A DNA stretch of 64,000 nt from contig NZ_LBHJ01000001.1 of the NCBI RefSeq assembly GCF_001006305.1, forward strand, positions 682,001 through 746,000, in the 5' to 3' direction. This document shows, piece after piece, positions 1-64,000 of the stretch (positions within the stretch are counted from its first letter, which is position 1; each line of letters opens with the position of its first letter). Made by a program: the position numbers and the translations under genes. Below the pieces are notes generated by a model that did not search any database, was not told where the DNA came from, and worked only from the letters and a program-made list of their open reading frames with translations. Origin of the DNA: Silvibacterium bohemicum (lineage in GTDB: Bacteria; Acidobacteriota; Terriglobia; Terriglobales; Acidobacteriaceae).

Positions 1-2
1 TG

Positions 3-2813
3 TTCGAAGCCGCGCTGGCTCTCGATGCGGAAGAGAGGACTGCCTTCCTCGATAAGATATCCCCGAGCGATCCTGCCCTGCGAAGATTGGTCGAAGAGCT
101 TCTCGCTGAAGATGCCGTGGCCGGTAGCTTTCTTCAGCATGGGCCTCTGGACTTCATGCATGAAGCATCGACCGATACGGCTTCGCCGGGAGACGCGAAT
201 CGATTCGATGATTGGATCGGAAATGGCGCTCGTGCCGGCCGGCTGCGAACCGGCCAGATACTGATCGACAGATTTACTATTGTCCGCTTCGTTGCGAAAG
301 GAGGGATGGGAGAGGTCTATGAGGTGGAAGACAGTTTTCTGTGCGGCGTACACGTGGCGCTCAAAACCATCCTCCCGCAGATAGCTGCCGATCCCGGCCT
401 TCAGCAGAGATTTACCAGGGAGGTTTTGCTGGCACGCGAGGTGAGCCATCCCAACCTATGTCCGATCTATGACATCTTTCATTGTGAGGAACCGCCGCCG
501 GGCTTCCTGTTCCTCACCATGAAGCTGTTGCCGGGCAAGACTCTGGCCGCCAAGCTTCGGGAATCGACTCCGATTTCGACTGAGGAGGGACAGGCGATCC
601 TTAAGGGAATTGCCGCAGGAATCGCCGCGATCCATGCGGCCGGTATCGTTCATCGGGACATTAAGCCGAGCAACCTCATGCTCGACGGGGCAGGAGCAGA
701 TATCCGGGTGTGGATCACCGATTTTGGATTGGCTCGCGCGTTCGAAGCAGAACCCACATTCCCCGGCCCGGCCATCATCGCAGGAACTCCAGCATATATC
801 GCGCCCGAGGTATTGATGGGCCATCCCCCATCGCAGGCTAGCGACCTTTATGCCTTAGGCGTTGTATTGCATGAAATCTTCACAGGTAAAAAGCCCATTA
901 AGGCGACAGACTCAACATCTCCCGTGGTCAGCCCGTCACTTAGCTTATCTGGCGTACCTGCTTCTTGCGCGCAATTGATCAGGGCATGCCTCGATCAAGA
1001 TCCACAGCGTAGATGCCGAGCGTTTCAGGAAACGTTGGAGTCGCTAAGCCTCAAACCAGGCAGATCGTGGACCCGGCGCAAATTTATCGGAGTCGCGGCT
1101 GCGGGTGCCTGTAGTGCGGCCGGCGTCGCCTGGTGGAAGAAAGATTCCGTCGAAGATTTCTTACATCCGCTGCCGGCTAAGCGCTTCGTCGCGCTGCTCA
1201 ATTGGCCAAGGACTTCCGATAACAAATTAGCTCCTATGCTATCTGGCGCTCTCAGTGCAATTCAGAGAGAACTTGAGCGACTGGAGGCCTTCGACAAAAA
1301 CCTTTTCGTGATTTCTCCGGAGGACGCACACCAGGAAGTTCCCTCCGATGCTCATTTAAGGGAGATCAGCGATCCCCTTGGAGCGAATCTGATTTTGGCC
1401 GCATCTGCAGTTCCGGGAGTAAGTCATCTTCAGCTGATACTGCGCTTGCTGAATCCCTATTCGAATAAATCGATCCGCGAAAGAGATGTTACATGCGCAT
1501 TCGCGGATATCACGTCTCTCTCTGACAAAGCGGTCCAGGCTGCAGCACGGCTTCTCGATGTCAACGGCTATTTGCAGGGCCGGGCGCGAATCGACCAGGG
1601 CACGCAATCTGCTTCCGCTTATATCGCCTTTCAATCCGCCGAAGCGCTGATGAAGCTGCCCAATGACAGCGGTCTCGATGCGGCTATCGAAAAGTACAAA
1701 GAAGCGATTGAACTAGATCCGCACTATGCGCAGCCTCACGCAGAGCTGGCCATCGCCTACGGCCGTCTCTACGGAATACGACGTGATCCGGGCGCGCTGG
1801 ACCTTGCACGCGGGAACTGTCAGGTTGCTCTGTCACTCGAACCGCACCTGGTGGATGCCCATCTTGCTCTGGCATTGGTATCGGAGTTAACCGGCGACGA
1901 GCGTGGAGCACTAAGCGAGTTCGGCAAAGCGCTTGCCCTAGACCCCTCTAACCCAAAAACACTTGTGTGGCAGGCTCAACTTTACGGTCGATTGGAACGA
2001 TGGACTGACGCTGAACAGACGTTCGAAAGAGTCTTAAAGGAGCGACCCAATTACTGGCTTGCCTACAACGAGCTAGGGTTTGTCTTACACGCTCAAGGAA
2101 AATTTCAGAAGGCGATCGAGTATCTGCGCGACGCAACCGTAGCCGCTCCAGGAAATTCGCTGGTTTGGAGCAATCTGGGCGTGGAGTATGTCCAAACGGG
2201 GAATTTTGCCGCTGCCATCGAGAGCTTGAAGAAAAGTCTTACCGTAGATCCTATGTTTGATGAAGCAGCGCAGAATATGTCGCTGGCTCTGCGTTATCAG
2301 GGAAAGTATAAAGAGGCTCTTCCCTTTGCGCTCAAAGCGACTGAGCTTAACCCGGCCGACGATATCAACTGGCTGGAGCTGGGAGAGTGTTACTCTGCGC
2401 TGCCGAATAGCCGAAGCCAGGCGCAGTCCGCATTTCTGCGCGCGGCGAAGGCGGCGGAGCTTCATCTGGAAACAGACAAAACCAACGGCCCCGGCTGGAT
2501 GCTTCTGGCCTTTTACCGAGCAAAGTTGGGTTGTTCGCAAGAAGCCTTTGTGCTTATGCAAAAGGCTGACTCCCTGGGAGCCAACGACATGGACTCGCAG
2601 CTCTATAAAGCTAGAATCCTAGAGATATTGGGGAAACGCGATCAAGCACTGGCCACGCTGGCTTCATCTTTTCGGAGGGGCGCCAGCGCTGCTCAGCTCG
2701 CTCCTTTATCCGATATGGAATCTCTGCGTAAGGATCTACGTTACCAGCAGATGATCCGGGCGAAGTCGACAAATGCGGAAGTCGACCGGCCATCTGGCAT
2801 CAGAGATCTCTGA
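3..2813 (+). CDS. Ser/Thr protein kinase with TPR repeats (5' end outside the window)
   Basis: Membrane-associated Hanks-type Ser/Thr kinase. The frame is open to the left edge. The first in-window codons read FEAALALDAEERTAFLD, the N-terminal segment typical of acidobacterial kinases, so the TTG at 87 is not the real start. Counting the codon at 3 as residue 1, the glycine loop AKGGMGEVY is near 98-106, the catalytic loop HRDIKPSN starts at 217 and DFG is at 240. A twin-arginine-like TRRKFIG (about 357) leads into a short hydrophobic membrane segment. The rest (about 510-930) is a series of TPR-like 34-residue repeats, probably a protein-interaction platform outside the membrane. It probably signals to a transcription response; ECF sigma factors often neighbour such kinases, and one lies at 4.1 kb. 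Substrate unknown. Confidence 0.93.
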   Translation, partial: FEAALALDAEERTAFLDKISPSDPALRRLVEELLAEDAVAGSFLQHGPLDFMHEASTDTASPGDANRFDDWIGNGARAGRLRTGQILIDRFTIVRFVAKGGMGEVYEVEDSFLCGVHVALKTILPQIAADPGLQQRFTREVLLAREVSHPNLCPIYDIFHCEEPPPGFLFLTMKLLPGKTLAAKLRESTPISTEEGQAILKGIAAGIAAIHAAGIVHRDIKPSNLMLDGAGADIRVWITDFGLARAFEAEPTFPGPAIIAGTPAYIAPEVLMGHPPSQASDLYALGVVLHEIFTGKKPIKATDSTSPVVSPSLSLSGVPASCAQLIRACLDQDPQRRCRAFQETLESLSLKPGRSWTRRKFIGVAAAGACSAAGVAWWKKDSVEDFLHPLPAKRFVALLNWPRTSDNKLAPMLSGALSAIQRELERLEAFDKNLFVISPEDAHQEVPSDAHLREISDPLGANLILAASAVPGVSHLQLILRLLNPYSNKSIRERDVTCAFADITSLSDKAVQAAARLLDVNGYLQGRARIDQGTQSASAYIAFQSAEALMKLPNDSGLDAAIEKYKEAIELDPHYAQPHAELAIAYGRLYGIRRDPGALDLARGNCQVALSLEPHLVDAHLALALVSELTGDERGALSEFGKALALDPSNPKTLVWQAQLYGRLERWTDAEQTFERVLKERPNYWLAYNELGFVLHAQGKFQKAIEYLRDATVAAPGNSLVWSNLGVEYVQTGNFAAAIESLKKSLTVDPMFDEAAQNMSLALRYQGKYKEALPFALKATELNPADDINWLELGECYSALPNSRSQAQSAFLRAAKAAELHLETDKTNGPGWMLLAFYRAKLGCSQEAFVLMQKADSLGANDMDSQLYKARILEILGKRDQALATLASSFRRGASAAQLAPLSDMESLRKDLRYQQMIRAKSTNAEVDRPSGIRDL

Positions 2814-2984
2814 GAGGCGATTGCTTGCCGTGTTCTTGTTCGTTCGATAGGAGGACAAATGAATAGCTCGTAAGCTGCTTGGCCTCTATGCTCGATCATC
2901 GTTCGAGCATCTACCGCGATATATCCCCCGCAGATTCCAATCGCCTGACATTCAGGCTAATTTCCCAGGAGAGCGAGGATCAAA

Positions 2985-3332
2985 ATGGAGAGTTTAAAAC
3001 CAACCCATAGGCCCGTCAGCATTATTCACACAGCGCCCGATCCGGATGCACTGCAGGTACGCAGTCATGGCGAGATTGGAGGCGTCTTGGAAGTAAGATG
3101 CGAAACGCCGAATCATCCGGAATTCAAGGTGGAATTTAACGGTGGCAACCCGAGCAACGAAGCAATAAACGAGACATTCAATGGGTCGATGGATGCGCCG
3201 GTGATCATTCCACTGAACAAAATAGGGAATTACGTCTATAGCATTTTGTACTCGAGCAAGGGCGGCAAACCTCCTGTGATCTTCGGCCCTTTCCCTTGTA
3301 ATATTCACCCTTGCACAGGCTGCCGTTTTTGA
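2985..3332 (+). CDS. Small hypothetical protein, 115 aa
   Basis: I do not recognise a family. The ATG is preceded by a good ribosome site (GGAGAG about 10 bases upstream), and the frame lies 170 bp after the kinase on the same strand. The product has no signal peptide or membrane segment. It is rich in beta-prone residues, carries Cys in its middle and three Cys near the C-terminus (CNIHPCTGC), and ends in Phe. The second half looks like one small beta-sandwich. It may be co-transcribed with the kinase, but no function can be inferred. Confidence 0.6.
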   Translation: MESLKPTHRPVSIIHTAPDPDALQVRSHGEIGGVLEVRCETPNHPEFKVEFNGGNPSNEAINETFNGSMDAPVIIPLNKIGNYVYSILYSSKGGKPPVIFGPFPCNIHPCTGCRF

Positions 3333-3497
3333 GGTTCCTCGCAGATATGATTCGTACATTCTTTGCAGCCGGATGGATAACTCCGGCTCCATCTCCGGCG
3401 GGTGATAGCTGTGATGGACGGGGTCTCCCCGCCTACGCTTGAAGACACGGCGCGGATAGCCATTTGTTTTTAGGGTGTCCGTTTCCTGATAGAGGAA

Positions 3498-3530
3498 AGC
3501 AGGAGTCTCCGCGCCGGAGAGGTGCCTGCT
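3498..3530 (-). terminator. Candidate terminator hairpin after the 3563-4018 gene
   Basis: Inverted repeat with outer arms AGCAGG/CCTGCT and inner arms CTCCG/CGGAG. Read on the minus strand it follows the stop of the exported protein gene and ends in TTTCC. The T-run is poor, so it may be a weak terminator or only an mRNA 3' hairpin. Confidence 0.4.
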
Positions 3531-3562
3531 GCTTATGGTCATAGTGCGCCGATTGAGAGCAC

Positions 3563-4018
3563 TCAGTTTCCGGCTGCTGTATTCGTTGGGGAAAGAAGCG
3601 CTAACTCGATCTGCGCGGGGGCTTTGGACTCGAAGGAATATAGACGCGCAGTACGCTGTTTTGCCTTGGGATTGTAGATGTCCAGGTGGGTGGCATTGCC
3701 GGCGATCCATAGCTCATCCAGAACGAAGCGGTCGCCATACTTTGTGAAGACTGCGCGGCCGGTGTCCAGTCTTCCGCCGTTTACTTCAGGCCGGGTCATG
3801 GCCATCACCGGGCCCGCCGGGCCGCGGAGGATCAGAAGATTCTGGTGCTGCATGTCGATGCGATACATGCCGGGGCTGAGGTGCTTTACTCCATAGTCGA
3901 AGGCAAACGGTACGTTGATTTGCGCGGTGAGAGCCTTGGTCTGCGCATGCAATGTCTGGGGCAGCGACGCTAAGGTGACGAGGGCGGCTAGGGCGAGGAT
4001 GCGGATGCTCGTTTTCAT
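3563..4018 (-). CDS. Exported hypothetical protein, 151 aa
   Basis: The N-terminus has a clear signal peptide (KTSIRILALAALVTL, cleavage after LHAQ). The mature part starts with a beta-strand segment of the type INVPFAFDYG, followed by LSPGMYRID and a later LDELWIAG. This pattern recurs in short exported acidobacterial proteins of unknown role. The start is supported by GAGGAACC just upstream of the ATG. It faces away from the small gene at 2985 and lies downstream of the sigma factor gene on the same strand, about 110 bp away. Function unknown. Confidence 0.75.
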   Translation of the reverse strand: MKTSIRILALAALVTLASLPQTLHAQTKALTAQINVPFAFDYGVKHLSPGMYRIDMQHQNLLILRGPAGPVMAMTRPEVNGGRLDTGRAVFTKYGDRFVLDELWIAGNATHLDIYNPKAKQRTARLYSFESKAPAQIELALLSPTNTAAGN

Positions 4019-4130
4019 GGCGGTTCCTCACGGGAAGGAATCTTAAAGACTGCCTTCACTGAGGAATGCGGAGCCGCTGGAAAAACCGGGCAACAATTTG
4101 AAGAAAAATTTCTGTTCAGCTGCCGATCTT

Positions 4131-4730
4131 TCAGCCATCGACCTTCGGAGCGGCAACGCCGGATCCGTGGACCGGCTTGAGTTCACGGAAGAGCCAGATG
4201 CGGGCAAGCGACCAGTCGCGCTTGACGGAACGCGGAGCGATTCCGAGTACGTGGGCGATCTGCTCCACGGAGAGACCGCCGAAGTAGCGCATCTCAACGA
4301 CCTGAGCGTGACGAGGGTTGATGGCCGCCAGCCGAGTGAGCGCTTCATCGACGAACGCGACTTCCTCGAGCCGCTCCGGCGAGATGGCCAGGTCGTCTTT
4401 CATCTCCACTCGGTGGAAGCCGCCGGCTCTCCGCTGGGCGGCGTGAGCGCGTGCGTGATCGACGAGGATCTGGCGCATCAAGTGTGCCGCGAGTCCAATG
4501 AAGTGGGCGCGGCTATTCCAGTCGATGTCCTCCCCGGCCAGACGGAGGTAGGCCTCATTGATAAGGGCTGTGGCTTGAAGCGTGTGTTCCGGGCGTTCGC
4601 GCCTCATATAGGCTTTGGCGAGGGTGTGCAACTCGGAGTAGATGAGAGGCAGCAGATTGTCAGCAGCGGCCGTATCGCCTGCGTGCATCGCCTTCAGGAG
4701 CTGGGTTACGTCGCCGGAGCCGGAAGCCAT
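4131..4730 (-). CDS. ECF-type RNA polymerase sigma factor (TIGR02999-like)
   Basis: A 199-residue sigma-70 family protein. Region 2 shows LLPLIYSELHTLAKAYMRRE and NEAYLRL. The linker carries FIGLAAHLMRQILVDHAR, a signature of the TIGR02999 group found in Acidobacteriota and Planctomycetota. Region 4 has VVEMRYFGGLSVEQIA and a helix-turn-helix ending in RSVKRDWSLA. The frame is open for 54 more codons upstream, but ATG 4730 has a perfect AGGAGG eight bases before it and begins the conserved domain, so this start is chosen. No anti-sigma gene is adjacent. Members often occur beside Ser/Thr kinase-TPR genes, and such a kinase lies 1.3 kb away on the other strand; a functional link is inference. 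Confidence 0.9.
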   Translation of the reverse strand: MASGSGDVTQLLKAMHAGDTAAADNLLPLIYSELHTLAKAYMRRERPEHTLQATALINEAYLRLAGEDIDWNSRAHFIGLAAHLMRQILVDHARAHAAQRRAGGFHRVEMKDDLAISPERLEEVAFVDEALTRLAAINPRHAQVVEMRYFGGLSVEQIAHVLGIAPRSVKRDWSLARIWLFRELKPVHGSGVAAPKVDG

Positions 4731-4856
4731 TACTTGTCCTCCTGGTGTCTCCATACTACTTCGAAAATTACCCTCAGGAGCCGCAGAAACTATTGCTGCC
4801 GTCTGCCGGAAAAGCTTTGGAGTTTTAGCGGTGAGCAATTCGGCTCGTCCGATGCG

Positions 4857-4892
4857 TGGCGTACTTCGCATATAGATTGGCGTATTTTGCAT
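4857..4892. promoter_or_regulatory. Two direct repeats 21 bp apart upstream of the alcohol dehydrogenase
   Basis: TGGCGTACTTCGCAT (4857-4871) and TGGCGTATTTTGCAT (4878-4892) match at 13 of 15 positions and start exactly 21 bp apart, two helical turns. They end 34 bp before the dehydrogenase ATG. Tandem direct half-sites with 21-bp phasing are typical of AraC-family operators, and an AraC-family gene is second in this operon. Binding is inferred. Confidence 0.5.
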
Positions 4893-4926
4893 GCCGTGAA
4901 TTCTTCCGCCGGTTTAGAGTTGTCCT

Positions 4927-5985
4927 ATGTACAACGCGAAAGCATTCTCTGCTGCCAGTGCGACATCGCCGCTCGCCTCCACCACGATCGTGCGGCGCGA
5001 TCCAACCGACACCGATGTGCAGATGGAGATCCTCTTCTGCGGCATCTGTCACTCCGACCTCCATCAGGCACGCAACGAATGGAGCGGTGCCATGCCCACC
5101 GTTTACCCCTGCGTTCCAGGCCACGAAATCGTGGGCCGTGTCACCAAGATCGGTTCAGCCGTAACGAAATTCAAAACCGGAGACCTCGCTGCCGTTGGCT
5201 GCATGGTCGACTCCGATGGCACCTGCCCCGAGTGCAAAGATGGCCTCGAACAGTTTTGCCCGAATCTCACCCTCACCTATAATTTCCCCGACAAGCACAC
5301 CGGAGGCGTCACCTATGGCGGCTATTCCGACTCAGTCGTCGTCGACGAGCGCTTTGTTCTGAGGGTCCCTACAAATCTCGATCTCGCCGGAGTTGCACCG
5401 CTGCTTTGCGCCGGCATCACTACCTTTTCACCCCTCCATCACTGGGGAGTCACCAAGGGCAAGAAGGTCGGCATCGTCGGACTTGGAGGTCTCGGTCACA
5501 TGGGGGTAAAGTTTGCCCACGCCCTGGGAGCTCACGTTGTCCTCTTCACGACTTCGCCGAACAAGAAGGAAGATGCTCTTCGTCTTGGCGCTGATGAAGT
5601 CGTCATCTCGAAGAACGCCGATGAGATGGCCAAGCACGCGGGCAGCTTCGACTTCATCCTCGACTGCGTCTCCGCCGAACACGACATGAATGCGCTTCTG
5701 GGCCTGCTGCGTCGCGACGGCAACCTCTGCCTCGTCGGTGCGCCCGAAAAGCCACTCTCCATCGCGGCCTTTGGGCTGCTCTTCGGACGCCGCAGCCTTT
5801 CTGGATCTCCGATTGGCGGCATCGCCGAAACCCAGGAGATGCTCGACTTCTGCGGCAAACACAACATCACCGCCGACGTAGAAGTTATCCCGATTCAGAA
5901 AGTGAACGAAGCGTACGAGCGTCTTCTTAAATCCGATGTGAAATATCGCTTCTCCATCGATATGGCGTCACTCAAATCCGCATAA
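4927..5985 (+). CDS. Zinc-dependent NAD(P) alcohol dehydrogenase (YahK/CAD-like)
   Basis: Cytosolic medium-chain dehydrogenase, 352 aa, of the cinnamyl-alcohol/YahK type that interconverts aldehydes and primary alcohols, usually with NADPH. Catalytic zinc ligands are visible in GICHSDLH and PGHE. The Rossmann nucleotide loop is GLGGLGHMGVKFA. The structural-zinc loop reads VDSDGTCPECKDGLEQFC, where relatives usually have VDSC; the first of four cysteines is therefore replaced by Asp. It is followed after 11 bp by an AraC-type regulator gene, so the pair is probably an operon whose regulator acts on the repeats at 4857-4892. Substrate unknown. Confidence 0.93.
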   Translation: MYNAKAFSAASATSPLASTTIVRRDPTDTDVQMEILFCGICHSDLHQARNEWSGAMPTVYPCVPGHEIVGRVTKIGSAVTKFKTGDLAAVGCMVDSDGTCPECKDGLEQFCPNLTLTYNFPDKHTGGVTYGGYSDSVVVDERFVLRVPTNLDLAGVAPLLCAGITTFSPLHHWGVTKGKKVGIVGLGGLGHMGVKFAHALGAHVVLFTTSPNKKEDALRLGADEVVISKNADEMAKHAGSFDFILDCVSAEHDMNALLGLLRRDGNLCLVGAPEKPLSIAAFGLLFGRRSLSGSPIGGIAETQEMLDFCGKHNITADVEVIPIQKVNEAYERLLKSDVKYRFSIDMASLKSA

Positions 5986-5996
5986 CCGCATAAATC

Positions 5997-7004
5997 ATGA
6001 GCAAACACTTCCGGATTCCCGGCCGGCTTCCGATACGGTTGCAAGAGTCGGGAATCCGTGTGTCTGCGCTGCTTCAGAACGCAGGACTACCGCCCGGACT
6101 TCTCGATCAAACTCGAATCCTGGTAACCACGGAAGAGTTATTTGGCCTGTGGCGGGGAATTGGACAGGCCAGCACCAATCCTGCAATTGGGCTTGAGCTA
6201 GGCACAGAGACCAAGCGGGAGCACTTCGACCCGATTGCTCTCGCCGCTCTTTCGACGGCCAGCTTCGGCGAAGCGATGCGCCAAATGGCCAGCTACAAAC
6301 AGCTCTCCTGCCCCGAAGAGATCATCCATCAGACCGATGGCGACGAATGGAGCATTCATTTTCGATGGCTTCTCGCCAATGATGCCGAACCGGAAGTTCT
6401 CACCGATCTTTGCTTCGCCTGGGTGCTCTGTATCGCACGGCATGGAACCGGCACCCGTATCTCTCCGCTGCGGGTTGAACTTGTGCGGCCACGTGCGTAT
6501 GCCAAGACACTGGAGCGCCATTTCGGTTGTCCCATCGCTTTTGGAGCCGCACGGAACGCCATCGTTTTCCGCAGCTCCGATGTGGACTTGCCCTTTGTCA
6601 CTCGCAACGCGGAACTCTTATCCATGCTCGCGCCGCAGCTCGATGAAGAACTGAAGCATCACAAAGGCCAAGAGACTTTTCCCGAGCGAGTTCGCGCCAT
6701 CATTCAGAGAAAGCTTGCAGGACAGCGCCCCAGGATGCAGGACATCGCGCGCGAACTTCACATCAGTTCGCGGACACTGCAGCGCCATTTGCAGGATGAA
6801 GGCTATAGCTTTCAGCAGGTGTTGGAGCAGGCTCGCCACCAGCTTGCGCGGCACTATCTCAACAATTCATTGCTCGAGTTGAACGAGACAGCTTATCTCC
6901 TCGGTTACGAAGACGCGAACTCCTTCGTCCGAGCTTTCCGGAGCTGGGAGGGCGTGCCTCCCGCGCACTGGCGCGAAGCTCAGCGAGAGAAGGTCATGGT
7001 GTAG
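5997..7004 (+). CDS. AraC-family transcriptional regulator with arabinose-binding-like N-domain
   Basis: A 335-residue regulator. The N-terminal two thirds resemble the effector domain of OruR/ArgR-type AraC proteins (GIRVSALLQNAGLPPGLLDQ and TEELFGLWRGIGQ). The C-terminal 80 residues hold the two helix-turn-helix motifs (MQDIARELHISSRTLQRHLQ and ETAYLLGYEDANSFVRAFR). It starts 12 bp after the dehydrogenase stop and is probably co-transcribed with it. It is likely an activator of the dehydrogenase operon, with an aldehyde or alcohol effector as a guess. Confidence 0.92.
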   Translation: MSKHFRIPGRLPIRLQESGIRVSALLQNAGLPPGLLDQTRILVTTEELFGLWRGIGQASTNPAIGLELGTETKREHFDPIALAALSTASFGEAMRQMASYKQLSCPEEIIHQTDGDEWSIHFRWLLANDAEPEVLTDLCFAWVLCIARHGTGTRISPLRVELVRPRAYAKTLERHFGCPIAFGAARNAIVFRSSDVDLPFVTRNAELLSMLAPQLDEELKHHKGQETFPERVRAIIQRKLAGQRPRMQDIARELHISSRTLQRHLQDEGYSFQQVLEQARHQLARHYLNNSLLELNETAYLLGYEDANSFVRAFRSWEGVPPAHWREAQREKVMV

Positions 7005-7043
7005 TCTCGGATGCTTGTAGGAGCGAAATAACAAGAGAAACAG

Positions 7044-7472
7044 ATGAGCCCTGAACCCAAGTCGAAACAGAGACCTTCCCGGAAAAACCTCGCGTTCGAT
7101 CAGCTTTCGGTTGAACGAGCCAAACGGAGCCTGCTGCGGGATGCGTCACGGCCGAACGAGCAGCGCGATCTTGCCTTTCGCCGCATGATACTTTCGATTC
7201 CGGCGGGCAAGGTGAGCACTTACGGCGGCGTTGCTGCAGCCGCAGGTTATCCCCGCTATCATCGAGCCGTTGCTCGACTCTTACGCACGGATCCTGTCGA
7301 TCAGCTGCCGTGGCATCGTGTCTTGGGCGCAGGCGGCGAGATCAAGCTGCGTGGCGCTGCGGCGCGCGAACAGCGGGCACGCCTGAAGTTGGAGGGTGTG
7401 CAATTCAGCGGGAAACGAGTCGATATGGGCAAGTTTGAGCACTCGCTCAAGCCCTGGGAGTTATATCGATAA
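7044..7472 (+). CDS. Alkyltransferase-like protein (ATL), MGMT family without catalytic Cys
   Basis: A 142-residue member of the O6-alkylguanine-DNA alkyltransferase fold. The helix-turn-helix region GKVSTYGGVAAAAGYPRYHRAV is recognisable (positions about 50-70). In true MGMT the active site is PCHR; here it is LPWHRVL, so Trp replaces the acceptor cysteine. That is the hallmark of ATL proteins, which bind alkylated guanine and hand it to nucleotide excision repair instead of repairing it directly. A basic N-terminal extension of about 40 residues precedes the domain. It lies 39 bp after the AraC gene and may be read through from that operon. No ada-type regulator is nearby. Confidence 0.88.
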   Translation: MSPEPKSKQRPSRKNLAFDQLSVERAKRSLLRDASRPNEQRDLAFRRMILSIPAGKVSTYGGVAAAAGYPRYHRAVARLLRTDPVDQLPWHRVLGAGGEIKLRGAAAREQRARLKLEGVQFSGKRVDMGKFEHSLKPWELYR

Positions 7473-7483
7473 TTGCGCAGCTA

Positions 7484-9604
7484 TCAGGGAGTTGCGGGTG
7501 CAACAGCGATCGAGATAGCGCGAGATTCCTTGAGATCTTTATGGATGCCCGGACCGCGTAGTTCGACGTCGAGAGTGTGAGATCCCGGAATGACATCCGA
7601 AATGTTCAGCGGCAACTGGACGGACGCCAGATAGCCCGAACCGGAATCAATAGTAAAAGGAGCTTGCCGCACGGCTTCAACGACGCCAGCCTGAGAGCGC
7701 AGGACGAACTTTGCTGTCCAGCGTTCGGGCTTGCTTTTGTCGAGCTTTTCCGGCGGATAGATTCGCACGAAGGCATGCACGGTGTCGGCCGGGGAGAAGC
7801 TGCCGAGAGCATCGGGCTCGACGCGGCAGTTGCCGGCACGCATGGGATCGATCAGGAGGTGCGGCTGCTCCTGAGCAGTGAGCGGCGGCCGATGCTGAAG
7901 TCCGTTGGTATAGATGTCGTCAGTACGGCAGGCTTTGCCGACGACGAGGCTGCTGATGGCTACGCCGGGGCGCGGAAATTCAATGTCAATCTTTCGTTGG
8001 CTGTAGGAATAGATGATTCCGCGGCCGTCGTGGACCGCGATGCTCCAGAGGTAATGGCCGGGATGGAGTTGGCCATCGCGCTCCCAGGAGAGGCTCCGAC
8101 CATCCCAGTGAACACGGATCTCGCGTTCGAGGACGATACTGGACAGACTCTGCTCCTCAACCCGCTCGGCCACAGATAGCGATACCGGTCCGCGGCCGTG
8201 GCCGATCCACTGAATCGCCGCGCTCATGGGAAGCACCGGCCTGAGACCGCCGTGGAGGGGAAAAAAATCGACGCGCTGGGTGACGCGGTATTCGGGTGAC
8301 GGAATCAGTGTGGCTGCAGCTTTCTTCAATAGCGCGGAGATCTGCTTCTGATCCATCTCACGCTCGATGTCGGTTGAAACACCCACCGGGATGACGTCGA
8401 GGATGGTGACGCGTAGGTCCGGGCGAGTCAGATGCACTACGACTTCGGGAGAGCCGTGATCCTGATCTTCGGGCGTCATGTCGAAGTCGAGTGCGTAGCT
8501 CCCATCAAGGTCGCGGTGAATCTGGCGGGCAAGATCGTTCAGGGAGTTGGCGAAGCCGCCGAAAGTTGCGGCGGCGGTCTGCATTATCTGCGAGGTGCGA
8601 AAGGCAAAGTTGGAGAGAGCCGCAGTCATGGCGGGATCCGCCCGCATGTGAGAAGACGGTGTTGTTCCGAGCTGAGGACCAGCCGAGGATGCGCCATTGA
8701 GCTGCGCGGGCTGATCGGCGGCTGCTTCTCCACCGGGAACGAAGACATCGGGGCCGCCAACATTGCCGATGTAGATGTGCCCGCCAATTCGCTGGGCGAC
8801 TCCGAGGAGGTCTTCGGGGCCGTCATGGGCCAGCATCTGGTCATTCAGGCCGTAGAGGGATCCCGCGATGGGATTCATGGCGAGAATGACCTTTGGTCCT
8901 TCGTAACGCTGCATGTTGCTGATGGCGAGCTGAGCCTTGCCAAGCCAGCTTCCTTCCGCGCGCAACTCTCGCGGCATGGCCGGATCGGTTGCATACTCAA
9001 ACGACTCCGTGGTGTGCGCAACTTCGTCGAGATAGGCGAGTAGCTGCGAACGTCCATTGGTGAAGGGAATCATTTTGCCGTTGGAGTCGAAGATGCCGAC
9101 GCGCCATGGAAGTTGTTCGGCAGGCTGCTGGGAGAAGTACTGTACGGCCTGGCGAACTCCGATGTTGTGGACTACCGGATCATTCGGCGGAAAGACGAGC
9201 AGGACCATTGGAGGAATGACGACGGCCTGCGTGCCGGGCGCGTGCAGGCGGAAGTCGCGCGGCTTGCCGTTGACGGTGAGAGCGAAATCGGATCTTTCGA
9301 GGTGAGACGGTGTGAATCCTTCATGATTGAGGACGCGAAGAGAAACAGTTGCTGAACCGGCCGCGGCAAAGCCGTCGCGGCGAAGCAGATCGAGGTCGCG
9401 ATAGAGGGTCGGGTTAGATCCGGCGGTTTGTTGTTGCTGACTCTGTTGCAGAAGAGTTCCGGGTGTGATGGGTTGGGCCGGATTTGGAGCTGTCGTCTGT
9501 TCCAAAGGGACGCCCATAGACTGTTCGGGAGAAGACTGCTGGGCACGGACGGGGCTGGATAACAAGTACAACGCCGCGATCGCCAATGAAGCCCAGCGTC
9601 CCAT
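7484..9604 (-). CDS. Exported VWFA-related protein of the acidobacterial type
   Basis: A 706-residue secreted protein with an N-terminal signal (LAIAALYLLSSPVRAQ) and a Gln-rich linker. It has the layout of VWFA-related acidobacterial proteins (TIGR03436 type): strand VSLRVLNHEGFTPSHLERSD, then the von Willebrand A core. The usual metal-binding DxSxS is not visible; the corresponding strand reads VLLVFPPNDPV, so metal-dependent adhesion is doubtful. The C-terminal half (about 430-700) is beta-rich and contains a segment about pairing and ordering of Ig-like strands. It converges on the ATL gene with 11 bp between stops. Function unknown, probably surface interaction. Confidence 0.82.
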   Translation of the reverse strand: MGRWASLAIAALYLLSSPVRAQQSSPEQSMGVPLEQTTAPNPAQPITPGTLLQQSQQQQTAGSNPTLYRDLDLLRRDGFAAAGSATVSLRVLNHEGFTPSHLERSDFALTVNGKPRDFRLHAPGTQAVVIPPMVLLVFPPNDPVVHNIGVRQAVQYFSQQPAEQLPWRVGIFDSNGKMIPFTNGRSQLLAYLDEVAHTTESFEYATDPAMPRELRAEGSWLGKAQLAISNMQRYEGPKVILAMNPIAGSLYGLNDQMLAHDGPEDLLGVAQRIGGHIYIGNVGGPDVFVPGGEAAADQPAQLNGASSAGPQLGTTPSSHMRADPAMTAALSNFAFRTSQIMQTAAATFGGFANSLNDLARQIHRDLDGSYALDFDMTPEDQDHGSPEVVVHLTRPDLRVTILDVIPVGVSTDIEREMDQKQISALLKKAAATLIPSPEYRVTQRVDFFPLHGGLRPVLPMSAAIQWIGHGRGPVSLSVAERVEEQSLSSIVLEREIRVHWDGRSLSWERDGQLHPGHYLWSIAVHDGRGIIYSYSQRKIDIEFPRPGVAISSLVVGKACRTDDIYTNGLQHRPPLTAQEQPHLLIDPMRAGNCRVEPDALGSFSPADTVHAFVRIYPPEKLDKSKPERWTAKFVLRSQAGVVEAVRQAPFTIDSGSGYLASVQLPLNISDVIPGSHTLDVELRGPGIHKDLKESRAISIAVAPATP

Positions 9605-9874
9605 AGGGGTAGATAGATACGGGCGTGCGAGTTCCCGGGCTGCAGTATATCGGCAGGGAACAGCGATTAGCGATCATTCTCTTTTTTTGGAGCTGCGCCG
9701 CCTCGTTGCCGCGGTAGTTTGCACCGACTATAACCGGTCAACACTTTGGCGTTGTCTCCTGGTCTCCGATTGAAACTCGCGATAACACATGGAACCGCCG
9801 CGTCGGCACGTGCGCACGCCCGATACAAGCCGGGGAATCCCGACGAAATACACGATCGCGTGCCGAGACCATGT

Positions 9875-10051
9875 ATGAATGCCGATATACGACCCGCACT
9901 ACGACAGTTGCGAAAAGCGCCTGAATTCGCCCCTACCACCGTGCTCACACTTGCCATTGTACGCACGCTCCGCGTGGGCGTGATTGCAGCCCTGGTGCCG
10001 GCTCGACGCGCGCTTGCAGTCGATCCCATGATTCTGCTTCGCGATGAATGA
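9875..10051 (+). pseudogene. Decayed ADOP (macB-like permease) remnant
   Basis: A 58-codon frame that joins both ends of an acidobacterial duplicated orphan permease. Its first half, DIRPALRQLRKAPEFAPTTV then LTLAI, is the canonical ADOP N-terminus. Its second half, GVIAALVPARRALAVDPM then LLRDE, is the canonical C-terminus of the same family. The roughly 800 residues that normally lie between are absent, so a single large in-frame deletion explains it best. It sits between two minus-strand genes and has no visible role. Confidence 0.7.
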
Positions 10052-10107
10052 TGCGGTGCATGATTGCTGGGTGCGCTAGAGAATGATCCCATCCAACTGC
10101 CGGAGGG

Positions 10108-11607
10108 CTATTTCGATTCCAGGGTTATGAGGTCGAAAGCATTCGGCGTGAGCTGCAGTTCAAGCCTGCTGTTTTTCAGAGTCAAGGTTTCTGGTGCCGG
10201 CAGAGTTGTTTCACGATTGAGCTTTTCTACCTGATCGGGCGTGGGGTCAAGTGGACTGCCCATTGCCGCGTACTGAGGCAGGACGTTGCCATGGTCACGG
10301 TCGACACGCTGAATGGTGATCTTTGCATCGGGCGCAACACCGTGGAAAACCAGCTCCACCGTGCGATTTGATCCCTGTTGATCGGGATCGACGAGATTCC
10401 ATGCCGCGATGATGATCTTTCCCTCAGCGGTCCTGGTCGCAATCACGTTCTTTGAGGGGTTGGCGAGTCGCCGGTTCCCAAGCTGATGCAGTAATTCGTA
10501 ACCGTAATAGCTCGGTTTATTGATGCCGCCCTTGGCGCGAAGTCCGAACTGGCCTTCGAATGGTTTAGGAACAGGGCCGCCTTCTTCAAAGACATCGGAA
10601 AAAGTCCAGAACGAGAGCATTTCGACCATGCCATCGCATTGACGGACGGTGTTCGCGAGTGCCGGCCCCACAAAGATGGTGTCGCGCGACTCATTTTGCC
10701 CTTGCACATTCCACTCTGTCCACATCAACGGCAGGCTGGGCATGGCGGATGCCTTGATCTCTCCGCGCACTTTAGCCACGGCGCGACAAACGCGATCATC
10801 CATGGAGATGTCTTCGTTGGTTCCGAAGAGGTTTTCGACGGTGTCGTCGGCATATCCATGCGTTGAGACAAAGTCGACAGGCACGTGATTCGCAGCGGTG
10901 TACTTCAGGAAGTCAGCCACCCAGTCTGCGGCGGCTGTCGCTGGTCCGCCGACGCGCAAGCGCGGGCTCACAGCCTTGAGCGCACGCGCGGTGTGGGCGT
11001 ATAGATCGAAATAGGACTGCTGGCGAGGGATACCGTTCCAGAAATCGATATTCGGTTCGTTCCAGACCTCAAAATACCACTGCGATACTTCATCAATGCC
11101 GTAGCGATCGACAAGATGCCGGGCGAAGTGCGTCATCAGATCGTCCCAGAGCTCCATGCTCTTGGGCGGAGATACATTCTGCTTGTACCAGAAGGGATGA
11201 AGCGCATCGGGATTGAAGGCCAGCTTCTTCGGCATGAAGCTGATCTCGACAAAGGGACGGACGCCGTTCTTCAGCAGCCCATCGTAGATCTGATCGACGT
11301 AGGCGAAGTTATAAACGGGATTGCCGTGCTCGTCTTCGTTGTAGACGCCAACCTCATCGTGAAGGATGGCATGAAAGCGGACATAGCGAAAATCAGAGAC
11401 CTGCTTTACGGCACGAAGGTCGTCACGATAACTTTCGCGCAGCGTGAGAATGGCGCGGCCGGAGCCGAACATCTGCTCCCAGAAGTGAGGAAATGGCGTC
11501 GTCTGCGCGGTCGCATCGATCTGAACTTGTTCTTGAGCAAGCAGCGGATGGCAGGTCAACAGAAAGATACTTAACACAGCAGCAAATGACAGAGACTTTT
11601 TCAGCAT
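10108..11607 (-). CDS. Exported glycoside hydrolase family 39 (beta-xylosidase-like)
   Basis: A 499-residue secreted retaining glycosidase with a signal peptide (SLSFAAVLSIFLLTCHPLLAQ). The TIM-barrel motifs of GH39 are visible: FRYVRFHAILHDEVGVY near the N-terminus, the acid/base Glu in WYFEVWNEPNIDFW and the nucleophile Glu in LMWTEWNVQG. Family members act as beta-xylosidases or related exo-glycosidases. Start ATG 11607 has AAGG eight bases upstream. It lies downstream of a TonB receptor gene on the same strand but is separated from it by a strong terminator, so co-transcription is unlikely. Confidence 0.9.
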   Translation of the reverse strand: MLKKSLSFAAVLSIFLLTCHPLLAQEQVQIDATAQTTPFPHFWEQMFGSGRAILTLRESYRDDLRAVKQVSDFRYVRFHAILHDEVGVYNEDEHGNPVYNFAYVDQIYDGLLKNGVRPFVEISFMPKKLAFNPDALHPFWYKQNVSPPKSMELWDDLMTHFARHLVDRYGIDEVSQWYFEVWNEPNIDFWNGIPRQQSYFDLYAHTARALKAVSPRLRVGGPATAAADWVADFLKYTAANHVPVDFVSTHGYADDTVENLFGTNEDISMDDRVCRAVAKVRGEIKASAMPSLPLMWTEWNVQGQNESRDTIFVGPALANTVRQCDGMVEMLSFWTFSDVFEEGGPVPKPFEGQFGLRAKGGINKPSYYGYELLHQLGNRRLANPSKNVIATRTAEGKIIIAAWNLVDPDQQGSNRTVELVFHGVAPDAKITIQRVDRDHGNVLPQYAAMGSPLDPTPDQVEKLNRETTLPAPETLTLKNSRLELQLTPNAFDLITLESK

Positions 11608-11684
11608 GACTAAACCTTCGCGTGCTCACCATCGTATCGAGAGCATTGTTGAACGCTATAGCGGCGAGCCACTTCTAGAGAGAA

Positions 11685-11712
11685 GGAAAAGGGTGCGCCG
11701 TGGGGCGCACCC
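11685..11712 (-). terminator. Rho-independent terminator of the 11722-15273 receptor gene
   Basis: Nine-base perfect stem GGGTGCGCC/GGCGCACCC with a 4-base loop, followed on the minus strand by TTTTCCTT. It begins 10 bp after the receptor stop codon. Confidence 0.85.
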
Positions 11713-11721
11713 AGAAAGGAG

Positions 11722-14700
11722 TTAGAAGCTGAAGCGGGCCTGGAAGTCGATAATTCTCGATCCGAGTGCTGCCGTCGCCTGGCCTAGGCCAGGATTTCCA
11801 ACGTTGGTGGAGATCGTGCTTGGATCGATATTCAACATATTGAATATGTTGAGGAAGTTGGCTTTGATTTCGATCCTGGCCTTTTCTCCCAATACCGGCA
11901 TGTTGGGCAATCCGAATGATTTTGCAAGGTTCATATCGACGTCGCGATAGTTAGGACCGGGAAAGGAGTTCCGGCCAATTCCTGGCGGAGGGATAAGAGC
12001 GGTTGCGAACTGCCCGGGATTGTCCGCGATAGCGTTCGTGTAATCAGGAACTGTGAAGTAGTTGTTGATGAACTCATTGTTGTTGTCGCCGGTAGTCGCC
12101 GTGCCCGGATCTGGGAAGTCGCTGCCGGTCTTGAAGGCTCTGTTGCTGCTGTTGTGAAGGGCTTTGCCGTTATAGAACGGACGCAGGTTCTGGTATCCGT
12201 AGTTGCACTCGTTGCAATAGATCTGGTGGGGCGCCGTGTAGATCGGAGTCCATCCGTAACCGGAGTGAAGCGTCAGTATTCCGCTAATCGTCCATCCGCC
12301 CACGATCTTGCCTTTCCAGTCATTGCCGCCATGAAAGATTAACGGCTGCCAGATGCCGAAGAGCTTGAATTCGTTTCGAATATCGAAATCGGATCGTCCA
12401 TAGGCGAAATCGGTGTTGTAGAGATAGGGGCTGCGGAAGTACGGTCCCGAATTAGTGTCGAGACTATGAGCCCAGGTGTATTGCGCATCCAGCGAAAAAG
12501 TTTGTGAGAACTGATGCTTGAGGCCTGCGAGCAGCATGTTGTTATTGGAACGGCCCTGGCTGCCGAAGGTGTTGATGCTGCTTACCAAAGGATTGAGCGC
12601 GGCCCCCTGAAGGACGGCGAAGGCGTTTGAGTCGTAGTTGAAATTCAGGTGCTTGCCGCTGCTGCCGGTGTAGCCAATGTTTGCTACCCATTGATGGCTT
12701 AGATCCATCTCCGTCTCGAGCGAATAGTGCTCCACGTACGCGGTGGGCAGATTTGTGGGCAGCGCTCCGAGGTTTGCGCCACCGACTGTAGGCAGGCCCG
12801 CAGCATTGAAGGTAGATATTGCGCTCGGGTTTGCAGGATATCCAACGATGCTGCTCGGATTGCTCGATGTCGCGTAGAGGATGTTCGGGTTGATGTTCGC
12901 CGGACTGGTGCTGATCCCCGGTACGGCGCTCGTTCCCGGAGGATTGCCGTCATAAGCATTCGCCGTGGCGAGCTGTTGCTGGTTGTAGTTCAGGCCATAG
13001 CCTCCACGCCAGACGACCTTGCCGTTGAACTGTGAGGGGCTCCAGTTAAAACCGATTTGCGGACCAAAGTTCAGCTTCTGCGCGTTCCAGGCATCGATGC
13101 CTGTCCTGATGGAAATGCCAGTCAGCAGGCTGGAGCCGCTGCCGAAGCGGAGCACGCCCATGTTGTTGTCCTTGTCGGTGAGCGGACCGAAGTAGGAGTA
13201 CCGGAGTCCGGCGCTCAAAGTCAGGTTCGGGCGGACCTTCCAATCGTCCTGAAAGAAAATTCCCCACATGTTCTCACGGTTATCGTTGCGGAAGCCGCCC
13301 GGAAAACCGGTAGTTGCCTGGAATGGCCCGCTCTCCTGCTCGGGAGCGTCGTTGAGAAAATCCCAGATGTTATAGAAGGTATAGTTCGGTGCGCCGATGG
13401 GGTCGTTGAGGTAATAGAGCCGCGTGAAATCGAACCCGAACTTCATGGTCTGCGCGCCGAGAACTTTAGTCGCAACGTCCTTATAGCCGTACGTCCACTG
13501 ATCGAGAACAGATGGCGATGGGACGCCGAGCGCTCCGAGACTGACACTGCCGATCTGGTCTGTGCCGTTCGGGCTGTACAACTGATCCTCGGGCAGGCCG
13601 AATGGAGCCTGAGGATTGTCGGAGAGTTCGTTCCAGCGCCAGCCAGCCGCATTGGCGCGCGCCTCGTTGAGGAAGCTCGGTGAAAAAGTGTGATTCCAGA
13701 TGACCGAGAAGGCGTCGTTTATCTGGTCGTGATTGAACTGCTGGTATCCGAGACCGCCATTCAAATGAGACAGGCTTGAAGGAACCCAGTAGATGGCGAA
13801 GGCAGCGTGATCTTTGCTGGTCACATCGGCGTCGAGACGTCCGTTGTACTGTTTGAAGTCGCTGACCGTGGGATCGGCGATTGTGTATTGCGTGATATCT
13901 GGAACATTGGAAAGCCCGCTGCCAACACCGGGAGTGCTGTTGCTGACGTAAGTAAGATCCTGCTTGCCTAGTCCGGTGGTCAGCGGCGAGCCGATATTCA
14001 GGCCCTGCCCGGCAATCGTATTGCAAGTCACGCCTTCTGTGAGGTGGGCATCCGCGCAGGTGACGGAGGCGATCGGAGTGCCAGCGACAGCGGCTCCTTT
14101 AAAGTTCAGATAAGTGCTGGAAATGCTGCCGGCCGGAGCGAGGCCGGCGAAGGCTGCGGTGGGAAACCACTGTGTGCTGGTTGCCTGGATGGTTTGGCTT
14201 TGTCCTTCATAAGCGAAGAAGGCAAAGATTTTGTTTTTCCAGATAGGGCCGCCAATGCTGCCGCCAAGCTGGTTATAGCGGTCTTGATCGCGAAGTAGTC
14301 CGCGATCTGCGGGAGTCAGCTTGGCCCCGGTGGTAGGGTCGAATGCCTGCACTGACTGTGGGCCGTTCCACGACTGATAGGCATTGAGACCGGGGCGCGT
14401 GAGCTGAATGAAGAAGCTGCCGTGAAGGTTGTTCGTTCCGCTCTTCGACGTGATTTCAGTTACCGCGCCGGAGAAGCGGCCATTTTCAGCATCGTACGAG
14501 TTGGTGAAGACCTGGATATTGCCGACCGAGTCTTCACTGGGAGTAATCACCGTGGCGCCGCCCCAGACGGCGCTCTCGGTGCTGATGCCGTCGACAGAAT
14601 ACCCGTTCGAATCGAACTGCCCGCCGTTGGCGTTTGCGGAAGCGCCGTTTTCCGTAGAAAAAATGCTGCTCGAGTGTCCCAGATTGCCGCCGCCGCCCGA

Positions 14701-15273
14701 GGAGGCTCCGGTCTGCGTGCCTGGCGCCTGGAATCCGCCGCCGCCGCCTGATTGTGCTCCATCGGCCAGAACTCCGGGCACGAGCCGGATGAGGCTGGTG
14801 GGGTCGCGTTGATAAGTCGGGATATGCTGGACTTCGTTCTCGGAAATTGCCCGGGACGTATTGGCGGTCTGCGTATCAAGAGCAGGAAGTGTGGACCCAT
14901 TCACCGTGATGGTCGTCGACGCGGCGCCAGCTTCCAGCTGAATGTTGATCCCGTTAGGCTGCTCCGGATTCAGCTGTAGCTGATCGAGAACCTTTTTCTG
15001 AAAGCCGGCCTTCTCCACCGTGAGCTGAAAGTGATCCGCCGGAAGCGCATTGAAGTTATAGACGCCGTCTGCGCCGCTGGTCCGTATAAGAGTCTCATTG
15101 GTTGCGAGATTCTTGAGAGTGAGGGTCGCGCCAGGAATAACCGCCCCCGTCGTATCGGTCACCACTCCCTGAATCGATGTACGAAACTGTGCGACTGCGC
15201 TCGTAGCCGAGCACAGGAAGATGACCGTCACTACACCGATCACGAGAAAGCCGAGCCGTTTTCTCTTCATCAT
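11722..15273 (-). CDS. TonB-dependent receptor, Oar-like with carboxypeptidase-regulatory domain
   Basis: An 1183-residue outer-membrane transporter. After a signal peptide ending near SAVAQF comes a carboxypeptidase-regulatory-like domain (GVVTDTTGAVIPGATLTLKN, residues about 36-110). Next is a plug (residues about 130-300, with VDGISTESAVWGG and KSGTNNLHGSFF) and a beta-barrel of over 800 residues ending in the aromatic FQARFSF. Start: two ATGs preceded by GGAGG six bases away. It has its own terminator. The ligand is unknown; such receptors usually import glycans or other large substrates. The neighbouring GH39 enzyme hints at a glycan, by context only. Confidence 0.93.
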   Translation of the reverse strand: MMKRKRLGFLVIGVVTVIFLCSATSAVAQFRTSIQGVVTDTTGAVIPGATLTLKNLATNETLIRTSGADGVYNFNALPADHFQLTVEKAGFQKKVLDQLQLNPEQPNGINIQLEAGAASTTITVNGSTLPALDTQTANTSRAISENEVQHIPTYQRDPTSLIRLVPGVLADGAQSGGGGGFQAPGTQTGASSGGGGNLGHSSSIFSTENGASANANGGQFDSNGYSVDGISTESAVWGGATVITPSEDSVGNIQVFTNSYDAENGRFSGAVTEITSKSGTNNLHGSFFIQLTRPGLNAYQSWNGPQSVQAFDPTTGAKLTPADRGLLRDQDRYNQLGGSIGGPIWKNKIFAFFAYEGQSQTIQATSTQWFPTAAFAGLAPAGSISSTYLNFKGAAVAGTPIASVTCADAHLTEGVTCNTIAGQGLNIGSPLTTGLGKQDLTYVSNSTPGVGSGLSNVPDITQYTIADPTVSDFKQYNGRLDADVTSKDHAAFAIYWVPSSLSHLNGGLGYQQFNHDQINDAFSVIWNHTFSPSFLNEARANAAGWRWNELSDNPQAPFGLPEDQLYSPNGTDQIGSVSLGALGVPSPSVLDQWTYGYKDVATKVLGAQTMKFGFDFTRLYYLNDPIGAPNYTFYNIWDFLNDAPEQESGPFQATTGFPGGFRNDNRENMWGIFFQDDWKVRPNLTLSAGLRYSYFGPLTDKDNNMGVLRFGSGSSLLTGISIRTGIDAWNAQKLNFGPQIGFNWSPSQFNGKVVWRGGYGLNYNQQQLATANAYDGNPPGTSAVPGISTSPANINPNILYATSSNPSSIVGYPANPSAISTFNAAGLPTVGGANLGALPTNLPTAYVEHYSLETEMDLSHQWVANIGYTGSSGKHLNFNYDSNAFAVLQGAALNPLVSSINTFGSQGRSNNNMLLAGLKHQFSQTFSLDAQYTWAHSLDTNSGPYFRSPYLYNTDFAYGRSDFDIRNEFKLFGIWQPLIFHGGNDWKGKIVGGWTISGILTLHSGYGWTPIYTAPHQIYCNECNYGYQNLRPFYNGKALHNSSNRAFKTGSDFPDPGTATTGDNNNEFINNYFTVPDYTNAIADNPGQFATALIPPPGIGRNSFPGPNYRDVDMNLAKSFGLPNMPVLGEKARIEIKANFLNIFNMLNIDPSTISTNVGNPGLGQATAALGSRIIDFQARFSF

Positions 15274-15977
15274 TTAAGCCTCCGGGGGTTCCGCTTCGTT
15301 ATCGGCGGGTTGGAGTTTTCACCGTATGCCGTCCGTGTGCGCAAATCTGGCATCGGCTGTTCCAAGGAAACTTGCATAGTACGGCAGTCTTTCTCATACC
15401 AGGGGCGCGGCTATGGCGCCTCTTCGAAGCCCTGGCGAGTGCAACCAAGTGTTGTACTCCATTTGAGATGTCTTATGCACCTGGGAGGTAGCGCCAGGTG
15501 ACATCGTTCGATAACAAAACCGTTCGAAACCGCAAACCGCAATCGCGAATTCCTAGCTCTCAAGGAGTCAATGGAAATTCGCTATACGCGGGTGCTGTCA
15601 CGCGGTGCGCCGGAGTTCCGGTTTAGGCTTCCTGGAGAAAGCGTCTGCACGAGGCGACGGCATGGGAATCGCGGTGTCGCCACCGGCACCAGCAACCTTT
15701 AAACGCACGGTGGCTTCTACCTTAACGGCGATCTTGGGTGGGTGGCATTGCAGATGGCGATGTTCGCTTATCTTGTCCTGGAGATGATTTTTGGAGATGA
15801 TTCCTGGAGATGATTCGAGGAGATGATCGGACTGATTGGGGAAGGCGCCCATCGTCCTTGTAACGAAGGTGAAGTTCCGGGCAAGCCTGAGCGGGACAGA
15901 ACGCGAGCGGCCGACTTTCCGCATGCGTTTCTATCTTTACGGTTGTTGGCTCAATCTGGCCCAGTTCTTTTGCGAAG
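15274..15977. other. 704-bp gap without a credible gene
   Basis: Open frames here (for example the 108-codon minus frame at 15598-15924) have no recognisable domain and no convincing ribosome site. The only structure seen is the 13-bp tandem repeat at 15780-15831. The right end flanks the rhodanese gene stop, and the left end is the receptor's 5' leader. Confidence 0.6.
15780..15831. repeat. 13-bp tandem repeat, four units
   Basis: GGAGATGAT starts at 15780, 15793, 15806 and 15819, exactly 13 bp apart. The last four bases of each unit vary (mostly T-rich). It is not in a gene, so it may be a recent slippage array or a cluster of protein sites. Confidence 0.75.
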
Positions 15978-16436
15978 CTACTGAGATTGGGCGGTGTCCA
16001 GATGGAAGGGCTGCGAATATGGCTCGACCTGATATCCCTTCGCCTTCCACGCTGCCAAGCCTCCGCGCAGAAAGCGGACTTGGCTGTAGCCTAATTTGAG
16101 GGCGCGTCCTAGTACTTCGCGGCTGCTCTCTTCGCCTGGGCAGGTGCAGTAGACGACGGCGGTCTGTTCTTTCGGGATTAGGTTCGGATTGTCACGCACT
16201 TCTTTAGGAGACATCCTCTGTGCTCCTGGGATGATCTCGGCGTCTGTAAGTACGTCGAGCGGAACGCGGAGATCATAAAGATGCACGTCCTGCTGAGCAG
16301 TCAGCAGAGTGTGAAGATCCTCGGGCGTGATGCTGTGCCGTTCCAATAATTCCCGCCTGCGCACAGTACGTGCACGGTAGAACAACGCAAATGCGGCAAC
16401 AACAGCAATCCCTACCACTCCGAGAGTCAGCGACAT
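15978..16436 (-). CDS. Membrane-anchored rhodanese-like protein
   Basis: A 152-residue protein. The ATG at 16436 is preceded directly by GGGAGG and gives an N-terminal transmembrane helix (LTLGVVGIAVVAAFALFYRA), then a basic stop-transfer RTVRRRE. A rhodanese domain follows: DLRVPLDVLTDAEIIPGA, and the active loop VVYCTCPGEESSRE with a catalytic-position cysteine. Upstream ATG 16460 is also in frame but has no ribosome site. The orientation (N-out or N-in) is not resolved by sequence. Probably handles sulfane sulfur or acts as a redox/phosphatase-type domain at the membrane. No operon partner is visible. Confidence 0.88.
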   Translation of the reverse strand: MSLTLGVVGIAVVAAFALFYRARTVRRRELLERHSITPEDLHTLLTAQQDVHLYDLRVPLDVLTDAEIIPGAQRMSPKEVRDNPNLIPKEQTAVVYCTCPGEESSREVLGRALKLGYSQVRFLRGGLAAWKAKGYQVEPYSQPFHLDTAQSQ

Positions 16437-16589
16437 GATTGCCTCCCCGACAACCGACACATACGAGATTCGGCAACCGGCTCAGAGGATTCTCTCAGAC
16501 GGGCATATAAATTCTATTTTTTCTTGGGGGAGAATTCAGAAGAATGCCGGCTGCATCCATCGTTGAAGGATGCAGCGCCGGGCGTTCCA

Positions 16590-17981
16590 TCATCGACTGA
16601 CGGCGATATTTCCACTTGAGCCTTTGATCCCGGGTTCCACAAGTCTAACCCCGGATTCCACAAATCGAGGATCGATCGCATTGGTCACGACTTTGTCGAA
16701 GTCTTCGACGGTGCAAGCATATCTGGAGCCAGAAACACTGGAGCCGGGAACGCTGGAGCCCGGAACGCTGGGACCGGACGCGCTGCAGCCGGGAACGAAG
16801 ATAGGAGCAACGGATGGTTGTTCTGACCCATTGAGTGGGAGCAGCGAGCGCATCTGGTCGAGCGTCTGGCTGATGAAGAACACCTGCACGGTGTTTGCTC
16901 CTGTGCTCTTGTCGTGATGCAGCTCGAAGGCGAAGCCTCCACCGGGAGGCGTTGCGTTGAAGGTCTGATCCTGCAGAATCCAGTCGAGGCGCAGGAGACC
17001 GCCGAGCCAGGAAAGATTTCCGTCGTGGGCATCGAGCAGGATCACATGATCCTGCGGCGTGCCCAGCTCTCCTGGAATGGCTTGCCCCGAGGCCGAGGCG
17101 AGAATGGTGTTGCGGATGCGCGCAGCTAGGTCGGACGCTACGACTTGTGTGGAGTAAGGCGTGCGCAGCATGAAGTCGTGATAGCGAGTATTCATCTCCA
17201 TGAGCTGGTCAAGATCGCGACGCGAGACGCGGCCCCAGCCAACCTGTTCCATCGGAAATCCCTGCGTGTATTCGAGCAGGAAATTTTCGGCGAAGTCGGC
17301 TCCCAGCGTGACAGGATTTTCTTCGCGATTGTTGCGCGGTGAAGCTGTCCCGTTCTGCACACGTGTGGTGCGGAAGTCCGGCTTGGTCTTGTCGCAGTCT
17401 TTGCCCTCGCAATCGATAAGAACGTGATGCATTTTTTCGAGCGGAACTGCGAAGGCATTGGTGAACCAGTCGGGTTGATCGGCCATGCGTCCATTGGTGG
17501 CGTCGGTCAGCTTCTGATGATCGACCGCCGGGCTGTCGGCCGGCGAGAACAGCGGATTTCTCTGTCCCATCGGGCTCATATGCACGTCGATCGAACAGCC
17601 GGGAGCCAGTTCCGCTACGAGAACTTTGGCGGAGGCGATGGTGCGCTGCGTAGTATTGGCCTCGGCATAGATGCCGGGATGGCTGCAGGATACATTCCCG
17701 AGCAGCGTGGGATAACGGGCGCGATAATAGTCGGCAAGCAGCTTCAGCGCAGTTGCCCCGTGCTCTGTCAGCACTCCCGGGGCGGATGGCCATGCGGGCC
17801 AGGGCTGCGCGTTGTAGGCGCCGGAGCGGGTTTCGCTCTCGATCGGCGTGCGAACTCCGTGGCGAACCAGAAGAACGACAGAACGGATTTCGTCATTGGG
17901 GTCGCTGCTTTGTCCGTAGGAAGGATTGGCGGCAAAGAGGGAACAAAGCAGCAAGGCAAAGGCGCGGAAAAAAGGCTTCAT
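16590..17981 (-). CDS. Exported histidine acid phosphatase (phytase/AppA-like)
   Basis: A 463-residue secreted branch-2 histidine phosphatase. It has a signal peptide (FRAFALLLCSLFAANPSYGQ). The phosphate-binding motif is VLLVRHGVRTP, with the nucleophile His in RHG. The proton-donor motif is DAHDGN. Relatives such as AppA release phosphate from phytate, and others from glucose-1-phosphate or nucleotides; the substrate here is not determined. The C-terminal part carries a low-complexity insertion (VPGSSVPGSSVSGS) encoded by the 15-bp repeats at 16723-16797, so length is inflated there. It runs in the same direction as the phosphodiesterase gene at 18040, with a 58-bp gap. Together they suggest extracellular phosphate release. 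Confidence 0.88.
   Translation of the reverse strand: MKPFFRAFALLLCSLFAANPSYGQSSDPNDEIRSVVLLVRHGVRTPIESETRSGAYNAQPWPAWPSAPGVLTEHGATALKLLADYYRARYPTLLGNVSCSHPGIYAEANTTQRTIASAKVLVAELAPGCSIDVHMSPMGQRNPLFSPADSPAVDHQKLTDATNGRMADQPDWFTNAFAVPLEKMHHVLIDCEGKDCDKTKPDFRTTRVQNGTASPRNNREENPVTLGADFAENFLLEYTQGFPMEQVGWGRVSRRDLDQLMEMNTRYHDFMLRTPYSTQVVASDLAARIRNTILASASGQAIPGELGTPQDHVILLDAHDGNLSWLGGLLRLDWILQDQTFNATPPGGGFAFELHHDKSTGANTVQVFFISQTLDQMRSLLPLNGSEQPSVAPIFVPGCSASGPSVPGSSVPGSSVSGSRYACTVEDFDKVVTNAIDPRFVESGVRLVEPGIKGSSGNIAVSR
16723..16797. repeat. 15-bp in-frame tandem repeat inside the phosphatase gene
   Basis: Five 15-base units with consensus CTGGAGCCGGGAACG start at 16723, 16738, 16753, 16768 and 16783. 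In the phosphatase frame they encode a Pro-Gly-Ser-Ser-Val-like tract near the C-terminus. Unit length is a multiple of three, so copy-number change would preserve the frame. Confidence 0.85.
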
Positions 17982-18039
17982 CGATAGTCTGCCTGATGGT
18001 TCAAGTGGAAGAACAGCAATTAGAGTTACCAGGCTATGT

Positions 18040-19086
18040 TCACTTCCCCGACGGGGACGGACGCAGATTCCTGGCGTACTGCTTCATGTATGGCGCGAGA
18101 TCTTCATACTGATCGGTGGCGATGAAGTTGACTCCGGCGGCGATGGCTGCCTTCCAGCGAAGCTCGACGGCACTCCGCGACCCAAAGTTATAGTAGCGGC
18201 CCCATCCGTGGTCTTCGCCAGGGGCAAAACCATCCAGGGTGTAGAAGCGAATCCAGAAGCCCTTTTGGTGAGCGTCGGTAACAAGCGCCTGAAGGCGTTG
18301 ATTATCGGCCTCGGTCCACTCGCCCGCGTTACCTTGTCCACCTTCTTCGACGGGATACCAGGAGTAGTTTACCCAGCGGCGGTAATTTGTAGGGGATGTG
18401 GTTACAAATTGATCGGCCGGCGTGGCGATGGCCCAGTGCATCTTCTCCGGTATCGACATGCTGGCCGGCGGCTCGGCGGTGTGAGCGGAGCCGAAGAGGA
18501 GCAGAGGAGAGCCGGTGGGCACGGCATCGTAAAAGACTTTCTCCTGCGCGTCGTTATCTTCGGTGATAGCCAGGATGGGCTTGCGGTCAAGCGGAGACAG
18601 ATGATGCGGGTCGTCAGTTTTGGTTGCGGTCGAGAGCCACGGTTTGTATTCGTTCAGCAGCTGCCAGACACCTTCTAAAATCGCCTGCTGGTTATCTTTG
18701 AAATCGAAATGCAGGACTATGATGGGCCACTGATCGCGCTTGTTTTCCTTGATCGCTCTTTCGACGACGGGGCGCACCTGTTCGAAGAAGTAGTCGCGCA
18801 GTGTGGGCTCCGAACCTGTGGGTTTGGGAGTGTGCGACACGACCACGCGGCCTTTGCCGGTTGCGGGATCGATATACCAGGCGAGGTCCTGTTCGATCGA
18901 GACCGGAAAGCCGGAGTTGAGCGCGCGCTTGACCCGGTCGGTCCATTGACCTTCGTAGGGGTAGCAGTTGTGTGCGTCGAGGACCGGCTGATTGTGATTG
19001 AGGAAGTCAAGGTCGCTCTTCTGCGCGCGCGCGGAGAGGACGGCGAAAACGAGGAAGGCGAGCACGAATAGCTTCCGAGGCAGCAT
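18040..19086 (-). CDS. Exported GDPD/PI-PLC-fold phosphodiesterase
   Basis: A 348-residue secreted protein with signal peptide (LFVLAFLVFAVLSARAQ). It starts at ATG 19086, where AGGA stands nine bases before it; the 32 upstream codons have no ribosome site. The N-terminal barrel motifs VLDAHNCYPYEGQ, VSIEQDLAWY and VVVSHTPKP match the His/Glu/Asp/His layout of the GDPD/PI-PLC superfamily. Members split glycerophosphodiesters or phosphoinositides; the substrate here is open. It precedes the histidine phosphatase in the same direction, so the phosphatase could release phosphate from its products. This is context inference. Confidence 0.8.
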   Translation of the reverse strand: MLPRKLFVLAFLVFAVLSARAQKSDLDFLNHNQPVLDAHNCYPYEGQWTDRVKRALNSGFPVSIEQDLAWYIDPATGKGRVVVSHTPKPTGSEPTLRDYFFEQVRPVVERAIKENKRDQWPIIVLHFDFKDNQQAILEGVWQLLNEYKPWLSTATKTDDPHHLSPLDRKPILAITEDNDAQEKVFYDAVPTGSPLLLFGSAHTAEPPASMSIPEKMHWAIATPADQFVTTSPTNYRRWVNYSWYPVEEGGQGNAGEWTEADNQRLQALVTDAHQKGFWIRFYTLDGFAPGEDHGWGRYYNFGSRSAVELRWKAAIAAGVNFIATDQYEDLAPYMKQYARNLRPSPSGK

Positions 19087-19194
19087 TTTGGATGATCCTT
19101 TTTCATCGTGATATTTGAGCGTGATCGGTGCAAGTCGCGCGTCGCACACACGAAATTTAGGATGCGGGACACGCTTCAACACTTATTATGCCGC

Positions 19195-22100
19195 TCAGAA
19201 CGAGAGCCGCAGCGCGAACTGCATGATCCGCGGATCGCCTGCGAGCGAAGTGATGGTCCCCACACTGCTGTTGCTCAATGTCGCCGAGGGCTGTGCGAAC
19301 AACACGCTGTTGGTGAGGTTGAAGACCTCCCAGCGGAACTGCAAGTTCGTCTTCTCGAGGATGCTGAATTCGCGCATGAGAGCGAAGTCGAAGACGTTGG
19401 TATGGGGGCCAGTCAGGTTGTTGATGCCGCCATTGCCATAGGGAGACTGTCCGGCGTTGAGGTTGGGGATGGCATAAACATCCGACGTGCCTGGGGAGAG
19501 CTGCTGGCACGTCTTGTTCGCCGAGTAATAGAACCAGCAGTTCACATCGCCGACCTTCTTTGGCCTGCCGGTCATGATGGGAAGCGCGGTGGCGTTGCCG
19601 TTGATGTCGATGTCGCTCGAGAGCTGGCCGCTCGACGAAACGGTGAAGGGAAGTCCGCTGGAAAATGTATAGATGCCGGACGTGCGCCAGCCTCCGAGCA
19701 GCCACGCGCCAGGGCCAGAGGTGACGAACGGTTTGTTGTGGCCGAAGGGCAGCTCGTAGACATAGGAGACGACCACACGCTGCGGCACGTTGGCGCCGCT
19801 GAGAGAATTCGTAAAGGTCTGGTCGTACTGGGTGGCAAAGGCCTTCGACCACGTATATGCCGTGATGAGAGAGAGGCCGTTGTGGAAGCGGCGCTGTAAT
19901 TGAGCTTCCAGTCCGTTGTAGTTGCTGGTGCCGATGGAGTGGGAGAACTCGAGATATCCCCACGCTGGATAGGGATACACGGGTCGAGCGGTCCCGGCGG
20001 TGCTGGGGACATATTGGTTGAGGTCGCTGATGACGTCGAGGTGGCGAGCCACGGTGCCCACGTAATCGGCAGTCAAAACCACCTGCCCGGGTAGCTCACG
20101 CTGGAAGCCAAGGCTGAACTCCTGCGCGTAGGGCAGAGGGGATTTGGAATCCATCGCGTGAATGTGGAGGGTCGGCTGCAACGCCGGCGAAGAAGCGTTG
20201 GCGGGGTTGAGCAGATCGGGCGAGAAGCCGTTCTGAAGCTGGAAGGCAGGCAGGGGCAGCGGATCGAGCGGGTTGGGATTCGTCACCGGGTTCGACGTTG
20301 TTGAGAGCAGAGAGGGAGGATTGAGAGCCAGCTGATCTTCGCTGCCGTTGCGCTTGAAGAGCAGGTTGTAGATGCCATAGCCGCCGCGGATGACGGTTTT
20401 GTTTCCCAGGGAGTAAGCGACGCCGAAGCGCGGCGCAAACGCCAGAAGCTTGGTATCGACGAGCGCTCGGTCATTCAGAGAGCCGTTGGTGGCATAGATC
20501 AGCGAACCGGCTCCGGCGGGGTTGAAGTTGGCGAGCTGATTCTTGGCCGAGTAGGGTGACGTGGAGAAATCGTAGCGCAGGCCGAGGTTGAAGGTGAGCT
20601 TGGGCGTGAGCTTCCAGTCATCCTGCACGAAGCCGGAGGCCATCCAGATGCGCTCGTCGACGAAGTAAACGTTGGAGAGGCCGGCCTGATAAATATTGCC
20701 GGTCAGGCCGTCGGCGTAGGAGCATCCGTTGCCCGGGCTGCCAGTGAGGCAGCTGAAGATGCCAGCGAACGCCAGGGCGCCGTTCATGTTTTCTTCATCC
20801 TGATAGATGTTGCGCATAGGAGCGCGCACGTCGGCTCCGAACTTGAGAAAGTGCGAGCCGCGAGTCCATGAAAATGTATCGGTGTACTGATACTGCTGCG
20901 GCACCTGCTGTTTGGGCAGGAACTGGGGCGAGCCGATGATGGCGGAGTCATCGGAAACATATTCGGTGAGGCCGATGCCGCCGGCTGTTGCCGGATTATC
21001 AGGTACGCCGGGGATGAATTCGTCGGGTGAGTTCAGCCCGAATGGCTGCTGCTGGTCGTGGGAGAAGTTGCGGACGAAGCCGAAGCGAAAATCGTTGGTC
21101 ATGGTGGGATTGAGAACGCGCGTCCAGCCGAGGACGAAGGCCCAGGATTTCAGGACCGAGTTTCCCCAGGACGAGGTCGAGCTGCCGTCGGCGATTCCAC
21201 CGAAGTTGCCGGGAACATCGCGGATGCGGTTGGAGCCGGTGTAGCGGCCGAAGATCAGGTCCTTGTCGCTGAGGTTCCAGTCGACGCGTCCGTCGTAGCT
21301 GTCGTTGTTGTCAGTGAGCGCGCCTGTGCGGACGAAGTTGTTGAAGTCGCCGGGCTGGTTGGGCAGCGGGAAGGCATTCAGGATTTTAAAGCCGAAAGGA
21401 TCCATGGCTGCCTGCGGGATCACATTGTTGGGGAAGGGCTGGCAGACCAGGGGATCGACGCGGCAGGTCGGTGTGTTGTAGTCGTAAATGGTGTTGTACT
21501 TGACGCCCGCGGCGGCGGCAGCAGCCGGGCTGAAATCCCCAGCGCGCTCGTTGGCCAGGGGTACGGTGGCGGTGCGGGTCACGCCCTGATTGATGCGGGT
21601 GCCTTCGTAGTTAAAGAAGCCGAAAAGCTTATCGTGGAGGATCGGGCCGCCGAAGTTGCCTCCGAACTGGTTCTGGATTTCGGCCGGCTTGGGCAGTCCG
21701 GCGCGGTGGGTGAAGTAATCATTCGAATCGAAGACGCGATTGCGGAGATATTCGAAGAGCAGACCGTGGAACTGGTTGGTGCCGCTCTTGGTGGTGACAT
21801 CGATCTGCGCGCCGGGGCTTCTGCCATACGCTGCGGTATAGGCGTTGGCGATGAGCTTGAATTCGCCGATGGCGTCGACGGAGGGCCGGGCAGCCGATGC
21901 GGAAAGCTCCTGCAGGTTTTCCGAGAAGGTGTTGTTGTCGATGCCGTCGAGGATGTAGTCGTTCTGCTCGTCGTTGAGACCGTGGATGGTGAAGAGGCCG
22001 GTGCTGCCCGAGACGCTGCTGCCGCTCTGCTGCGTGAAGCGCTGCATCTGCACGCCGGGGATCAGACGGATGAGGTCGTCCCAGTTGCGCTGATAGAGCG

Positions 22101-22539
22101 GCGTCTCCTCGATCGTAGTGTTTTCGATGACCGTGCCGATCGAGGCATCGTCGCGCGACAGCTGAGGTTCCGTCGCGGTGACATTGACCTCGCTCGTGGT
22201 CCCGGCAACCGTGAAGTGGAAATCCTGACGGGCTTTGGCCGAGGGATCGAGGGTGACCGTGGCGTGCTCACCGGCAAATCCGGTCTGGCTGGCAGAAATA
22301 TCGTAGACGCCGACGGGCATGCCTACAAAGGTGTAATAGCCGGAGTGATCCGTGATCGTGGCACGTGATAGATGAGTGGCCTGATTGGTAGCAGTGACCT
22401 GTGCTCCTACAACAATCGCTCCGGAGGGATCGGTGGCGAGTCCCGAAAGCGATGCAACACCAGCCTGACCATGAAGTCTGACGGACAGTGCCACGAGACA
22501 AATAAAGAGCGCGAGCAACCGGAAGCGCGGGAATGCCAT
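19195..22539 (-). CDS. TonB-dependent receptor, Oar-like with carboxypeptidase-regulatory domain
   Basis: A 1114-residue outer-membrane transporter. It has a signal peptide (ALFICLVALSVRLHGQ), a carboxypeptidase-regulatory-like domain (SGLATDPSGAIVVGAQVTAT) and a plug whose N-end contains DGIDNNTFSENLQELSASA. The barrel ends in MQFALRLSF. The ATG has AGGCAGG upstream. Downstream on the same strand lie the phosphodiesterase and acid phosphatase genes, with 108 bp to the first, so the three may form a cell-surface phosphorus-acquisition set. The gene is divergent to the membrane regulator at 22914. Confidence 0.92.
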   Translation of the reverse strand: MAFPRFRLLALFICLVALSVRLHGQAGVASLSGLATDPSGAIVVGAQVTATNQATHLSRATITDHSGYYTFVGMPVGVYDISASQTGFAGEHATVTLDPSAKARQDFHFTVAGTTSEVNVTATEPQLSRDDASIGTVIENTTIEETPLYQRNWDDLIRLIPGVQMQRFTQQSGSSVSGSTGLFTIHGLNDEQNDYILDGIDNNTFSENLQELSASAARPSVDAIGEFKLIANAYTAAYGRSPGAQIDVTTKSGTNQFHGLLFEYLRNRVFDSNDYFTHRAGLPKPAEIQNQFGGNFGGPILHDKLFGFFNYEGTRINQGVTRTATVPLANERAGDFSPAAAAAAGVKYNTIYDYNTPTCRVDPLVCQPFPNNVIPQAAMDPFGFKILNAFPLPNQPGDFNNFVRTGALTDNNDSYDGRVDWNLSDKDLIFGRYTGSNRIRDVPGNFGGIADGSSTSSWGNSVLKSWAFVLGWTRVLNPTMTNDFRFGFVRNFSHDQQQPFGLNSPDEFIPGVPDNPATAGGIGLTEYVSDDSAIIGSPQFLPKQQVPQQYQYTDTFSWTRGSHFLKFGADVRAPMRNIYQDEENMNGALAFAGIFSCLTGSPGNGCSYADGLTGNIYQAGLSNVYFVDERIWMASGFVQDDWKLTPKLTFNLGLRYDFSTSPYSAKNQLANFNPAGAGSLIYATNGSLNDRALVDTKLLAFAPRFGVAYSLGNKTVIRGGYGIYNLLFKRNGSEDQLALNPPSLLSTTSNPVTNPNPLDPLPLPAFQLQNGFSPDLLNPANASSPALQPTLHIHAMDSKSPLPYAQEFSLGFQRELPGQVVLTADYVGTVARHLDVISDLNQYVPSTAGTARPVYPYPAWGYLEFSHSIGTSNYNGLEAQLQRRFHNGLSLITAYTWSKAFATQYDQTFTNSLSGANVPQRVVVSYVYELPFGHNKPFVTSGPGAWLLGGWRTSGIYTFSSGLPFTVSSSGQLSSDIDINGNATALPIMTGRPKKVGDVNCWFYYSANKTCQQLSPGTSDVYAIPNLNAGQSPYGNGGINNLTGPHTNVFDFALMREFSILEKTNLQFRWEVFNLTNSVLFAQPSATLSNSSVGTITSLAGDPRIMQFALRLSF

Positions 22540-22767
22540 ATTTGTGCCTGCCTGAAGCGAGAATTTTGTAAATGAATCTGCGCGGTCTTACGCGGGAGTA
22601 TCAAGAAGCAGCGATATGGGCAGAAGGTAGGGCTTTCAGGAGGCCGGTACAAGTGGAGAGGGAAGTGTATACCCTCAGTTTTGTAGAGACTCGTATGAGG
22701 CAATGGCCTTGATTTCAGAGCTTTGTCGTTGTGTGAAAATTCGGCTATGCATTGGGATCATGCGCCG

Positions 22768-22783
22768 GTATGGGTGGCCATAC
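22768..22783. promoter_or_regulatory. Inverted repeat in the receptor/regulator divergent region
   Basis: GTATGG-GTGG-CCATAC, perfect 6-4-6. It lies about 230 bp from the receptor start and 130 bp from the regulator start, and may be an operator of the divergent regulator. The whole gap 22540-22913 (374 bp) holds no gene that I can support. Confidence 0.35.
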
Positions 22784-22834
22784 ACCTGAGCTTTCACTGT
22801 GTGCGACCTCGATTCACCGGGGGGTACGAGAGGT

Positions 22835-22848
22835 GTGTGCATTCACAC
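22835..22848. promoter_or_regulatory. Second inverted repeat in the same divergent region
   Basis: GTGTG-CATT-CACAC, perfect 5-4-5, about 65 bp before the start of the membrane regulator gene. The short arms mean it could be chance. Confidence 0.3.
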
Positions 22849-22913
22849 TCTATTGATAGCCGGACGCTAGGATCGATTTCGCAACGAAATAAAGATCATT
22901 CTCCGTACTACTC

Positions 22914-24231
22914 ATGGCAGGAATTCCAGCTTTAAGGATTGACGCGTCTTCTCTCGATCTGCCTCCGACAGCAAGTGAAGAACGGCAGGCAATTGAGCGC
23001 GTCCTGAGTAGCAAGCATTTCAGCTCGGCGCCACTCCTCTCAGCATTTCTCCTGTATGTGTGCCAGCGCGCAGTGGAGAATCCATCTGCTCGCATCAGCG
23101 AGCATGAGATCGGTGTGAAGGTATTCCATCGTTCGATTGATTTCGATCCGCGCGAAGACAATATCGTGCGCAACTATGCGCGCCAGCTGAGGAAAAGGCT
23201 GCAGGAGTACTACGCGTCCGATGGGGCACAGGATGCCCTGCGGATCGAGATTCCCAAGGGGGGATATCTTCCCGTCTTCGCGTCAAGAGTGTCTTCGCAG
23301 CCTTTGCCGCTCGAGCCTCAAACCTCTGTGTCTCTCGTTCCAAAGGCAGCTGAGCCGCGACATACGAAGCAGGCGAAGCTGCGACTCTGGACGCGTGGGG
23401 GAGCATTTCTGATTTTGTATTCTCTGCTGCTGGGCTGGGCGGTGAAGTGGGCCCTCAGGCCCAGTCCGGCGCCGGAGGCACTCAGCTCGATGCATCCACT
23501 ATGGGCGCAGCTTTTTACCCATGACCGCGATACTTTCATCGTGCCCGGCGACACTGGATTTGTAGTTCTGCAGCAGGTGAATCATCGAACCTTTTCCCTG
23601 CCCGAGTATTTGAATTGGTTTTCGGCAGACGGCCGGCGAAATCCGCTGCCCATGTCCTATCTGGAAGACCAGACGTACACCAGCGTGCTGAATCTCACGA
23701 TCGTCTCGAGCTTGCAGCGGCTGCCGGAAGCGACACCGAATCGCTTCGTTATCCGGGCGGTGCGGAATCTAAGCTTCGATGATCTGAGAGACGGCAATGC
23801 GATCCTGCTGGGATCGAACTACAGCAATCCGTGGGATGAATTGTTCGCCGATCGTCTGACGTTTCATTTCGTGAACCATCCCAGGGACAATCGATATTGG
23901 ATCGTGAATGAGCATCCGCAGCCTGGCGAGTCCGCGATCTATGAATCGGCGACGAAGAATTATCTGCACCAGACCCTATGCTGTGCTGGCATTCCTTCCA
24001 AATCTGAACAAGACAGGCCATGTGCTGCTCATTCAAGGGTTGGATGGGGTGGGCACACAGGCGGCAGCCGACATGCTCTTCAACGGTGACGCATTCCAGC
24101 CTTTGTTGAATCAGGTATTCTCTGCCGGGAAGCGTCTGAGTGGGTTTGAGCTTTTGATCGAAGCGTCCAGCCTGAATGATGATTCAAACGCGACGAGCAG
24201 CCGCATCCTCGCAACGCGGTTGTACCCATGA
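22914..24231 (+). pseudogene. Membrane-anchored regulator with winged-helix-like N-domain, frameshifted
   Basis: The first frame (22914-24089) encodes a cytosolic domain with the motifs ISEHEIGVKVFHRSIDFDPR, NIVRNYARQLRKRLQEYY and IPKGGYLPVF. This is close in layout to the wing of OmpR/CadC-type DNA-binding domains. A transmembrane helix (GAFLILYSLLLGWAVKWAL, about residue 165) and an extracytoplasmic part follow. Near 23975 coding sense jumps to another frame (to 24231), which restores PYAVLAFLPNLNKTGHVLLI and continues to a natural end. One extra base or two missing bases explain it. A second protein of the same architecture is intact at 28491. It is either a real pseudogene or a sequencing error. 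The ATG has no clear ribosome site. Confidence 0.75.
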
Positions 24232-24280
24232 AGATAGCGACCCATGCCTTGGAAGGGCTAGCTATATGTGCCCGAAAAGA

Positions 24281-24355
24281 TGGTAAGCACGAGCAGACTC
24301 GAACTCCTGATCTCTACCGTATCAAGCTATCTACCTAACGCAGCTGATTACATCT
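24281..24355 (-). pseudogene. Degenerate tRNA-Val copy
   Basis: Read on the minus strand, this segment resembles the intact tRNA-Val(GAC) at 50043. The 3' half (CCA-like end, T arm, anticodon 3' side) is nearly identical; the run GACTCGAACTCCTGA on the plus strand is shared. The D arm and 5' acceptor strand are broken. The anticodon position reads GAU and the anticodon stem has mismatches, so it cannot work as tRNA-Val or a good tRNA-Ile. It lies in the gap between the frameshifted regulator and the next gene. Confidence 0.75.
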
Positions 24356-24487
24356 GCTGAGTTAGCGACGTTAACCGGAAGGCTCCCTGAGCGGCCCTAA
24401 CCTCGGATGTGAGTTAGCGACGAGAATGATTGTCGGGAACGGTGATTGCGGCTAAACTGAGAGGCCGAAAGGTCCCGGAGGGTATCC

Positions 24488-25225
24488 ATGCGTTCGCGGC
24501 TGAGGGTGGGCATTGGGTGTGGTGTCGTGGCGATCTTGGCAGTTGGTATGCCGGTGCTTCGCGCGCAGGCTGGGGGCGGAATCTTTGTAACTCCGATTCC
24601 TAATGCGCCATTCTCCGGTACGGTGCGGGTGGAGCGGACGGTCATCCAGCCGAACGGTAACAATCTGCAGTTGTGGTCCGAGCGGGAGATTGCGCGGGAC
24701 AACCAAGGGCGCATCTACAATGAATTCCGGCCGTTCGTGCCAACGACGACGAAGACCTTGCCCGATGCGACGGTGATTCATCTGTACGATCCCCAGAACC
24801 GGATGACAGAGTATCTATATCCGCAGCGAAAGACGTACCAGGTGATGATATTGGGCCGGCCTCCCGCAACGGACACGCCGGACGATTTTGCCTCACCGAC
24901 AGCAGCGGCCGGCCCAACGAGCGAATTTACGCGCCAAGAGGATCTTGGCTACCGCACGATCGCGGGGCTGCAGGTGCATGGCGTGAGCATAACGCAGACC
25001 CTGACGGCGGCGGAGAGCGGCACCGGGCAGCAAGTGACGGTGACGAACGAATACTGGTATTCCGAGGCCCTGCGGCTGAACCTGGTGACAAAGCACAACG
25101 ATCCGCGCACCGGGAGCTTGACGATGACAGTCACACAGATCGACCGCCACGAACCGAGCGCCGCGCTCTTCGGCGTGCGTGCAAATTACAGGATGGCCGG
25201 CCTTGGGAAGCCGTCGGGTAGATAG
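24488..25225 (+). CDS. Exported hypothetical protein, 245 aa
   Basis: I recognise no named family. A signal peptide is present (VGIGCGVVAILAVGMPVLRAQ). The mature part is beta-strand rich (FSGTVRVERTVIQPNG, TVIHLYDPQNRMTEYL, VTVTNEYWYSEALRLNL) and resembles short exported acidobacterial proteins of unknown role. The ATG is well supported by GGAGG eight bases upstream. It converges on phnX with 6 bp between stops. It may act in the periplasm or be surface-bound. Confidence 0.78.
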   Translation: MRSRLRVGIGCGVVAILAVGMPVLRAQAGGGIFVTPIPNAPFSGTVRVERTVIQPNGNNLQLWSEREIARDNQGRIYNEFRPFVPTTTKTLPDATVIHLYDPQNRMTEYLYPQRKTYQVMILGRPPATDTPDDFASPTAAAGPTSEFTRQEDLGYRTIAGLQVHGVSITQTLTAAESGTGQQVTVTNEYWYSEALRLNLVTKHNDPRTGSLTMTVTQIDRHEPSAALFGVRANYRMAGLGKPSGR

Positions 25226-25231
25226 GGCAAC

Positions 25232-26056
25232 TCAGCGGACCTTTGGGGTACATGGGAGATAACTGTTGATTTCATCGATTTGCTCCAGCAGCGGGGTGCA
25301 GGCAGAAAGATCTTCGGCAACATAATTGGTCCCGGCTTGAAGGAGCTGCTGTGCAGCGGAGGCGAGGCGCGATTGCTGGCTGGCGGTATCGAGGTGTGCC
25401 CAGGTTGCGGCGTCGAGGCCGACCAGGTTGCCGGTACGCGTCAGGCCGATGGTCCACATGCCGGCGTTCCGGCCCTCTTCGATGTCGCTCACGGTGTCGC
25501 CGATTTTGACGCATGCCGAGGGTGGATAGATGTCGAGAATGCGCATATTGCGATGGAGCATCCACGGCGCGGGGCGGCCTGCGCCCACTTCATCTGGACA
25601 GACGGAAGCATCGGGCTCATAGCCTCGCGCTGCGGCGAGTTCGGCGATGGGTGTGAGCATCTCGCGGGTATAACCGGTGCTGCTGCCGATACGAAGACCT
25701 TGCGCGCGCCACGCCGCGGTGGTTTCAACAACTCCATAGATGAGCTGCGAGTGGCTGGACAATATACCCGGCTGCAGCAGATTGAAATCCGCGAAGAGTG
25801 AATCGATGTCTTCGGGGACGGGATCGCGTCCCGCAGCCGCGCGCCATTTTTCACAGACGCTGGGAAGAGCGAGGATGGCTCGAATATGGTCCCGCTTGAG
25901 AAGACCCATATCGCGGCGCGCCTCTTCAGAGGAGAGGGTGACGCGGCGGCGAGCGAAGAGCTCCTGAAGGACGATCACGGGAGCGATTGACCCGTGATCG
26001 ACAGTGGTTCCGGCCCAATCGAGCATGACGGCGCGCAGCCGAGTGAAGGGTTTCAT
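25232..26056 (-). CDS. phnX: Phosphonoacetaldehyde hydrolase (phosphonatase)
   Basis: A 274-residue HAD-superfamily enzyme that splits phosphonoacetaldehyde into acetaldehyde and phosphate. The nucleophile loop is LDWAGTTVD with Asp13. The Schiff-base lysine, unique to PhnX, is in MGLLKRDH at Lys54; in the Bacillus enzyme these are residues 12 and 53. Motifs GSSTGYT and KIGDTVSDIEEG complete the HAD site. The ATG at 26056 overlaps the stop of the upstream oxidoreductase gene by four bases (ATGA), and AAAGGA precedes it. The open frame continues 57 codons further but without a start signal. It is last in a four-gene minus-strand operon (regulator, transporter, oxidoreductase, phnX). The partner enzyme making its substrate is probably the class-III PLP enzyme at 31347. 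Confidence 0.95.
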   Translation of the reverse strand: MKPFTRLRAVMLDWAGTTVDHGSIAPVIVLQELFARRRVTLSSEEARRDMGLLKRDHIRAILALPSVCEKWRAAAGRDPVPEDIDSLFADFNLLQPGILSSHSQLIYGVVETTAAWRAQGLRIGSSTGYTREMLTPIAELAAARGYEPDASVCPDEVGAGRPAPWMLHRNMRILDIYPPSACVKIGDTVSDIEEGRNAGMWTIGLTRTGNLVGLDAATWAHLDTASQQSRLASAAQQLLQAGTNYVAEDLSACTPLLEQIDEINSYLPCTPKVR

Positions 26057-27219
26057 CGTTGTTCCTTTGCTACTACGGGTATTTCTGCGGGGTAGAAGGT
26101 TTCGCGAGCGACGCCAAAGCTGAGAGTCATACCTGCACCGCCGAGGCCGGTGATAATCTCGACGCCTTCCGCGGGTTGAAGACGCAGATAAGGTTTCTCG
26201 GGATGCTTCGCATAGACGCCGTGCCATCGTTCGCTGATGGAAATGCCATCAGGCACGCGAACATAGGTGTCGAGATGGCGCAGAATCAGCTCGTCAATTT
26301 CATCGGAGTTGAACGGCGTAACCGGTGGGCCGTACTCGTGCGAATCGCCGAGCGTGAGTTCGCCGGCCGTGGTTTGGGAGACCATGGTGTGAATGCCGAA
26401 GCGGTCGTACTCCGGCGACTCACAGGCAATGCGGCTGCGCAGAGCGTCAAGCGAGGGGCAGAGGGCGAAGGAGGGATAGAAGCGGAAGGTGAGACCTCCG
26501 GCCAGGGCGGGGCCCAGGCTCCAACTTGCGGACTGCGGCCGAGTGCGCAGCATCTGCAGACGACAACAGACGAGGCCGCTGTTTGCGAAGAGCTCAGGGT
26601 AGAGGACGTCGAAGTCTGCGCCATTGCAGATCAGGATGCGGCCAGCGTGCCAATCACCCTTCGTCGTGCGGACACGCGGCGAGTCGATGTGCAGCGCGGT
26701 GCAGTTCCACCCAAAAGAAACTGCATAGCGCTGGGCAAGGTGTTCCGCGAGCCGGTGCAATACCTCGCGCGGATCAACCATGATTTCGGTTTCGCTGTGC
26801 AGCGCGCCGAGAACGGTGTCGCGGCGAAGCGCGGGACTGCAGGCGAGCGCGTCGCCGCGATCGAGCCAGGAGCATTGATAGCCCAGCGCAGGCGCCAGGG
26901 CGGCGAATTCCATCCCTACCTGTTGTTCGTCATCGCGACAGGCGACATGGAGCGAGCCTGTCCGGCGGCTGGGGATTCCAGCTTCCTCAAGCATCTCGAT
27001 CCAGAGCGCGCGGCTCTTCAGGGCCAGCTGCAGCATGGGGCCGGCCGGCTGGCCGATGGGCCAAAGTAAACCGAAGTTGCGGATGGAGGCGCCTAGCGCT
27101 GCGGGCTGCCGCTCAAGGACAGCGACGGAACGGCCGGAGCGGGCGGCGATCCATGCATGCGCGAGGCCGGCAATGCCGGCGCCAATGATCAGAACATCTA
27201 CGTTTCGCGAACTCACCAA
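26053..27219 (-). CDS. FAD-dependent oxidoreductase of the phosphonate-linked TIGR03364 type
   Basis: A 388-residue flavoenzyme of the glycine/D-amino-acid oxidase class. The FAD-binding loop DVLIIGAGIAGLAHAWIAA is at the N-terminus, followed by VLERQPAALGASIRNFG, and a C-terminal TGLGGAGMTLSFGVA closes the FAD site. Members of this subgroup are found beside phosphonate-degradation genes and are thought to oxidise N-substituted aminoethylphosphonates. Placement here between a transporter gene and phnX fits that. Start is uncertain: TTG at 27219 or GTG at 27216; neither has a clear ribosome site, but the gene starts only 6 bp after the transporter stop, so translation coupling is likely. The stop overlaps phnX by four bases. 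Confidence 0.85.
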   Translation of the reverse strand: MVSSRNVDVLIIGAGIAGLAHAWIAARSGRSVAVLERQPAALGASIRNFGLLWPIGQPAGPMLQLALKSRALWIEMLEEAGIPSRRTGSLHVACRDDEQQVGMEFAALAPALGYQCSWLDRGDALACSPALRRDTVLGALHSETEIMVDPREVLHRLAEHLAQRYAVSFGWNCTALHIDSPRVRTTKGDWHAGRILICNGADFDVLYPELFANSGLVCCRLQMLRTRPQSASWSLGPALAGGLTFRFYPSFALCPSLDALRSRIACESPEYDRFGIHTMVSQTTAGELTLGDSHEYGPPVTPFNSDEIDELILRHLDTYVRVPDGISISERWHGVYAKHPEKPYLRLQPAEGVEIITGLGGAGMTLSFGVARETFYPAEIPVVAKEQR

Positions 27220-27225
27220 GCAAGC

Positions 27226-28494
27226 TTATAGCGGAATGTCGGAGAGCTTGAGGGCTGAACGGTTAACTGGCGAGGCATTACCGGTTAAAGAGCGGGCTCC
27301 CAGAGTGCAGATGATGCCGGCGACGATGGCGAAGAAGACGAAAAGATCGAAAAGCCGGCTCCAGCCATAGTGAGCAACGAAGAGCGTAGCCAGCAGCGGA
27401 GAGATAGCCTGCCCGATGGAACCGATGCCGTTGACAAAGCCGATGGAGCGGCCATGGATGTAGGAGGGTACCGTATCGAGGACGGCCATGCCGGACATGA
27501 GCAGGTCCGAACCGTGAATCAGCATGCCCATGAGCGAAATCGAAATTACCATGCCGAGTGTACCAGTGCCGGCCAGGAGCGGATGCAGCAGGCAGACAAA
27601 TGCGAGCGCGTAGAGCATGATTGCGCCGAGCTGCATGTGACGTCCCACGAGCCATCGCTCGATGACGTAGCCTACGGCGATAGGACCGGCGATGCCGAGG
27701 ATTTCGAAGCACGATGCGATGTGGGCCGCCGACCAATTTGTATAGCCGCCGCTCGAAACCAGATAAAGTGGCAGCCAGAAGAGCAGGGTGTACCGCGTCA
27801 TCTTGAGGAAGAAATACATGGCGGAGATGTATCGGATATTGCGATCGCCCAGCACCCTGCGCCAGCTCTGGCCTGAGCTGGCAGAAAATCCTGATTGCGC
27901 GTCTTCAGCAGTTCGCGCCTCGGGCATTCCGCGGGTTTGGAAATAGAAAAGGAGCGCTGCGAGCAACAGAATTCCGGAGATGATGAGATAGGCAGGCTCG
28001 AAGCCGCTGTGCGTAGTAGCTGCGGTGTGAATCGTCAGCCACATGGCGAGGGATGTGGCGAGGAAGCCGCCGAGGATATAGCTGGTGCTCCACCAGCCCA
28101 GCACATGGTCGCGTTCGCCACGGCCAAACCAGCGGCCGAACAGTTGCAGGAGCGCGGGCCAGCCGAATCCCTGACCGAAGCCATTGCCGACCTGCAGCAG
28201 CAAGATCATTTTCGGCGAAGCGATGGCAAGCGCTGCGGTGCAGAGGATGGAGAGAGCGGATCCGGCAAGCGCGACGCGGCGCGCGCTGAAGCGGTCAGCC
28301 AGTTCGCCGCCGACAAATTGCGCGATGGCGTAGGCGACTCCGAAACATGCCAGCTCCGTCGCAAGATGAGTGGCCGCAGAACCGGCCACCGAGCCTAAAT
28401 CCTTGCGGCAGATGTAATAGCCGGCATAGAGCAGCCAAGCGCCGGAGTAGAGCCGGCTGGGCCATGCGGCGTTAGAGAGATTCTGTCGGCTCAT
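27226..28494 (-). CDS. MFS transporter, OPA (GlpT-like) family
   Basis: A 422-residue, 12-helix inner-membrane carrier. It shows the GlpT/UhpT-family features YAGYYICRKDL in helix 1, GGELADRFSARRV between helices 2 and 3, and GWWSTSYILGGFLA. Relatives exchange organophosphates for phosphate. In this context the substrate is probably a phosphonate such as aminoethylphosphonate or its derivative. Its ATG overlaps the stop of the upstream regulator gene by four bases (ATGA). A second, distinct carrier of the same family is encoded divergently at 30010, so the locus holds two. Confidence 0.9.
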   Translation of the reverse strand: MSRQNLSNAAWPSRLYSGAWLLYAGYYICRKDLGSVAGSAATHLATELACFGVAYAIAQFVGGELADRFSARRVALAGSALSILCTAALAIASPKMILLLQVGNGFGQGFGWPALLQLFGRWFGRGERDHVLGWWSTSYILGGFLATSLAMWLTIHTAATTHSGFEPAYLIISGILLLAALLFYFQTRGMPEARTAEDAQSGFSASSGQSWRRVLGDRNIRYISAMYFFLKMTRYTLLFWLPLYLVSSGGYTNWSAAHIASCFEILGIAGPIAVGYVIERWLVGRHMQLGAIMLYALAFVCLLHPLLAGTGTLGMVISISLMGMLIHGSDLLMSGMAVLDTVPSYIHGRSIGFVNGIGSIGQAISPLLATLFVAHYGWSRLFDLFVFFAIVAGIICTLGARSLTGNASPVNRSALKLSDIPL

Positions 28495-29690
28495 TGCGCA
28501 ACCTCAGGCGCGGCGTGCATCCCGCGGAAGGGCAAGCGGACGACCGCCGGTTTGCTGTGCTGCGAGGCAGGAAAGACCGCCTGGGTGATGGTGTAGGGCT
28601 GGAAGCTATCGGCCAGCGCTGTTGGGAAGGTGCTCTGGTCACAGAGCCGGTTCACGAGCATGCGGATGGCATCGTCGTCGACGCCGTCTATCCATATGAG
28701 TAGCCGAGGTCCGTTGACGATCGTTAGCAGTGCTCCGCTGGTTCCGTTCGATTGAGGCAATTGACGGTCGAGAATTCGCCGCCCTGTGGGAGTAGCCCTG
28801 ACAACGAACCGGCTGGCCAGGCTGGCTGCTGTGCTGTCGGCAAGATCGGAAAGCGAATCGGGCTGCCCCGCGGGACTTTCCGCAGCTCCGATATAAACGA
28901 GCCTTCCGTCCGCGGCTTGAGCTGGTGTGCCAACCAGCGTGAGGCGATGGTGAAGCTGCCCGGCGAGGTCGAAGAGTGGAGCGGCAAACTTGAGCGCGCG
29001 AAGATCCATCTCGTCCTGCGGGCCATTGACGGATTCGCTGGCGAGATTCACTGCGGGGGCGCTTGCATGCGGGGGTTGCAGATACAGCTGTGCGTCGCCG
29101 TCAGGAAGAACATGGTTCCAGAAGAGAAGAAACGAGTGGGACTGGGCGAACTCCGAGCGCAAAAAGATGACACAGAGAAAGAGTGCGACAAGGGCGGGAG
29201 TGGCCAACCGGTAGACGGATAAAGCTGGCGACGGTGCGGTTTTTTGCGCGGGCGATTCGGTCTGGGAGTTGGCCGGCGATTCGATGAAGGAACCGTAGAA
29301 GACTGGAACATAGGTCCCTGCCGGCAGGCCAAAACAATACTTGGTCGTGCTATCCAGGCCCTCGTTGTGAGCGTGGAGCCGCTTGCGGACATCATTGGCG
29401 CGGACGCGCACGCCCGCGTCAGTGGCGGTGTCGTAGCTTGCGTCGCGACCGAGTAGCGCCATTCCGATAAGCCGTTCCTTGAGCACATCGGTGTCGCCTT
29501 CGAGAGAGTGGTGGACGATGTGCCGCAGGAACTCGCAGCTCTTGGGGCTGGTGCGGAAGGGAGTGCTCTTGCAAACCGCTTCGAGCGCTTCGCGGAGCGG
29601 CGCACTGTGCTTCGCGAGCTCAGCGCCCCGTATCTTTTGTCTGCCGCTCATTGGCGATGCTGGCAACCAGGCCTCATCTGGCAGGGTCAT
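28491..29690 (-). CDS. Membrane-anchored regulator with winged-helix-like N-domain (CadC-like layout)
   Basis: A 399-residue protein. Residues 20-150 hold a conserved cytosolic domain with LKERLIGMALLGRDASYDTA, RANDVRKRLHAHNE and LPAGTYVPVF, similar to a DNA-binding wing. One transmembrane helix follows (LATPALVALFLCVIFLRSEF, about residue 182). The rest is an extracytoplasmic domain of about 200 residues with no recognised fold. This is a one-protein sensor-regulator layout. It is the first gene of the phosphonate operon and overlaps the transporter by four bases, so it is a good candidate for local control. The start ATG has AAGGAAGGAA upstream. A frameshifted protein of the same type is at 22914. 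Confidence 0.8.
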   Translation of the reverse strand: MTLPDEAWLPASPMSGRQKIRGAELAKHSAPLREALEAVCKSTPFRTSPKSCEFLRHIVHHSLEGDTDVLKERLIGMALLGRDASYDTATDAGVRVRANDVRKRLHAHNEGLDSTTKYCFGLPAGTYVPVFYGSFIESPANSQTESPAQKTAPSPALSVYRLATPALVALFLCVIFLRSEFAQSHSFLLFWNHVLPDGDAQLYLQPPHASAPAVNLASESVNGPQDEMDLRALKFAAPLFDLAGQLHHRLTLVGTPAQAADGRLVYIGAAESPAGQPDSLSDLADSTAASLASRFVVRATPTGRRILDRQLPQSNGTSGALLTIVNGPRLLIWIDGVDDDAIRMLVNRLCDQSTFPTALADSFQPYTITQAVFPASQHSKPAVVRLPFRGMHAAPEVAQ

Positions 29691-29901
29691 GTCGGGGGTT
29701 CCTTCCTTTTGCGTACTTCGTGAGCTGGGGAATCGGGAACCGATCAGCCGCGGGAGTCCGATCTACTTTGACCGTTATGATATTGCGCGATGTGTTACAG
29801 GCGGATAATGGCGGCGAACTTCGCGGCGCAGTCATGTTGTTTTCATATTCGATTCGCTTATTGTGCGCGTTGCGAGGCCGGTAACGTGGCTACACTCACG
29901 G

Positions 29902-29918
29902 CTTAACCTGCCGAACGT
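29902..29918 (+). promoter_or_regulatory. 17-bp motif upstream of the phosphonate transporter
   Basis: CTTAACCTGCCGAACGT, 92 bp before the GTG start of the 30010 transporter. The same motif with one change (T for C) stands 67 bp before the TonB receptor at 33003. The 319-bp divergent gap 29691-30009 that contains it has no gene. Confidence 0.5.
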
Positions 29919-30009
29919 TTCCATGGACGGCACTTCCACGTGAGTCTGGGAGGAATCGCACTCGGTCCACATTCATTCAGGACCTACGCGGCAGGAGCGA
30001 GACAACCAC

Positions 30010-31350
30010 GTGGGTAAATCGATTCGGCCGGAAGCGGCGATCTCAGGACGCCGCGGCCAGCGGAGGATCTTCGCAGTCACCTGGCTCACGTACGCCGGGT
30101 TCTATCTTTGCCGAAAGAATCTGAGCATTGCTTTGCCGGCTTTGCATAGTGCTTCAGGGCTGGGAAGTCTGACGCTGGCCAATATCGTTTTTGGCTACAG
30201 TCTGCTGTACGCTCTGGGCCAATTCGGATGCGGCTTTCTGTCGGACAGATTTGGCCCCCGCCGCGTAGTAGGCACAGGTTTGGTGTTGATCGTCGCCAGC
30301 AATCTGCTGATGGGGTTGCATGGCGCGCCGCTTTGGCTGCTGGTCTTCGCCTGTGCCAACGGCATTGGGCAGTCGACGGGGTGGTCGGGCCTGGTGAAAA
30401 TCATGGCCAGCTGGTTCAGCAGCCGGCAGCGGGGCGTGGTGATGGCATGGTGGGGGACGAATTACGTCCTGGGCGGATTCTTAGCCACGGCTTTCGCCAC
30501 ATGGGCTGTTTCCCAGCAATGGCTGCTTCCAGCGCTTGGATGGCGCCGCGGTTTCATTCTGCCGGCTGCGGTGCTGGCTGTAGTCGCAGCCCCGTTCTTT
30601 CTGGTGATACGAGATGAACCGGAAACATCCCAGCCTCAGAATTCGGTGGAGGCTGGTGCCACACGCGATGGGCGCTCCAGCCATTCGGCGTGGCGCGAAG
30701 TGCGCGCATTGCTCGGTAACCGTGCGATCTGGCTGATTGGCGCCTCCTACTTTTTTCTCGAGATGTGCCGGTATGCCCTGATGTTCTGGCTACCTTATTA
30801 CATGGTCAACCAGCTGCATTACAGTCTGACGGCCTCAGGATATCTCTCTTCGCTGTACGAACTGGTCGGTGTTGTCGGCGCGGTGGCAGCCGGCTACATC
30901 TCTGATCACTGGATGCAATCGCGCCGTGCGCCGGTTTCAGCCTTGATGCTGTGCGGGTTCAGCGTAGTTGTATTAGCGCAGATGGGGACGGCGAGCTTAG
31001 GCCCGGTGGCTACCGGTATCGCTGTTTCTCTGGCGGGCCTGCTCTCGTATGGTCCGGATACGCTGCTTTCGGGAGCGGCCGCCCAGGACATCGGACAGGC
31101 AAAGGCCGCGGCGACGGCTTCCGGGCTGATCGATGGTATCGGGCACCTGGGGGCATTGATTTCGCCTTACCTGGTGATTTATGTCAGTGAACATTATGGT
31201 TGGGACCGCCTGTTCCTGGTGTTTGCCGCAGCTGGATTTGCAGCGGCTGGGATGTTGATTCCACTCTGGAACCTGAAGCCCTCGGATCACTCGGAGACGA
31301 TTGGGCCGCCGTTGCCACCACTGGATCGGGAGTTGATGATCAATCTATGA
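30010..31350 (+). CDS. MFS transporter, OPA (GlpT-like) family
   Basis: A 446-residue 12-helix inner-membrane carrier that starts with GTG. GlpT/UhpT-family signatures are present: YAGFYLCRKNLSIALPAL in helix 1, CGFLSDRFGPRRVVG, and WWGTNYVLGGFLA. It shares layout with the carrier at 27226 but is not a recent duplicate. It lies divergently to the phosphonate operon and overlaps the class-III PLP enzyme gene by four bases (ATGA). It may import the substrate of that enzyme. Ribosome site AGGAG lies about 10 bases before the GTG. Confidence 0.9.
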   Translation: MGKSIRPEAAISGRRGQRRIFAVTWLTYAGFYLCRKNLSIALPALHSASGLGSLTLANIVFGYSLLYALGQFGCGFLSDRFGPRRVVGTGLVLIVASNLLMGLHGAPLWLLVFACANGIGQSTGWSGLVKIMASWFSSRQRGVVMAWWGTNYVLGGFLATAFATWAVSQQWLLPALGWRRGFILPAAVLAVVAAPFFLVIRDEPETSQPQNSVEAGATRDGRSSHSAWREVRALLGNRAIWLIGASYFFLEMCRYALMFWLPYYMVNQLHYSLTASGYLSSLYELVGVVGAVAAGYISDHWMQSRRAPVSALMLCGFSVVVLAQMGTASLGPVATGIAVSLAGLLSYGPDTLLSGAAAQDIGQAKAAATASGLIDGIGHLGALISPYLVIYVSEHYGWDRLFLVFAAAGFAAAGMLIPLWNLKPSDHSETIGPPLPPLDRELMINL

Positions 31351-32711
31351 ACGACAGCAAAGCGATACCGCAATCCGAAGGCGACGTAAACTTATCCGCG
31401 GCGCGCACGGCGTGGCAAAACGAGCATCTGGATGCAGAGACGCGCGCATTGCTCGAAGAAGACGCGCGTTTTTTTCTGCACCAGTCGCTGTCGTCACCCT
31501 GCCTTAACGTTCTGCATGCGTGTGATGGAAGTTTCCTGATCGATGCGCAGGGACGGCGTTATCTGGATTTTCACGGAAACAACGTGCACCAGATCGGCTT
31601 TGGAAACCCGAAGGTGAAAGCAGCCGTAGTGGAGGCGATGGACGAGCTGCCTTTTTGTACGCGCCGCTATACGAATCGTCACGCAATCGCACTGGCTCGT
31701 AAGCTGGCTGCGATTTCTCCGGGGAACCTGAACAAATGCCTCTTTGCGCCGGGTGGCGCCGAGGCCATCTCGATGGCGGTCAAGCTTGCGCGTCTGGCCA
31801 CCGGGCGCTTCAAAACCATTTCGCTTTGGGATTCGTTTCACGGCGCAACGCTGGACACAATCTCGTTGGGCGGCGAAGCTCTCTTCCGTCGCGGCATGGG
31901 ACCGCTGATGCCGGGCGCCGAGCACGTTCCTCCGCCGGAGCCGCAGCGGTGCCCCTTCCGCTGCGGAAAGAGCTGCACGCTCGCCTGCGTGGACTACATC
32001 GAGTATGTGCTGGAGCGAGAGGGCGATGTCGCTGCGATCATCGGAGAAACGGTGCGCAGCACGGGCACCATTCCGCCCAAGGATTATTGGCAGCGCGTTC
32101 GTTCGTTATGCGATCGCTATGGAGCTCTGTTGATTCTCGATGAGATTCCCCACGGACTGGGGCGAACGGGATCGATGTTTACCTGCGAGCAATACGGCAT
32201 CGTCCCGGACATGCTGGTGATCGGCAAGGGCCTGGGCGGAGGAATGTTGCCAATGGCGGCGCTGCTTGCGCGGGAGGATCTCGATGTCGGTGGCGGGGTG
32301 GCGCTGGGTCACTTCACACACGAGAAGAATCCCGTGCTGTGCGCCGCGGCTCTCGCCACTATCGAGGTAATCGAAGCGGAGAATCTGGCTCAGCGGGCGG
32401 CGAAGTTGGGTGCGCGTTTTCTTGCACAACTCAAGGATCTTGAAGCGCGTCATCCCATCATCTGCGATGTACGCGGTCTCGGCCTTCTCTGTGCGCTGAC
32501 GCTTCGGCATGCGGATGGATCGCCGGCCGAGGCGGAGGCTGAAGAGATCCTGTATGCAGCATTGAGCCTGGGGCTCAGCTTCAAAACATCGATGGGCAAC
32601 ACGATCGTACTCACTCCTCCTTTGACCATTGAGGAGCAACATCTGAACACCGCGATCGAAATTCTGGATACTGCATTCTCCGCGCTGCAACAAAGAGCAA
32701 GCCAGCCCTGA
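31347..32711 (+). CDS. Class-III PLP enzyme of the phosphonate pathway, possibly (R)-1-hydroxy-2-aminoethylphosphonate ammonia-lyase
   Basis: A 454-residue fold-type I PLP enzyme. The PLP-Lys is Lys294 (VIGKGLGGG) and the ring-Asp is Asp265 (ILDEIPHG). A stretch CPFRCGKSCTLAC (residues 202-214) carries four regularly spaced cysteines. It is not the class-V type PhnW. Class-III enzymes linked to phnX are known as PbfA, which converts hydroxylated aminoethylphosphonate to phosphonoacetaldehyde and ammonia; here the divergent phnX supplies the next step. An ordinary aminoethylphosphonate transaminase cannot be excluded. The ATG at 31347 overlaps the transporter stop by four bases, which fixes the start; the frame is open further upstream. 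Confidence 0.85.
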   Translation: MNDSKAIPQSEGDVNLSAARTAWQNEHLDAETRALLEEDARFFLHQSLSSPCLNVLHACDGSFLIDAQGRRYLDFHGNNVHQIGFGNPKVKAAVVEAMDELPFCTRRYTNRHAIALARKLAAISPGNLNKCLFAPGGAEAISMAVKLARLATGRFKTISLWDSFHGATLDTISLGGEALFRRGMGPLMPGAEHVPPPEPQRCPFRCGKSCTLACVDYIEYVLEREGDVAAIIGETVRSTGTIPPKDYWQRVRSLCDRYGALLILDEIPHGLGRTGSMFTCEQYGIVPDMLVIGKGLGGGMLPMAALLAREDLDVGGGVALGHFTHEKNPVLCAAALATIEVIEAENLAQRAAKLGARFLAQLKDLEARHPIICDVRGLGLLCALTLRHADGSPAEAEAEEILYAALSLGLSFKTSMGNTIVLTPPLTIEEQHLNTAIEILDTAFSALQQRASQP

Positions 32712-32919
32712 ACAAGCCTTTGATCCATTCATGACGATTCTGTAAATGATGTTTCGACCGCCTGATCTTGAAGATGTCTCGAAAGAGGACCTTCTGTTTC
32801 TGCGGTGTGAACAGGCGACGCCATACTTTGCGCAAGAGATTCATGGTTTGTTCACTCCGGGATTTCACCGCCCCACATAAAGAGCTTCCGTCGGCGCCCG
32901 AACGCACACCACATCGCCA

Positions 32920-32936
32920 CTTAACCTGCTGAACGT
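32920..32936 (+). promoter_or_regulatory. 17-bp motif upstream of the 33003 receptor
   Basis: CTTAACCTGCTGAACGT, 67 bp before the receptor ATG. It matches 16 of 17 bases of the motif at 29902-29918, on the same strand. Probably a shared operator or activator site. The gap 32712-33002 contains no gene I can support. Confidence 0.5.
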
Positions 32937-33002
32937 ATCGGTACGACGCAGAACCGCCTGACACTCAGCACAGAAGCGCGACATTTTGGAGGGGGCGACA
33001 AA

Positions 33003-36000
33003 ATGAATATCAAGAAGTGTTTCATACGGTGCAAACATCTCTTTCCACTCGGCGGCCTTTTGCTGGTTCTGCTGTCGATGGTGCAACCGGCGTCGGCACA
33101 AGCCGTGCATGGAGCGATCGTCGGCACCGTGGTGGATTCCACCGGCGCCATGGTGCCAGGCGCTACCGTAATTCTGACCGACACAGATAAGGGAGTCGTG
33201 CGCACCACGACGAGCAGCGCCATGGGCGAGTATCACTTTCTTGACGCTGATGCGGATCGCTACAACATGGAGGTCGAGGCACACGGTTTCGAGAAGTGGT
33301 CCTCCATAGGATTGCAGTTAGATACTCTGCAAACCCTGCGTGTCGATGCAAAGCTCATCGTCGGCAGCGCCGCCCAAACCGTACAGGTCTCGGGCGAAAA
33401 CACTGGCGTGATTCAGACGGAAACTCCCACCATCACGACCACGTTCAACTCCGATGACGTGCTGAACTTGCCGACAAACTTCCGCGCCAGTTCGGCCGGT
33501 ACGTCGATATTGGGCGCGATGTCCGCCATGCCCGGTGTGCAGGCCGATCAGGGGAAATTTTCGGTTGAGGGGAATCTCCCTTTCCAATCGGACATGACCG
33601 TGGATGGAGTCACGAATATCCAGGTTGGAAGCAGCGGCAATCCGGTTCTCTTCCCCAGTGCTGACGCTGTGGCTTCGATTCAACTGACCGGCGTGCTGGC
33701 TCCTGCCGAATTCGGAGATCCGGCCCAGGTGTCGGTCACGACCAAGGGCGGCGCGAATACATTTCATGGCGCTGGATGGGAATACCACCAGAACTCCGGC
33801 ATCAACGCAAATACTTTTGGGTCTCCCATCAGGCCGCATGTTGTTGCAAACACCTTTGGCGGAAAGCTGGGCGGCCCGGTTATCCTTCCTAAGCTATACG
33901 ACGGCCGGAATAAAAGCTTCTTCTTCGTCGATTATGAGGGCTTCCGTCTTCCGCAGAGCGTGACTATGCAGGCCACAGTGCCAACGGCGGCCATGAAGAT
34001 GGGCGACTTTTCAAACTACTCAAACCCGTCGGCAGCTTACTCAGGCTTAACCGATCCCTATACGGGCGCCAGTTGGGGCAATGTAATTCCGTCGGCTAAT
34101 TTAAGCTCGATCGCGCAAAAGTTCTTGCAGTTTTATCCCGACCCGAATACGCCAGCAACATTGTCAGGTGGCGGCACCGTTCCCACGACCTCCTATGTGA
34201 ACGGAGAGTCGCCAAATTATTACGCCAATGTGTCCGAGCCTACGCACTCCAACCAGGTAGACGTTCGCGGCGACCAGTACTTCGGTGCGAATCAGAAGGT
34301 TCTGCTCTGGGGCCGCTATAGCTACTACAATTTTCCGAGCACATCGGGTTACAACCTAAACTTCGATCCTAGTGTTAATATCTACGACTCATCGAACTTG
34401 AGTACGAGCCTCAGCTGGACGATAAAGCCGAACCTGATTAACGTGTTTCTCTTTGGTTTCACACGCTGGAACAATGGAGATTCTAATTCCTACAACGGCA
34501 CCGGCTTCACGCAGGGCCTGGGTTTCACAGCCCTGAACGACCTGTGGTACAACGGCTTTCCATTTATTTCATTCACGAATATCTCGTCTCCGCCGGCGGG
34601 ACGGCTCAACAGCAACGACATCGATAATACGTACTCCTATAGCGACAGCGTGTCATGGACGAAGGGAGTGCATAACTTCAAGTTCGGCGGGGACATCCGA
34701 GCCTACACTTATATCGGAGGAACCGGGATAAGTACGGGCGATAACTATGGAAACTTTTATTTCAGCAACGTAGGCAACGCTGTGGGTACATTCACGGGCG
34801 TAGATTTTGCGGACTTCCTGCTGGGGATTCCAAACAACTCGAGTTATGACGATATAACGAGAGACATCGACGGCTCCGCTGCAGAGTACCACCTATACGC
34901 CGAAGACCATTGGAGCGCTACACCACGGCTGTCAGTCGATTATGGCCTGCGATATGAATACCGCCCGGGCTTCTATGACAAGAACGGCTTCTATGCCAAT
35001 ATGGATTACAGCGTACCGCGCACGGCCGAGGTTGTTTATCCCACCTTTCCCCAGCCGAATATCCAGTCGCCAAGCACTCTTGCCTCCTCCAATGCCTGCG
35101 ACACGGATGGTATTAACAACTCGAACAACGCGATCGTAAACGGCGCACCATGCATGCCGGTCGTCTCCAACACTGCTGCGGGTCTGCCACGAAGCCTGCG
35201 CTTCGTGGATAAGAATCGCATCCTGCCTCGCCTGGGATTTGCATACCGCTTGACGAATGACGGCAAGTGGGTGGTGCGCTCAGGCTTTGGCTTGTACAAC
35301 GTTACTATCATGGGCCAGACCTTTCATTCTTTGACCGGAACGATTCAAGGCAGTTCGTCGGCGTATTCAAACGCACTAAATACAACCACGAATCAACCGC
35401 TCTACGCATGGCCGGCGATAGGCTACGGCTCTGGAACCAGCGGCTGTACAACCTGCTACGGCACGAACGAATTCAACGCAAGCATTGACATTCACTATCA
35501 CGATGCGGAGACGGCGCAGTGGGCTTTGACCCTGGAGCATGATCTGGGCCGGGGCTACGGTGTGCGCGCATCGTATACGGGTTCCGAAACGTCTCATCTG
35601 AATTTGAAGCAAGATGAGAACACCTTGCCTCTGTCCACCACCGCTTCTGCCTACAATCAGCCGTTCAGCGCGCGCAGGTTCCCTAACTGGGGCATCCTGA
35701 TGAACTATGGTTCCCAGGCAAATGCGAATTACAACTCGATGGAATTTGAAGCCAAGCATCACATGGAGAACGGTCTTCAGTTCGACTCAACATTTACCTG
35801 GGCCAGGGCTCTGTCGAATAACACTGGCGCGACCGACACGGAGTTTACTGGCGAACGCGGCGGAGGTGATTTTGCCTCCTGGGTATTTGATAAGAGGCTG
35901 GACTATGGAAATACGCCAGGTCCTCGCCGCCTGCATTGGTTGACTACCTCGATCTACGAGCTACCCGTCGGTCGTGGCAGGCACTTCGGCTCAAGCATGC

Positions 36001-36611
36001 CGCGGCTTATGGATGCGGTTGTCGGTGGCTGGCAACTGAGCAACATCTTTATCTGGCAGAGCGGCGCGTACATTACGCCAACGTTTGCTGGCGGGGAAAC
36101 TGATCCCTCCGGCACGGGTTCGGGACTTGCCACATCTCTGGCGGGATGGATCCCCACCGATGCCTCACAACATCCGGACCGCGTGGCGGGCGTTAACTGG
36201 AAGCCGCGTGGCCAGGGCCGTAACGGCTGGATTAACCCATCGGCTTTCGCCTGTCCCGGCTGGAGTGCCTGGACACCCGGCGAGGCCTGCGACACCGGCG
36301 CCGGTTACAACGCTGACGGGACACCGGTTTCCGCATACGGTCCCCCGCTTCCAATCGGTCGCTTTGGCAATAGCGGAATTGGCACAGTGCAGGGCCCTGG
36401 TCTTATCCAGCTGAATAGTGGTCTCGCCAAGATTTTCGCGATCAATGAGCGTTTCAAACTTCGGGCCGAGGCGAGTTTCACCAACGTAACGAATCACACA
36501 AACTTAAACGAGAACAACCTCAACCTGAATCTATCGAGCGCCAGCTTCGGAGTTATCACGGCGGGACTCGGAGGCCGCAGCGGCCAGATCGGAGCGCGGT
36601 TGGACTTCTAG
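33003..36611 (+). CDS. TonB-dependent receptor, Oar-like with carboxypeptidase-regulatory domain
   Basis: A 1202-residue outer-membrane transporter, the longest intact one here. It has a signal peptide (LFPLGGLLLVLLSMVQPASAQ), a carboxypeptidase-regulatory-like domain (GTVVDSTGAMVPGATVILTD) and a plug with FSVEGNLPFQSDMTVDGVTN and TTKGGANTFHGAGWEYH. The barrel ends in SGQIGARLDF. A ribosome site GGAGGG lies ahead of the ATG. The upstream motif links it to the phosphonate locus, and a Tat-exported phospholipase C gene follows after a terminator. Ligand unknown; phosphonate- or lipid-derived molecules are a context guess. Confidence 0.93.
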   Translation: MNIKKCFIRCKHLFPLGGLLLVLLSMVQPASAQAVHGAIVGTVVDSTGAMVPGATVILTDTDKGVVRTTTSSAMGEYHFLDADADRYNMEVEAHGFEKWSSIGLQLDTLQTLRVDAKLIVGSAAQTVQVSGENTGVIQTETPTITTTFNSDDVLNLPTNFRASSAGTSILGAMSAMPGVQADQGKFSVEGNLPFQSDMTVDGVTNIQVGSSGNPVLFPSADAVASIQLTGVLAPAEFGDPAQVSVTTKGGANTFHGAGWEYHQNSGINANTFGSPIRPHVVANTFGGKLGGPVILPKLYDGRNKSFFFVDYEGFRLPQSVTMQATVPTAAMKMGDFSNYSNPSAAYSGLTDPYTGASWGNVIPSANLSSIAQKFLQFYPDPNTPATLSGGGTVPTTSYVNGESPNYYANVSEPTHSNQVDVRGDQYFGANQKVLLWGRYSYYNFPSTSGYNLNFDPSVNIYDSSNLSTSLSWTIKPNLINVFLFGFTRWNNGDSNSYNGTGFTQGLGFTALNDLWYNGFPFISFTNISSPPAGRLNSNDIDNTYSYSDSVSWTKGVHNFKFGGDIRAYTYIGGTGISTGDNYGNFYFSNVGNAVGTFTGVDFADFLLGIPNNSSYDDITRDIDGSAAEYHLYAEDHWSATPRLSVDYGLRYEYRPGFYDKNGFYANMDYSVPRTAEVVYPTFPQPNIQSPSTLASSNACDTDGINNSNNAIVNGAPCMPVVSNTAAGLPRSLRFVDKNRILPRLGFAYRLTNDGKWVVRSGFGLYNVTIMGQTFHSLTGTIQGSSSAYSNALNTTTNQPLYAWPAIGYGSGTSGCTTCYGTNEFNASIDIHYHDAETAQWALTLEHDLGRGYGVRASYTGSETSHLNLKQDENTLPLSTTASAYNQPFSARRFPNWGILMNYGSQANANYNSMEFEAKHHMENGLQFDSTFTWARALSNNTGATDTEFTGERGGGDFASWVFDKRLDYGNTPGPRRLHWLTTSIYELPVGRGRHFGSSMPRLMDAVVGGWQLSNIFIWQSGAYITPTFAGGETDPSGTGSGLATSLAGWIPTDASQHPDRVAGVNWKPRGQGRNGWINPSAFACPGWSAWTPGEACDTGAGYNADGTPVSAYGPPLPIGRFGNSGIGTVQGPGLIQLNSGLAKIFAINERFKLRAEASFTNVTNHTNLNENNLNLNLSSASFGVITAGLGGRSGQIGARLDF

Positions 36612-36631
36612 TTCTATAACGAACAGGAAAC

Positions 36632-36659
36632 GACCCACCGGCAGCAAGGTTGGTGGGTC
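36632..36659 (+). terminator. Terminator hairpin after the 33003 receptor
   Basis: GACCCACC (36632) pairs with GGTGGGTC (36652), an 8-bp stem, followed by ATTCCTT. It lies 20 bp after the receptor stop. Confidence 0.7.
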
Positions 36660-36773
36660 ATTCCTTAACTAACGAAATCGCCAGCAATGGCTGGTACGAT
36701 TGTAAGTGGGTAGTGTACATCATGCGGTCATTTATAAGTGCGTCTTCGGCGAAGCCTTAAGTCAATATTCAAG

Positions 36774-39335
36774 ATGAAGCATAGGACAAAACAAAAGATG
36801 GAATCGAGACGTGATTTCTTGAAGCTGGCATCGCTACTCGCCGCCGGCGGCTTCGGACAGCAGATGCTGCCGGCCATAACGCGAGCTGCGGCGATTGATC
36901 CAGAGCAGGGATCGACCTACCTGGACGCGGAGCACGTCGTGATTCTCATGCAGGAAAACCGTTCCTTCGATCACCTCTACGGCACCCTGCGCGGTGTCCG
37001 CGGCTACAACGATCCGCGTGCGATTACGCAGCCCGGCGGCAATCCGGTATGGCTGCAGGCAAGCGCTTTAGGAGCGATCCACACGCCTTTTCATTTCGAT
37101 ATCCGCAATAGCAACGCGACATGGCTAGGCTCGCTGCCGCACGGCTGGGAAGATTCGAACGCAGCGCGCAATGGCGGCCGGTACGACGGCTGGATTCCCG
37201 CCAAGGCGGCCACCGATCCCATTCGCGCCCATCTGCCGTTGACGATGGGTTATTACACTCGCGAAGACCTGCCCTTCTACTATGCTCTAGCTGATGCCTT
37301 TACGGTATGCGACCAGAACTTTTCGTCGTCGCTCACTGCGACCGAGCCTAACCGGCTGCACATGTGGACGGGAACGGTACGCGCCGAGCCGTCGATCCGG
37401 TCATTCGCTTATGTACGCAATGACGATATGGGATACGACAAGCAACTGGATTGGACTACCTTTCCCGATCGGCTGGAACAGCAGGGAATTTCCTGGCGCA
37501 TCTATCAGAACGAACTGAGCCTGCCCTCCGGCCTGACTGACGAGGAAGACAAGTGGTTGTCGAACTTCGATGACAATACGCTCGAGTACTTCAGCCGTTA
37601 TCACGTACGCTTCACGCCTTCGTACCGGCGCTGGCTCGCGGAGAAGGAAAGCACGCTTGTATCTGCGCTCGAGCAACTCAATGGCGCGCCTCAAAATGCA
37701 GAAACAGCGAAGCGCGTTGCCGAGTCGCAGCGGCAATTGGACGATGTGCGGCGCGAACTTTCTGCATGGACCGACGCTGCCTTTGCCGCGCTGCCGGAAC
37801 ATGAGCGAAACCTGCACCGCAAGGGGTTTATCACCAATGAAGGCGATCTTGACTTTCGTGCACTGACTCCGCTGCGTTTTCAGCAAGACGGTGTGGAGCG
37901 CTCCATGAACGTCCCCAAAGGCGACGTGCTTCACCAGTTTCGACAGGATGTTCAGAGCGGCAAACTGCCCGCTGTTTCATGGATCGTTGCGCCTGAGGCT
38001 TTTTCCGATCATCCGTCCTCTGCATGGTTCGGCGCGTGGTACGTCTCGGAGGCGCTTAATATCCTGACGAGCGATCCCGAGGTCTGGAAGAAAACGATCT
38101 TCATTCTCTGCTACGACGAGAACGATGGCTACTTCGATCACGTTCCGCCGTTTGTGCCGCCGCAGCCAAGGCGCACAGACACCGGGAAGGTTTCCGCTGG
38201 AATCGATCCCTCCGTCGAATATGTTTCCTCGGAGCAGATCGATGCGATGCGCCAGAAGGAACCAGACTGGCCGGGGAAGCCCGGGCCTATCGGGTTGGGA
38301 TTCCGTGTACCGCTCGTGATCGCATCGCCCTGGAGTCGAGGCGGATACGCCTGTTCGCAGGTTTTCGATCACACCTCGATACTGCAATTTCTCGAAGTTT
38401 TTCTAAACCACAAGCAAGGCCAGCTCATTCGAGAAACCAACATCAGCGCCTGGCGCCGGACTGTTTGTGGCGATCTGACCTCCGCTTTTCGTCCTTGGAG
38501 CGCGCAGAGATCGCAATTACCCGAGCCGGTGAGGCGCGATCCATTCCTGATCTCGATCCAGGAGGCGAAGGTGAAGCCGATGCCAGGCGGGATGGAGCCG
38601 CTAACCCAGAAAGAGATCGAGCAAGTGCGCCGCTCGCCGCGCAACTCCCCGCGATTGCCAGAGCAGGAGAACGGCATACGACCGGCGTGCGCGCTGCCCT
38701 ACGAACTAACTACGGATGGAGCGCTCGCCGTGGATAAAAGCGCATTCACGATCAAATTTGCTGCCGGACGCCGGCTCTTTGGTGAGCGCGCATCTGGCGC
38801 ACCCTTCCGCGTTTACACGCCAGAGCGAGTGCGAGGGGCCGGCCCAGACACACTTGCAGATACAGGCGCAGGCGGATTCGAGACAGGACGCTCATGGGAC
38901 TACGCGGTCGCCGCCGGAGACAAGATTGCGGATCATTTTCCGCTTCGACTCTTCGATTCGGAAACGTACCATCTGTGCGTCTATGGTCCGAACGGTTTTT
39001 TTCGCGAATTCCGCGGGGATGCCCAGGATCCACGACTGATTGTCAGCCTTCTAAGTACATCCCAAGGCGCATCCCTCAAGCTTGTGAATCGTGATTCCTC
39101 GCAATCATTAACGGTGACGATCGACGACCTTGCCTATGGCGACGTCGCGCGTACAATCGCCATCGCGGCGGGAAGTTCATCGGAGTTAGCCCTGAATCTC
39201 GTACCGAGTTTTGGCTGGTATGATCTGCGGATTCGCGTTGCTGGCGCCGCGCACTATGAACAGCGCTATGCCGGGAAAGTAGAAATGGGGCGGGAGAGTT
39301 TCACCGATCCTTCGATGGGAACCCGACTGCTTTGA
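36774..39335 (+). CDS. Tat-exported phospholipase C (phosphocholine-type)
   Basis: About 853 residues. It begins with a twin-arginine signal (SRRDFLKLASLLAAGG) and is therefore exported folded. The phosphoesterase domain shows VVILMQENRSFDHLYGTLRG and FSSSLTATEPNRL, with a later CYDENDGYFDHVPPF; these match bacterial PlcH/PlcN enzymes that release phosphocholine from phosphatidylcholine. Two C-terminal beta-domains of the DUF756 type follow (from about residue 640). Start is chosen at ATG 36774; ATG 36798, just before the twin-arginine, has a better-spaced AGGA and could be used instead. It follows the TonB receptor in the same direction and may feed choline and phosphate from lipids. Confidence 0.9.
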   Translation: MKHRTKQKMESRRDFLKLASLLAAGGFGQQMLPAITRAAAIDPEQGSTYLDAEHVVILMQENRSFDHLYGTLRGVRGYNDPRAITQPGGNPVWLQASALGAIHTPFHFDIRNSNATWLGSLPHGWEDSNAARNGGRYDGWIPAKAATDPIRAHLPLTMGYYTREDLPFYYALADAFTVCDQNFSSSLTATEPNRLHMWTGTVRAEPSIRSFAYVRNDDMGYDKQLDWTTFPDRLEQQGISWRIYQNELSLPSGLTDEEDKWLSNFDDNTLEYFSRYHVRFTPSYRRWLAEKESTLVSALEQLNGAPQNAETAKRVAESQRQLDDVRRELSAWTDAAFAALPEHERNLHRKGFITNEGDLDFRALTPLRFQQDGVERSMNVPKGDVLHQFRQDVQSGKLPAVSWIVAPEAFSDHPSSAWFGAWYVSEALNILTSDPEVWKKTIFILCYDENDGYFDHVPPFVPPQPRRTDTGKVSAGIDPSVEYVSSEQIDAMRQKEPDWPGKPGPIGLGFRVPLVIASPWSRGGYACSQVFDHTSILQFLEVFLNHKQGQLIRETNISAWRRTVCGDLTSAFRPWSAQRSQLPEPVRRDPFLISIQEAKVKPMPGGMEPLTQKEIEQVRRSPRNSPRLPEQENGIRPACALPYELTTDGALAVDKSAFTIKFAAGRRLFGERASGAPFRVYTPERVRGAGPDTLADTGAGGFETGRSWDYAVAAGDKIADHFPLRLFDSETYHLCVYGPNGFFREFRGDAQDPRLIVSLLSTSQGASLKLVNRDSSQSLTVTIDDLAYGDVARTIAIAAGSSSELALNLVPSFGWYDLRIRVAGAAHYEQRYAGKVEMGRESFTDPSMGTRLL

Positions 39336-39418
39336 TTCGTTCTGTGAATCAGTCTGCGGTCAGGTGAAAAGCGGCAGACAGGCTATTGGTTAAGCTTCGG
39401 CGCAAAACCGCTCCTGTC

Positions 39419-40093
39419 CTACATCGATGCGTGGCGCCTCCGCTGTGGGAGCTTCTTGACCGGCTGATTCGATCCCGATGGCTTTGAAAGAGCGGAGGTC
39501 CCGGGATTAGGAAACAGGATGCCGCCGTTTCTCAAAAGCAGCATCAGGTTCTCAGCGGTGCCACGAGAGGATGCGCGTCCTTTGCTGGCTCGCCAGATAT
39601 CGGCGGCGGCCAGGAGTACTTCCAACGCGATCCGGGCCGTCAGGATCACAGCTGGATCGTTGACTTCCACGCCAAGACACTCGCTGAGCTGTTTCGTCAG
39701 GGAACGTTGCTGCTCTCCCAGGTAATCCCAGAGACGGGCTCGCGTTACAGGGGATTGGCCAATAATCGATCGGACAAGAAGAGCGTGCTTCGGTTCTTCA
39801 TCCTCCACTGCGAGAACAGCAAAGATGGCTTCTGCTAACGCGCGTTCTATCGGCATTTCTTTGACTCTGAGGGCAAACACTTCTGAGAACTTGGCCGTAT
39901 TCGCGGTGAAACTGGCAAGAACGATTAAGTCCTTGCTGGGGAAGTAGCGGTAGAGAGTCCTGGGACTCACATCTGCTGCCTCCGCAATTGCCTCCATGGT
40001 GGTTTGCTCGTATCCGTTGCGGGCAAACAGGGCTATCGCTTCAGAGGTGATCCGCTCCCGGCTGCGTTGAACTTTCTTCTCTCTCATGCCCAT
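39419..40093 (-). CDS. TetR-family transcriptional regulator
   Basis: A 224-residue regulator. The N-terminal helix-turn-helix is typical (TTMEAIAEAADVSPRTLYRY, then FPSKDLIV). The C-terminal ligand-binding helices are followed by a low-complexity tail (SALSKPSGSNQPVKK). It is divergent to the exported protein gene at 40189, so the palindrome at 40131-40145 is a likely operator. No effector can be inferred. The phospholipase gene converges on it from the other side. Confidence 0.9.
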   Translation of the reverse strand: MGMREKKVQRSRERITSEAIALFARNGYEQTTMEAIAEAADVSPRTLYRYFPSKDLIVLASFTANTAKFSEVFALRVKEMPIERALAEAIFAVLAVEDEEPKHALLVRSIIGQSPVTRARLWDYLGEQQRSLTKQLSECLGVEVNDPAVILTARIALEVLLAAADIWRASKGRASSRGTAENLMLLLRNGGILFPNPGTSALSKPSGSNQPVKKLPQRRRHASM

Positions 40094-40130
40094 AGCATGA
40101 ATCTATCCCAAAAGGGCATTTGCTGCCTAT

Positions 40131-40145
40131 TGACAGTTACTGCCA
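40131..40145. promoter_or_regulatory. Candidate TetR operator
   Basis: TGACAG-TTA-CTGCCA, an imperfect 6-3-6 palindrome (one mismatched pair). It lies 38 bp before the TetR ATG and 44 bp before the 40189 start, in the divergent control region. Confidence 0.4.
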
Positions 40146-40188
40146 TTTGGCGCAAGCTGACATTAAGCTCATCAGAGGAGAGGCCTTC

Positions 40189-41172
40189 ATGTTTCCATTC
40201 TTGACGCGGTTCAGTTTGCAGACCGCAATCCTGATTTTTATTGGCAGCGTACCGCTTCACGCACAGTCAAATGCCAGCACGACTCGCAGTGAACCTGGCG
40301 CTGTCTCACCCGTATCGGCGAAGGTGTTGACCGGATGGCCGGGTGCCGCTCCGGATACTGAAGGAGATCTTTCTTTCGACACGAAGAGCCTGCGATTTAT
40401 CACTGAGCGCAGTTCAGGCGAAATTCCTAAGTCGCGGATCATAGCCGTTTCCGGCGGAGATGAACAGATCGAGACCGGTGGTAAAGCTGGAAGAATCGCG
40501 CGCGTGGTTATTCCTTATGGAGGAGGACTAGCGCTTGGCGCGGTCACGCACAAGAAGGTTGGCCTGCTCACAATCGAATTTCTCGATGCCTCGGGCGAAT
40601 ACCATGGCGCGGTCTTTGAACTCCAGGCAGCAGATATGCCCGCCACGCTTGAGAAAATTGCTTTTCAGCCTTCTGCGGGCGCTAGGCTGCGAGCCGCAGC
40701 CGCTGTAGGCTGCCCTGAGTGGAAGATCCAGGCAAACGCGGTGCGGGTCCAGCCAATCGATGCCGATCAGGCAATTAGTTTTCCCGCGGAGGATCGTGTC
40801 CTCCTCTACGAGAATCTGGTGCGGCGGCTTGAGTCGGAGAAGACCATCCAGAACGTCTACCGTGCCGGCGACCAAAGTCCGGAGGCAGGCTGTGCGGAGT
40901 TCACGGTCACAGTGCGGGCCACGGCCTTCGGTAAGGGAAATCAGGCGGCTCGCGCCTCGGTTGGTCCGCTGGGGCATTTCATTGGAACGACAAAACTAAA
41001 TTTTCACCTAACGATTTCCAAACAGGATGGAAGCCCGAACTTCGACGTGGACCTGAAGAAGTCCGAGGGATCAGACACTGACAGCCTGAACATTACGAAA
41101 GTGGTCAGCAAAACTGTGGTGAAAAATCTCAAGAAATCCAGAACACAAATGCGCAAGACGGAGATGAGCTAG
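40189..41172 (+). CDS. Exported hypothetical protein, 327 aa
   Basis: I do not recognise a named family. The start at 40189 is fixed by GAGGAGAGG just upstream; the 23 preceding codons lack a signal. A signal peptide is present (FSLQTAILIFIGSVPLHAQ). The mature part has beta-rich patches (EGDLSFDTKSLRFITERSSG, GKAGRIARVVIPYGGGLALG, TIEFLDASGEYHGAVFEL) and a basic C-terminus (VVKNLKKSRTQMRKTEM). It is divergent to the TetR regulator and thus probably under its control. It converges with hflX with one base between stops. Confidence 0.75.
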   Translation: MFPFLTRFSLQTAILIFIGSVPLHAQSNASTTRSEPGAVSPVSAKVLTGWPGAAPDTEGDLSFDTKSLRFITERSSGEIPKSRIIAVSGGDEQIETGGKAGRIARVVIPYGGGLALGAVTHKKVGLLTIEFLDASGEYHGAVFELQAADMPATLEKIAFQPSAGARLRAAAAVGCPEWKIQANAVRVQPIDADQAISFPAEDRVLLYENLVRRLESEKTIQNVYRAGDQSPEAGCAEFTVTVRATAFGKGNQAARASVGPLGHFIGTTKLNFHLTISKQDGSPNFDVDLKKSEGSDTDSLNITKVVSKTVVKNLKKSRTQMRKTEMS

Positions 41173-41173
41173 C

Positions 41174-42712
41174 CTATGCGGAGCAATCTGGTTTCAGTGT
41201 GTCATTCCCGCGCGTAGATAGATCATGTTTGTCATGGAAACGGCGGTACCGGTTGAGGAGCGATGCTGGACCGCGGGCTCGGAGGAAGACGAGGTTTCCT
41301 TCGAAGCGCTTCTTCTCGATGATCGCTCCGCCTTCGAGTGAGGCGAGAACAGAACCTTCGGATTGCGGGAGCCGAAAGCTGGCTTCTACGAGCGGGTCGA
41401 CCACGAGCTCCGCGTCAATCGCAATCAGGAGCTGTTCAAGTCCGGTTTGCCGCAGTGCGGAGACGGGAATTGCTTCGCGGTCGCTGAAGAGGTGGGCGAG
41501 TTCCTGGGGCGGGACGAGATCGACCTTGTTCAGTATCTGGATGACGGGCTTGGTCGAGACTCCAAGCTCGGCTAAGACTTTTTCAACCTGTGTTTTCTGC
41601 TCTTCACGGATAGGGCTGGCCGCGTCCTGGACGTGAAGAAGAATCTCGGCACGCTCGACCTCTTCGAGAGTTGCGCGGAAGCTCGTGACGAGTGTGTGAG
41701 GAAGGTTGCGGATGAAGCCGACTGTATCGGAGAGCAGAACCTTGCGGCGGGAAGGAAGCTGTAACTGCCGAAGTTTGGGGTCGAGGGTGGCGAACATGCG
41801 GGCCGACTCGAGCACGCCGGCCTCAGTAAGAGCATTGAAGAGCGTGCTTTTGCCCGCGTTGGTATATCCGACGAGCGCGACCACGGGAACCGGAACCGCC
41901 TCGCGGCGCTGCCGCTGCTGATGACGGATCCTGCGAACGGAGTCAAGCTGAGTCTTGATCTGGTCGAGGCGCAGGTTGATCTTGCGGCGGTCGGTCTCGA
42001 GCTGCGTTTCGCCTGGGCCGCGGGTTCCGATGCCGCCGCCAAGCTGCGACATGGCTCGACCTCGTCCAGCGAGTCGCGGCAACTGGTATTCGAGCTGTGC
42101 GAGTTCGACTTGAAGCTGGCCTTCGCTTGTCTTCGCGTGGCGTGCAAAGATGTCGAGAATAAGCTGCGACCGGTCGATGACGTGGCAGGGAAGCCGGGAT
42201 TCGATATTTCGAAGCTGTGACGGAGTGAGGTCGTGGTCGAAAAGAACGAGCGATGCGTTGGTAGAGGTCACGACCTCCACTATTTCGTCGAGTTTGCCCT
42301 GGCCAACGAGGCTGGAGGGATCGGGCTTCTGGCGGCGCTGCACAAGAGTGGCGGCAATGGTCGCGCCGGCCGATCGGGCGAGCTCCTCGAACTCAGCACG
42401 GCTGGCATCGAAGTCGAGGGCGGAGGCTCCATCGGGCGGAAGCTCTTCTACTCCAGCCGTGACGGCGGCCGCGGTGCGGGCAAGTCGAGCCGCTGCGGTA
42501 AGCTTGCGTTTACGGAGCTCTCCGGTAAACTCGATCACTACAAGCACGGCAAGTTCCTGCTGTGTCTGCGAGGTACGGAGTTCGCGGGCGAGCAGTGCCT
42601 CTTTCTGGGCCTCACTTGCTTCGACCAGGCTACGACGAACCGTTTTTGTGCGATTTCGGCGTGACGGCGCTTGATCCGTGGTGGCTTCGAGCGAAGCCTT
42701 TTGGCTGGTCAA
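41174..42712 (-). CDS. hflX: GTPase HflX
   Basis: A 512-residue ribosome-associated GTPase that rescues or splits stalled ribosomes. The P-loop is [12 protein letters not shown], with switch II as [10 protein letters not shown] and the specificity motif NKVDLV. The HflX-specific glycine-rich stretch [20 protein letters not shown] and the [11 protein letters not shown] helix precede the G domain. The N-terminal domain carries a long basic extension (about 60 residues). The start is TTG at 42712; a stop in frame lies just upstream. It is a core gene, which argues against the whole 24-50 kb segment being a mobile element. Confidence 0.95.
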
Positions 42713-42900
42713 AGTTGTCTCAATTCATCGCCAGATCTCCGACCGGCTCTTCCAATGATACTGAATCATTAGCGTCAGTATCTTTGATCTTGGACGCATC
42801 AATAATTTGAAGATCGGCATTCAAGGAGCATTGACCGCCTGGATACGTTTCCGCTTTGTTTCTCTGAGTTCGCGTCCCGTCGACGCGATGAACTCATTCA

Positions 42901-43821
42901 TTAGAACGGATGAGCTTCTACGAGTTGGCGAAGCATGGTGAGGCGATCCTTTGCCTTTTCCTCCGTGGCTGCGGCCATGCCGGAGAAACCAAGACCTTCA
43001 ACGCAGAACGATGCTGATACTACTCCGCAGAGCAGTCCCTCAACGGGATCTTGCGCCTCGGCAAGGCCTGCTAATGTTCCACCGCAAAAAGCATCTCCTG
43101 CTCCCGTCGCATCGGCCAACGCAACCGGAATGGCAGGAATGCGAACCCACTCCGGCGCGCCTGCGACGTGAGCAATTACTCCTTCTGCGCCACATTTGAC
43201 CGCGATCAACGTTACATCCGGAGCGAATGTTCTCAGCCGGCGAAGGCCTTCCAAGGGGCCGGCTTCAGGGAAAATGGCGTGGAGGTCTTGCCTGCTGGGT
43301 ATGAAGAGATCGACTTTTCGGATAAGCGCAACAGTTGCATCCAGCTCGGAGCTGGCGAGCAGATCGTGATCATCGAGATCGAGTGAAATCGACTCCGCAC
43401 CGACTCTGCGAAGCTCCTCGATCAACTCGACCGCGAGAGCTCGTGGCATGGGCGCGACATGGGCCAATGCTTGATGAGCAGCGATCGCATCGACCGGGCT
43501 TGGACAAAACTTAGCCCAGTCTCGGGACGCACTGCGGGAGACGAAGTGCCGCCGGCCATCCTCTTCGTAGAGCCCCCAATTCCGCAACGTATGCGTCGCA
43601 GGAGGGCAGTGCGAGAGATCGATGCGTTTGTCCAACGACTCTGCCGGGTAATCGGGGCCGAGGGGAGCGACTATCTTCACCTGACTTGTCCAGAGCATCG
43701 CGCCCATGGCCGCGTAGACAGCACAGCCACCGGGCACGCCCCAGCGTGTCGATCCATCGGAAAATACGAGATCGTCGATAGTGAGACTGCCAAATATCGT
43801 GACGGCTGAAGACGGAGTCAC
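42901..43821 (-). CDS. PfkB-family sugar/nucleoside kinase
   Basis: A 306-residue ribokinase-like enzyme. Its C-terminal signature ADATGAGDAFCGGTLAGLAE contains the catalytic Asp and anion hole. The N-terminus begins with TIFGSLTIDDLVF and GGCAVYAAMGA. Substrate is not clear from sequence; ribokinase, nucleoside kinase and sugar kinase all share this layout. It starts with GTG that overlaps the stop of the GntR regulator gene by four bases (GTGA), so the two are one operon. A nuclease gene 5 kb away makes a nucleoside substrate plausible but not shown. Confidence 0.88.
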   Translation of the reverse strand: MTPSSAVTIFGSLTIDDLVFSDGSTRWGVPGGCAVYAAMGAMLWTSQVKIVAPLGPDYPAESLDKRIDLSHCPPATHTLRNWGLYEEDGRRHFVSRSASRDWAKFCPSPVDAIAAHQALAHVAPMPRALAVELIEELRRVGAESISLDLDDHDLLASSELDATVALIRKVDLFIPSRQDLHAIFPEAGPLEGLRRLRTFAPDVTLIAVKCGAEGVIAHVAGAPEWVRIPAIPVALADATGAGDAFCGGTLAGLAEAQDPVEGLLCGVVSASFCVEGLGFSGMAAATEEKAKDRLTMLRQLVEAHPF

Positions 43822-44618
43822 GACCTCGTACCGGGGCGGACCAGGCTGAACTCCACCAAAGTCGAATGATGATAGATCACGCTATATAGGCTGCGCTGTC
43901 GCGGCGCCTCAAACTGAATCTCACGCATCAGCAGCAAGGGGAAACCCGGTTTGACGTGGAGTAGTTCGGCGTGTTTCTTGCCGGCGGAGACGGCGCTGAG
44001 TGTCGCTTCGCTGAAGGCAAACTGCTTCTGGAATCTTGCTTCCATAAATTGATAAATCGAGCCTCCATCAAAGGTTTTGATGAGGGGCAACTTCCATTCG
44101 GCATCATCGAGAAGCGCGATGTAATCATAGGCTATCGCCAAAGGCCTTGATCCGATCAATCGCCGCCGGAAGATTTCCGCAACCGCGGAGGCTTCGGGAA
44201 TCTCCAATGCCGCCGCAATCTCAGCCGTCGCGGTAATACGCCTGATCTTTAAACCATCGACTCCAGCCTCGCCGCCGTGCTCGCGGATCAGAGCCGACAT
44301 GGAATTCATCTTGTCGAGAGGACTGGTCAAGTTTTCGGAACGCTCGGTAACAAAGGTGCCGGCCCCGTGGCGAATGGTGAGCAGTCCTTCCCGTGTCAGA
44401 AGGCGCGTGGCCTCGCGCAGGGTCTGCCGGCTGACTCCCAGCTCGCGCGAAAAATCTACTTCCCCGCGAAGCTGAGAGCCGCGTTCCAGCTTGCCGGAAC
44501 GAATTTGTTCTCGGATCGCATTTGCTACGCGCGTGGCCAGGTTTTCGCGTGGCACACCCTGCCAGATGCGGTCGCTAAGCTCTTCAGTTGATTGATCATT
44601 TGTGGCCCTGTCGGTCAT
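43818..44618 (-). CDS. GntR-family regulator (HutC/UTRA type)
   Basis: A 266-residue regulator. The winged helix-turn-helix spans residues about 25-95 (LRGEVDFSRELGVSRQTLRE, EGLLTIRHGAGTFVTER), and the C-terminal UTRA-type effector domain follows (AVAEIFRRRLIGSRPLAIAY, LLMREIQFEA). UTRA domains bind small sugars, amino acids or phosphonates. It is translated with the PfkB kinase downstream and probably controls that kinase. Its likely operator is the palindrome at 44664-44678. Start ATG has GAGGG upstream. Confidence 0.92.
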   Translation of the reverse strand: MTDRATNDQSTEELSDRIWQGVPRENLATRVANAIREQIRSGKLERGSQLRGEVDFSRELGVSRQTLREATRLLTREGLLTIRHGAGTFVTERSENLTSPLDKMNSMSALIREHGGEAGVDGLKIRRITATAEIAAALEIPEASAVAEIFRRRLIGSRPLAIAYDYIALLDDAEWKLPLIKTFDGGSIYQFMEARFQKQFAFSEATLSAVSAGKKHAELLHVKPGFPLLLMREIQFEAPRQRSLYSVIYHHSTLVEFSLVRPGTRS

Positions 44619-44663
44619 CGCCCTCGATTATGTCAGCCTATAGGACGACGGTCAACGGATGTA

Positions 44664-44678
44664 AGACGTCAGACGTCT
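44664..44678. promoter_or_regulatory. Palindromic GntR operator candidate
   Basis: AGACGTC-A-GACGTCT, a perfect 7-1-7 inverted repeat, about 45 bp before the GntR start codon. This symmetric GACGTC site suits a GntR dimer and autoregulation. Confidence 0.55.
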
Positions 44679-45143
44679 GCCATCTTTTAACGATCTAGTA
44701 ACCTTCCATTCTTGCGGCGTTCACTGAAGCGGCCTAGGTTGAGTCTTGTCTTCCTGGAATTCCGATTACTATGCGACGTTATCTGCTTGTCTGTTTCGAT
44801 TGGTCTACTTGCGATCCGAGTTTTTACGGGCATCAAGCCTTTTCTCACACAAAGCATCGGCCGAAGTCCGGTGAGCAACCGCTTCGGGCGCTCGACATCA
44901 GCAAGCGCCGCCGCGTTCCCGGTGAACTTTCTATTGGTGAAGACAACCGGCGGTTCGGGTCGAAGAGTCTTCATAACCGCGGCGTCGCGGTACTTCATCA
45001 GCCCGGTTAATCCGCGCCAATAGCCCCTTCTCTCGACAACTATCAGTGGTCGCAGGTGGTTCTGCGTCCAAATCACGACTTTGCAGAAATGCGCACCACG
45101 AGCAAAGGCGCATTTTCTGCTGCACACCATTCAGGAGAGATCG
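44679..45143. other. Long divergent leader before the 45144 receptor
   Basis: Of the 525-bp gap between the GntR gene and the receptor, only the operator at 44664 is recognisable. The 147-codon minus frame at 44687-45130 has no domain and basic, random-looking sequence, so I do not call it. A long leader may carry control elements not resolved by eye. Confidence 0.5.
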
Positions 45144-48100
45144 ATGAACTTCAGGAAATTAGCGGGATGGATGCTGGCCGTTATCTTGGTTGCGAGCATG
45201 CATGGACGCCTGGCGGCGCAGACCGCCGTCGACGGCGCCATCGGCGGCAGCGTGAGAGATGCGAGCGGCGCTTTTGTCAGCGCGGCAAAAGTAACCATTC
45301 GCAACAATGGCACGAATGCCGAGGAGACCACCACTTCTGACGCGTCCGGTTCTTTTCGTGTCATCCATCTTCAGCCCGGTACATATACCGTGACCATAGC
45401 CGCAGTTGGATTTGAGAGCTTCAAATCCGAACAGGTTGAGGTCACAGTTGGATCGCTCACGGACGTACAGCCGACGTTGACTCTGGGGGCATCGAACGAG
45501 ACCGTCGAGGTTTCAAGTGCGGCTCCAATCATCAACACGATCAATAACGACTTCACGACGACGATCAACCGCCATGATCTCGAAGACCTGCCGGTAAATA
45601 ACTATCGCTGGTCGGCCTATGCGCTGCAGGCTCCGGGCGTGGTGGAGTCGGGCGGTTTCGGCTTGCTGAGCTTTCGCGGCCAAAGCACACTGCTCAACAA
45701 CGTAACCATCGATGGAGCCGACGACAATCAGGCGTTCTTCTCAGAAGAGCGCGGCCGTACGAATATCGGATACTCAACGCCGAAGTCGGCCATTCAGGAA
45801 TTTCAGATCAACCTGTCGAACTACTCGACCGAGTACGGAAGAGCTGCGGGCGGTGTTGTAAACGCGGTCACCAAAAGTGGTGGCAACCAGTTTCACGGCG
45901 AAGGGTACTACCTGGACCGAGACTCAGCGCTCGCATCTTTTAACGATTTCACCGTCGAGACCCTGCAGCCGGTTCCAGGCGGTCCATTCGTCTCGACTCA
46001 CGTAAAACCCACCGACATCCGCAAGCAGGATGGTTTTGCTTTCAGCGGACCGTTCATCCAGGACAAACTGTTCTTCTTCTTTGCGCTCGACCGCTTCTAT
46101 CACGATTTTCCAATCGTCACAGTGCCAAGCTCGCCGGCGAACTTCTACGCGAGGCCTTCGGCCAATCTTCCGGACGGCAAGACCTGCCCCAGCTCTACGG
46201 CCACTTCGCCAATCACCGCGACCAACGATCCCAACTTCTTCGCCGATAACAGCGCCTGCACGCTGCAGACCCAGCTCAAGCTCCCTACCTACGCCGCAGG
46301 CGTCACCGATTACATCAATGGCCAGGCCGGATTATCGTCTTTGCTGGGACAGGCCAACCGCTTTGCCGACCAGACGCTGTTCTTTCCGAAGATCGACTGG
46401 CAGATCAACGAGCGCAATCACCTCAGCGCCGAAGCCAACCGTTTGCGCTTCATCTCGCCTTCCGGCCAGCAAACCAACGTGACTGCGCAGTACGGCACGC
46501 AAAGTATCGGAAATGTCTATGCCCGCGATACCTGGGGTATCGCCCGACTGGACACCGCCATCACTCCATCGTTGACCAATGAAATTCGCTACCAGTACGG
46601 CCGCGACTTCGAGTTCGCCGGTCCCGAAACTCCTACGACGTATGAGCACAATACCCTGCTCCAGCCGCAAGGCTACACAAATCCCATCGGCATTCCGCCG
46701 AACGTCTCCATCACCGGAGCCTTCCAGTTCGGTACTCCTACCTTCTATCCTCGTCCTGCTTATCCTGATGAGCGCCGCTGGCAGGTGACCGATACCGTCA
46801 ACTACATCCGTGGAAACCACTCGTTCAAGTTCGGTGGCGACTATATCCACACCAACGATCTCGCCGAGAATATCTCTAACTTCTACGGCGCCTACTCTTA
46901 TACGTCAGTGGCAAACTATCTTACCGACTACTACCAGTCACTGAACCCCGCCACCTCCAACCTGCCTGGTCACTATTCCACTTACAACCAGGGCTTCGGA
47001 CCGCTTGGCTTCGAGTTCCAGACCGGCGATTACGCGGGCTTCGTGCAGGATGAATGGAAGATACGCCCGCGACTCTCGTTGACACTCGGACTTCGTTACG
47101 AGTATGAGCAGACTCCAGGCGCGCAACTGCCTAACCCCAATCTTGCGCAGACCGATTCATTCCCGAGCGATAAAAACAACATCGCACCGCGCGTAGGTTT
47201 CGCCTACGATATCTTCGGCACCGGCAAGACGACCCTTCGCGGCGGCTATGGCATCTTCAACGCCCGCCTCATCAACTCCACCATCTATAACGCGCTTGCT
47301 CAAACTGGCAGCCCCAAGAGCCAGTTCCAAACGCCCAATCTCACCCCGACAAGCGGGCCGCTCTTCCCGCGAATTCTCTCCAACAGCGCCGGCGTTACGC
47401 CGAATGTGATTTTCTTCGATAAGAACTTCCAGCTTCCGCAGATTCATCAAGCCGATTTGACGGTCGATCAGGATATTGGATGGAACACGGTCCTCAGCGT
47501 TAGCTGGCTGGGATCGTTCGGCCACGAACTGCCGAACTTTGTCGACACCAACCTTCCCGCTCCGGTCAGCGTCACTTATACGGTGGTCAACAGCAATCCC
47601 AAGGCCTTCTCCGCGCTGCCAAACAATGCGAAGTACACAGCAAACCTCTATGGATATGCAGTCAACGCAGCCGGGAAGACGTCGACAGGAGAGATTCTCC
47701 GGCCCAATGGCGCATACGGATCAATCACTGACATCGTGAGCAACATCAACAGCAATTACAACGCTCTCGTCTTCCAGGTTCAGCATCGCCTCAGCCACAA
47801 TGTGCAGTTCCAGGGCAGCTACACCTGGTCGCACACTCTCGACTACAACGAAAACAACACTACCTTCACGAATTCCAGCAGCATCCTCGACCCGCGGAAT
47901 TTCCATCTTGAGTACGGCAACGGCGCCCAGAACATTCCTAATCGCGCCATCGCAACTGCCATCGTCACGACTCCTTGGAAGGCGAGCGGCTGGAAGAGCT
48001 ATCTGGTCAACGGCTACGAGCTCGCGCCCAGCTTCTCGGCGCAGAACGGCGCTCCCTACACAGCCGCCATCACGGGCAATCCGACAGCGCTGGTCACCAG

Positions 48101-48482
48101 CGACTTCTCTACCGGATATGTGACTGGCGTAAGCAGCGGCTATACCGGCACCGGCGGGTCGTCACGCATTCCGGGGCTGGAGCGCAATACCTTCGAGCAA
48201 CCGCGCACGATCCTTCTCGACCTGCGCGGCTCCAAGCGCTTCACCGTACGCGAGCACTACAATCTCGAGTTCCTGGCGGAGGCATTCAACATCGCAAACC
48301 ACCAGAACGTGACGGCCGTGAACACCACTGCATATACCCTGGGCACCACAACCACTAACGGAGTCACCACCAATACTCTTACGCAGTTCCTCGCCAACCC
48401 CTTTGGCGCGGCCACCAATTCCAACAACAACAACATCTACACACCGCGACAGATGCAGCTCGGTGTTCGACTCCAGTTCTAA
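45144..48482 (+). CDS. TonB-dependent receptor, Oar-like with carboxypeptidase-regulatory domain
   Basis: A 1112-residue outer-membrane transporter. The start at 45144 has AGGAGA upstream; the frame opens 21 codons earlier without one. It has a signal peptide (LAGWMLAVILVASMHGRLAAQ), a carboxypeptidase-regulatory-like domain (GGSVRDASGAFVSAAKVTIR) and a plug with NNVTIDGADDNQAFF and AVTKSGGNQFHGEGYYLD. The barrel ends in MQLGVRLQF. An S1/P1-type nuclease gene follows in the same direction, separated by a strong hairpin. Together with the divergent GntR-PfkB pair it may form a nucleic-acid or nucleoside uptake set. This is context inference. Confidence 0.93.
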   Translation: MNFRKLAGWMLAVILVASMHGRLAAQTAVDGAIGGSVRDASGAFVSAAKVTIRNNGTNAEETTTSDASGSFRVIHLQPGTYTVTIAAVGFESFKSEQVEVTVGSLTDVQPTLTLGASNETVEVSSAAPIINTINNDFTTTINRHDLEDLPVNNYRWSAYALQAPGVVESGGFGLLSFRGQSTLLNNVTIDGADDNQAFFSEERGRTNIGYSTPKSAIQEFQINLSNYSTEYGRAAGGVVNAVTKSGGNQFHGEGYYLDRDSALASFNDFTVETLQPVPGGPFVSTHVKPTDIRKQDGFAFSGPFIQDKLFFFFALDRFYHDFPIVTVPSSPANFYARPSANLPDGKTCPSSTATSPITATNDPNFFADNSACTLQTQLKLPTYAAGVTDYINGQAGLSSLLGQANRFADQTLFFPKIDWQINERNHLSAEANRLRFISPSGQQTNVTAQYGTQSIGNVYARDTWGIARLDTAITPSLTNEIRYQYGRDFEFAGPETPTTYEHNTLLQPQGYTNPIGIPPNVSITGAFQFGTPTFYPRPAYPDERRWQVTDTVNYIRGNHSFKFGGDYIHTNDLAENISNFYGAYSYTSVANYLTDYYQSLNPATSNLPGHYSTYNQGFGPLGFEFQTGDYAGFVQDEWKIRPRLSLTLGLRYEYEQTPGAQLPNPNLAQTDSFPSDKNNIAPRVGFAYDIFGTGKTTLRGGYGIFNARLINSTIYNALAQTGSPKSQFQTPNLTPTSGPLFPRILSNSAGVTPNVIFFDKNFQLPQIHQADLTVDQDIGWNTVLSVSWLGSFGHELPNFVDTNLPAPVSVTYTVVNSNPKAFSALPNNAKYTANLYGYAVNAAGKTSTGEILRPNGAYGSITDIVSNINSNYNALVFQVQHRLSHNVQFQGSYTWSHTLDYNENNTTFTNSSSILDPRNFHLEYGNGAQNIPNRAIATAIVTTPWKASGWKSYLVNGYELAPSFSAQNGAPYTAAITGNPTALVTSDFSTGYVTGVSSGYTGTGGSSRIPGLERNTFEQPRTILLDLRGSKRFTVREHYNLEFLAEAFNIANHQNVTAVNTTAYTLGTTTTNGVTTNTLTQFLANPFGAATNSNNNNIYTPRQMQLGVRLQF

Positions 48483-48497
48483 AACTTCACACCGGGC

Positions 48498-48534
48498 AAG
48501 CGAAGGCCATGGAAACTGTCCATTGCCTTCGCTT
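48498..48534 (+). terminator. Strong intercistronic hairpin between receptor and nuclease
   Basis: AAGCGAAGGC pairs with GCCTTCGCTT, continued by ATGGA/TCCAT with single mismatches, a long stem of about 15 pairs. No clear T-run follows, so it may be a partial terminator or an RNA-stability hairpin that limits read-through into the nuclease. Confidence 0.6.
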
Positions 48535-48563
48535 CGGTAGTACTTCATTAAAGGCGGAGTTGC

Positions 48564-49499
48564 ATGACGCGTCAGAATCGTTTCTTTACTTTGTTGCACT
48601 CCTGCACCGCTTTGGTTCTCGTCTCTGTTCTCTTGACGCAGCATGCGTTCGCCTGGGGAGTCGATGGCCACCATATGGTCAATCGCCTGGCCGGCATGAA
48701 CCTGCCCAACGATGTCCCCTTGTTTTTGCGGTCTCCGGAGGGACTCAATGCGCTCGAATATTACGCGCCGGAACCCGACCATTGGCGCGGCCGCGGCGAG
48801 CCGCAGCTCGCAGATGAGTCTGCGCCGGATCACTTTATCGCCCTGGAGCGAGTGGCCCTCCTCGGTTCGCTTCCGCGCAACCGCTACGACTATGTTCGCG
48901 CGCTGGTGCCGCTCCAAACTACTCACCCCGATCTTCCACTGACGGTCGAGCGCATGGGGACGCAGCCTTACCAGACCGTCGAGATGTCCGAACGTCTGAA
49001 GAGCGCCATGCGCGATTATCGCGCCCTATTGGCCGACAAGCGGGATACCAAGCCTCTGGAGGCAGAGATCATTTTTCTCGCCGGCATCCTGGGACACTAT
49101 GTCGGCGATGGATCGATGCCGCTGCACACGTCGATCTATCCGAATGGCTGGTCGGGGCCTAATCCTAACGGATATACGACGGAGCATCACATCCACGCAC
49201 TGTTTGAAAGTGTATTTGTTGGCGCTAATGTCAAGATCGGCGACCTGGAGCCCGCGGTGAAAGCGAGTGAACCGAAGCTCCTTGGCGATGTCTTCGATGA
49301 TTACGTCGCCTACCTGCGCCACTCCAACACGCTGGTCGAGAAGACATACCAGTTGGAGAAGGCTGGTGCGTTTTCGGGAGCGGGAACGCCTGACGGAAAA
49401 GCTTTTGCGGAGGAAAGACTCGCAGCAGGAGCCATCGAACTACGCGACATCATTTACACCGCATGGATACGGAGCGCCGATCCGGTCGCGGCCCATTAA
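48564..49499 (+). CDS. Exported S1/P1-type nuclease (zinc phospholipase C/P1 fold)
   Basis: A 311-residue secreted zinc enzyme. After a signal peptide (TALVLVSVLLTQHAFA) the mature protein begins with Trp and GVDGHHMVNRLAG, as expected for the zinc-ligand N-terminus of S1/P1 nucleases. Other zinc motifs are visible: APDHFIAL, and GHYVGDGSMPLHTS followed by TEHHIHALFES. These enzymes cleave single-stranded nucleic acids and remove 3'-phosphates; a related phospholipase C role cannot be fully excluded. GGAG stands just before the ATG. It follows the TonB receptor after a hairpin and is probably partly co-transcribed with it. Confidence 0.85.
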   Translation: MTRQNRFFTLLHSCTALVLVSVLLTQHAFAWGVDGHHMVNRLAGMNLPNDVPLFLRSPEGLNALEYYAPEPDHWRGRGEPQLADESAPDHFIALERVALLGSLPRNRYDYVRALVPLQTTHPDLPLTVERMGTQPYQTVEMSERLKSAMRDYRALLADKRDTKPLEAEIIFLAGILGHYVGDGSMPLHTSIYPNGWSGPNPNGYTTEHHIHALFESVFVGANVKIGDLEPAVKASEPKLLGDVFDDYVAYLRHSNTLVEKTYQLEKAGAFSGAGTPDGKAFAEERLAAGAIELRDIIYTAWIRSADPVAAH

Positions 49500-50042
49500 G
49501 AACAACCCCTACTGCCTCTGAGTCATTTGAAAAGTCCCGACCTTATAGAGGATGTCAACCGAGGTCGAAATCGCTGCAGTGGCGGTGGGACGAAATCGAT
49601 TTCTACAGCGGCAGCAGGCACGCAGCTAAAAGCAGCACCTGCTGCGCTGAATGCCTAACCTGGCCACGACCTGCTCGCGATTGCCATACGTTGCATACTC
49701 GAGCAGGGATGATTCGACGCTCCACACCTTCTTTAGCCCCCGAGCGGACAAGCGCGCAAACTGATCCTGGCCGGTCAAAATCAACGCCGTGCAGGAGCCG
49801 CGCCAAGCGACCTTCATATCCTCAAGCAGGTTGAAGGGAGCGAAGCCCCGCTGTGGAAGCATCGCGAGCCAAACCTACCTTTACCCTGCAGCTGTAAAGG
49901 CCGGGGCATTCAGGGCCGTCGAGGAGCGGAACCGGAAAGGCGATCTAATCCGGGTTCGCTACTCCGATGTAAGTGGGCAGCCAGTCAAGCGTTGGGGCTT
50001 CCACTAGGAAGGATCTAATCTACCGTATCTTATGGGGAAATA
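49500..50042. other. 543-bp gap without a credible gene
   Basis: Several short frames (for example 78 codons on the minus strand at 49626-49862 and 72 codons on the plus strand at 49789-50007) have no recognised domain and no ribosome site. They may be relics, but nothing supports a call. Confidence 0.6.
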
Positions 50043-50119
50043 TGGTAGGCACGAGGAGACTCGAACTCCTGACCTCTACCGTGTCAAGGTAGCGCTCTAA
50101 CCAACTGAGCTACGCGCCT
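50043..50119 (-). tRNA. tRNA-Val (anticodon GAC)
   Basis: On the minus strand the acceptor AGGCGCG (50119 inward) pairs with CGTGCCT. The D arm GCTCAGTTGGTTAGAGC, the anticodon stem CTACC/GGTAG with loop TTGACAC (anticodon GAC) and a perfect T arm (AGGAG/CTCCT) follow. The 3' CCA is encoded at 50043-50045. A degenerate copy lies at 24281. Confidence 0.97.
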
Positions 50120-50150
50120 GCGTTGCGATCATTGGGCAATGACCTCAACC

Positions 50151-50156
50151 ATCATA
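50151..50156 (-). promoter_or_regulatory. Extended -10 promoter candidate for tRNA-Val
   Basis: On the minus strand TGC-TATGAT is an extended -10 box, 31 bp from the tRNA 5' end. A -35 box is weak, as often with extended -10. The rest of the gap to 50498 holds no gene I can support. Confidence 0.45.
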
Positions 50157-50498
50157 GCAAGTTTTTTCCCGGAAGGCATGCCGAGGCGTGTCATCTATCT
50201 TGTCCGTATGGTGGCTACCCGCCTTCGATTCTGGCGTCATCGGGGACGCGATGACTATGCGGCAGCGAAATAGCAAATCAGATCCGTGTCGATTGGATGG
50301 TTGTTTCAGGTGACTGTTTCGTGTGCGGGAAGAGAGAACATCGTACGAATGGGTGCCGTTGTTCTGCCTCTGGCGCTCGAGAAGTGGGGGATGCATGCAT
50401 CGTTATGGCGGAAAATCCGGCAGCTGCGGTAGTATCAGGGTTTTGATTGTGAAGAATCGGTAAAGGAAGGCCTGTCTGCTGTCCCTCGAAACGCTCCG

Positions 50499-51059
50499 AT
50501 GAACGAACTCCGCGCCGCTCCAAATCAACTCACGCTGTTACGGCTTTGCATCATCCCCTTTCTGGTTCTGGCTGTGCTCGATGGCCACTACCGGACGGCG
50601 TTCGCGCTTTTTGTTCTCGCGGGCATTTCCGACGGGCTCGATGGTCTGCTGGCCAGGCTCCTCAAGCAGCGCACCGTGCTGGGACAGTATCTCGACCCGG
50701 TCGCGGACAAACTCCTGCTCAGCACGCTTTTTCTGGTCCTTCATCATGAAGGGCTCATCTCGCGGAGAGTGACGGTGCTGGTTTTTGGGCGCGACCTGGG
50801 AATTCTGATGGTGGCGGCTATTCTCTACGCCGGCGTGGGCATGCGAAATTTCAAGCCGAGCATTTTCGGAAAAGCAAATACCCTGGCGCAGATCATTGCG
50901 CTGCTGGCCGTGCTTTTGGGCATGTTTTACGCACCGCCCATCATCCGTGTCGTTCGCCACGGAGCCCTGGTCGCCACGGTTGCATTCACTACGATTTCAG
51001 GTTTCCACTATGCGTGGCAGGTGGCGCGGCGGCTCAGCCCGTCAGAGCAAAGTTCTTAG
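50499..51059 (+). CDS. pgsA: CDP-alcohol phosphatidyltransferase, PgsA-like
   Basis: A 186-residue integral-membrane enzyme. The family signature D-G-x2-A-R-x8-G-x3-D-x3-D is intact as DGLLARLLKQRTVLGQYLDP followed by VADK. The best assignment is CDP-diacylglycerol-glycerol-3-phosphate 3-phosphatidyltransferase, which makes phosphatidylglycerol phosphate; related cardiolipin or other transferases share the motif. About five hydrophobic helices can be seen. No strong ribosome site is visible for ATG 50499. It converges on the small zinc-ribbon gene. Confidence 0.83.
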   Translation: MNELRAAPNQLTLLRLCIIPFLVLAVLDGHYRTAFALFVLAGISDGLDGLLARLLKQRTVLGQYLDPVADKLLLSTLFLVLHHEGLISRRVTVLVFGRDLGILMVAAILYAGVGMRNFKPSIFGKANTLAQIIALLAVLLGMFYAPPIIRVVRHGALVATVAFTTISGFHYAWQVARRLSPSEQSS

Positions 51060-51082
51060 CCGCTGGCCGCACCCCGCTGGTT

Positions 51083-51238
51083 TTATTCTTCTTCCTCGTC
51101 TTCCCGGGCTTCTTCGATTGCCATGTCGCGAAACTCGTTGGAGTCGAAAACCTCGCCGCACTCCAGACATTCCACATACTCGGCGTCCTCTTCGCGCGCT
51201 ACCACACGCACTCTTGGGTGTTTGCAGGGTGTATCCAT
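51083..51238 (-). CDS. Small zinc-ribbon-like protein with acidic tail
   Basis: A 51-residue protein. It contains DTPCKHPRVRVV near the start and VECLECGEVFD, so three cysteines plus a histidine could bind one zinc. The tail AIEEAREDEEEE is strongly acidic. The open frame runs to 51328 (81 codons), but the zinc-ribbon unit begins at ATG 51238; a clear ribosome site is missing for both. It converges on pgsA with 23 bp between stops. Function unknown. Confidence 0.6.
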   Translation of the reverse strand: MDTPCKHPRVRVVAREEDAEYVECLECGEVFDSNEFRDMAIEEAREDEEEE

Positions 51239-51391
51239 TTGGTGGGTGTATTTTGACCTGGGGATTTGATAGTGATATCGCAAAGATTGTATCGAGCCCG
51301 GCCCATCTGTCAAATCGAATTCGGCCATCTTTCAAAACCGATCCTAAGGTGCTTCCGTGTGACCATAAACGGGCAATTTCGAATCGATGAT

Positions 51392-51420
51392 TTGAATTCG
51401 GACAGTTCTGGTCCTATACT
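51392..51420 (+). promoter_or_regulatory. Sigma-70-type promoter of the isc operon
   Basis: TTGAAT, 17-base spacer, TATACT, which ends 33 bp before the iscR ATG. The spacer contains GGAC-AGTTCTG-GTCC, a partial inverted repeat that could hold a repressor such as IscR. Confidence 0.65.
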
Positions 51421-51453
51421 GAATATTGAGACTGCCGGAGCTAGTCTCTTTTC

Positions 51454-51936
51454 ATGCTGAGACTTACCAAAAAAGCCGACTACGGCCTTATGGCGTTGAA
51501 GTTCATCGCCGAGCATTCGGACTCCATGTCGCTGAGCGCCAAGGACATCGCGGAGGCTTATCATATTCCTCCGCAGCTGCTGGCCAAGATCTTGCAGCGT
51601 CTTGCCAAGGAGGGTCTCCTTCGCTCTCACGCCGGCATGAACGGCGGCTACACGCTCTCTCGCCGAGCTTCCGACATTACGGCCTTCGAGGTTATTCGCG
51701 CCATCGACGGGCCGCTCTTCATCACATCGTGCGTGACGGACAGCGGATTATGCGACCTGACGAATAGCTGCACCATCAAAGAGCCATTGGCACGCGTCAA
51801 CGACAGCATCTCAAACGTGCTAAAAGATATCCGGATTTCGGACCTGGTCGACTCCGATCAGGCTAACGGTCATCCGAAAACAGAGCAGGATCTGGTCACC
51901 ATCCGCACCCCCGACGCTGGGGCAGGAAAAGTTTAA
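51454..51936 (+). CDS. iscR: Rrf2-family [2Fe-2S] regulator IscR
   Basis: A 160-residue regulator. The winged helix begins LRLTKKADYGLMALKFIAEH and has the recognition region YHIPPQLLAKILQRLAK. The cluster ligands are three cysteines in ITSCVTDSGLCDLTNSC (spacing x6, x5), as in IscR, close to but not identical to the Escherichia pattern. It is first in a full isc operon and should repress it when its cluster is loaded. The promoter at 51392 lies just upstream; iscS follows after 27 bp. Confidence 0.93.
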   Translation: MLRLTKKADYGLMALKFIAEHSDSMSLSAKDIAEAYHIPPQLLAKILQRLAKEGLLRSHAGMNGGYTLSRRASDITAFEVIRAIDGPLFITSCVTDSGLCDLTNSCTIKEPLARVNDSISNVLKDIRISDLVDSDQANGHPKTEQDLVTIRTPDAGAGKV

Positions 51937-51963
51937 GCAGGAAAGACGCAGGAGTCATAAAGA

Positions 51964-53220
51964 ATGAGCACTACTGAGATTGGAAACGTCAGCGTCCCGG
52001 CGGGTGTCAACCTGCCGCTATATATGGATAATCATGCGACCACGCCGCTCGATCCTCGCGTGCTGGAAGCGATGATGCCCTATTTCACGACAGTGTTTGG
52101 AAACGCCGCCAGCCGCAATCACTCCTTTGGATGGGAGGCGGAAGCGGGCGTGGAGAAGGCCCGTGAGCAGGTCGCAAAGCTCATCGGGGCCACCGCCAAG
52201 GAGATCATCTTCACCTCCGGAGCCACCGAGTCCAACAATCTCGCGATCAAGGGCATCGCCGAGATGTACAAGGAGCGCGGCAATCACATCATTACCCAGG
52301 CCACCGAGCACAAAGCCGTGCTCGATACCTGCAAGCGCCTGGAAAAGTCCGGATATCGCGTCACCTATCTGCCGGTCAAGGCGGATGGCCTCATCGATAT
52401 CGAAGACCTCAAGCTGGCCATGGATGACAAGACCATTCTGGTGAGCATCATGTTTGCCAATAACGAGATCGGCGTGATTCAGCCGGTCGCCGAAATCGGC
52501 AAGCTCTGCCACGAGCGCGGCGTGCTCTTCCACACCGACGCGGTGCAGGCGGTGGGTAAGATCCCGGTCGACGTAAACGCGATGAACATCGATGCGCTTT
52601 CTCTATCGGGTCACAAGATCTACGGCCCCAAGGGGGTTGGCGCTCTTTATGTGCGCCGCCGCAATCCGCGTGTACAGATCTCCGAGCAGATCAACGGTGG
52701 CGGCCACGAGCGCGGCATGCGCTCCGGCACATTGAATGTTCCCGGCATCGTTGGCCTAGGCAAGGCCTGCGAGCTGGCTGGCGAGGAGATGGTTGCCGAG
52801 ACCAAGCGCCTCATCGCCCTGCGCGACAAGCTCAAGGCGAAGCTCGAGGGGGCCCTCGACTACATTCATGTCAACGGATCATGGGAGCATCGCCTGCCCG
52901 GAAATCTCAACATGAGCTTCGTCTACGTCGAAGGCGAGTCATTGTTGATGGGCATCAACGAGATTGCGGTTTCGAGCGGTTCAGCCTGCACCTCGGCGAC
53001 GCTTGAGCCATCTTATGTATTGAAGGCTCTGGGACTCGGCGACGACGTAGCGCATAGCTCAATTCGCTTCGGCCTCGGCAGATTCAACACGGAAGCTGAA
53101 GTCGATTACGTGGCCGACAAATTGATCGACGTCGTGCAGAAGCTGCGCGAACTTTCGCCTCTCTACGAGATGGTGAAAGAGGGCATCGACATCAGCAAGA
53201 TCGAATGGCAGGCGCACTAA
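51964..53220 (+). CDS. iscS: Cysteine desulfurase IscS
   Basis: A 418-residue PLP enzyme that takes sulfur from cysteine for Fe-S clusters and other sulfur carriers. The PLP lysine is in [20 protein letters not shown] and the persulfide cysteine is in [17 protein letters not shown]. The PLP-binding region [11 protein letters not shown] and [11 protein letters not shown] are typical. Compared with Escherichia IscS (404 residues) it has a short N-terminal extension before [22 protein letters not shown] lies before the ATG. Confidence 0.96.
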
Positions 53221-53282
53221 ACCCGGTAGATTGAGTAAGACTTAATTCGTCAGGTTCATCGAATTTATAAGGAGAAATTTCA

Positions 53283-53708
53283 ATGGCATACAGCGATAAG
53301 GTTATCGACCACTACAACAATCCACGCAATGTAGGCCAGCTGGACAAATCGAGTTCGGAAGTTGGCACCGGCCTCGTCGGCGCACCGGAGTGCGGCGACG
53401 TCATGCGTCTGCAGATCAAGGTGAACCCCGAGACCCAGGTGATCGAGGAAGCCAAGTTCAAGACCTTCGGCTGCGGCTCGGCCATCGCCTCTTCCTCGCT
53501 CGCGACCGAATGGGTCAAAGGCAAGACCATCGAAGAAGCAATGCAGATCACAAACACGGATATCGTGAAGGAGCTCGCGCTTCCTCCGGTCAAGATTCAC
53601 TGCTCGGTGCTTGCCGAAGACGCCATCCGCGCCGCTATCGGCGACTGGAAGAAGAAGAACGGCGTGACCGAAGGCGCAGAAGTCGCCCAGGCCGTAGCCG
53701 CAAACTAA
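53283..53708 (+). CDS. iscU: Fe-S scaffold protein IscU
   Basis: A 141-residue scaffold on which clusters are assembled. The three conserved cysteines are visible: GAPECGDVMRLQI, FKTFGCGSAIASS and LPPVKIHCSVLAEDAIRAA. The HscA-recognition LPPVK motif is intact. AAGGAG precedes the ATG. It follows iscS by 62 bp and is followed by the hairpin repeat at 53725 before iscA. Confidence 0.96.
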   Translation: MAYSDKVIDHYNNPRNVGQLDKSSSEVGTGLVGAPECGDVMRLQIKVNPETQVIEEAKFKTFGCGSAIASSSLATEWVKGKTIEEAMQITNTDIVKELALPPVKIHCSVLAEDAIRAAIGDWKKKNGVTEGAEVAQAVAAN

Positions 53709-53724
53709 GCGAGTCGTGTAGCAG

Positions 53725-53794
53725 GGCACGGCTTAAGCCGTGCCTGTCTGAGCCGTAGATTCAAGGGGCTGTAGATTCAAGGGCTTTAGCCCCT
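53725..53794. repeat. REP-like paired hairpins between iscU and iscA
   Basis: First hairpin GGCACGGC-TTAA-GCCGTGCC (53725-53744), a perfect 8-bp stem. Second AGGGGCT...AGCCCCT (53764-53794) with the inner GGGCT-TT-AGCCC. Between them TAGATTCAAGGG occurs twice. This resembles repeated intergenic elements of this group and may set differing iscU/iscA message levels. Confidence 0.7.
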
Positions 53795-53806
53795 GGGGAT
53801 GAAAGA

Positions 53807-54193
53807 ATGAGCACGCCGCAACTCGAAATACTGAATGCCGAAAACCAGGCTCCCAATCAAAAGGGAATCCAGGTGACCGAGCGCGCCATCCAGCGCATTC
53901 GCGTCGCCATGGCCAAGGAGGGTGTCTCACCCACCGAAGGCGGCTTGCGTCTCGGCATCACCGGCGGCGGTTGCTCAGGGCTCTCCTACAACATTCGCTT
54001 TGATTCTCAGCCGCGTGAGCGTGACCGCATCTATCAGTTCGGTGACGTGCGCGTCTTTGTCGATCCAAAGTCATTCATCTATTTGCACGGCATGATTCTC
54101 GATTACGAGGAGACGCTGATGCGCCAGGGATTTAACTTCATCAATCCCCACTCGACGAAATCCTGCGGCTGCGGGTCGTCCTTCTCAGCGTAG
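53807..54193 (+). CDS. iscA: A-type Fe-S carrier IscA
   Basis: A 128-residue HesB/IscA protein that carries iron or whole clusters to targets. Ligand cysteines are in ITGGGCSGLSYN and STKSCGCGSSF. A 20-residue N-terminal extension precedes the usual ITVTERAI-like start (here VTERAIQRI). GGGGAT lies before the ATG. It is fourth in the isc operon, behind the hairpin repeat. Confidence 0.94.
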   Translation: MSTPQLEILNAENQAPNQKGIQVTERAIQRIRVAMAKEGVSPTEGGLRLGITGGGCSGLSYNIRFDSQPRERDRIYQFGDVRVFVDPKSFIYLHGMILDYEETLMRQGFNFINPHSTKSCGCGSSFSA

Positions 54194-54221
54194 CGCGCCG
54201 CTCGCCGCTTAATTTCACTCT

Positions 54222-54929
54222 ATGCAAACTGCGGAACATCAATCCGTCAGCGCGGCCTGTTGGTCGTGCGGAGCAACCGTCATGGGCACGAAGCCCTTTT
54301 GCGATGCTTGCGGCAAAGTACAACCTCCATCTCCTGACATCGATTATTTCGCCGCATTTGGATTGCCGCGTAAGCTCAATATCGACTTGTCCGCGCTGGA
54401 GCGCAGCTTTTACCGCCTCAGCCGGAAGCTTCATCCTGACGTCTACGCACAGGCCACGCAGCAGGAGCAGCAGTGGAGTCTCGAACAGACCTCGCTGCTC
54501 AACGACGCCTATCGCACGCTGAAGAATTCCATCGCGCGCACCGAATATCTCCTCAAGCTCGAGGGCGTCGTCCTCGAAGCAGGGAAGAGCGAAGATGGAG
54601 CCGCCAAGGAGTCGCGCGTTCCCGCTGATCTGCTCGAAGAGGTCTTCGAGTTGAACATGCAGCTCGAAGAGATGCGCATGACTCGCAAGATGGGCGAAGA
54701 CGACCCGCAGCTCCGCAAGGATCTGGAAAAAGCCCACATCGACTTTGAATCGCAGCTAGCCGCGAGCGACTCCAACTTGCAGGATCTGTGGACCCTCTGG
54801 GGCACGGCTCTGGACAACGAAGACACGGCGCGCAAGAGCGAGACAAAGGATCAGATGGTCGCCCTGCTGGACCGCCGCCGCTACATCCGTAACCTGGTTC
54901 GCGACGTCAACGAGGCTCTGGAAGCCTGA
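54222..54929 (+). CDS. hscB: Co-chaperone HscB with N-terminal zinc finger
   Basis: A 235-residue J-protein that brings IscU to HscA. The J-domain HPD is in RKLHPDVYAQ. Unlike Escherichia HscB (171 residues), it starts with two CxxC pairs, CWSCGATVMGTKPFCDACGK, a zinc-finger-like domain as in eukaryotic HSC20, which adds about 30 residues. The C-terminal three-helix domain (LLEEVFELNMQLEEMRM) contacts IscU. The ATG has no strong ribosome site. It is followed by a tautomerase gene with 11 bp between. Confidence 0.92.
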   Translation: MQTAEHQSVSAACWSCGATVMGTKPFCDACGKVQPPSPDIDYFAAFGLPRKLNIDLSALERSFYRLSRKLHPDVYAQATQQEQQWSLEQTSLLNDAYRTLKNSIARTEYLLKLEGVVLEAGKSEDGAAKESRVPADLLEEVFELNMQLEEMRMTRKMGEDDPQLRKDLEKAHIDFESQLAASDSNLQDLWTLWGTALDNEDTARKSETKDQMVALLDRRRYIRNLVRDVNEALEA

Positions 54930-54940
54930 TCGAGGATGAC

Positions 54941-55381
54941 ATGCCGCTAGTAAGAATTTCTGTTTACGACACCATGCCCACAGACAAGCGGGGCAAGCTC
55001 CCCGGAGCTGTCTACGACGCGATGCGTGAGTCTATTTCCATCCCCGAGAATGATCTTTTCGTTGTGCTCACCGCGCATCTGAAAGGGGAGCTCGTCGTCG
55101 ATCCCCAGTTCATGGCCATGGAGCGCTCCGGAGACTTTACGCTGGTGCACATCACTCTGCGCAAAGGCCGTACCACCGAGGCCAAGCAGGCGCTCTATCG
55201 CCGCATCGCGCATCTGGTCAAGGAGCGCGCAGGTGTAGAGCCGGATGACGTGATGATCATGCTCACAGAGAACGATCTTGACGACTGGTCCTTCGGCCGC
55301 GGCGAGGCCCAATACGTATTGAATGCGCCCGCGGGCAAACTAACGCCCGCGCGTTCGTCATTCGTAGGGGAATCTCGTTGA
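54941..55381 (+). CDS. Tautomerase-superfamily protein inside the isc operon
   Basis: A 146-residue protein of the Tautomerase_2 group (similar in layout to malonate-semialdehyde decarboxylase and YusQ). It begins MPLVRISVYDTMP, so Pro would be N-terminal after Met removal, as needed for catalysis. Later LVHITLRKGRTTEAKQALYR fits the second half of the fold. GAGGATG precedes the ATG, and its stop overlaps the TTG start of hscA by four bases (TTGA). It is thus tightly embedded between hscB and hscA, a place with no tautomerase in Escherichia. The function in cluster assembly is unknown; it may be a detoxification passenger. Confidence 0.88.
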   Translation: MPLVRISVYDTMPTDKRGKLPGAVYDAMRESISIPENDLFVVLTAHLKGELVVDPQFMAMERSGDFTLVHITLRKGRTTEAKQALYRRIAHLVKERAGVEPDDVMIMLTENDLDDWSFGRGEAQYVLNAPAGKLTPARSSFVGESR

Positions 55382-57309
55382 GCGAAACCAATGCAGCTCG
55401 CATCGTGGGCATCGATCTCGGAACCACCAATTCGCTAGTCGCCTTCATGCAGGGCGATCACCCCGTCGTCATTCCCGGCGAAGACGGCGTCAACCTGGTT
55501 CCCTCAGTAGTCGCCATTCCCGAGCCCAAGAAAATCGTCGTAGGGAACCCGGCGGCGAAGCATCTCGCTGCCACACCTGATCGCGTCATCTACTCCGCCA
55601 AGCGCCTGATGGGCCGCGGCGTAGAAGACATCCAGGACGAGCTGAAGCTCTTCCCGTTCCATCTCGCATCGGACATTCAGCCCGGCGAGGTTCTGCGCAT
55701 CCAGCTCGGCGAGCAGCAGTACACGCCGCCGGAAATCTCCGCCTACGTCCTGCGCCAACTGAAGAAGAATGCCGAACGTTATTTCGGCTCGCCCGTAACC
55801 AAGGCCGTCATCACCGTGCCCGCGTACTTCAACGATGCGCAGCGCCAGGCCACTAAGGACGCCGGACGCATGGCCGGACTCGACGTGCTGCGCCTGGTCA
55901 ATGAGCCTACCGCTGCGGCGCTCGCTTACGGCCTCGATCGCAACAAGGAAGGCATCGTCGCCGTCTACGATCTCGGCGGAGGCACCTTCGACATCTCCAT
56001 CCTCAAGCTGCACGAGGGCATCTTTGAAGTCATCGCGACCAACGGAGACACACACCTCGGCGGCGATGACATCGACAATCTGCTCATCGCCATCGCGCTC
56101 GATGACATCCACGGCGAGCTGAAGCTCGATCTCCGCGCCAACCCGGAAGCCATCCAGGCTATTCGCAAAGCGGTGATCGAAGCCAAGATCGTGCTCTCGA
56201 CCTCCGAGACCACGCGGATCGCCGTCGATCTGCCCGGAGGTCAGCCCTATCGCCGCGAAATCACCCGCGAACAGTTCGAGCAGATCATCAAGCCAGTCAT
56301 CGATCGGACGATCAACCCCTGCAAGCAAGCCCTCAAAGATGCCGGCGTCACGCCCGAGCAGATTGACGAAGTGGTGCTGGTTGGCGGCTCGACGCGTATC
56401 CCGTTCGTGCGCAGCCTGACCGATCAGATCTTCCATCTCGCGCCGCGCAACAAGAAGCCTCACATCGAGCTCAACCCTGACGAAGTCGTCGCGCTCGGCG
56501 CAGCCGTGCAGGCCAACATCCTCGAAGGTGGTTCGAAGGCCACCGAGGACATGCTGCTTCTCGATGTCACGCCGCTCTCGCTCGGCATCGAAGCACTCGG
56601 CGGAGTTGTGGCCAAGATCATTCAGCGCAACTCGACCATCCCTGCATCCGCGACCGAGCACTTCACCACCGGTGTCGATGGGCAGCTTAATGTCGCCATC
56701 CATGTGGTCCAGGGCGAGCGCGAATTGGCGAAAGATTGCCGCTCCCTCGCACGCTTCGACCTCAAAGGCATACCGCCCATGTCCGCCGGTCTGCCGCGCA
56801 TCGAGGTCAAGTTCCTCATCGACGCGAACGGTATCCTGCATGTCTCCGCGCGCGAGCAGCGCAGCGGCAAGGAAGCAGAAATCGAGGTGAAGCCGACCTA
56901 CGGGCTCACCGACGAGCAGGTCGAAACCATGATCCTCGACTCCTTCGATAATGCCGAGGCAGATTTCCAGCAGCGCCAGCTCATCGAAGCCAGAAACGAA
57001 GCGGAGACCATCCTCACGGCGATCGAGAAGGCGAAATCGAATCCAGCGTGGCGCGAGCTCACCGACGAAGAACGCAGTCAGATCGCGCTGCTGTCCGCCG
57101 AGCTGGGCGTCCTCAAGGAAGGCGATGACGCAAAGGCGTTGCGCGACGGCACCGAAGCTCTCGACAAATCCACGCGCCGCATGGCAGAGCTCATGATGGA
57201 GACCGCCGTCTCCAGCGCCATTGGCGGCCAGACCATGCAATCCGCCGGCGAGAAGCTCGGTGACGGACCGACTGCGCCGCATCCCTTCGCGCCCGCGGAA
57301 ATCAAGTAA
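55378..57309 (+). CDS. hscA: Hsp70-type chaperone HscA
   Basis: A 643-residue Hsp70 that moves clusters off IscU. The ATPase motifs GIDLGTTNSLVAF, VYDLGGGTFDIS and VVLVGGSTRIPFVRS are intact. The substrate-binding domain has the DVTPLSLGIEALGG motif. The start is TTG, supported by AGGGGA and by the overlap with the tautomerase stop. Gene order and neighbours (hscB, fdx, iscX) separate it from DnaK. A 592-codon open frame on the opposite strand is only a codon-bias shadow. Confidence 0.95.
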   Translation: MSETNAARIVGIDLGTTNSLVAFMQGDHPVVIPGEDGVNLVPSVVAIPEPKKIVVGNPAAKHLAATPDRVIYSAKRLMGRGVEDIQDELKLFPFHLASDIQPGEVLRIQLGEQQYTPPEISAYVLRQLKKNAERYFGSPVTKAVITVPAYFNDAQRQATKDAGRMAGLDVLRLVNEPTAAALAYGLDRNKEGIVAVYDLGGGTFDISILKLHEGIFEVIATNGDTHLGGDDIDNLLIAIALDDIHGELKLDLRANPEAIQAIRKAVIEAKIVLSTSETTRIAVDLPGGQPYRREITREQFEQIIKPVIDRTINPCKQALKDAGVTPEQIDEVVLVGGSTRIPFVRSLTDQIFHLAPRNKKPHIELNPDEVVALGAAVQANILEGGSKATEDMLLLDVTPLSLGIEALGGVVAKIIQRNSTIPASATEHFTTGVDGQLNVAIHVVQGERELAKDCRSLARFDLKGIPPMSAGLPRIEVKFLIDANGILHVSAREQRSGKEAEIEVKPTYGLTDEQVETMILDSFDNAEADFQQRQLIEARNEAETILTAIEKAKSNPAWRELTDEERSQIALLSAELGVLKEGDDAKALRDGTEALDKSTRRMAELMMETAVSSAIGGQTMQSAGEKLGDGPTAPHPFAPAEIK

Positions 57310-57354
57310 TGTGAATGAAGCATCAGTAACCGATCAGAATTGAATGAGTGAAGA

Positions 57355-57783
57355 ATGACCGAAGCGAAAGTACAAGAGATCGACCTGACCAAGCCGCCCG
57401 CGCCCAACATGGTGCGCGTTACATTTCTGCCCGAAGGACGCACGGTTGAATTCGAATACGGGACAATGCCCTACGATCATCATGGCAAGCCGATGTCCTT
57501 CCTCGACGTGGCTGAGAACTACAACATCTTTCTCGACCACGCCTGCGGAGGTGCCTGTGCCTGCACCACCTGCCACCTGCTGGTGAAGGAGGGAACTGCG
57601 AAGATCAGCGAGGCCGAAGAGGATGAGCTCGACCGCCTCGACATGGCGCCTGGACTCCAGCTCAACTCGCGCCTTGGCTGCCAGGCCATCATCACCGGTC
57701 CCGGAACCTACGTCGTCGAAATTCCCAGCTGGAATCGGAATTACGTCTCGGAAGGCAAGCCCCTGGCTCTGAATCAGAGCTAG
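57355..57783 (+). CDS. fdx: ISC-type [2Fe-2S] ferredoxin
   Basis: A 142-residue electron carrier for cluster assembly. Cluster cysteines lie in HACGGACACTTCHLLV (first, second and third ligands with spacing x5, x2), and the fourth in LGCQ. An N-terminal extension of 18 residues precedes MVRVTFLPEGRTVEFEYG. It sits 45 bp after hscA and before iscX as in the classical operon. Confidence 0.94.
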   Translation: MTEAKVQEIDLTKPPAPNMVRVTFLPEGRTVEFEYGTMPYDHHGKPMSFLDVAENYNIFLDHACGGACACTTCHLLVKEGTAKISEAEEDELDRLDMAPGLQLNSRLGCQAIITGPGTYVVEIPSWNRNYVSEGKPLALNQS

Positions 57784-57842
57784 GTCGAGAGCAGAGGCAA
57801 ACCGCAACATCGATCGATATCAGGACGGACTCAGGAGATCCC

Positions 57843-58061
57843 ATGCCGCGCGAAATTACCTGGAACGACTCGGAAGAAATCGGCATTCAGCTTCAGGAGA
57901 AGCATCCTGAGCTCGATCCGCTCACGGTCCGCTTCACCGATCTGCATAAATACGTGAAGGAGCTCGAAGGCTTCGCCGACGACCCCACAAAATCCAACGA
58001 ATCGAAGCTCGAAGCCATCCAGATGGCATGGTACGAAGAGTTCAAGGACGCTTCCGCTTAG
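57843..58061 (+). CDS. iscX: Fe-S assembly protein IscX
   Basis: A 72-residue protein. The start region EITWNDSEEIGIQL, the central VRFTDLHKYVKELEGF and the end EAIQMAWYEEF match IscX (YfhJ), a small acidic partner of IscS that tunes cluster synthesis and may bind iron. AGGAG precedes the ATG. It is last in the isc operon, 59 bp after fdx. Confidence 0.94.
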   Translation: MPREITWNDSEEIGIQLQEKHPELDPLTVRFTDLHKYVKELEGFADDPTKSNESKLEAIQMAWYEEFKDASA

Positions 58062-58157
58062 CCTTATTTTCCCTGGTATTCAGCCCTTCTTCGATGTGCT
58101 AGGGTTTTCTACCGGAACTCTCTCCAATCAACGGAGGCAGCTCTGGAGAATACATCC

Positions 58158-58943
58158 ATGCGCATCGCAAGCATCGGTCATGCCGTCTTCTCGATTGCCA
58201 TGATCGGTCTCGGAATTGTGGGGCTTCTCTACCGCGACCTCGTTCCGGTGTGGAATCCTGTTCCCGCGAGTGTCACGGCACACGAACTCTTCGTTTCCCT
58301 CGCTGCGCTTATATCCCTTGCAACCGGCATTGGTCTGCTGGTTTCACGTACGGCGACCATTGCGGCGCGTTTGCTATTCGCCACACTTCTCTTTTGGCTG
58401 CTGCTGTTCCGGTTGCCAAACTTTCTCCACACTGCTCTCTTCGCAGCCTGTTGGTCGGTGTTTCCGCTCCTGGTCATTCTGGCCGCCGCTTGGGTGCTTT
58501 ATGTCTGGTACGCCGCTGACTGGGACCGTCGACATCTTAGGTTTATCAGCGGCAACAACGGACTCCACATCGCTCGCGTACTCTACGGTCTCCCGCTGAT
58601 CTTCTTCGGCGCGGCCCATTTCATCGACGTGAAAGACACGCTTTCGCTAATCCCTGAATGGTTGCCGGGTCACCTGTTCTGGGCCTATTTCACCGGCTCT
58701 GCCTTCGTTGCGGCGGGCATCGCGGTACTCATCCGCTTCTGGGCGCGATTGGCAGCGTGCCTCGCCGCCTTGCAGATCGGATTGTTCCTGCTCCTCGTAT
58801 GGATACCCATCGTGGCAGCGGGTTCCAAAGTTGCCTTTCAGTGGAGCGAGACCATCCTGAACGCGGCGCTGTTGGCTGCCGCCTGGGTGATTGCCGATTC
58901 CTATCGAGATACGCCTTGGCTGGCCGGCAACGACCTGCAGTAG
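58158..58943 (+). CDS. Integral membrane protein, DoxX-like
   Basis: A 261-residue protein with about seven predicted hydrophobic helices (for example VFSIAMIGLGIVGLLY, LLFATLLFWLLLFRL, FPLLVILAAAWVLYVW). The motif IFFGAAHFIDV between helices resembles the DoxX group. The substrate is unknown. The start has TGGAG eight bases before the ATG. It precedes the mannosidase by 30 bp in the same direction and may be co-transcribed with it. Confidence 0.7.
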   Translation: MRIASIGHAVFSIAMIGLGIVGLLYRDLVPVWNPVPASVTAHELFVSLAALISLATGIGLLVSRTATIAARLLFATLLFWLLLFRLPNFLHTALFAACWSVFPLLVILAAAWVLYVWYAADWDRRHLRFISGNNGLHIARVLYGLPLIFFGAAHFIDVKDTLSLIPEWLPGHLFWAYFTGSAFVAAGIAVLIRFWARLAACLAALQIGLFLLLVWIPIVAAGSKVAFQWSETILNAALLAAAWVIADSYRDTPWLAGNDLQ

Positions 58944-58973
58944 CAGCAGGCTCGCGAGATACAATTCGCGGTG

Positions 58974-61220
58974 ATGAAGAGAATTTTTTTTGTCGTCGCG
59001 ATTATTTTTCTGGGTGCGTTCTCGAAGCTGTCTGCTCAAACAGATCTCGTTCCGTATGTAAATCCACTTGTCGGTTCTCAGCGCAGCGCGATCGGTTACG
59101 GCGGCACCATGCCCTTCGTGACCACGCCGTTCGGCATGACGGACTGGACGCCGCAAACGCGGCAGAACAAGATCAGCGTCACCTCATACAACTACGACGA
59201 CACGACCATCTCCGGATTCACCGGGACGCATCAGCCAGCGATCTGGATGGGAGACTACGGCTACGTCACAATCGCTCCGCAAATCGGCGAACTGCGCACC
59301 ACGCCGGATTCCCGCCAACTTCCTTACAGCCATCAATCGGAAGTCGCACGGCCCGACTACTATCGAGTTCTGTTGGATACCGGCTCGGATGGAAAAATCC
59401 AGGCAGAGGTGACAGCTACAGAGCGTTGTTCGATGCTGAGATTTACTTTTCCCGCCTCCAGCACGGGCCGCGTCCTGATTGAAGCTTCTCGTCCAGGAAT
59501 TCCAGGCATGGCATCTGTGAATCCTGAAACACGCGAGATTACTGGCTACAATCCTCATCGGATGGATGCGCATTTGGGTCCGCTCGCATTGCCGAACTTT
59601 AAGGGTTACTTCGTCATCCAGTTTCAGCAGACGCCGAAGGCTATGAAGACTTATGGCATGGACGACAGCAAAGCTGAGAGCAGCCGTGGAGCTTATGCGG
59701 AATTCGAGCCTGGCCAGACCATTCAGTTGCGCGTGGGAACTTCATTCATCAGTGTGGAACAGGCCCGCGAAAATCTCCAGCGGGAGATACCGGGCTGGGA
59801 TTTCGAAGCGGTGCAGCGGGCGCTGCGAGCGCAGTGGAACGCAAAGCTTTCGCGATTGCAGATCGGCGGAGCAACCGACGCCGATAAGACATTGCTTTAT
59901 ACGGCGCTCTATCATGCATTGCTTTATCCGAGAGTCTTCTCGGAATATGGCCGCTATTACAGCGCCTTCGATGACAGCATCCACCGCGGTGAAAGCTTCA
60001 CGGCATATTCCATCTGGGATACCTTTCGCGCAGAGAACAGCCTGCTCACTCTCTTTGCTCCAGAGCGAATCGACGGCATGATTACCGCGCTCTTGCAGAA
60101 TTTCAAGGAAGGTGGTTGGATGCCCAAGTGGCCGAATCCCAGCTACACCAACATCATGATCGCAACGCATGCGGACTCGCTCGTCGCTGAAGCCATCCGC
60201 AAAGGTTTTCACGGCTTCGATCGAGAGGTGGCATGGCAGGCGGTATATAAGGACGCGATGACGCCTCCGGACGGAGACACAACGCGGCGATGGCTTGACC
60301 GTGAGGAGCATACTCCATATGAAGCGCGCGCCGGCCTCACTTATTACAAGCAGCTTGGCTATATCCCGACCGACAAAACCGATGAAGCGGCTTCGAGTAC
60401 TCTCGAAGACAGCTACGATGACTGGTGCGTTGCGCAGGTTGCGAAAGCTCTCGGGCGGGCGAACGATTACCAGTTCTTTCTCAAGCGTTCCTTGAACGAT
60501 CGCAATCTTTACAATCCCGCACTCGGTCTGATGAATGGAAAAACTTCCGATGGCAAATGGGCACCGATCGGCGGAGGAAGAGACGACAACGGAAACCGCT
60601 CCGTCTCCGGCTGGACCGAAGGCGACGCATGGGTCTACACATGGTCGCCGCTCCATGATCAGGCTGGATTGATTCAGTTGATGGGTGGCGTGGAGCAATA
60701 CGACAAGAAGCTCGATCAGCACTTTAGCGGCGGCCATAACGTACACAGCAACGAGCCGAGTCATCACTACGGATACCTGTATGACTTCGGCGGCGAGCCC
60801 TGGAAGACGCAAGCGATGGTGCGTAAGATTGCTGAGAAGGAATATTCGCCAACGCCCGGCGGCCTGGATGGCGATGATGATTGCGGACAGATGTCGGCGT
60901 GGCTGCTCTTCACTGCAATGGGCTTCTATCCCGTCAATCCTGCCAGCGGCGATTACATGATCGGCAGTCCGATGTACGGCGAGATCGCACTCACCCTCGC
61001 GAATGGAAAGACCTTCCGCATACAGGCAAGCAATAACTCACCAGAAAATCTCTACATTCAGTCAGCGACCCTCAATGGAACTCCGCTCAACATTCCCGTT
61101 ATTACATGGGAGCAGATTCAAGCCGGTGGGCTTCTCCATTTCGTGATGGGCCCGAAGCCCTCGCGGTGGGGTAGTAAGTGGAGGGCCGCCCCCGTTGCGG
61201 CACGCCCAAACCATTCCTGA
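58974..61220 (+). CDS. Exported GH92 alpha-mannosidase
   Basis: A 748-residue secreted enzyme of glycoside hydrolase family 92, which removes alpha-linked mannose with calcium and an inverting mechanism. It has a signal peptide (RIFFVVAIIFLGAFSKLSAQ). Family motifs are DLVPYVNPLVGS, TISGFTGTHQP, GWTEGDAWVYTW and GDDDCGQMSAWLLFTAMGF. The GTG at 58971 precedes the ATG at 58974; the ATG is preferred. Substrates would be fungal or plant mannans or glycoproteins. No TonB receptor is immediately adjacent, but one ends at 62536 on the other strand. Confidence 0.94.
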   Translation: MKRIFFVVAIIFLGAFSKLSAQTDLVPYVNPLVGSQRSAIGYGGTMPFVTTPFGMTDWTPQTRQNKISVTSYNYDDTTISGFTGTHQPAIWMGDYGYVTIAPQIGELRTTPDSRQLPYSHQSEVARPDYYRVLLDTGSDGKIQAEVTATERCSMLRFTFPASSTGRVLIEASRPGIPGMASVNPETREITGYNPHRMDAHLGPLALPNFKGYFVIQFQQTPKAMKTYGMDDSKAESSRGAYAEFEPGQTIQLRVGTSFISVEQARENLQREIPGWDFEAVQRALRAQWNAKLSRLQIGGATDADKTLLYTALYHALLYPRVFSEYGRYYSAFDDSIHRGESFTAYSIWDTFRAENSLLTLFAPERIDGMITALLQNFKEGGWMPKWPNPSYTNIMIATHADSLVAEAIRKGFHGFDREVAWQAVYKDAMTPPDGDTTRRWLDREEHTPYEARAGLTYYKQLGYIPTDKTDEAASSTLEDSYDDWCVAQVAKALGRANDYQFFLKRSLNDRNLYNPALGLMNGKTSDGKWAPIGGGRDDNGNRSVSGWTEGDAWVYTWSPLHDQAGLIQLMGGVEQYDKKLDQHFSGGHNVHSNEPSHHYGYLYDFGGEPWKTQAMVRKIAEKEYSPTPGGLDGDDDCGQMSAWLLFTAMGFYPVNPASGDYMIGSPMYGEIALTLANGKTFRIQASNNSPENLYIQSATLNGTPLNIPVITWEQIQAGGLLHFVMGPKPSRWGSKWRAAPVAARPNHS

Positions 61221-61536
61221 GATCGTGCAGAAAAGCATGATCTAGCGGCGGAGACTCCGACAGCTGAGTGAATAATCTTAGCGACTACGGCTCTGTGTTC
61301 TATCTTGGCGAAGTTCGCTGCCGAATCAAATTCCGTCAGTGTCGGATATCCGTCGTTCGTTCGTCAGCAAGTAAGTGAACCCCGAGGAGATTCGCGGAGC
61401 ACTCGCGTAACGCCAGGAAGGATTTAGCTTCCACGGCGAACTCTGGGATAGAGCCGCTAACATTTGGCATGGTGGTTGCTTTCTAATACTCCGTATGCGA
61501 GCCATGCTGCATATAGATGAGTAGATCAGGAGACGA
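61221..61536. other. 316-bp gap without a gene
   Basis: I see only short frames without signals, for instance a 44-codon minus frame starting at about 61470. The 3' end carries the ribosome site for the hydrolase at 61537. Confidence 0.55.
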
Positions 61537-62358
61537 ATGGACAGCTATCGAGGGATGAATCGGGAGGAGCTCGACCGCGCCTACAACAACACGGCCGCTG
61601 TGCCGGATGTGGCGGAGACGATGGCCGATTTCGGACGTCGCGGCGCCGCGATTTACGAGCGTGCCGGTATCAAGCGCGACCTGGCCTATGGTGAGGCTGC
61701 GAGCCAGCGAATAGATTGGATTCCCAGTTCACGCGCAGGTGCGCCGACCATTGCCTACGTTCACGGGGGTTATTGGCAGAGCCTGTCCAAGGAGAAGTTT
61801 GCCCATGTTGCGGCCGGCCCGCTCGCGCACGGCTTCAACGTCGCGCTTATCGAATATACGCTCGCACCCCAGGCGCGCATGGGCGCTATTGTCAGCGAGA
61901 TTGGTCAGGCGATCGATTTTCTGGTGGCTCACTTCGAAGAGTGGGGAGCCGACCCCGCGTGTCTCTGCCTTGCGGGCCATTCCGCCGGCGGCCATCTCGC
62001 AGCCATGCATCGGAATCATCCGGCGGTCTCACTCGTTCTTTGCATGAGCGGACTATACGATCTCGAGCCGATCCGGCTCAGCTATTTAAACGAGAAGCTC
62101 AATCTAACTCCGTCCGAAGTTGCAGCCTATAGCCCGCAAACGTACATCGGTCCTGGCGCGCCTACACTGCTGACCGTGGGGGACTCTGAACTGCCTGAAT
62201 TGATGCGCCAGACCGCAGACTACTCCTCTTTACTACGAGCACGCGGCGAGCTGGTGGAGGAGATTTTAGCGCCTGGCCGCAATCACTTTACGATAACGGA
62301 AATGCTGGCCATGCCCGACGGCGCGGCGCTCAACGCTGTAGTTCGAGCTTTTTCCTGA
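61537..62358 (+). CDS. Alpha/beta hydrolase, arylformamidase-like
   Basis: A 273-residue cytosolic hydrolase. The oxyanion motif HGGYWQSLSKEKF and the nucleophile elbow GHSAGGHLAA, with Asp in LTVGDSELPELM and His in GRNHFTITE, give a complete Ser-Asp-His triad. The HGGYW form is typical of bacterial and animal kynurenine formamidases. No other kynurenine genes are seen nearby, so a general esterase role is possible. AGGAG precedes the ATG. Confidence 0.87.
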   Translation: MDSYRGMNREELDRAYNNTAAVPDVAETMADFGRRGAAIYERAGIKRDLAYGEAASQRIDWIPSSRAGAPTIAYVHGGYWQSLSKEKFAHVAAGPLAHGFNVALIEYTLAPQARMGAIVSEIGQAIDFLVAHFEEWGADPACLCLAGHSAGGHLAAMHRNHPAVSLVLCMSGLYDLEPIRLSYLNEKLNLTPSEVAAYSPQTYIGPGAPTLLTVGDSELPELMRQTADYSSLLRARGELVEEILAPGRNHFTITEMLAMPDGAALNAVVRAFS

Positions 62359-62476
62359 GACGGCTTCAGTGGAACTGGAGCAACGCTTCAGACGCGCGGG
62401 CCCGCTGCAAAGATCGATATATGTCCTGTGTCGCTCCGCCATCCAAGCTGCAGCATTAACCACGACAGTTCAACGC

Positions 62477-62525
62477 AAAAAAAGCCCGAGCCGGATAGGA
62501 GCGTTTTCTCCCATCCGACTCGGGC
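62477..62525 (-). terminator. Rho-independent terminator of the right-edge receptor
   Basis: On the minus strand GCCCGAG-N-CGGAT pairs with ATCCG-N-CTCGGGC, a long stem, followed by seven Ts (plus-strand A-run at 62477-62483). It lies about 10 bp after the receptor stop. Confidence 0.9.
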
Positions 62526-62535
62526 CGGCGTGCTG

Positions 62536-64000
62536 CTACTCGTGGCGGTTGGGGAAGAGTCCCATCTTGAAGGTGACGACAAAGCTGCGTCCGGCAGTCA
62601 GGTTGATCTGATCCAACGGCGAAGGAGTCGTGGTCGCGATGTACGCCGATGTGCCTGCAGGCGTCGGACTGTTAAAGGGGAATACATCGGTGATGTTTTC
62701 GCTGTTGAAGAGGTTATTGATGCTGAAGCTGATCTTCGATTCGTCGAACATCGAGTGCTTGCGAATCGTATAGTTCAGGAAAAGATTGACGTTGTTATAC
62801 GGCGCAACATAGACCTGATTGTGAAAGGAGCCGTTGTCATCGTAATAGCTGCCGACGCGCTTCTCGATGATTCCTAGATCCATTCCGTGGCCCTGATAGG
62901 TGACGCCCAGCCCCTGCGTGTAAGAGGGAGTGTCAGTGACATTGAGGCCGGAGGGAACGCCGATTCCCGTATAAGTGGCTTTTCCTATGGTTCCGTTGGC
63001 GTAGACGTTGAGGCCATAACCTAGAGAGGCATTGGTTTCCGCCTCAAATCCCTGGGTGATTGAATCGGGGCCCAGGAAATATTCGTTGAGACCAAAAGCC
63101 GGGTTATTTGGATTGGTGACAACGTTCTGAATATAGTTGTTCTGGAACTTTACAGCGTAATAATCAGCATCGAAAGTTACGCGGTTCAGCTTCAGGACTG
63201 TTCCACCCTGGTATGCAGAAGTCGTCTGCGGGCTGGGCAATTTGGAGATCTCTTTGCCGCCGCCTGCGACGTCGAAGATGCTGGTGGGAGGAATTTCATC
63301 GCCCTTCCCGAACTGGCCATAGACCGACCAGTTATTCGTCAGCCGGTAATTTGCCGATGCCGAAGGCAGATTCGAGCCGAAGCCGCCCGAGGATGTAATG
63401 GAGGGCGCGCCATTAAGATTGCCCACCACTTTACCGTTATCTGCGAACTGCTTAAAGTTCAGGGTGTAGTAGGCATACTTATCGCCCACGATGAGAGTGA
63501 GCTTCTTCGTTGCATGCCATTCGTACTCGACATACGGGTTATAAGAGTTGGTCCAGTAATTCTCGTGGAAGTTAGGTACGGCCTGGTCGAGGTGGTTGAT
63601 CGGATCGGAAGGGAACTGAAAGCGATTGCTCGTTGCCCACTCGTACCACATGCCGGTGCGGAAGACGCCATACTTCGAAGTCTGGCTGATCGTCGAAGTC
63701 TCACCATACTTACGATAGCTGTTCACTTTGTCGATCGCACAAGGCCAGATCTTGCCCTCTGGCTCGCAGTTGGCGGGGGTAATCCATCCGCTTGAGCCGT
63801 TGGGGCCGGTGGCAAGGCCTGTCGTATCGTTTGGATTGTCGTTCGCGTAATACTGCGCGTTGTTGTAGCTGTATGTGTAAGGCTTCACGTCCACCTGCCA
63901 GCCGCGGTTCAGCGACGAGTGGATGCCGACATACTCGAAGTCCGTGGGAACGGTGTTGGTGTTGTACTTCTGAAAGAAGGCGCTGGTGGGGTCGTTATTC
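62536..64000 (-). CDS. TonB-dependent receptor, C-terminal part (5' end outside the window)
   Basis: The last 487 codons of a large outer-membrane transporter; the frame has no stop to the right edge, so the GTG at 63894 is not the start. It shows repeated barrel strands (GLNVYANGTIGKATYTGIG, FDADYYAVKFQNNYIQNVV), a strand KISFSINNLFNSENI and the end SFVVTFKMGLFPNR. It is more similar in style to siderophore/vitamin-type receptors than to the Oar-like ones above. Ligand unknown. A strong terminator follows. Confidence 0.85.
   Translation of the reverse strand, partial: NNDPTSAFFQKYNTNTVPTDFEYVGIHSSLNRGWQVDVKPYTYSYNNAQYYANDNPNDTTGLATGPNGSSGWITPANCEPEGKIWPCAIDKVNSYRKYGETSTISQTSKYGVFRTGMWYEWATSNRFQFPSDPINHLDQAVPNFHENYWTNSYNPYVEYEWHATKKLTLIVGDKYAYYTLNFKQFADNGKVVGNLNGAPSITSSGGFGSNLPSASANYRLTNNWSVYGQFGKGDEIPPTSIFDVAGGGKEISKLPSPQTTSAYQGGTVLKLNRVTFDADYYAVKFQNNYIQNVVTNPNNPAFGLNEYFLGPDSITQGFEAETNASLGYGLNVYANGTIGKATYTGIGVPSGLNVTDTPSYTQGLGVTYQGHGMDLGIIEKRVGSYYDDNGSFHNQVYVAPYNNVNLFLNYTIRKHSMFDESKISFSINNLFNSENITDVFPFNSPTPAGTSAYIATTTPSPLDQINLTAGRSFVVTFKMGLFPNRHE

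Follow-up and report, generated by a model that had tools for sequence, protein, structure and literature searches.

PbfA-containing phnWX clusters have been described from Vibrio splendidus (Zangelmi et al. 2021, PMC8154272), and a PbfD2-PhnX pathway which operates without PhnW from Mariniblastus fucicola (Zangelmi et al. 2023, PMC10590968). According to the latter study PbfD1 is annotated as TIGR03364, the tested members of this flavoenzyme group oxidise N-methyl-AEP and, in the case of PbfD2, also plain AEP to give phosphonoacetaldehyde, and pbfD genes outside PbfD1 are found mostly with phnX alone (PMC10590968). With respect to transport, AepP is the 2AEP permease of Pseudomonas putida BIRD-1 and has also been reported in Granulicella (Acidobacteria) and Kriegella aquimaris (PMC8316502).

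The locus described here lies in a 64,000 nucleotide stretch of the Silvibacterium bohemicum genome (the window, Table 1). It resembles the Vibrio clusters in having PbfA and PhnX, by which R-HAEP would be funnelled to phosphonoacetaldehyde, but the cluster has no PhnW and no protein of the genome reaches the PhnW cut-off, and two OPA carriers, an outer-membrane protein and a phospholipase C (PLC) are part of the unit. Like the Mariniblastus pathway it combines a FAD oxidoreductase with PhnX where PhnW is absent; here, however, PbfA provides a second entry, surface genes are present and the FAD enzyme is placed at the level of TIGR03364. The carriers are likened to AepP, by description rather than by sequence, as GlpT-related OPA carriers beside phosphonate genes, whereas here there are two divergent carriers of putative aminophosphonate specificity.

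The eight genes at 25232-39335 form one unit, larger than earlier described. The preliminary description had placed a divergent locus of six genes at 25232..32711, and although these genes, their strands and overlaps were all borne out by the open reading frames, the limits were too narrow, the conserved unit running on through the outer-membrane and PLC genes to 39335. Four-base overlaps join the regulator to carrier 1, the FAD enzyme to PhnX and carrier 2 to the class-III enzyme, and carrier 1 is separated from the FAD enzyme by a gap of 6 bases. The eight-gene order is kept in a congeneric genome (G002) in which the flanks differ: the block 25275-39319 aligns to it at 75-80% DNA identity, while a blastn comparison of the flanking 15.2 kb (left) and 14.7 kb (right) with the 35 kb retrieved from that genome gave no match. 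No known RNA element was detected at gathering score in 24000-40000, and neither sigma-70 promoters (2 matches, shuffle mean 5.0) nor terminators (15 versus 13.0 in shuffles) were in excess.

Table 1. Genes and motif copies of the locus (positions in the window).
Feature	Coordinates	Strand	Basis or remark
phnX, phosphonoacetaldehyde hydrolase	25232..26056	-	TIGR01422; alignment to 2iof
pbfD-type FAD oxidoreductase (TIGR03364)	26053..27219	-	TTG start
OPA-family MFS carrier 1	27226..28494	-	TIGR00881 below cut-off; MFS_1
Putative membrane-anchored one-component regulator	28491..29690	-	no family match
Motif copy 1, TTAACCTGCYGAACGTNTC	29903..29921	+	exact; ends 89 bases upstream of carrier 2 start
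OPA-family MFS carrier 2, GlpT-like	30010..31350	+	GTG start; TIGR00881 below cut-off
Class-III PLP enzyme, PbfA	31347..32711	+	NF049939; tree; signature residues
Motif copy 2 (19 bases)	32921..32939	+	exact; ends 64 bases upstream of outer-membrane protein start
Oar-like outer-membrane protein (CarboxypepD_reg and OMP_b-brl_4 barrel)	33003..36611	+	PF25183, PF13620
Phospholipase C, phosphocholine-specific type	36798..39335	+	TIGR03396; ORF open from GTG 36738

The class-III enzyme scored 673.3 bits against the PbfA equivalog model NF049939 (cut-off 525) and contained the residues at 37 of 37 PbfA-signature columns as well as Lys294, which we take to be the PLP lysine. In a 126-row tree it grouped (branch support 100) with PbfA homologues of phosphonate loci, none of the rows being a biochemically tested PbfA, while all 36 other class-III rows, including eight paralogues from its own genome, fell outside this branch. 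It had been proposed that a profile search and tree of 31347-32711 would distinguish PbfA from an ordinary transaminase; both were carried out, a placement among ordinary transaminases did not occur, and the latter identity is rejected on family score, tree and signature residues. The protein does belong to PF00202 and has sub-threshold matches to many transaminase models, and at 639 bits it exceeds the threshold of 467 set for NF004755, a model called only 'aspartate aminotransferase family protein', but given the equivalog score, the position of the other class-III rows and the complete signature, we consider it very improbable that an ordinary omega-transaminase was recruited to AEP.

PhnX was assigned by TIGR01422 (327.8 bits, cut-off 220), and alignment to the solved PhnX 2iof showed that the DWAGTT and MGLLK motifs, which presumably hold the catalytic Asp and the Schiff-base Lys, are kept. 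The classic PhnWX pathway requires PhnW, which this genome lacks above the TIGR02326 cut-off (best score 80.9 bits versus 400.8); a PhnW hidden elsewhere in the genome is ruled out by these scores. The earlier statement that the locus has no class-V enzyme was upheld, the class-V gene at 51964-53220 of the window is IscS and not PhnW, and a phnW just outside it, which would have spoken against the first interpretation, was not found.

The FAD enzyme scored 412.5 bits against TIGR03364 (cut-off 285.1) and, in a tree without characterised PbfD1 or PbfD2, grouped with rows from Verrucomicrobia and Bacteroidota whose loci are without PhnW. Because tested members of its group oxidise N-methyl-AEP and, for PbfD2, AEP, this enzyme would be a second entry into phosphonoacetaldehyde and is a likelier stand-in for PhnW than PbfA. 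Of 80 fetched PbfA loci, 29 had PbfD without PhnW, 23 had PhnW without PbfD, none had both and 28 had neither (Fisher p 2.9e-6, a value which overstates the case because the loci are related); in 39 whole genomes the corresponding counts were 14, 18, 3 and 4. The mutual exclusion of PbfD and PhnW around PbfA is as expected of substitution.

The preliminary description had the pathway entered through the class-III PbfA instead of PhnW, which holds as regards the presence of PbfA and the absence of PhnW but not as regards PbfA being the sole entrance, and its inferred adaptation to hydroxylated or N-modified AEPs is incomplete in having left out the second entry through the FAD enzyme. Its model, in which entry is solely or mainly through PbfA, the flavoenzyme serves N-methyl-AEP only and AEP goes unused, seems to us unlikely. 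The confirmation of PbfA and the approximately 400-fold discrimination of the flavoenzyme PbfC against AEP (PMC10590968) are in its favour, as is the Terracidiphilus gabretensis genome, the only one behind the seven terriglobial loci in which a search covering PhnW and TIGR03364 found neither, and which has a cluster in the order phnX, carrier, regulator, carrier, pbfA, Oar-like gene. However, AEP oxidation by PbfD2, which comes from an organism without PhnW, is only 4-fold below that of N-methyl-AEP (PMC10590968), and the exclusion between PbfD and PhnW also speaks against this model.

Both carriers are MFS proteins with TIGR00881 (PgtP/GlpT type) as best model, at 136.9 bits for carrier 1, which also matched MFS_1, and 212.9 bits for carrier 2, both below cut-off. 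They are 34% identical to each other; the preliminary description had them as putative carriers for two forms or stages of substrate. Carrier 2 aligned to GlpT 1pw4 (E 3.3e-38) with both arginines kept, which we take to be phosphate-binding in GlpT.

As for the membrane regulator of the preliminary description, a hydrophobic segment was visible by eye in the protein at 28491-29690, while we infer the regulatory role, since no match was obtained in Pfam or NCBIfam and none in PDB sequences by profile. Homologues (42-80% identical) occur in five other PbfA loci; genome G448 has none at E 1e-20, and the motif copy there is decayed. This 19-base motif is found in exact form before the carrier-pbfA operon and before the outer-membrane gene, with no other exact site in the genome, and each of G000 (the source genome), G002, G449, G451 and G452 has two exact copies, at the PbfA locus only. 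At four other loci, too, it stands before the outer-membrane gene, in one of them with TTGC at its 3' end. The divergently coded membrane protein is the probable regulator with the motif as its putative operator, and the shared motif connects the outer-membrane gene with the carrier-pbfA operon.

In a separate scan by consensus, the best Pho box match in the window was 11/14 (shuffle p 0.01), a lead; p < 0.05 (uncorrected) was reached in 3 of 10 stretches, with the best matches at differing places.

The outer-membrane protein matched PF25183 (593.7 bits) and PF13620 (60.6 bits) and is 81% identical in G002; Oar-like proteins are abundant in the source genome, with 124 first-look candidates. 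The PLC scored 770.2 bits against TIGR03396 (cut-off 580.25) and carries a Tat-like signal, SRRDFLK, presumably a Tat motif. Of 396 genomes in the phylum, 18 encode a PLC above the cut-off. Three further homologues in the source genome, two shown to be above the cut-off, rule out a gene confined to this locus. In the PLC tree, six PLCs of acidobacterial PbfA loci (one a remnant), from four arrangements, grouped together as a single clade (support 99/97), from which the 28 unlinked PLCs were separate. The window's PLC shares 57-86% identity with the intact PLCs found at other PbfA loci of acidobacteria, against 46-48% with four unlinked PLCs of similar length and 37-41% with two that are shorter, and because of this closeness to the PbfA-linked proteins its specificity may have shifted; its match to a phosphocholine-specific model means that ordinary phosphocholine lipids may be the substrate. 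In two of the seven terriglobial loci (L048 and L049, the latter near contig ends) the PLC was missing from the fetched stretch. In L049 the first gene between the motif and carrier 2 encodes a type I phosphodiesterase (PF01663, 107.9 bits), and the outer-membrane gene lies on the other side of phnX, still carrying the motif.

Chance neighbourhood of the PLC and outer-membrane genes is disfavoured by synteny, motif and PLC clade. An alternative, plausible if somewhat short of an even chance, is a standard PbfA/PbfD/PhnX cluster next to which these two genes form a general P-scavenging pair for ordinary phospholipids, only the low-phosphate setting being shared. The fit of the PLC to the phosphocholine-specific model, the absence of the motif before its gene, the two loci without it and the mixture of phosphodiesterases and phosphonate genes in Bacteroidetes PUS clusters (PMC8115612) are all compatible with such a pair. 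It accounts less well for a motif common to the outer-membrane gene and carrier-pbfA, for a PLC of its own clade near PbfA in different arrangements, and for L049, where the relocated outer-membrane gene keeps the motif and the motif-led pbfA operon contains a phosphodiesterase.

We regard it as probable that the eight genes serve to scavenge aminophosphonates and that the phosphonatase pathway is entered by two routes, neither of which needs PhnW. The exported PLC would free phosphonate head groups from lipids, the Oar-like protein would help in uptake of the product, and one or both OPA carriers would move aminophosphonates across the inner membrane, as suggested by their GlpT kinship and the AepP precedent. 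On family-level evidence, PbfA would then eliminate ammonia from (R)-1-hydroxy-AEP, and oxidation of N-methyl-AEP and probably AEP would fall to the PbfD-type flavoenzyme, each reaction giving phosphonoacetaldehyde, which PhnX would split into acetaldehyde and phosphate. The locus is best read as one of the PUS/PUL type that scavenges phosphonates, with phosphonolipids as a possible target, and in which the PLC substrate, the regulator and the carrier specificity are predictions. At most it may work like the PusCD system of Flavobacterium (PMC8115612), from which this acidobacterial locus differs in having a single Oar-like barrel (PF25183) rather than SusCD, none of the eight genes being SusD-like, a dedicated PLC clade and its own 19-base motif.

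R-HAEP is known to occur in a polysaccharide of amoebae and HAEP in a lipid of Bdellovibrio. A more specific proposal, which we put forward only tentatively and hold to be rather doubtful, is a locus dedicated to phosphonolipids or lipophosphonoglycans, with a PLC subfamily for HAEP/AEP head groups in membranes of soil amoebae or predatory bacteria, its own regulon, outer-membrane uptake and a PhnW-free, two-branch phosphonatase pathway. Among the titles and opening parts of abstracts listed, none connected a PLC or an outer-membrane protein of Acidobacteria to PbfA or to the phosphonatase pathway, and none gave evidence of a PC-PLC acting on phosphonolipids.

The chemistry of the locus is known and the assembly of its genes is new, with the PLC and outer-membrane protein seemingly included as if for feeding on the phosphonate-bearing membranes of other microbes. 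A conserved unit which joins these two proteins to PbfA offers a concrete, testable answer to how soil bacteria reach R-HAEP, and T. gabretensis a natural test of a pathway start by PbfA only. In the Acidobacteria the phosphonatase pathway is laid out here without its textbook transaminase, and surveys using phnW as marker would miss such organisms.

Checking of open reading frames in the window bore out the strands, starts and overlaps of the six genes in the preliminary description, and the families matched are listed in the table; the regulator-like protein gave no family match in any library tried. That the class-III enzyme is of the PbfA type was confirmed by its NF049939 score above cut-off, its placement in a tree and its signature columns. 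The tree had 126 rows, of which 85 were PbfA proteins (the window, 80 loci of the main set and four further loci) and five were second copies adjoining PbfA in other loci. The remaining 36 were other class-III proteins: eight paralogues from the window's own genome and, from relatives, the 28 best matches that are not PbfA. In this quick tree of homologues, with no biochemically tested PbfA among the rows and several long branches among the 36, the PbfA branch had support of 100 with all 36 outside it, and the window's protein fell within a seven-row terriglobial clade (support 100). It matched all 37 signature columns, each conserved in 95% or more of the remaining 84 PbfA rows and present in no more than 10% of the 36. 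Second class-III proteins near PbfA (L051, L079, L091, L103, L113) formed a clade of their own (support 100) inside the PbfA part of the tree; the copy in L051, which the contig end truncates, reached 512.7 bits where the PbfA cut-off is 525.

Features of the window and of stretches around other PbfA genes
Feature	Stretch	Position (strand)	Match or remark
PhnX	window		TIGR01422, 327.8 bits (cut-off 220)
FAD oxidoreductase	window		TIGR03364, 412.5 bits (cut-off 285.1)
Two carriers	window		OPA-type MFS (family searches)
PbfA	window		NF049939, 673.3 bits (cut-off 525)
Pho-box-like sequence	window	29794-29811 (-)	towards regulator operon
GntR/UTRA regulator	window	43818-44618 (-)	best NCBIfam match PhnF, 88.5 bits (cut-off 156.8)
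Regulator paralogue	window	22914-24089	29% over 99 residues
Another Oar-like gene	window	19195-22539	divergent from paralogue
Type I phosphodiesterase-like gene	L049 (bog_399)	7510-8418	PF01663, 107.9 bits (cut-off 23)
PbfA locus	L048 (Terracidiphilus gabretensis S55)	4918-14662	phnX, carrier, regulator, carrier, pbfA, Oar-like gene
Phospholipase C	L108 (Snuella sedimenti)	513-3056	47%; about 7 kb before pbfA in a flavobacterial PbfA locus

The six-gene limits proved too narrow. The congeneric genome G002 (strain ZG23-2, the same locus as L045) keeps eight genes in order and orientation at 72-88% identity, namely phnX, pbfD, carrier 1, regulator, carrier 2, pbfA and the genes of an Oar-like outer-membrane protein and a phospholipase C (PLC). 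DNA similarity between the two ran from 25275 to 39319, and within the 35 kb fetched from G002 blastn found no counterpart of the flanks (15.2 kb left, 14.7 kb right). PbfA was above cut-off in 2 of 61 close relatives and, across the phylum, in 5 of 396 genomes (both counts include the window's own), so the locus has a rare and patchy distribution. The GntR/UTRA regulator gene lies 4.5 kb from the block, outside the unit. The paralogue of the regulator and its divergent Oar-like gene form a pair of similar arrangement to the locus, without a family name.

The locus had been described as entering the phosphonatase pathway by the class-III enzyme instead of PhnW. The absence of PhnW beside PbfA held and extends to the whole 6.46-Mb genome (99.98% complete), where nothing scored above the PhnW cut-off; PbfA as the sole replacement is less likely. 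A survey of 39 genomes, this one and 38 of the 80 from which the main locus set came, found PhnW at E 1e-40 or better in 21 (13 above cut-off, one in Kriegella with 352 bits, and seven weak ones in Chloroflexi with 208-242 bits) and TIGR03364 in 17, with both in three and neither in four (Terracidiphilus gabretensis, the Terriglobia MAG JOPF024, a Chloroflexi MAG and Lutibacter sp. B1). The 80 PbfA loci, fetched with at most 10 kb per side (much less in several), were compared by BLAST at a 90-bit threshold with one PhnW and with the PbfD of the window, the weak Chloroflexi proteins being counted as PhnW; they had PbfD only in 29 cases, PhnW only in 23, both in none and neither in 28. This exclusion (Fisher p 2.9e-6 for the loci, 8.3e-5 for the 39 genomes) gives indications only, as the rows are related. 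In the cited portion of PMC10590968, PbfC and PbfD oxidise N-methyl-aminoethylphosphonate (and PbfB does so on strong evidence), PbfD2 of Mariniblastus, described there as without PhnW, oxidises aminoethylphosphonate as well, pbfD genes outside PbfD1 stand mostly with phnX alone, and PbfD1 of Acinetobacter is named as TIGR03364. Because of this distribution and these activities the FAD enzyme is, as judged from sequence, the likelier replacement of PhnW here, and PbfA would more likely be a second, separate entry, for (R)-1-hydroxy-aminoethylphosphonate (R-HAEP; see the cited part of PMC8154272). PbfA and PbfD have already been published together, there with PhnW, in phnWYA clusters of two Hyphomicrobiales (Table 1 of PMC12366243). 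Terracidiphilus gabretensis may have PbfA as its sole entry, since neither PhnW nor TIGR03364 was found in its genome.

In seven Chloroflexi stretches (L052, L057, L058, L059, L060, L069, L070) a PhnW-like protein precedes phnX and pbfA; it is 30-35% identical to a PhnW, scores below the PhnW cut-off and lies in an open frame some 490-580 codons long. PbfA and PhnX also occur in L096, L105 and L114, contigs titled archaeal (Candidatus Methanomethylicota/Methanomethylicales).

The exact 19-base motif TTAACCTGCYGAACGTNTC stands before the carrier-2 operon and before the outer-membrane gene. At up to three mismatches it had 12 sites in the window's genome and nine in G002, against one and two for a reversed-motif control; exact sites numbered two in each, all at the PbfA locus, and the next best had two mismatches. 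Seven further genomes were searched at up to two mismatches with a looser 3' end: G449, G451 and G452 each had two exact sites, again at the PbfA locus, and G448, G450, G456 and G457 had none, while inexact sites showed no excess (8 versus 12 in the control). In L047 the motif stands before the gene of a different Oar-like protein. In L049 one copy precedes a phosphodiesterase gene, with the carrier 1.2 kb further on, and another stands before the outer-membrane gene, which there lies at the far side of phnX. G448 (the genome of L046), with no homologue of the regulator at E 1e-20, has a motif that by eye is decayed, and L048 has a regulator and only a diverged motif; this would fit the regulator as the putative motif-binding protein. 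Same-strand sequences similar to the Pho-box-like one, individually weak, occur in G002, L050 and L046.

Among the seven terriglobial loci (window, L045-L050), PLC was present in five, the L046 copy as a broken remnant, and was not found in the fetched stretches of L048 and L049, the latter near its contig's ends. PbfD was present in five, L049 having PhnW and L048 neither. Some phosphoesterase occurs in six of the seven, since L049 has its phosphodiesterase gene between motif and carrier 2, first in the motif-bearing pbfA operon (NCBIfam matches weak only, best PhnA at 34.4 bits). All seven have an Oar-like gene (PF25183 checked in the window and L046-L049), and in four, own included (window, L045, L049, L050), the product is at least 72% identical to the window's protein, which carries CarboxypepD_reg and OMP_b-brl_4 domains. 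Its sole other match above 52% identity among the scored candidates (at most 11 each) of 61 genomes, own included, was the G002 copy (81%).

The window's PLC was above the TIGR03396 cut-off with a Tat-like SRRDFLK start; such a PLC was found in 18 of 396 genomes of the phylum (with two candidates scored in each). Its position varies: in the window, L045 and L050 it follows the outer-membrane gene, in L047 it adjoins phnX, and in L046 it comes directly after pbfA. In L054, a further, more distant locus, it lies on the opposite side of pbfA, past the Oar-like gene, and the locus also has a carrier, PhnA (446 bits, cut-off 407.55) and a PhnY-like protein (608 bits, cut-off 635.65). In a 35-row tree the six PLCs of acidobacterial PbfA loci (window, L045, L046, L047, L050, L054) formed one clade with support 99/97, L046 filling 20% of columns; 28 PLCs from elsewhere (three from the window's genome) and that of L108 fell outside.

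The identities of PbfA, PhnX, the TIGR03364 enzyme and the PLC are shown by sequence at family level. The outer-membrane protein and carriers would act in uptake and the regulator in control, and the PLC would release head groups from phosphonolipids. The cited parts of the literature record R-HAEP as first isolated from Acanthamoeba castellanii polysaccharide, HAEP in a Bdellovibrio lipid (PMC8154272) and a lipophosphonoglycan of Acanthamoeba (PMC3964302). Since R-HAEP and HAEP occur in that polysaccharide and lipid, a PLC in the PbfA unit suggests such head-group release; TIGR03396 is a phosphocholine-specific model, and the main alternative is that ordinary phosphatidylcholine is the substrate.

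In make-up the whole locus is like the PusCD phosphate utilisation systems of Flavobacterium, whose outer-membrane complexes stand with phosphodiesterases, phosphonate enzymes and carriers in the cited part of PMC8115612, but it is without SusCD. AepP-type carriers have been reported beside phosphonate genes in Granulicella and Kriegella (in the cited part of PMC8316502), and their regulation is treated in a passage of PMC9311074. Given this resemblance and these carriers, the locus brings known enzyme types together in a new combination, and its one new lead is the PbfA-linked phospholipase C clade.
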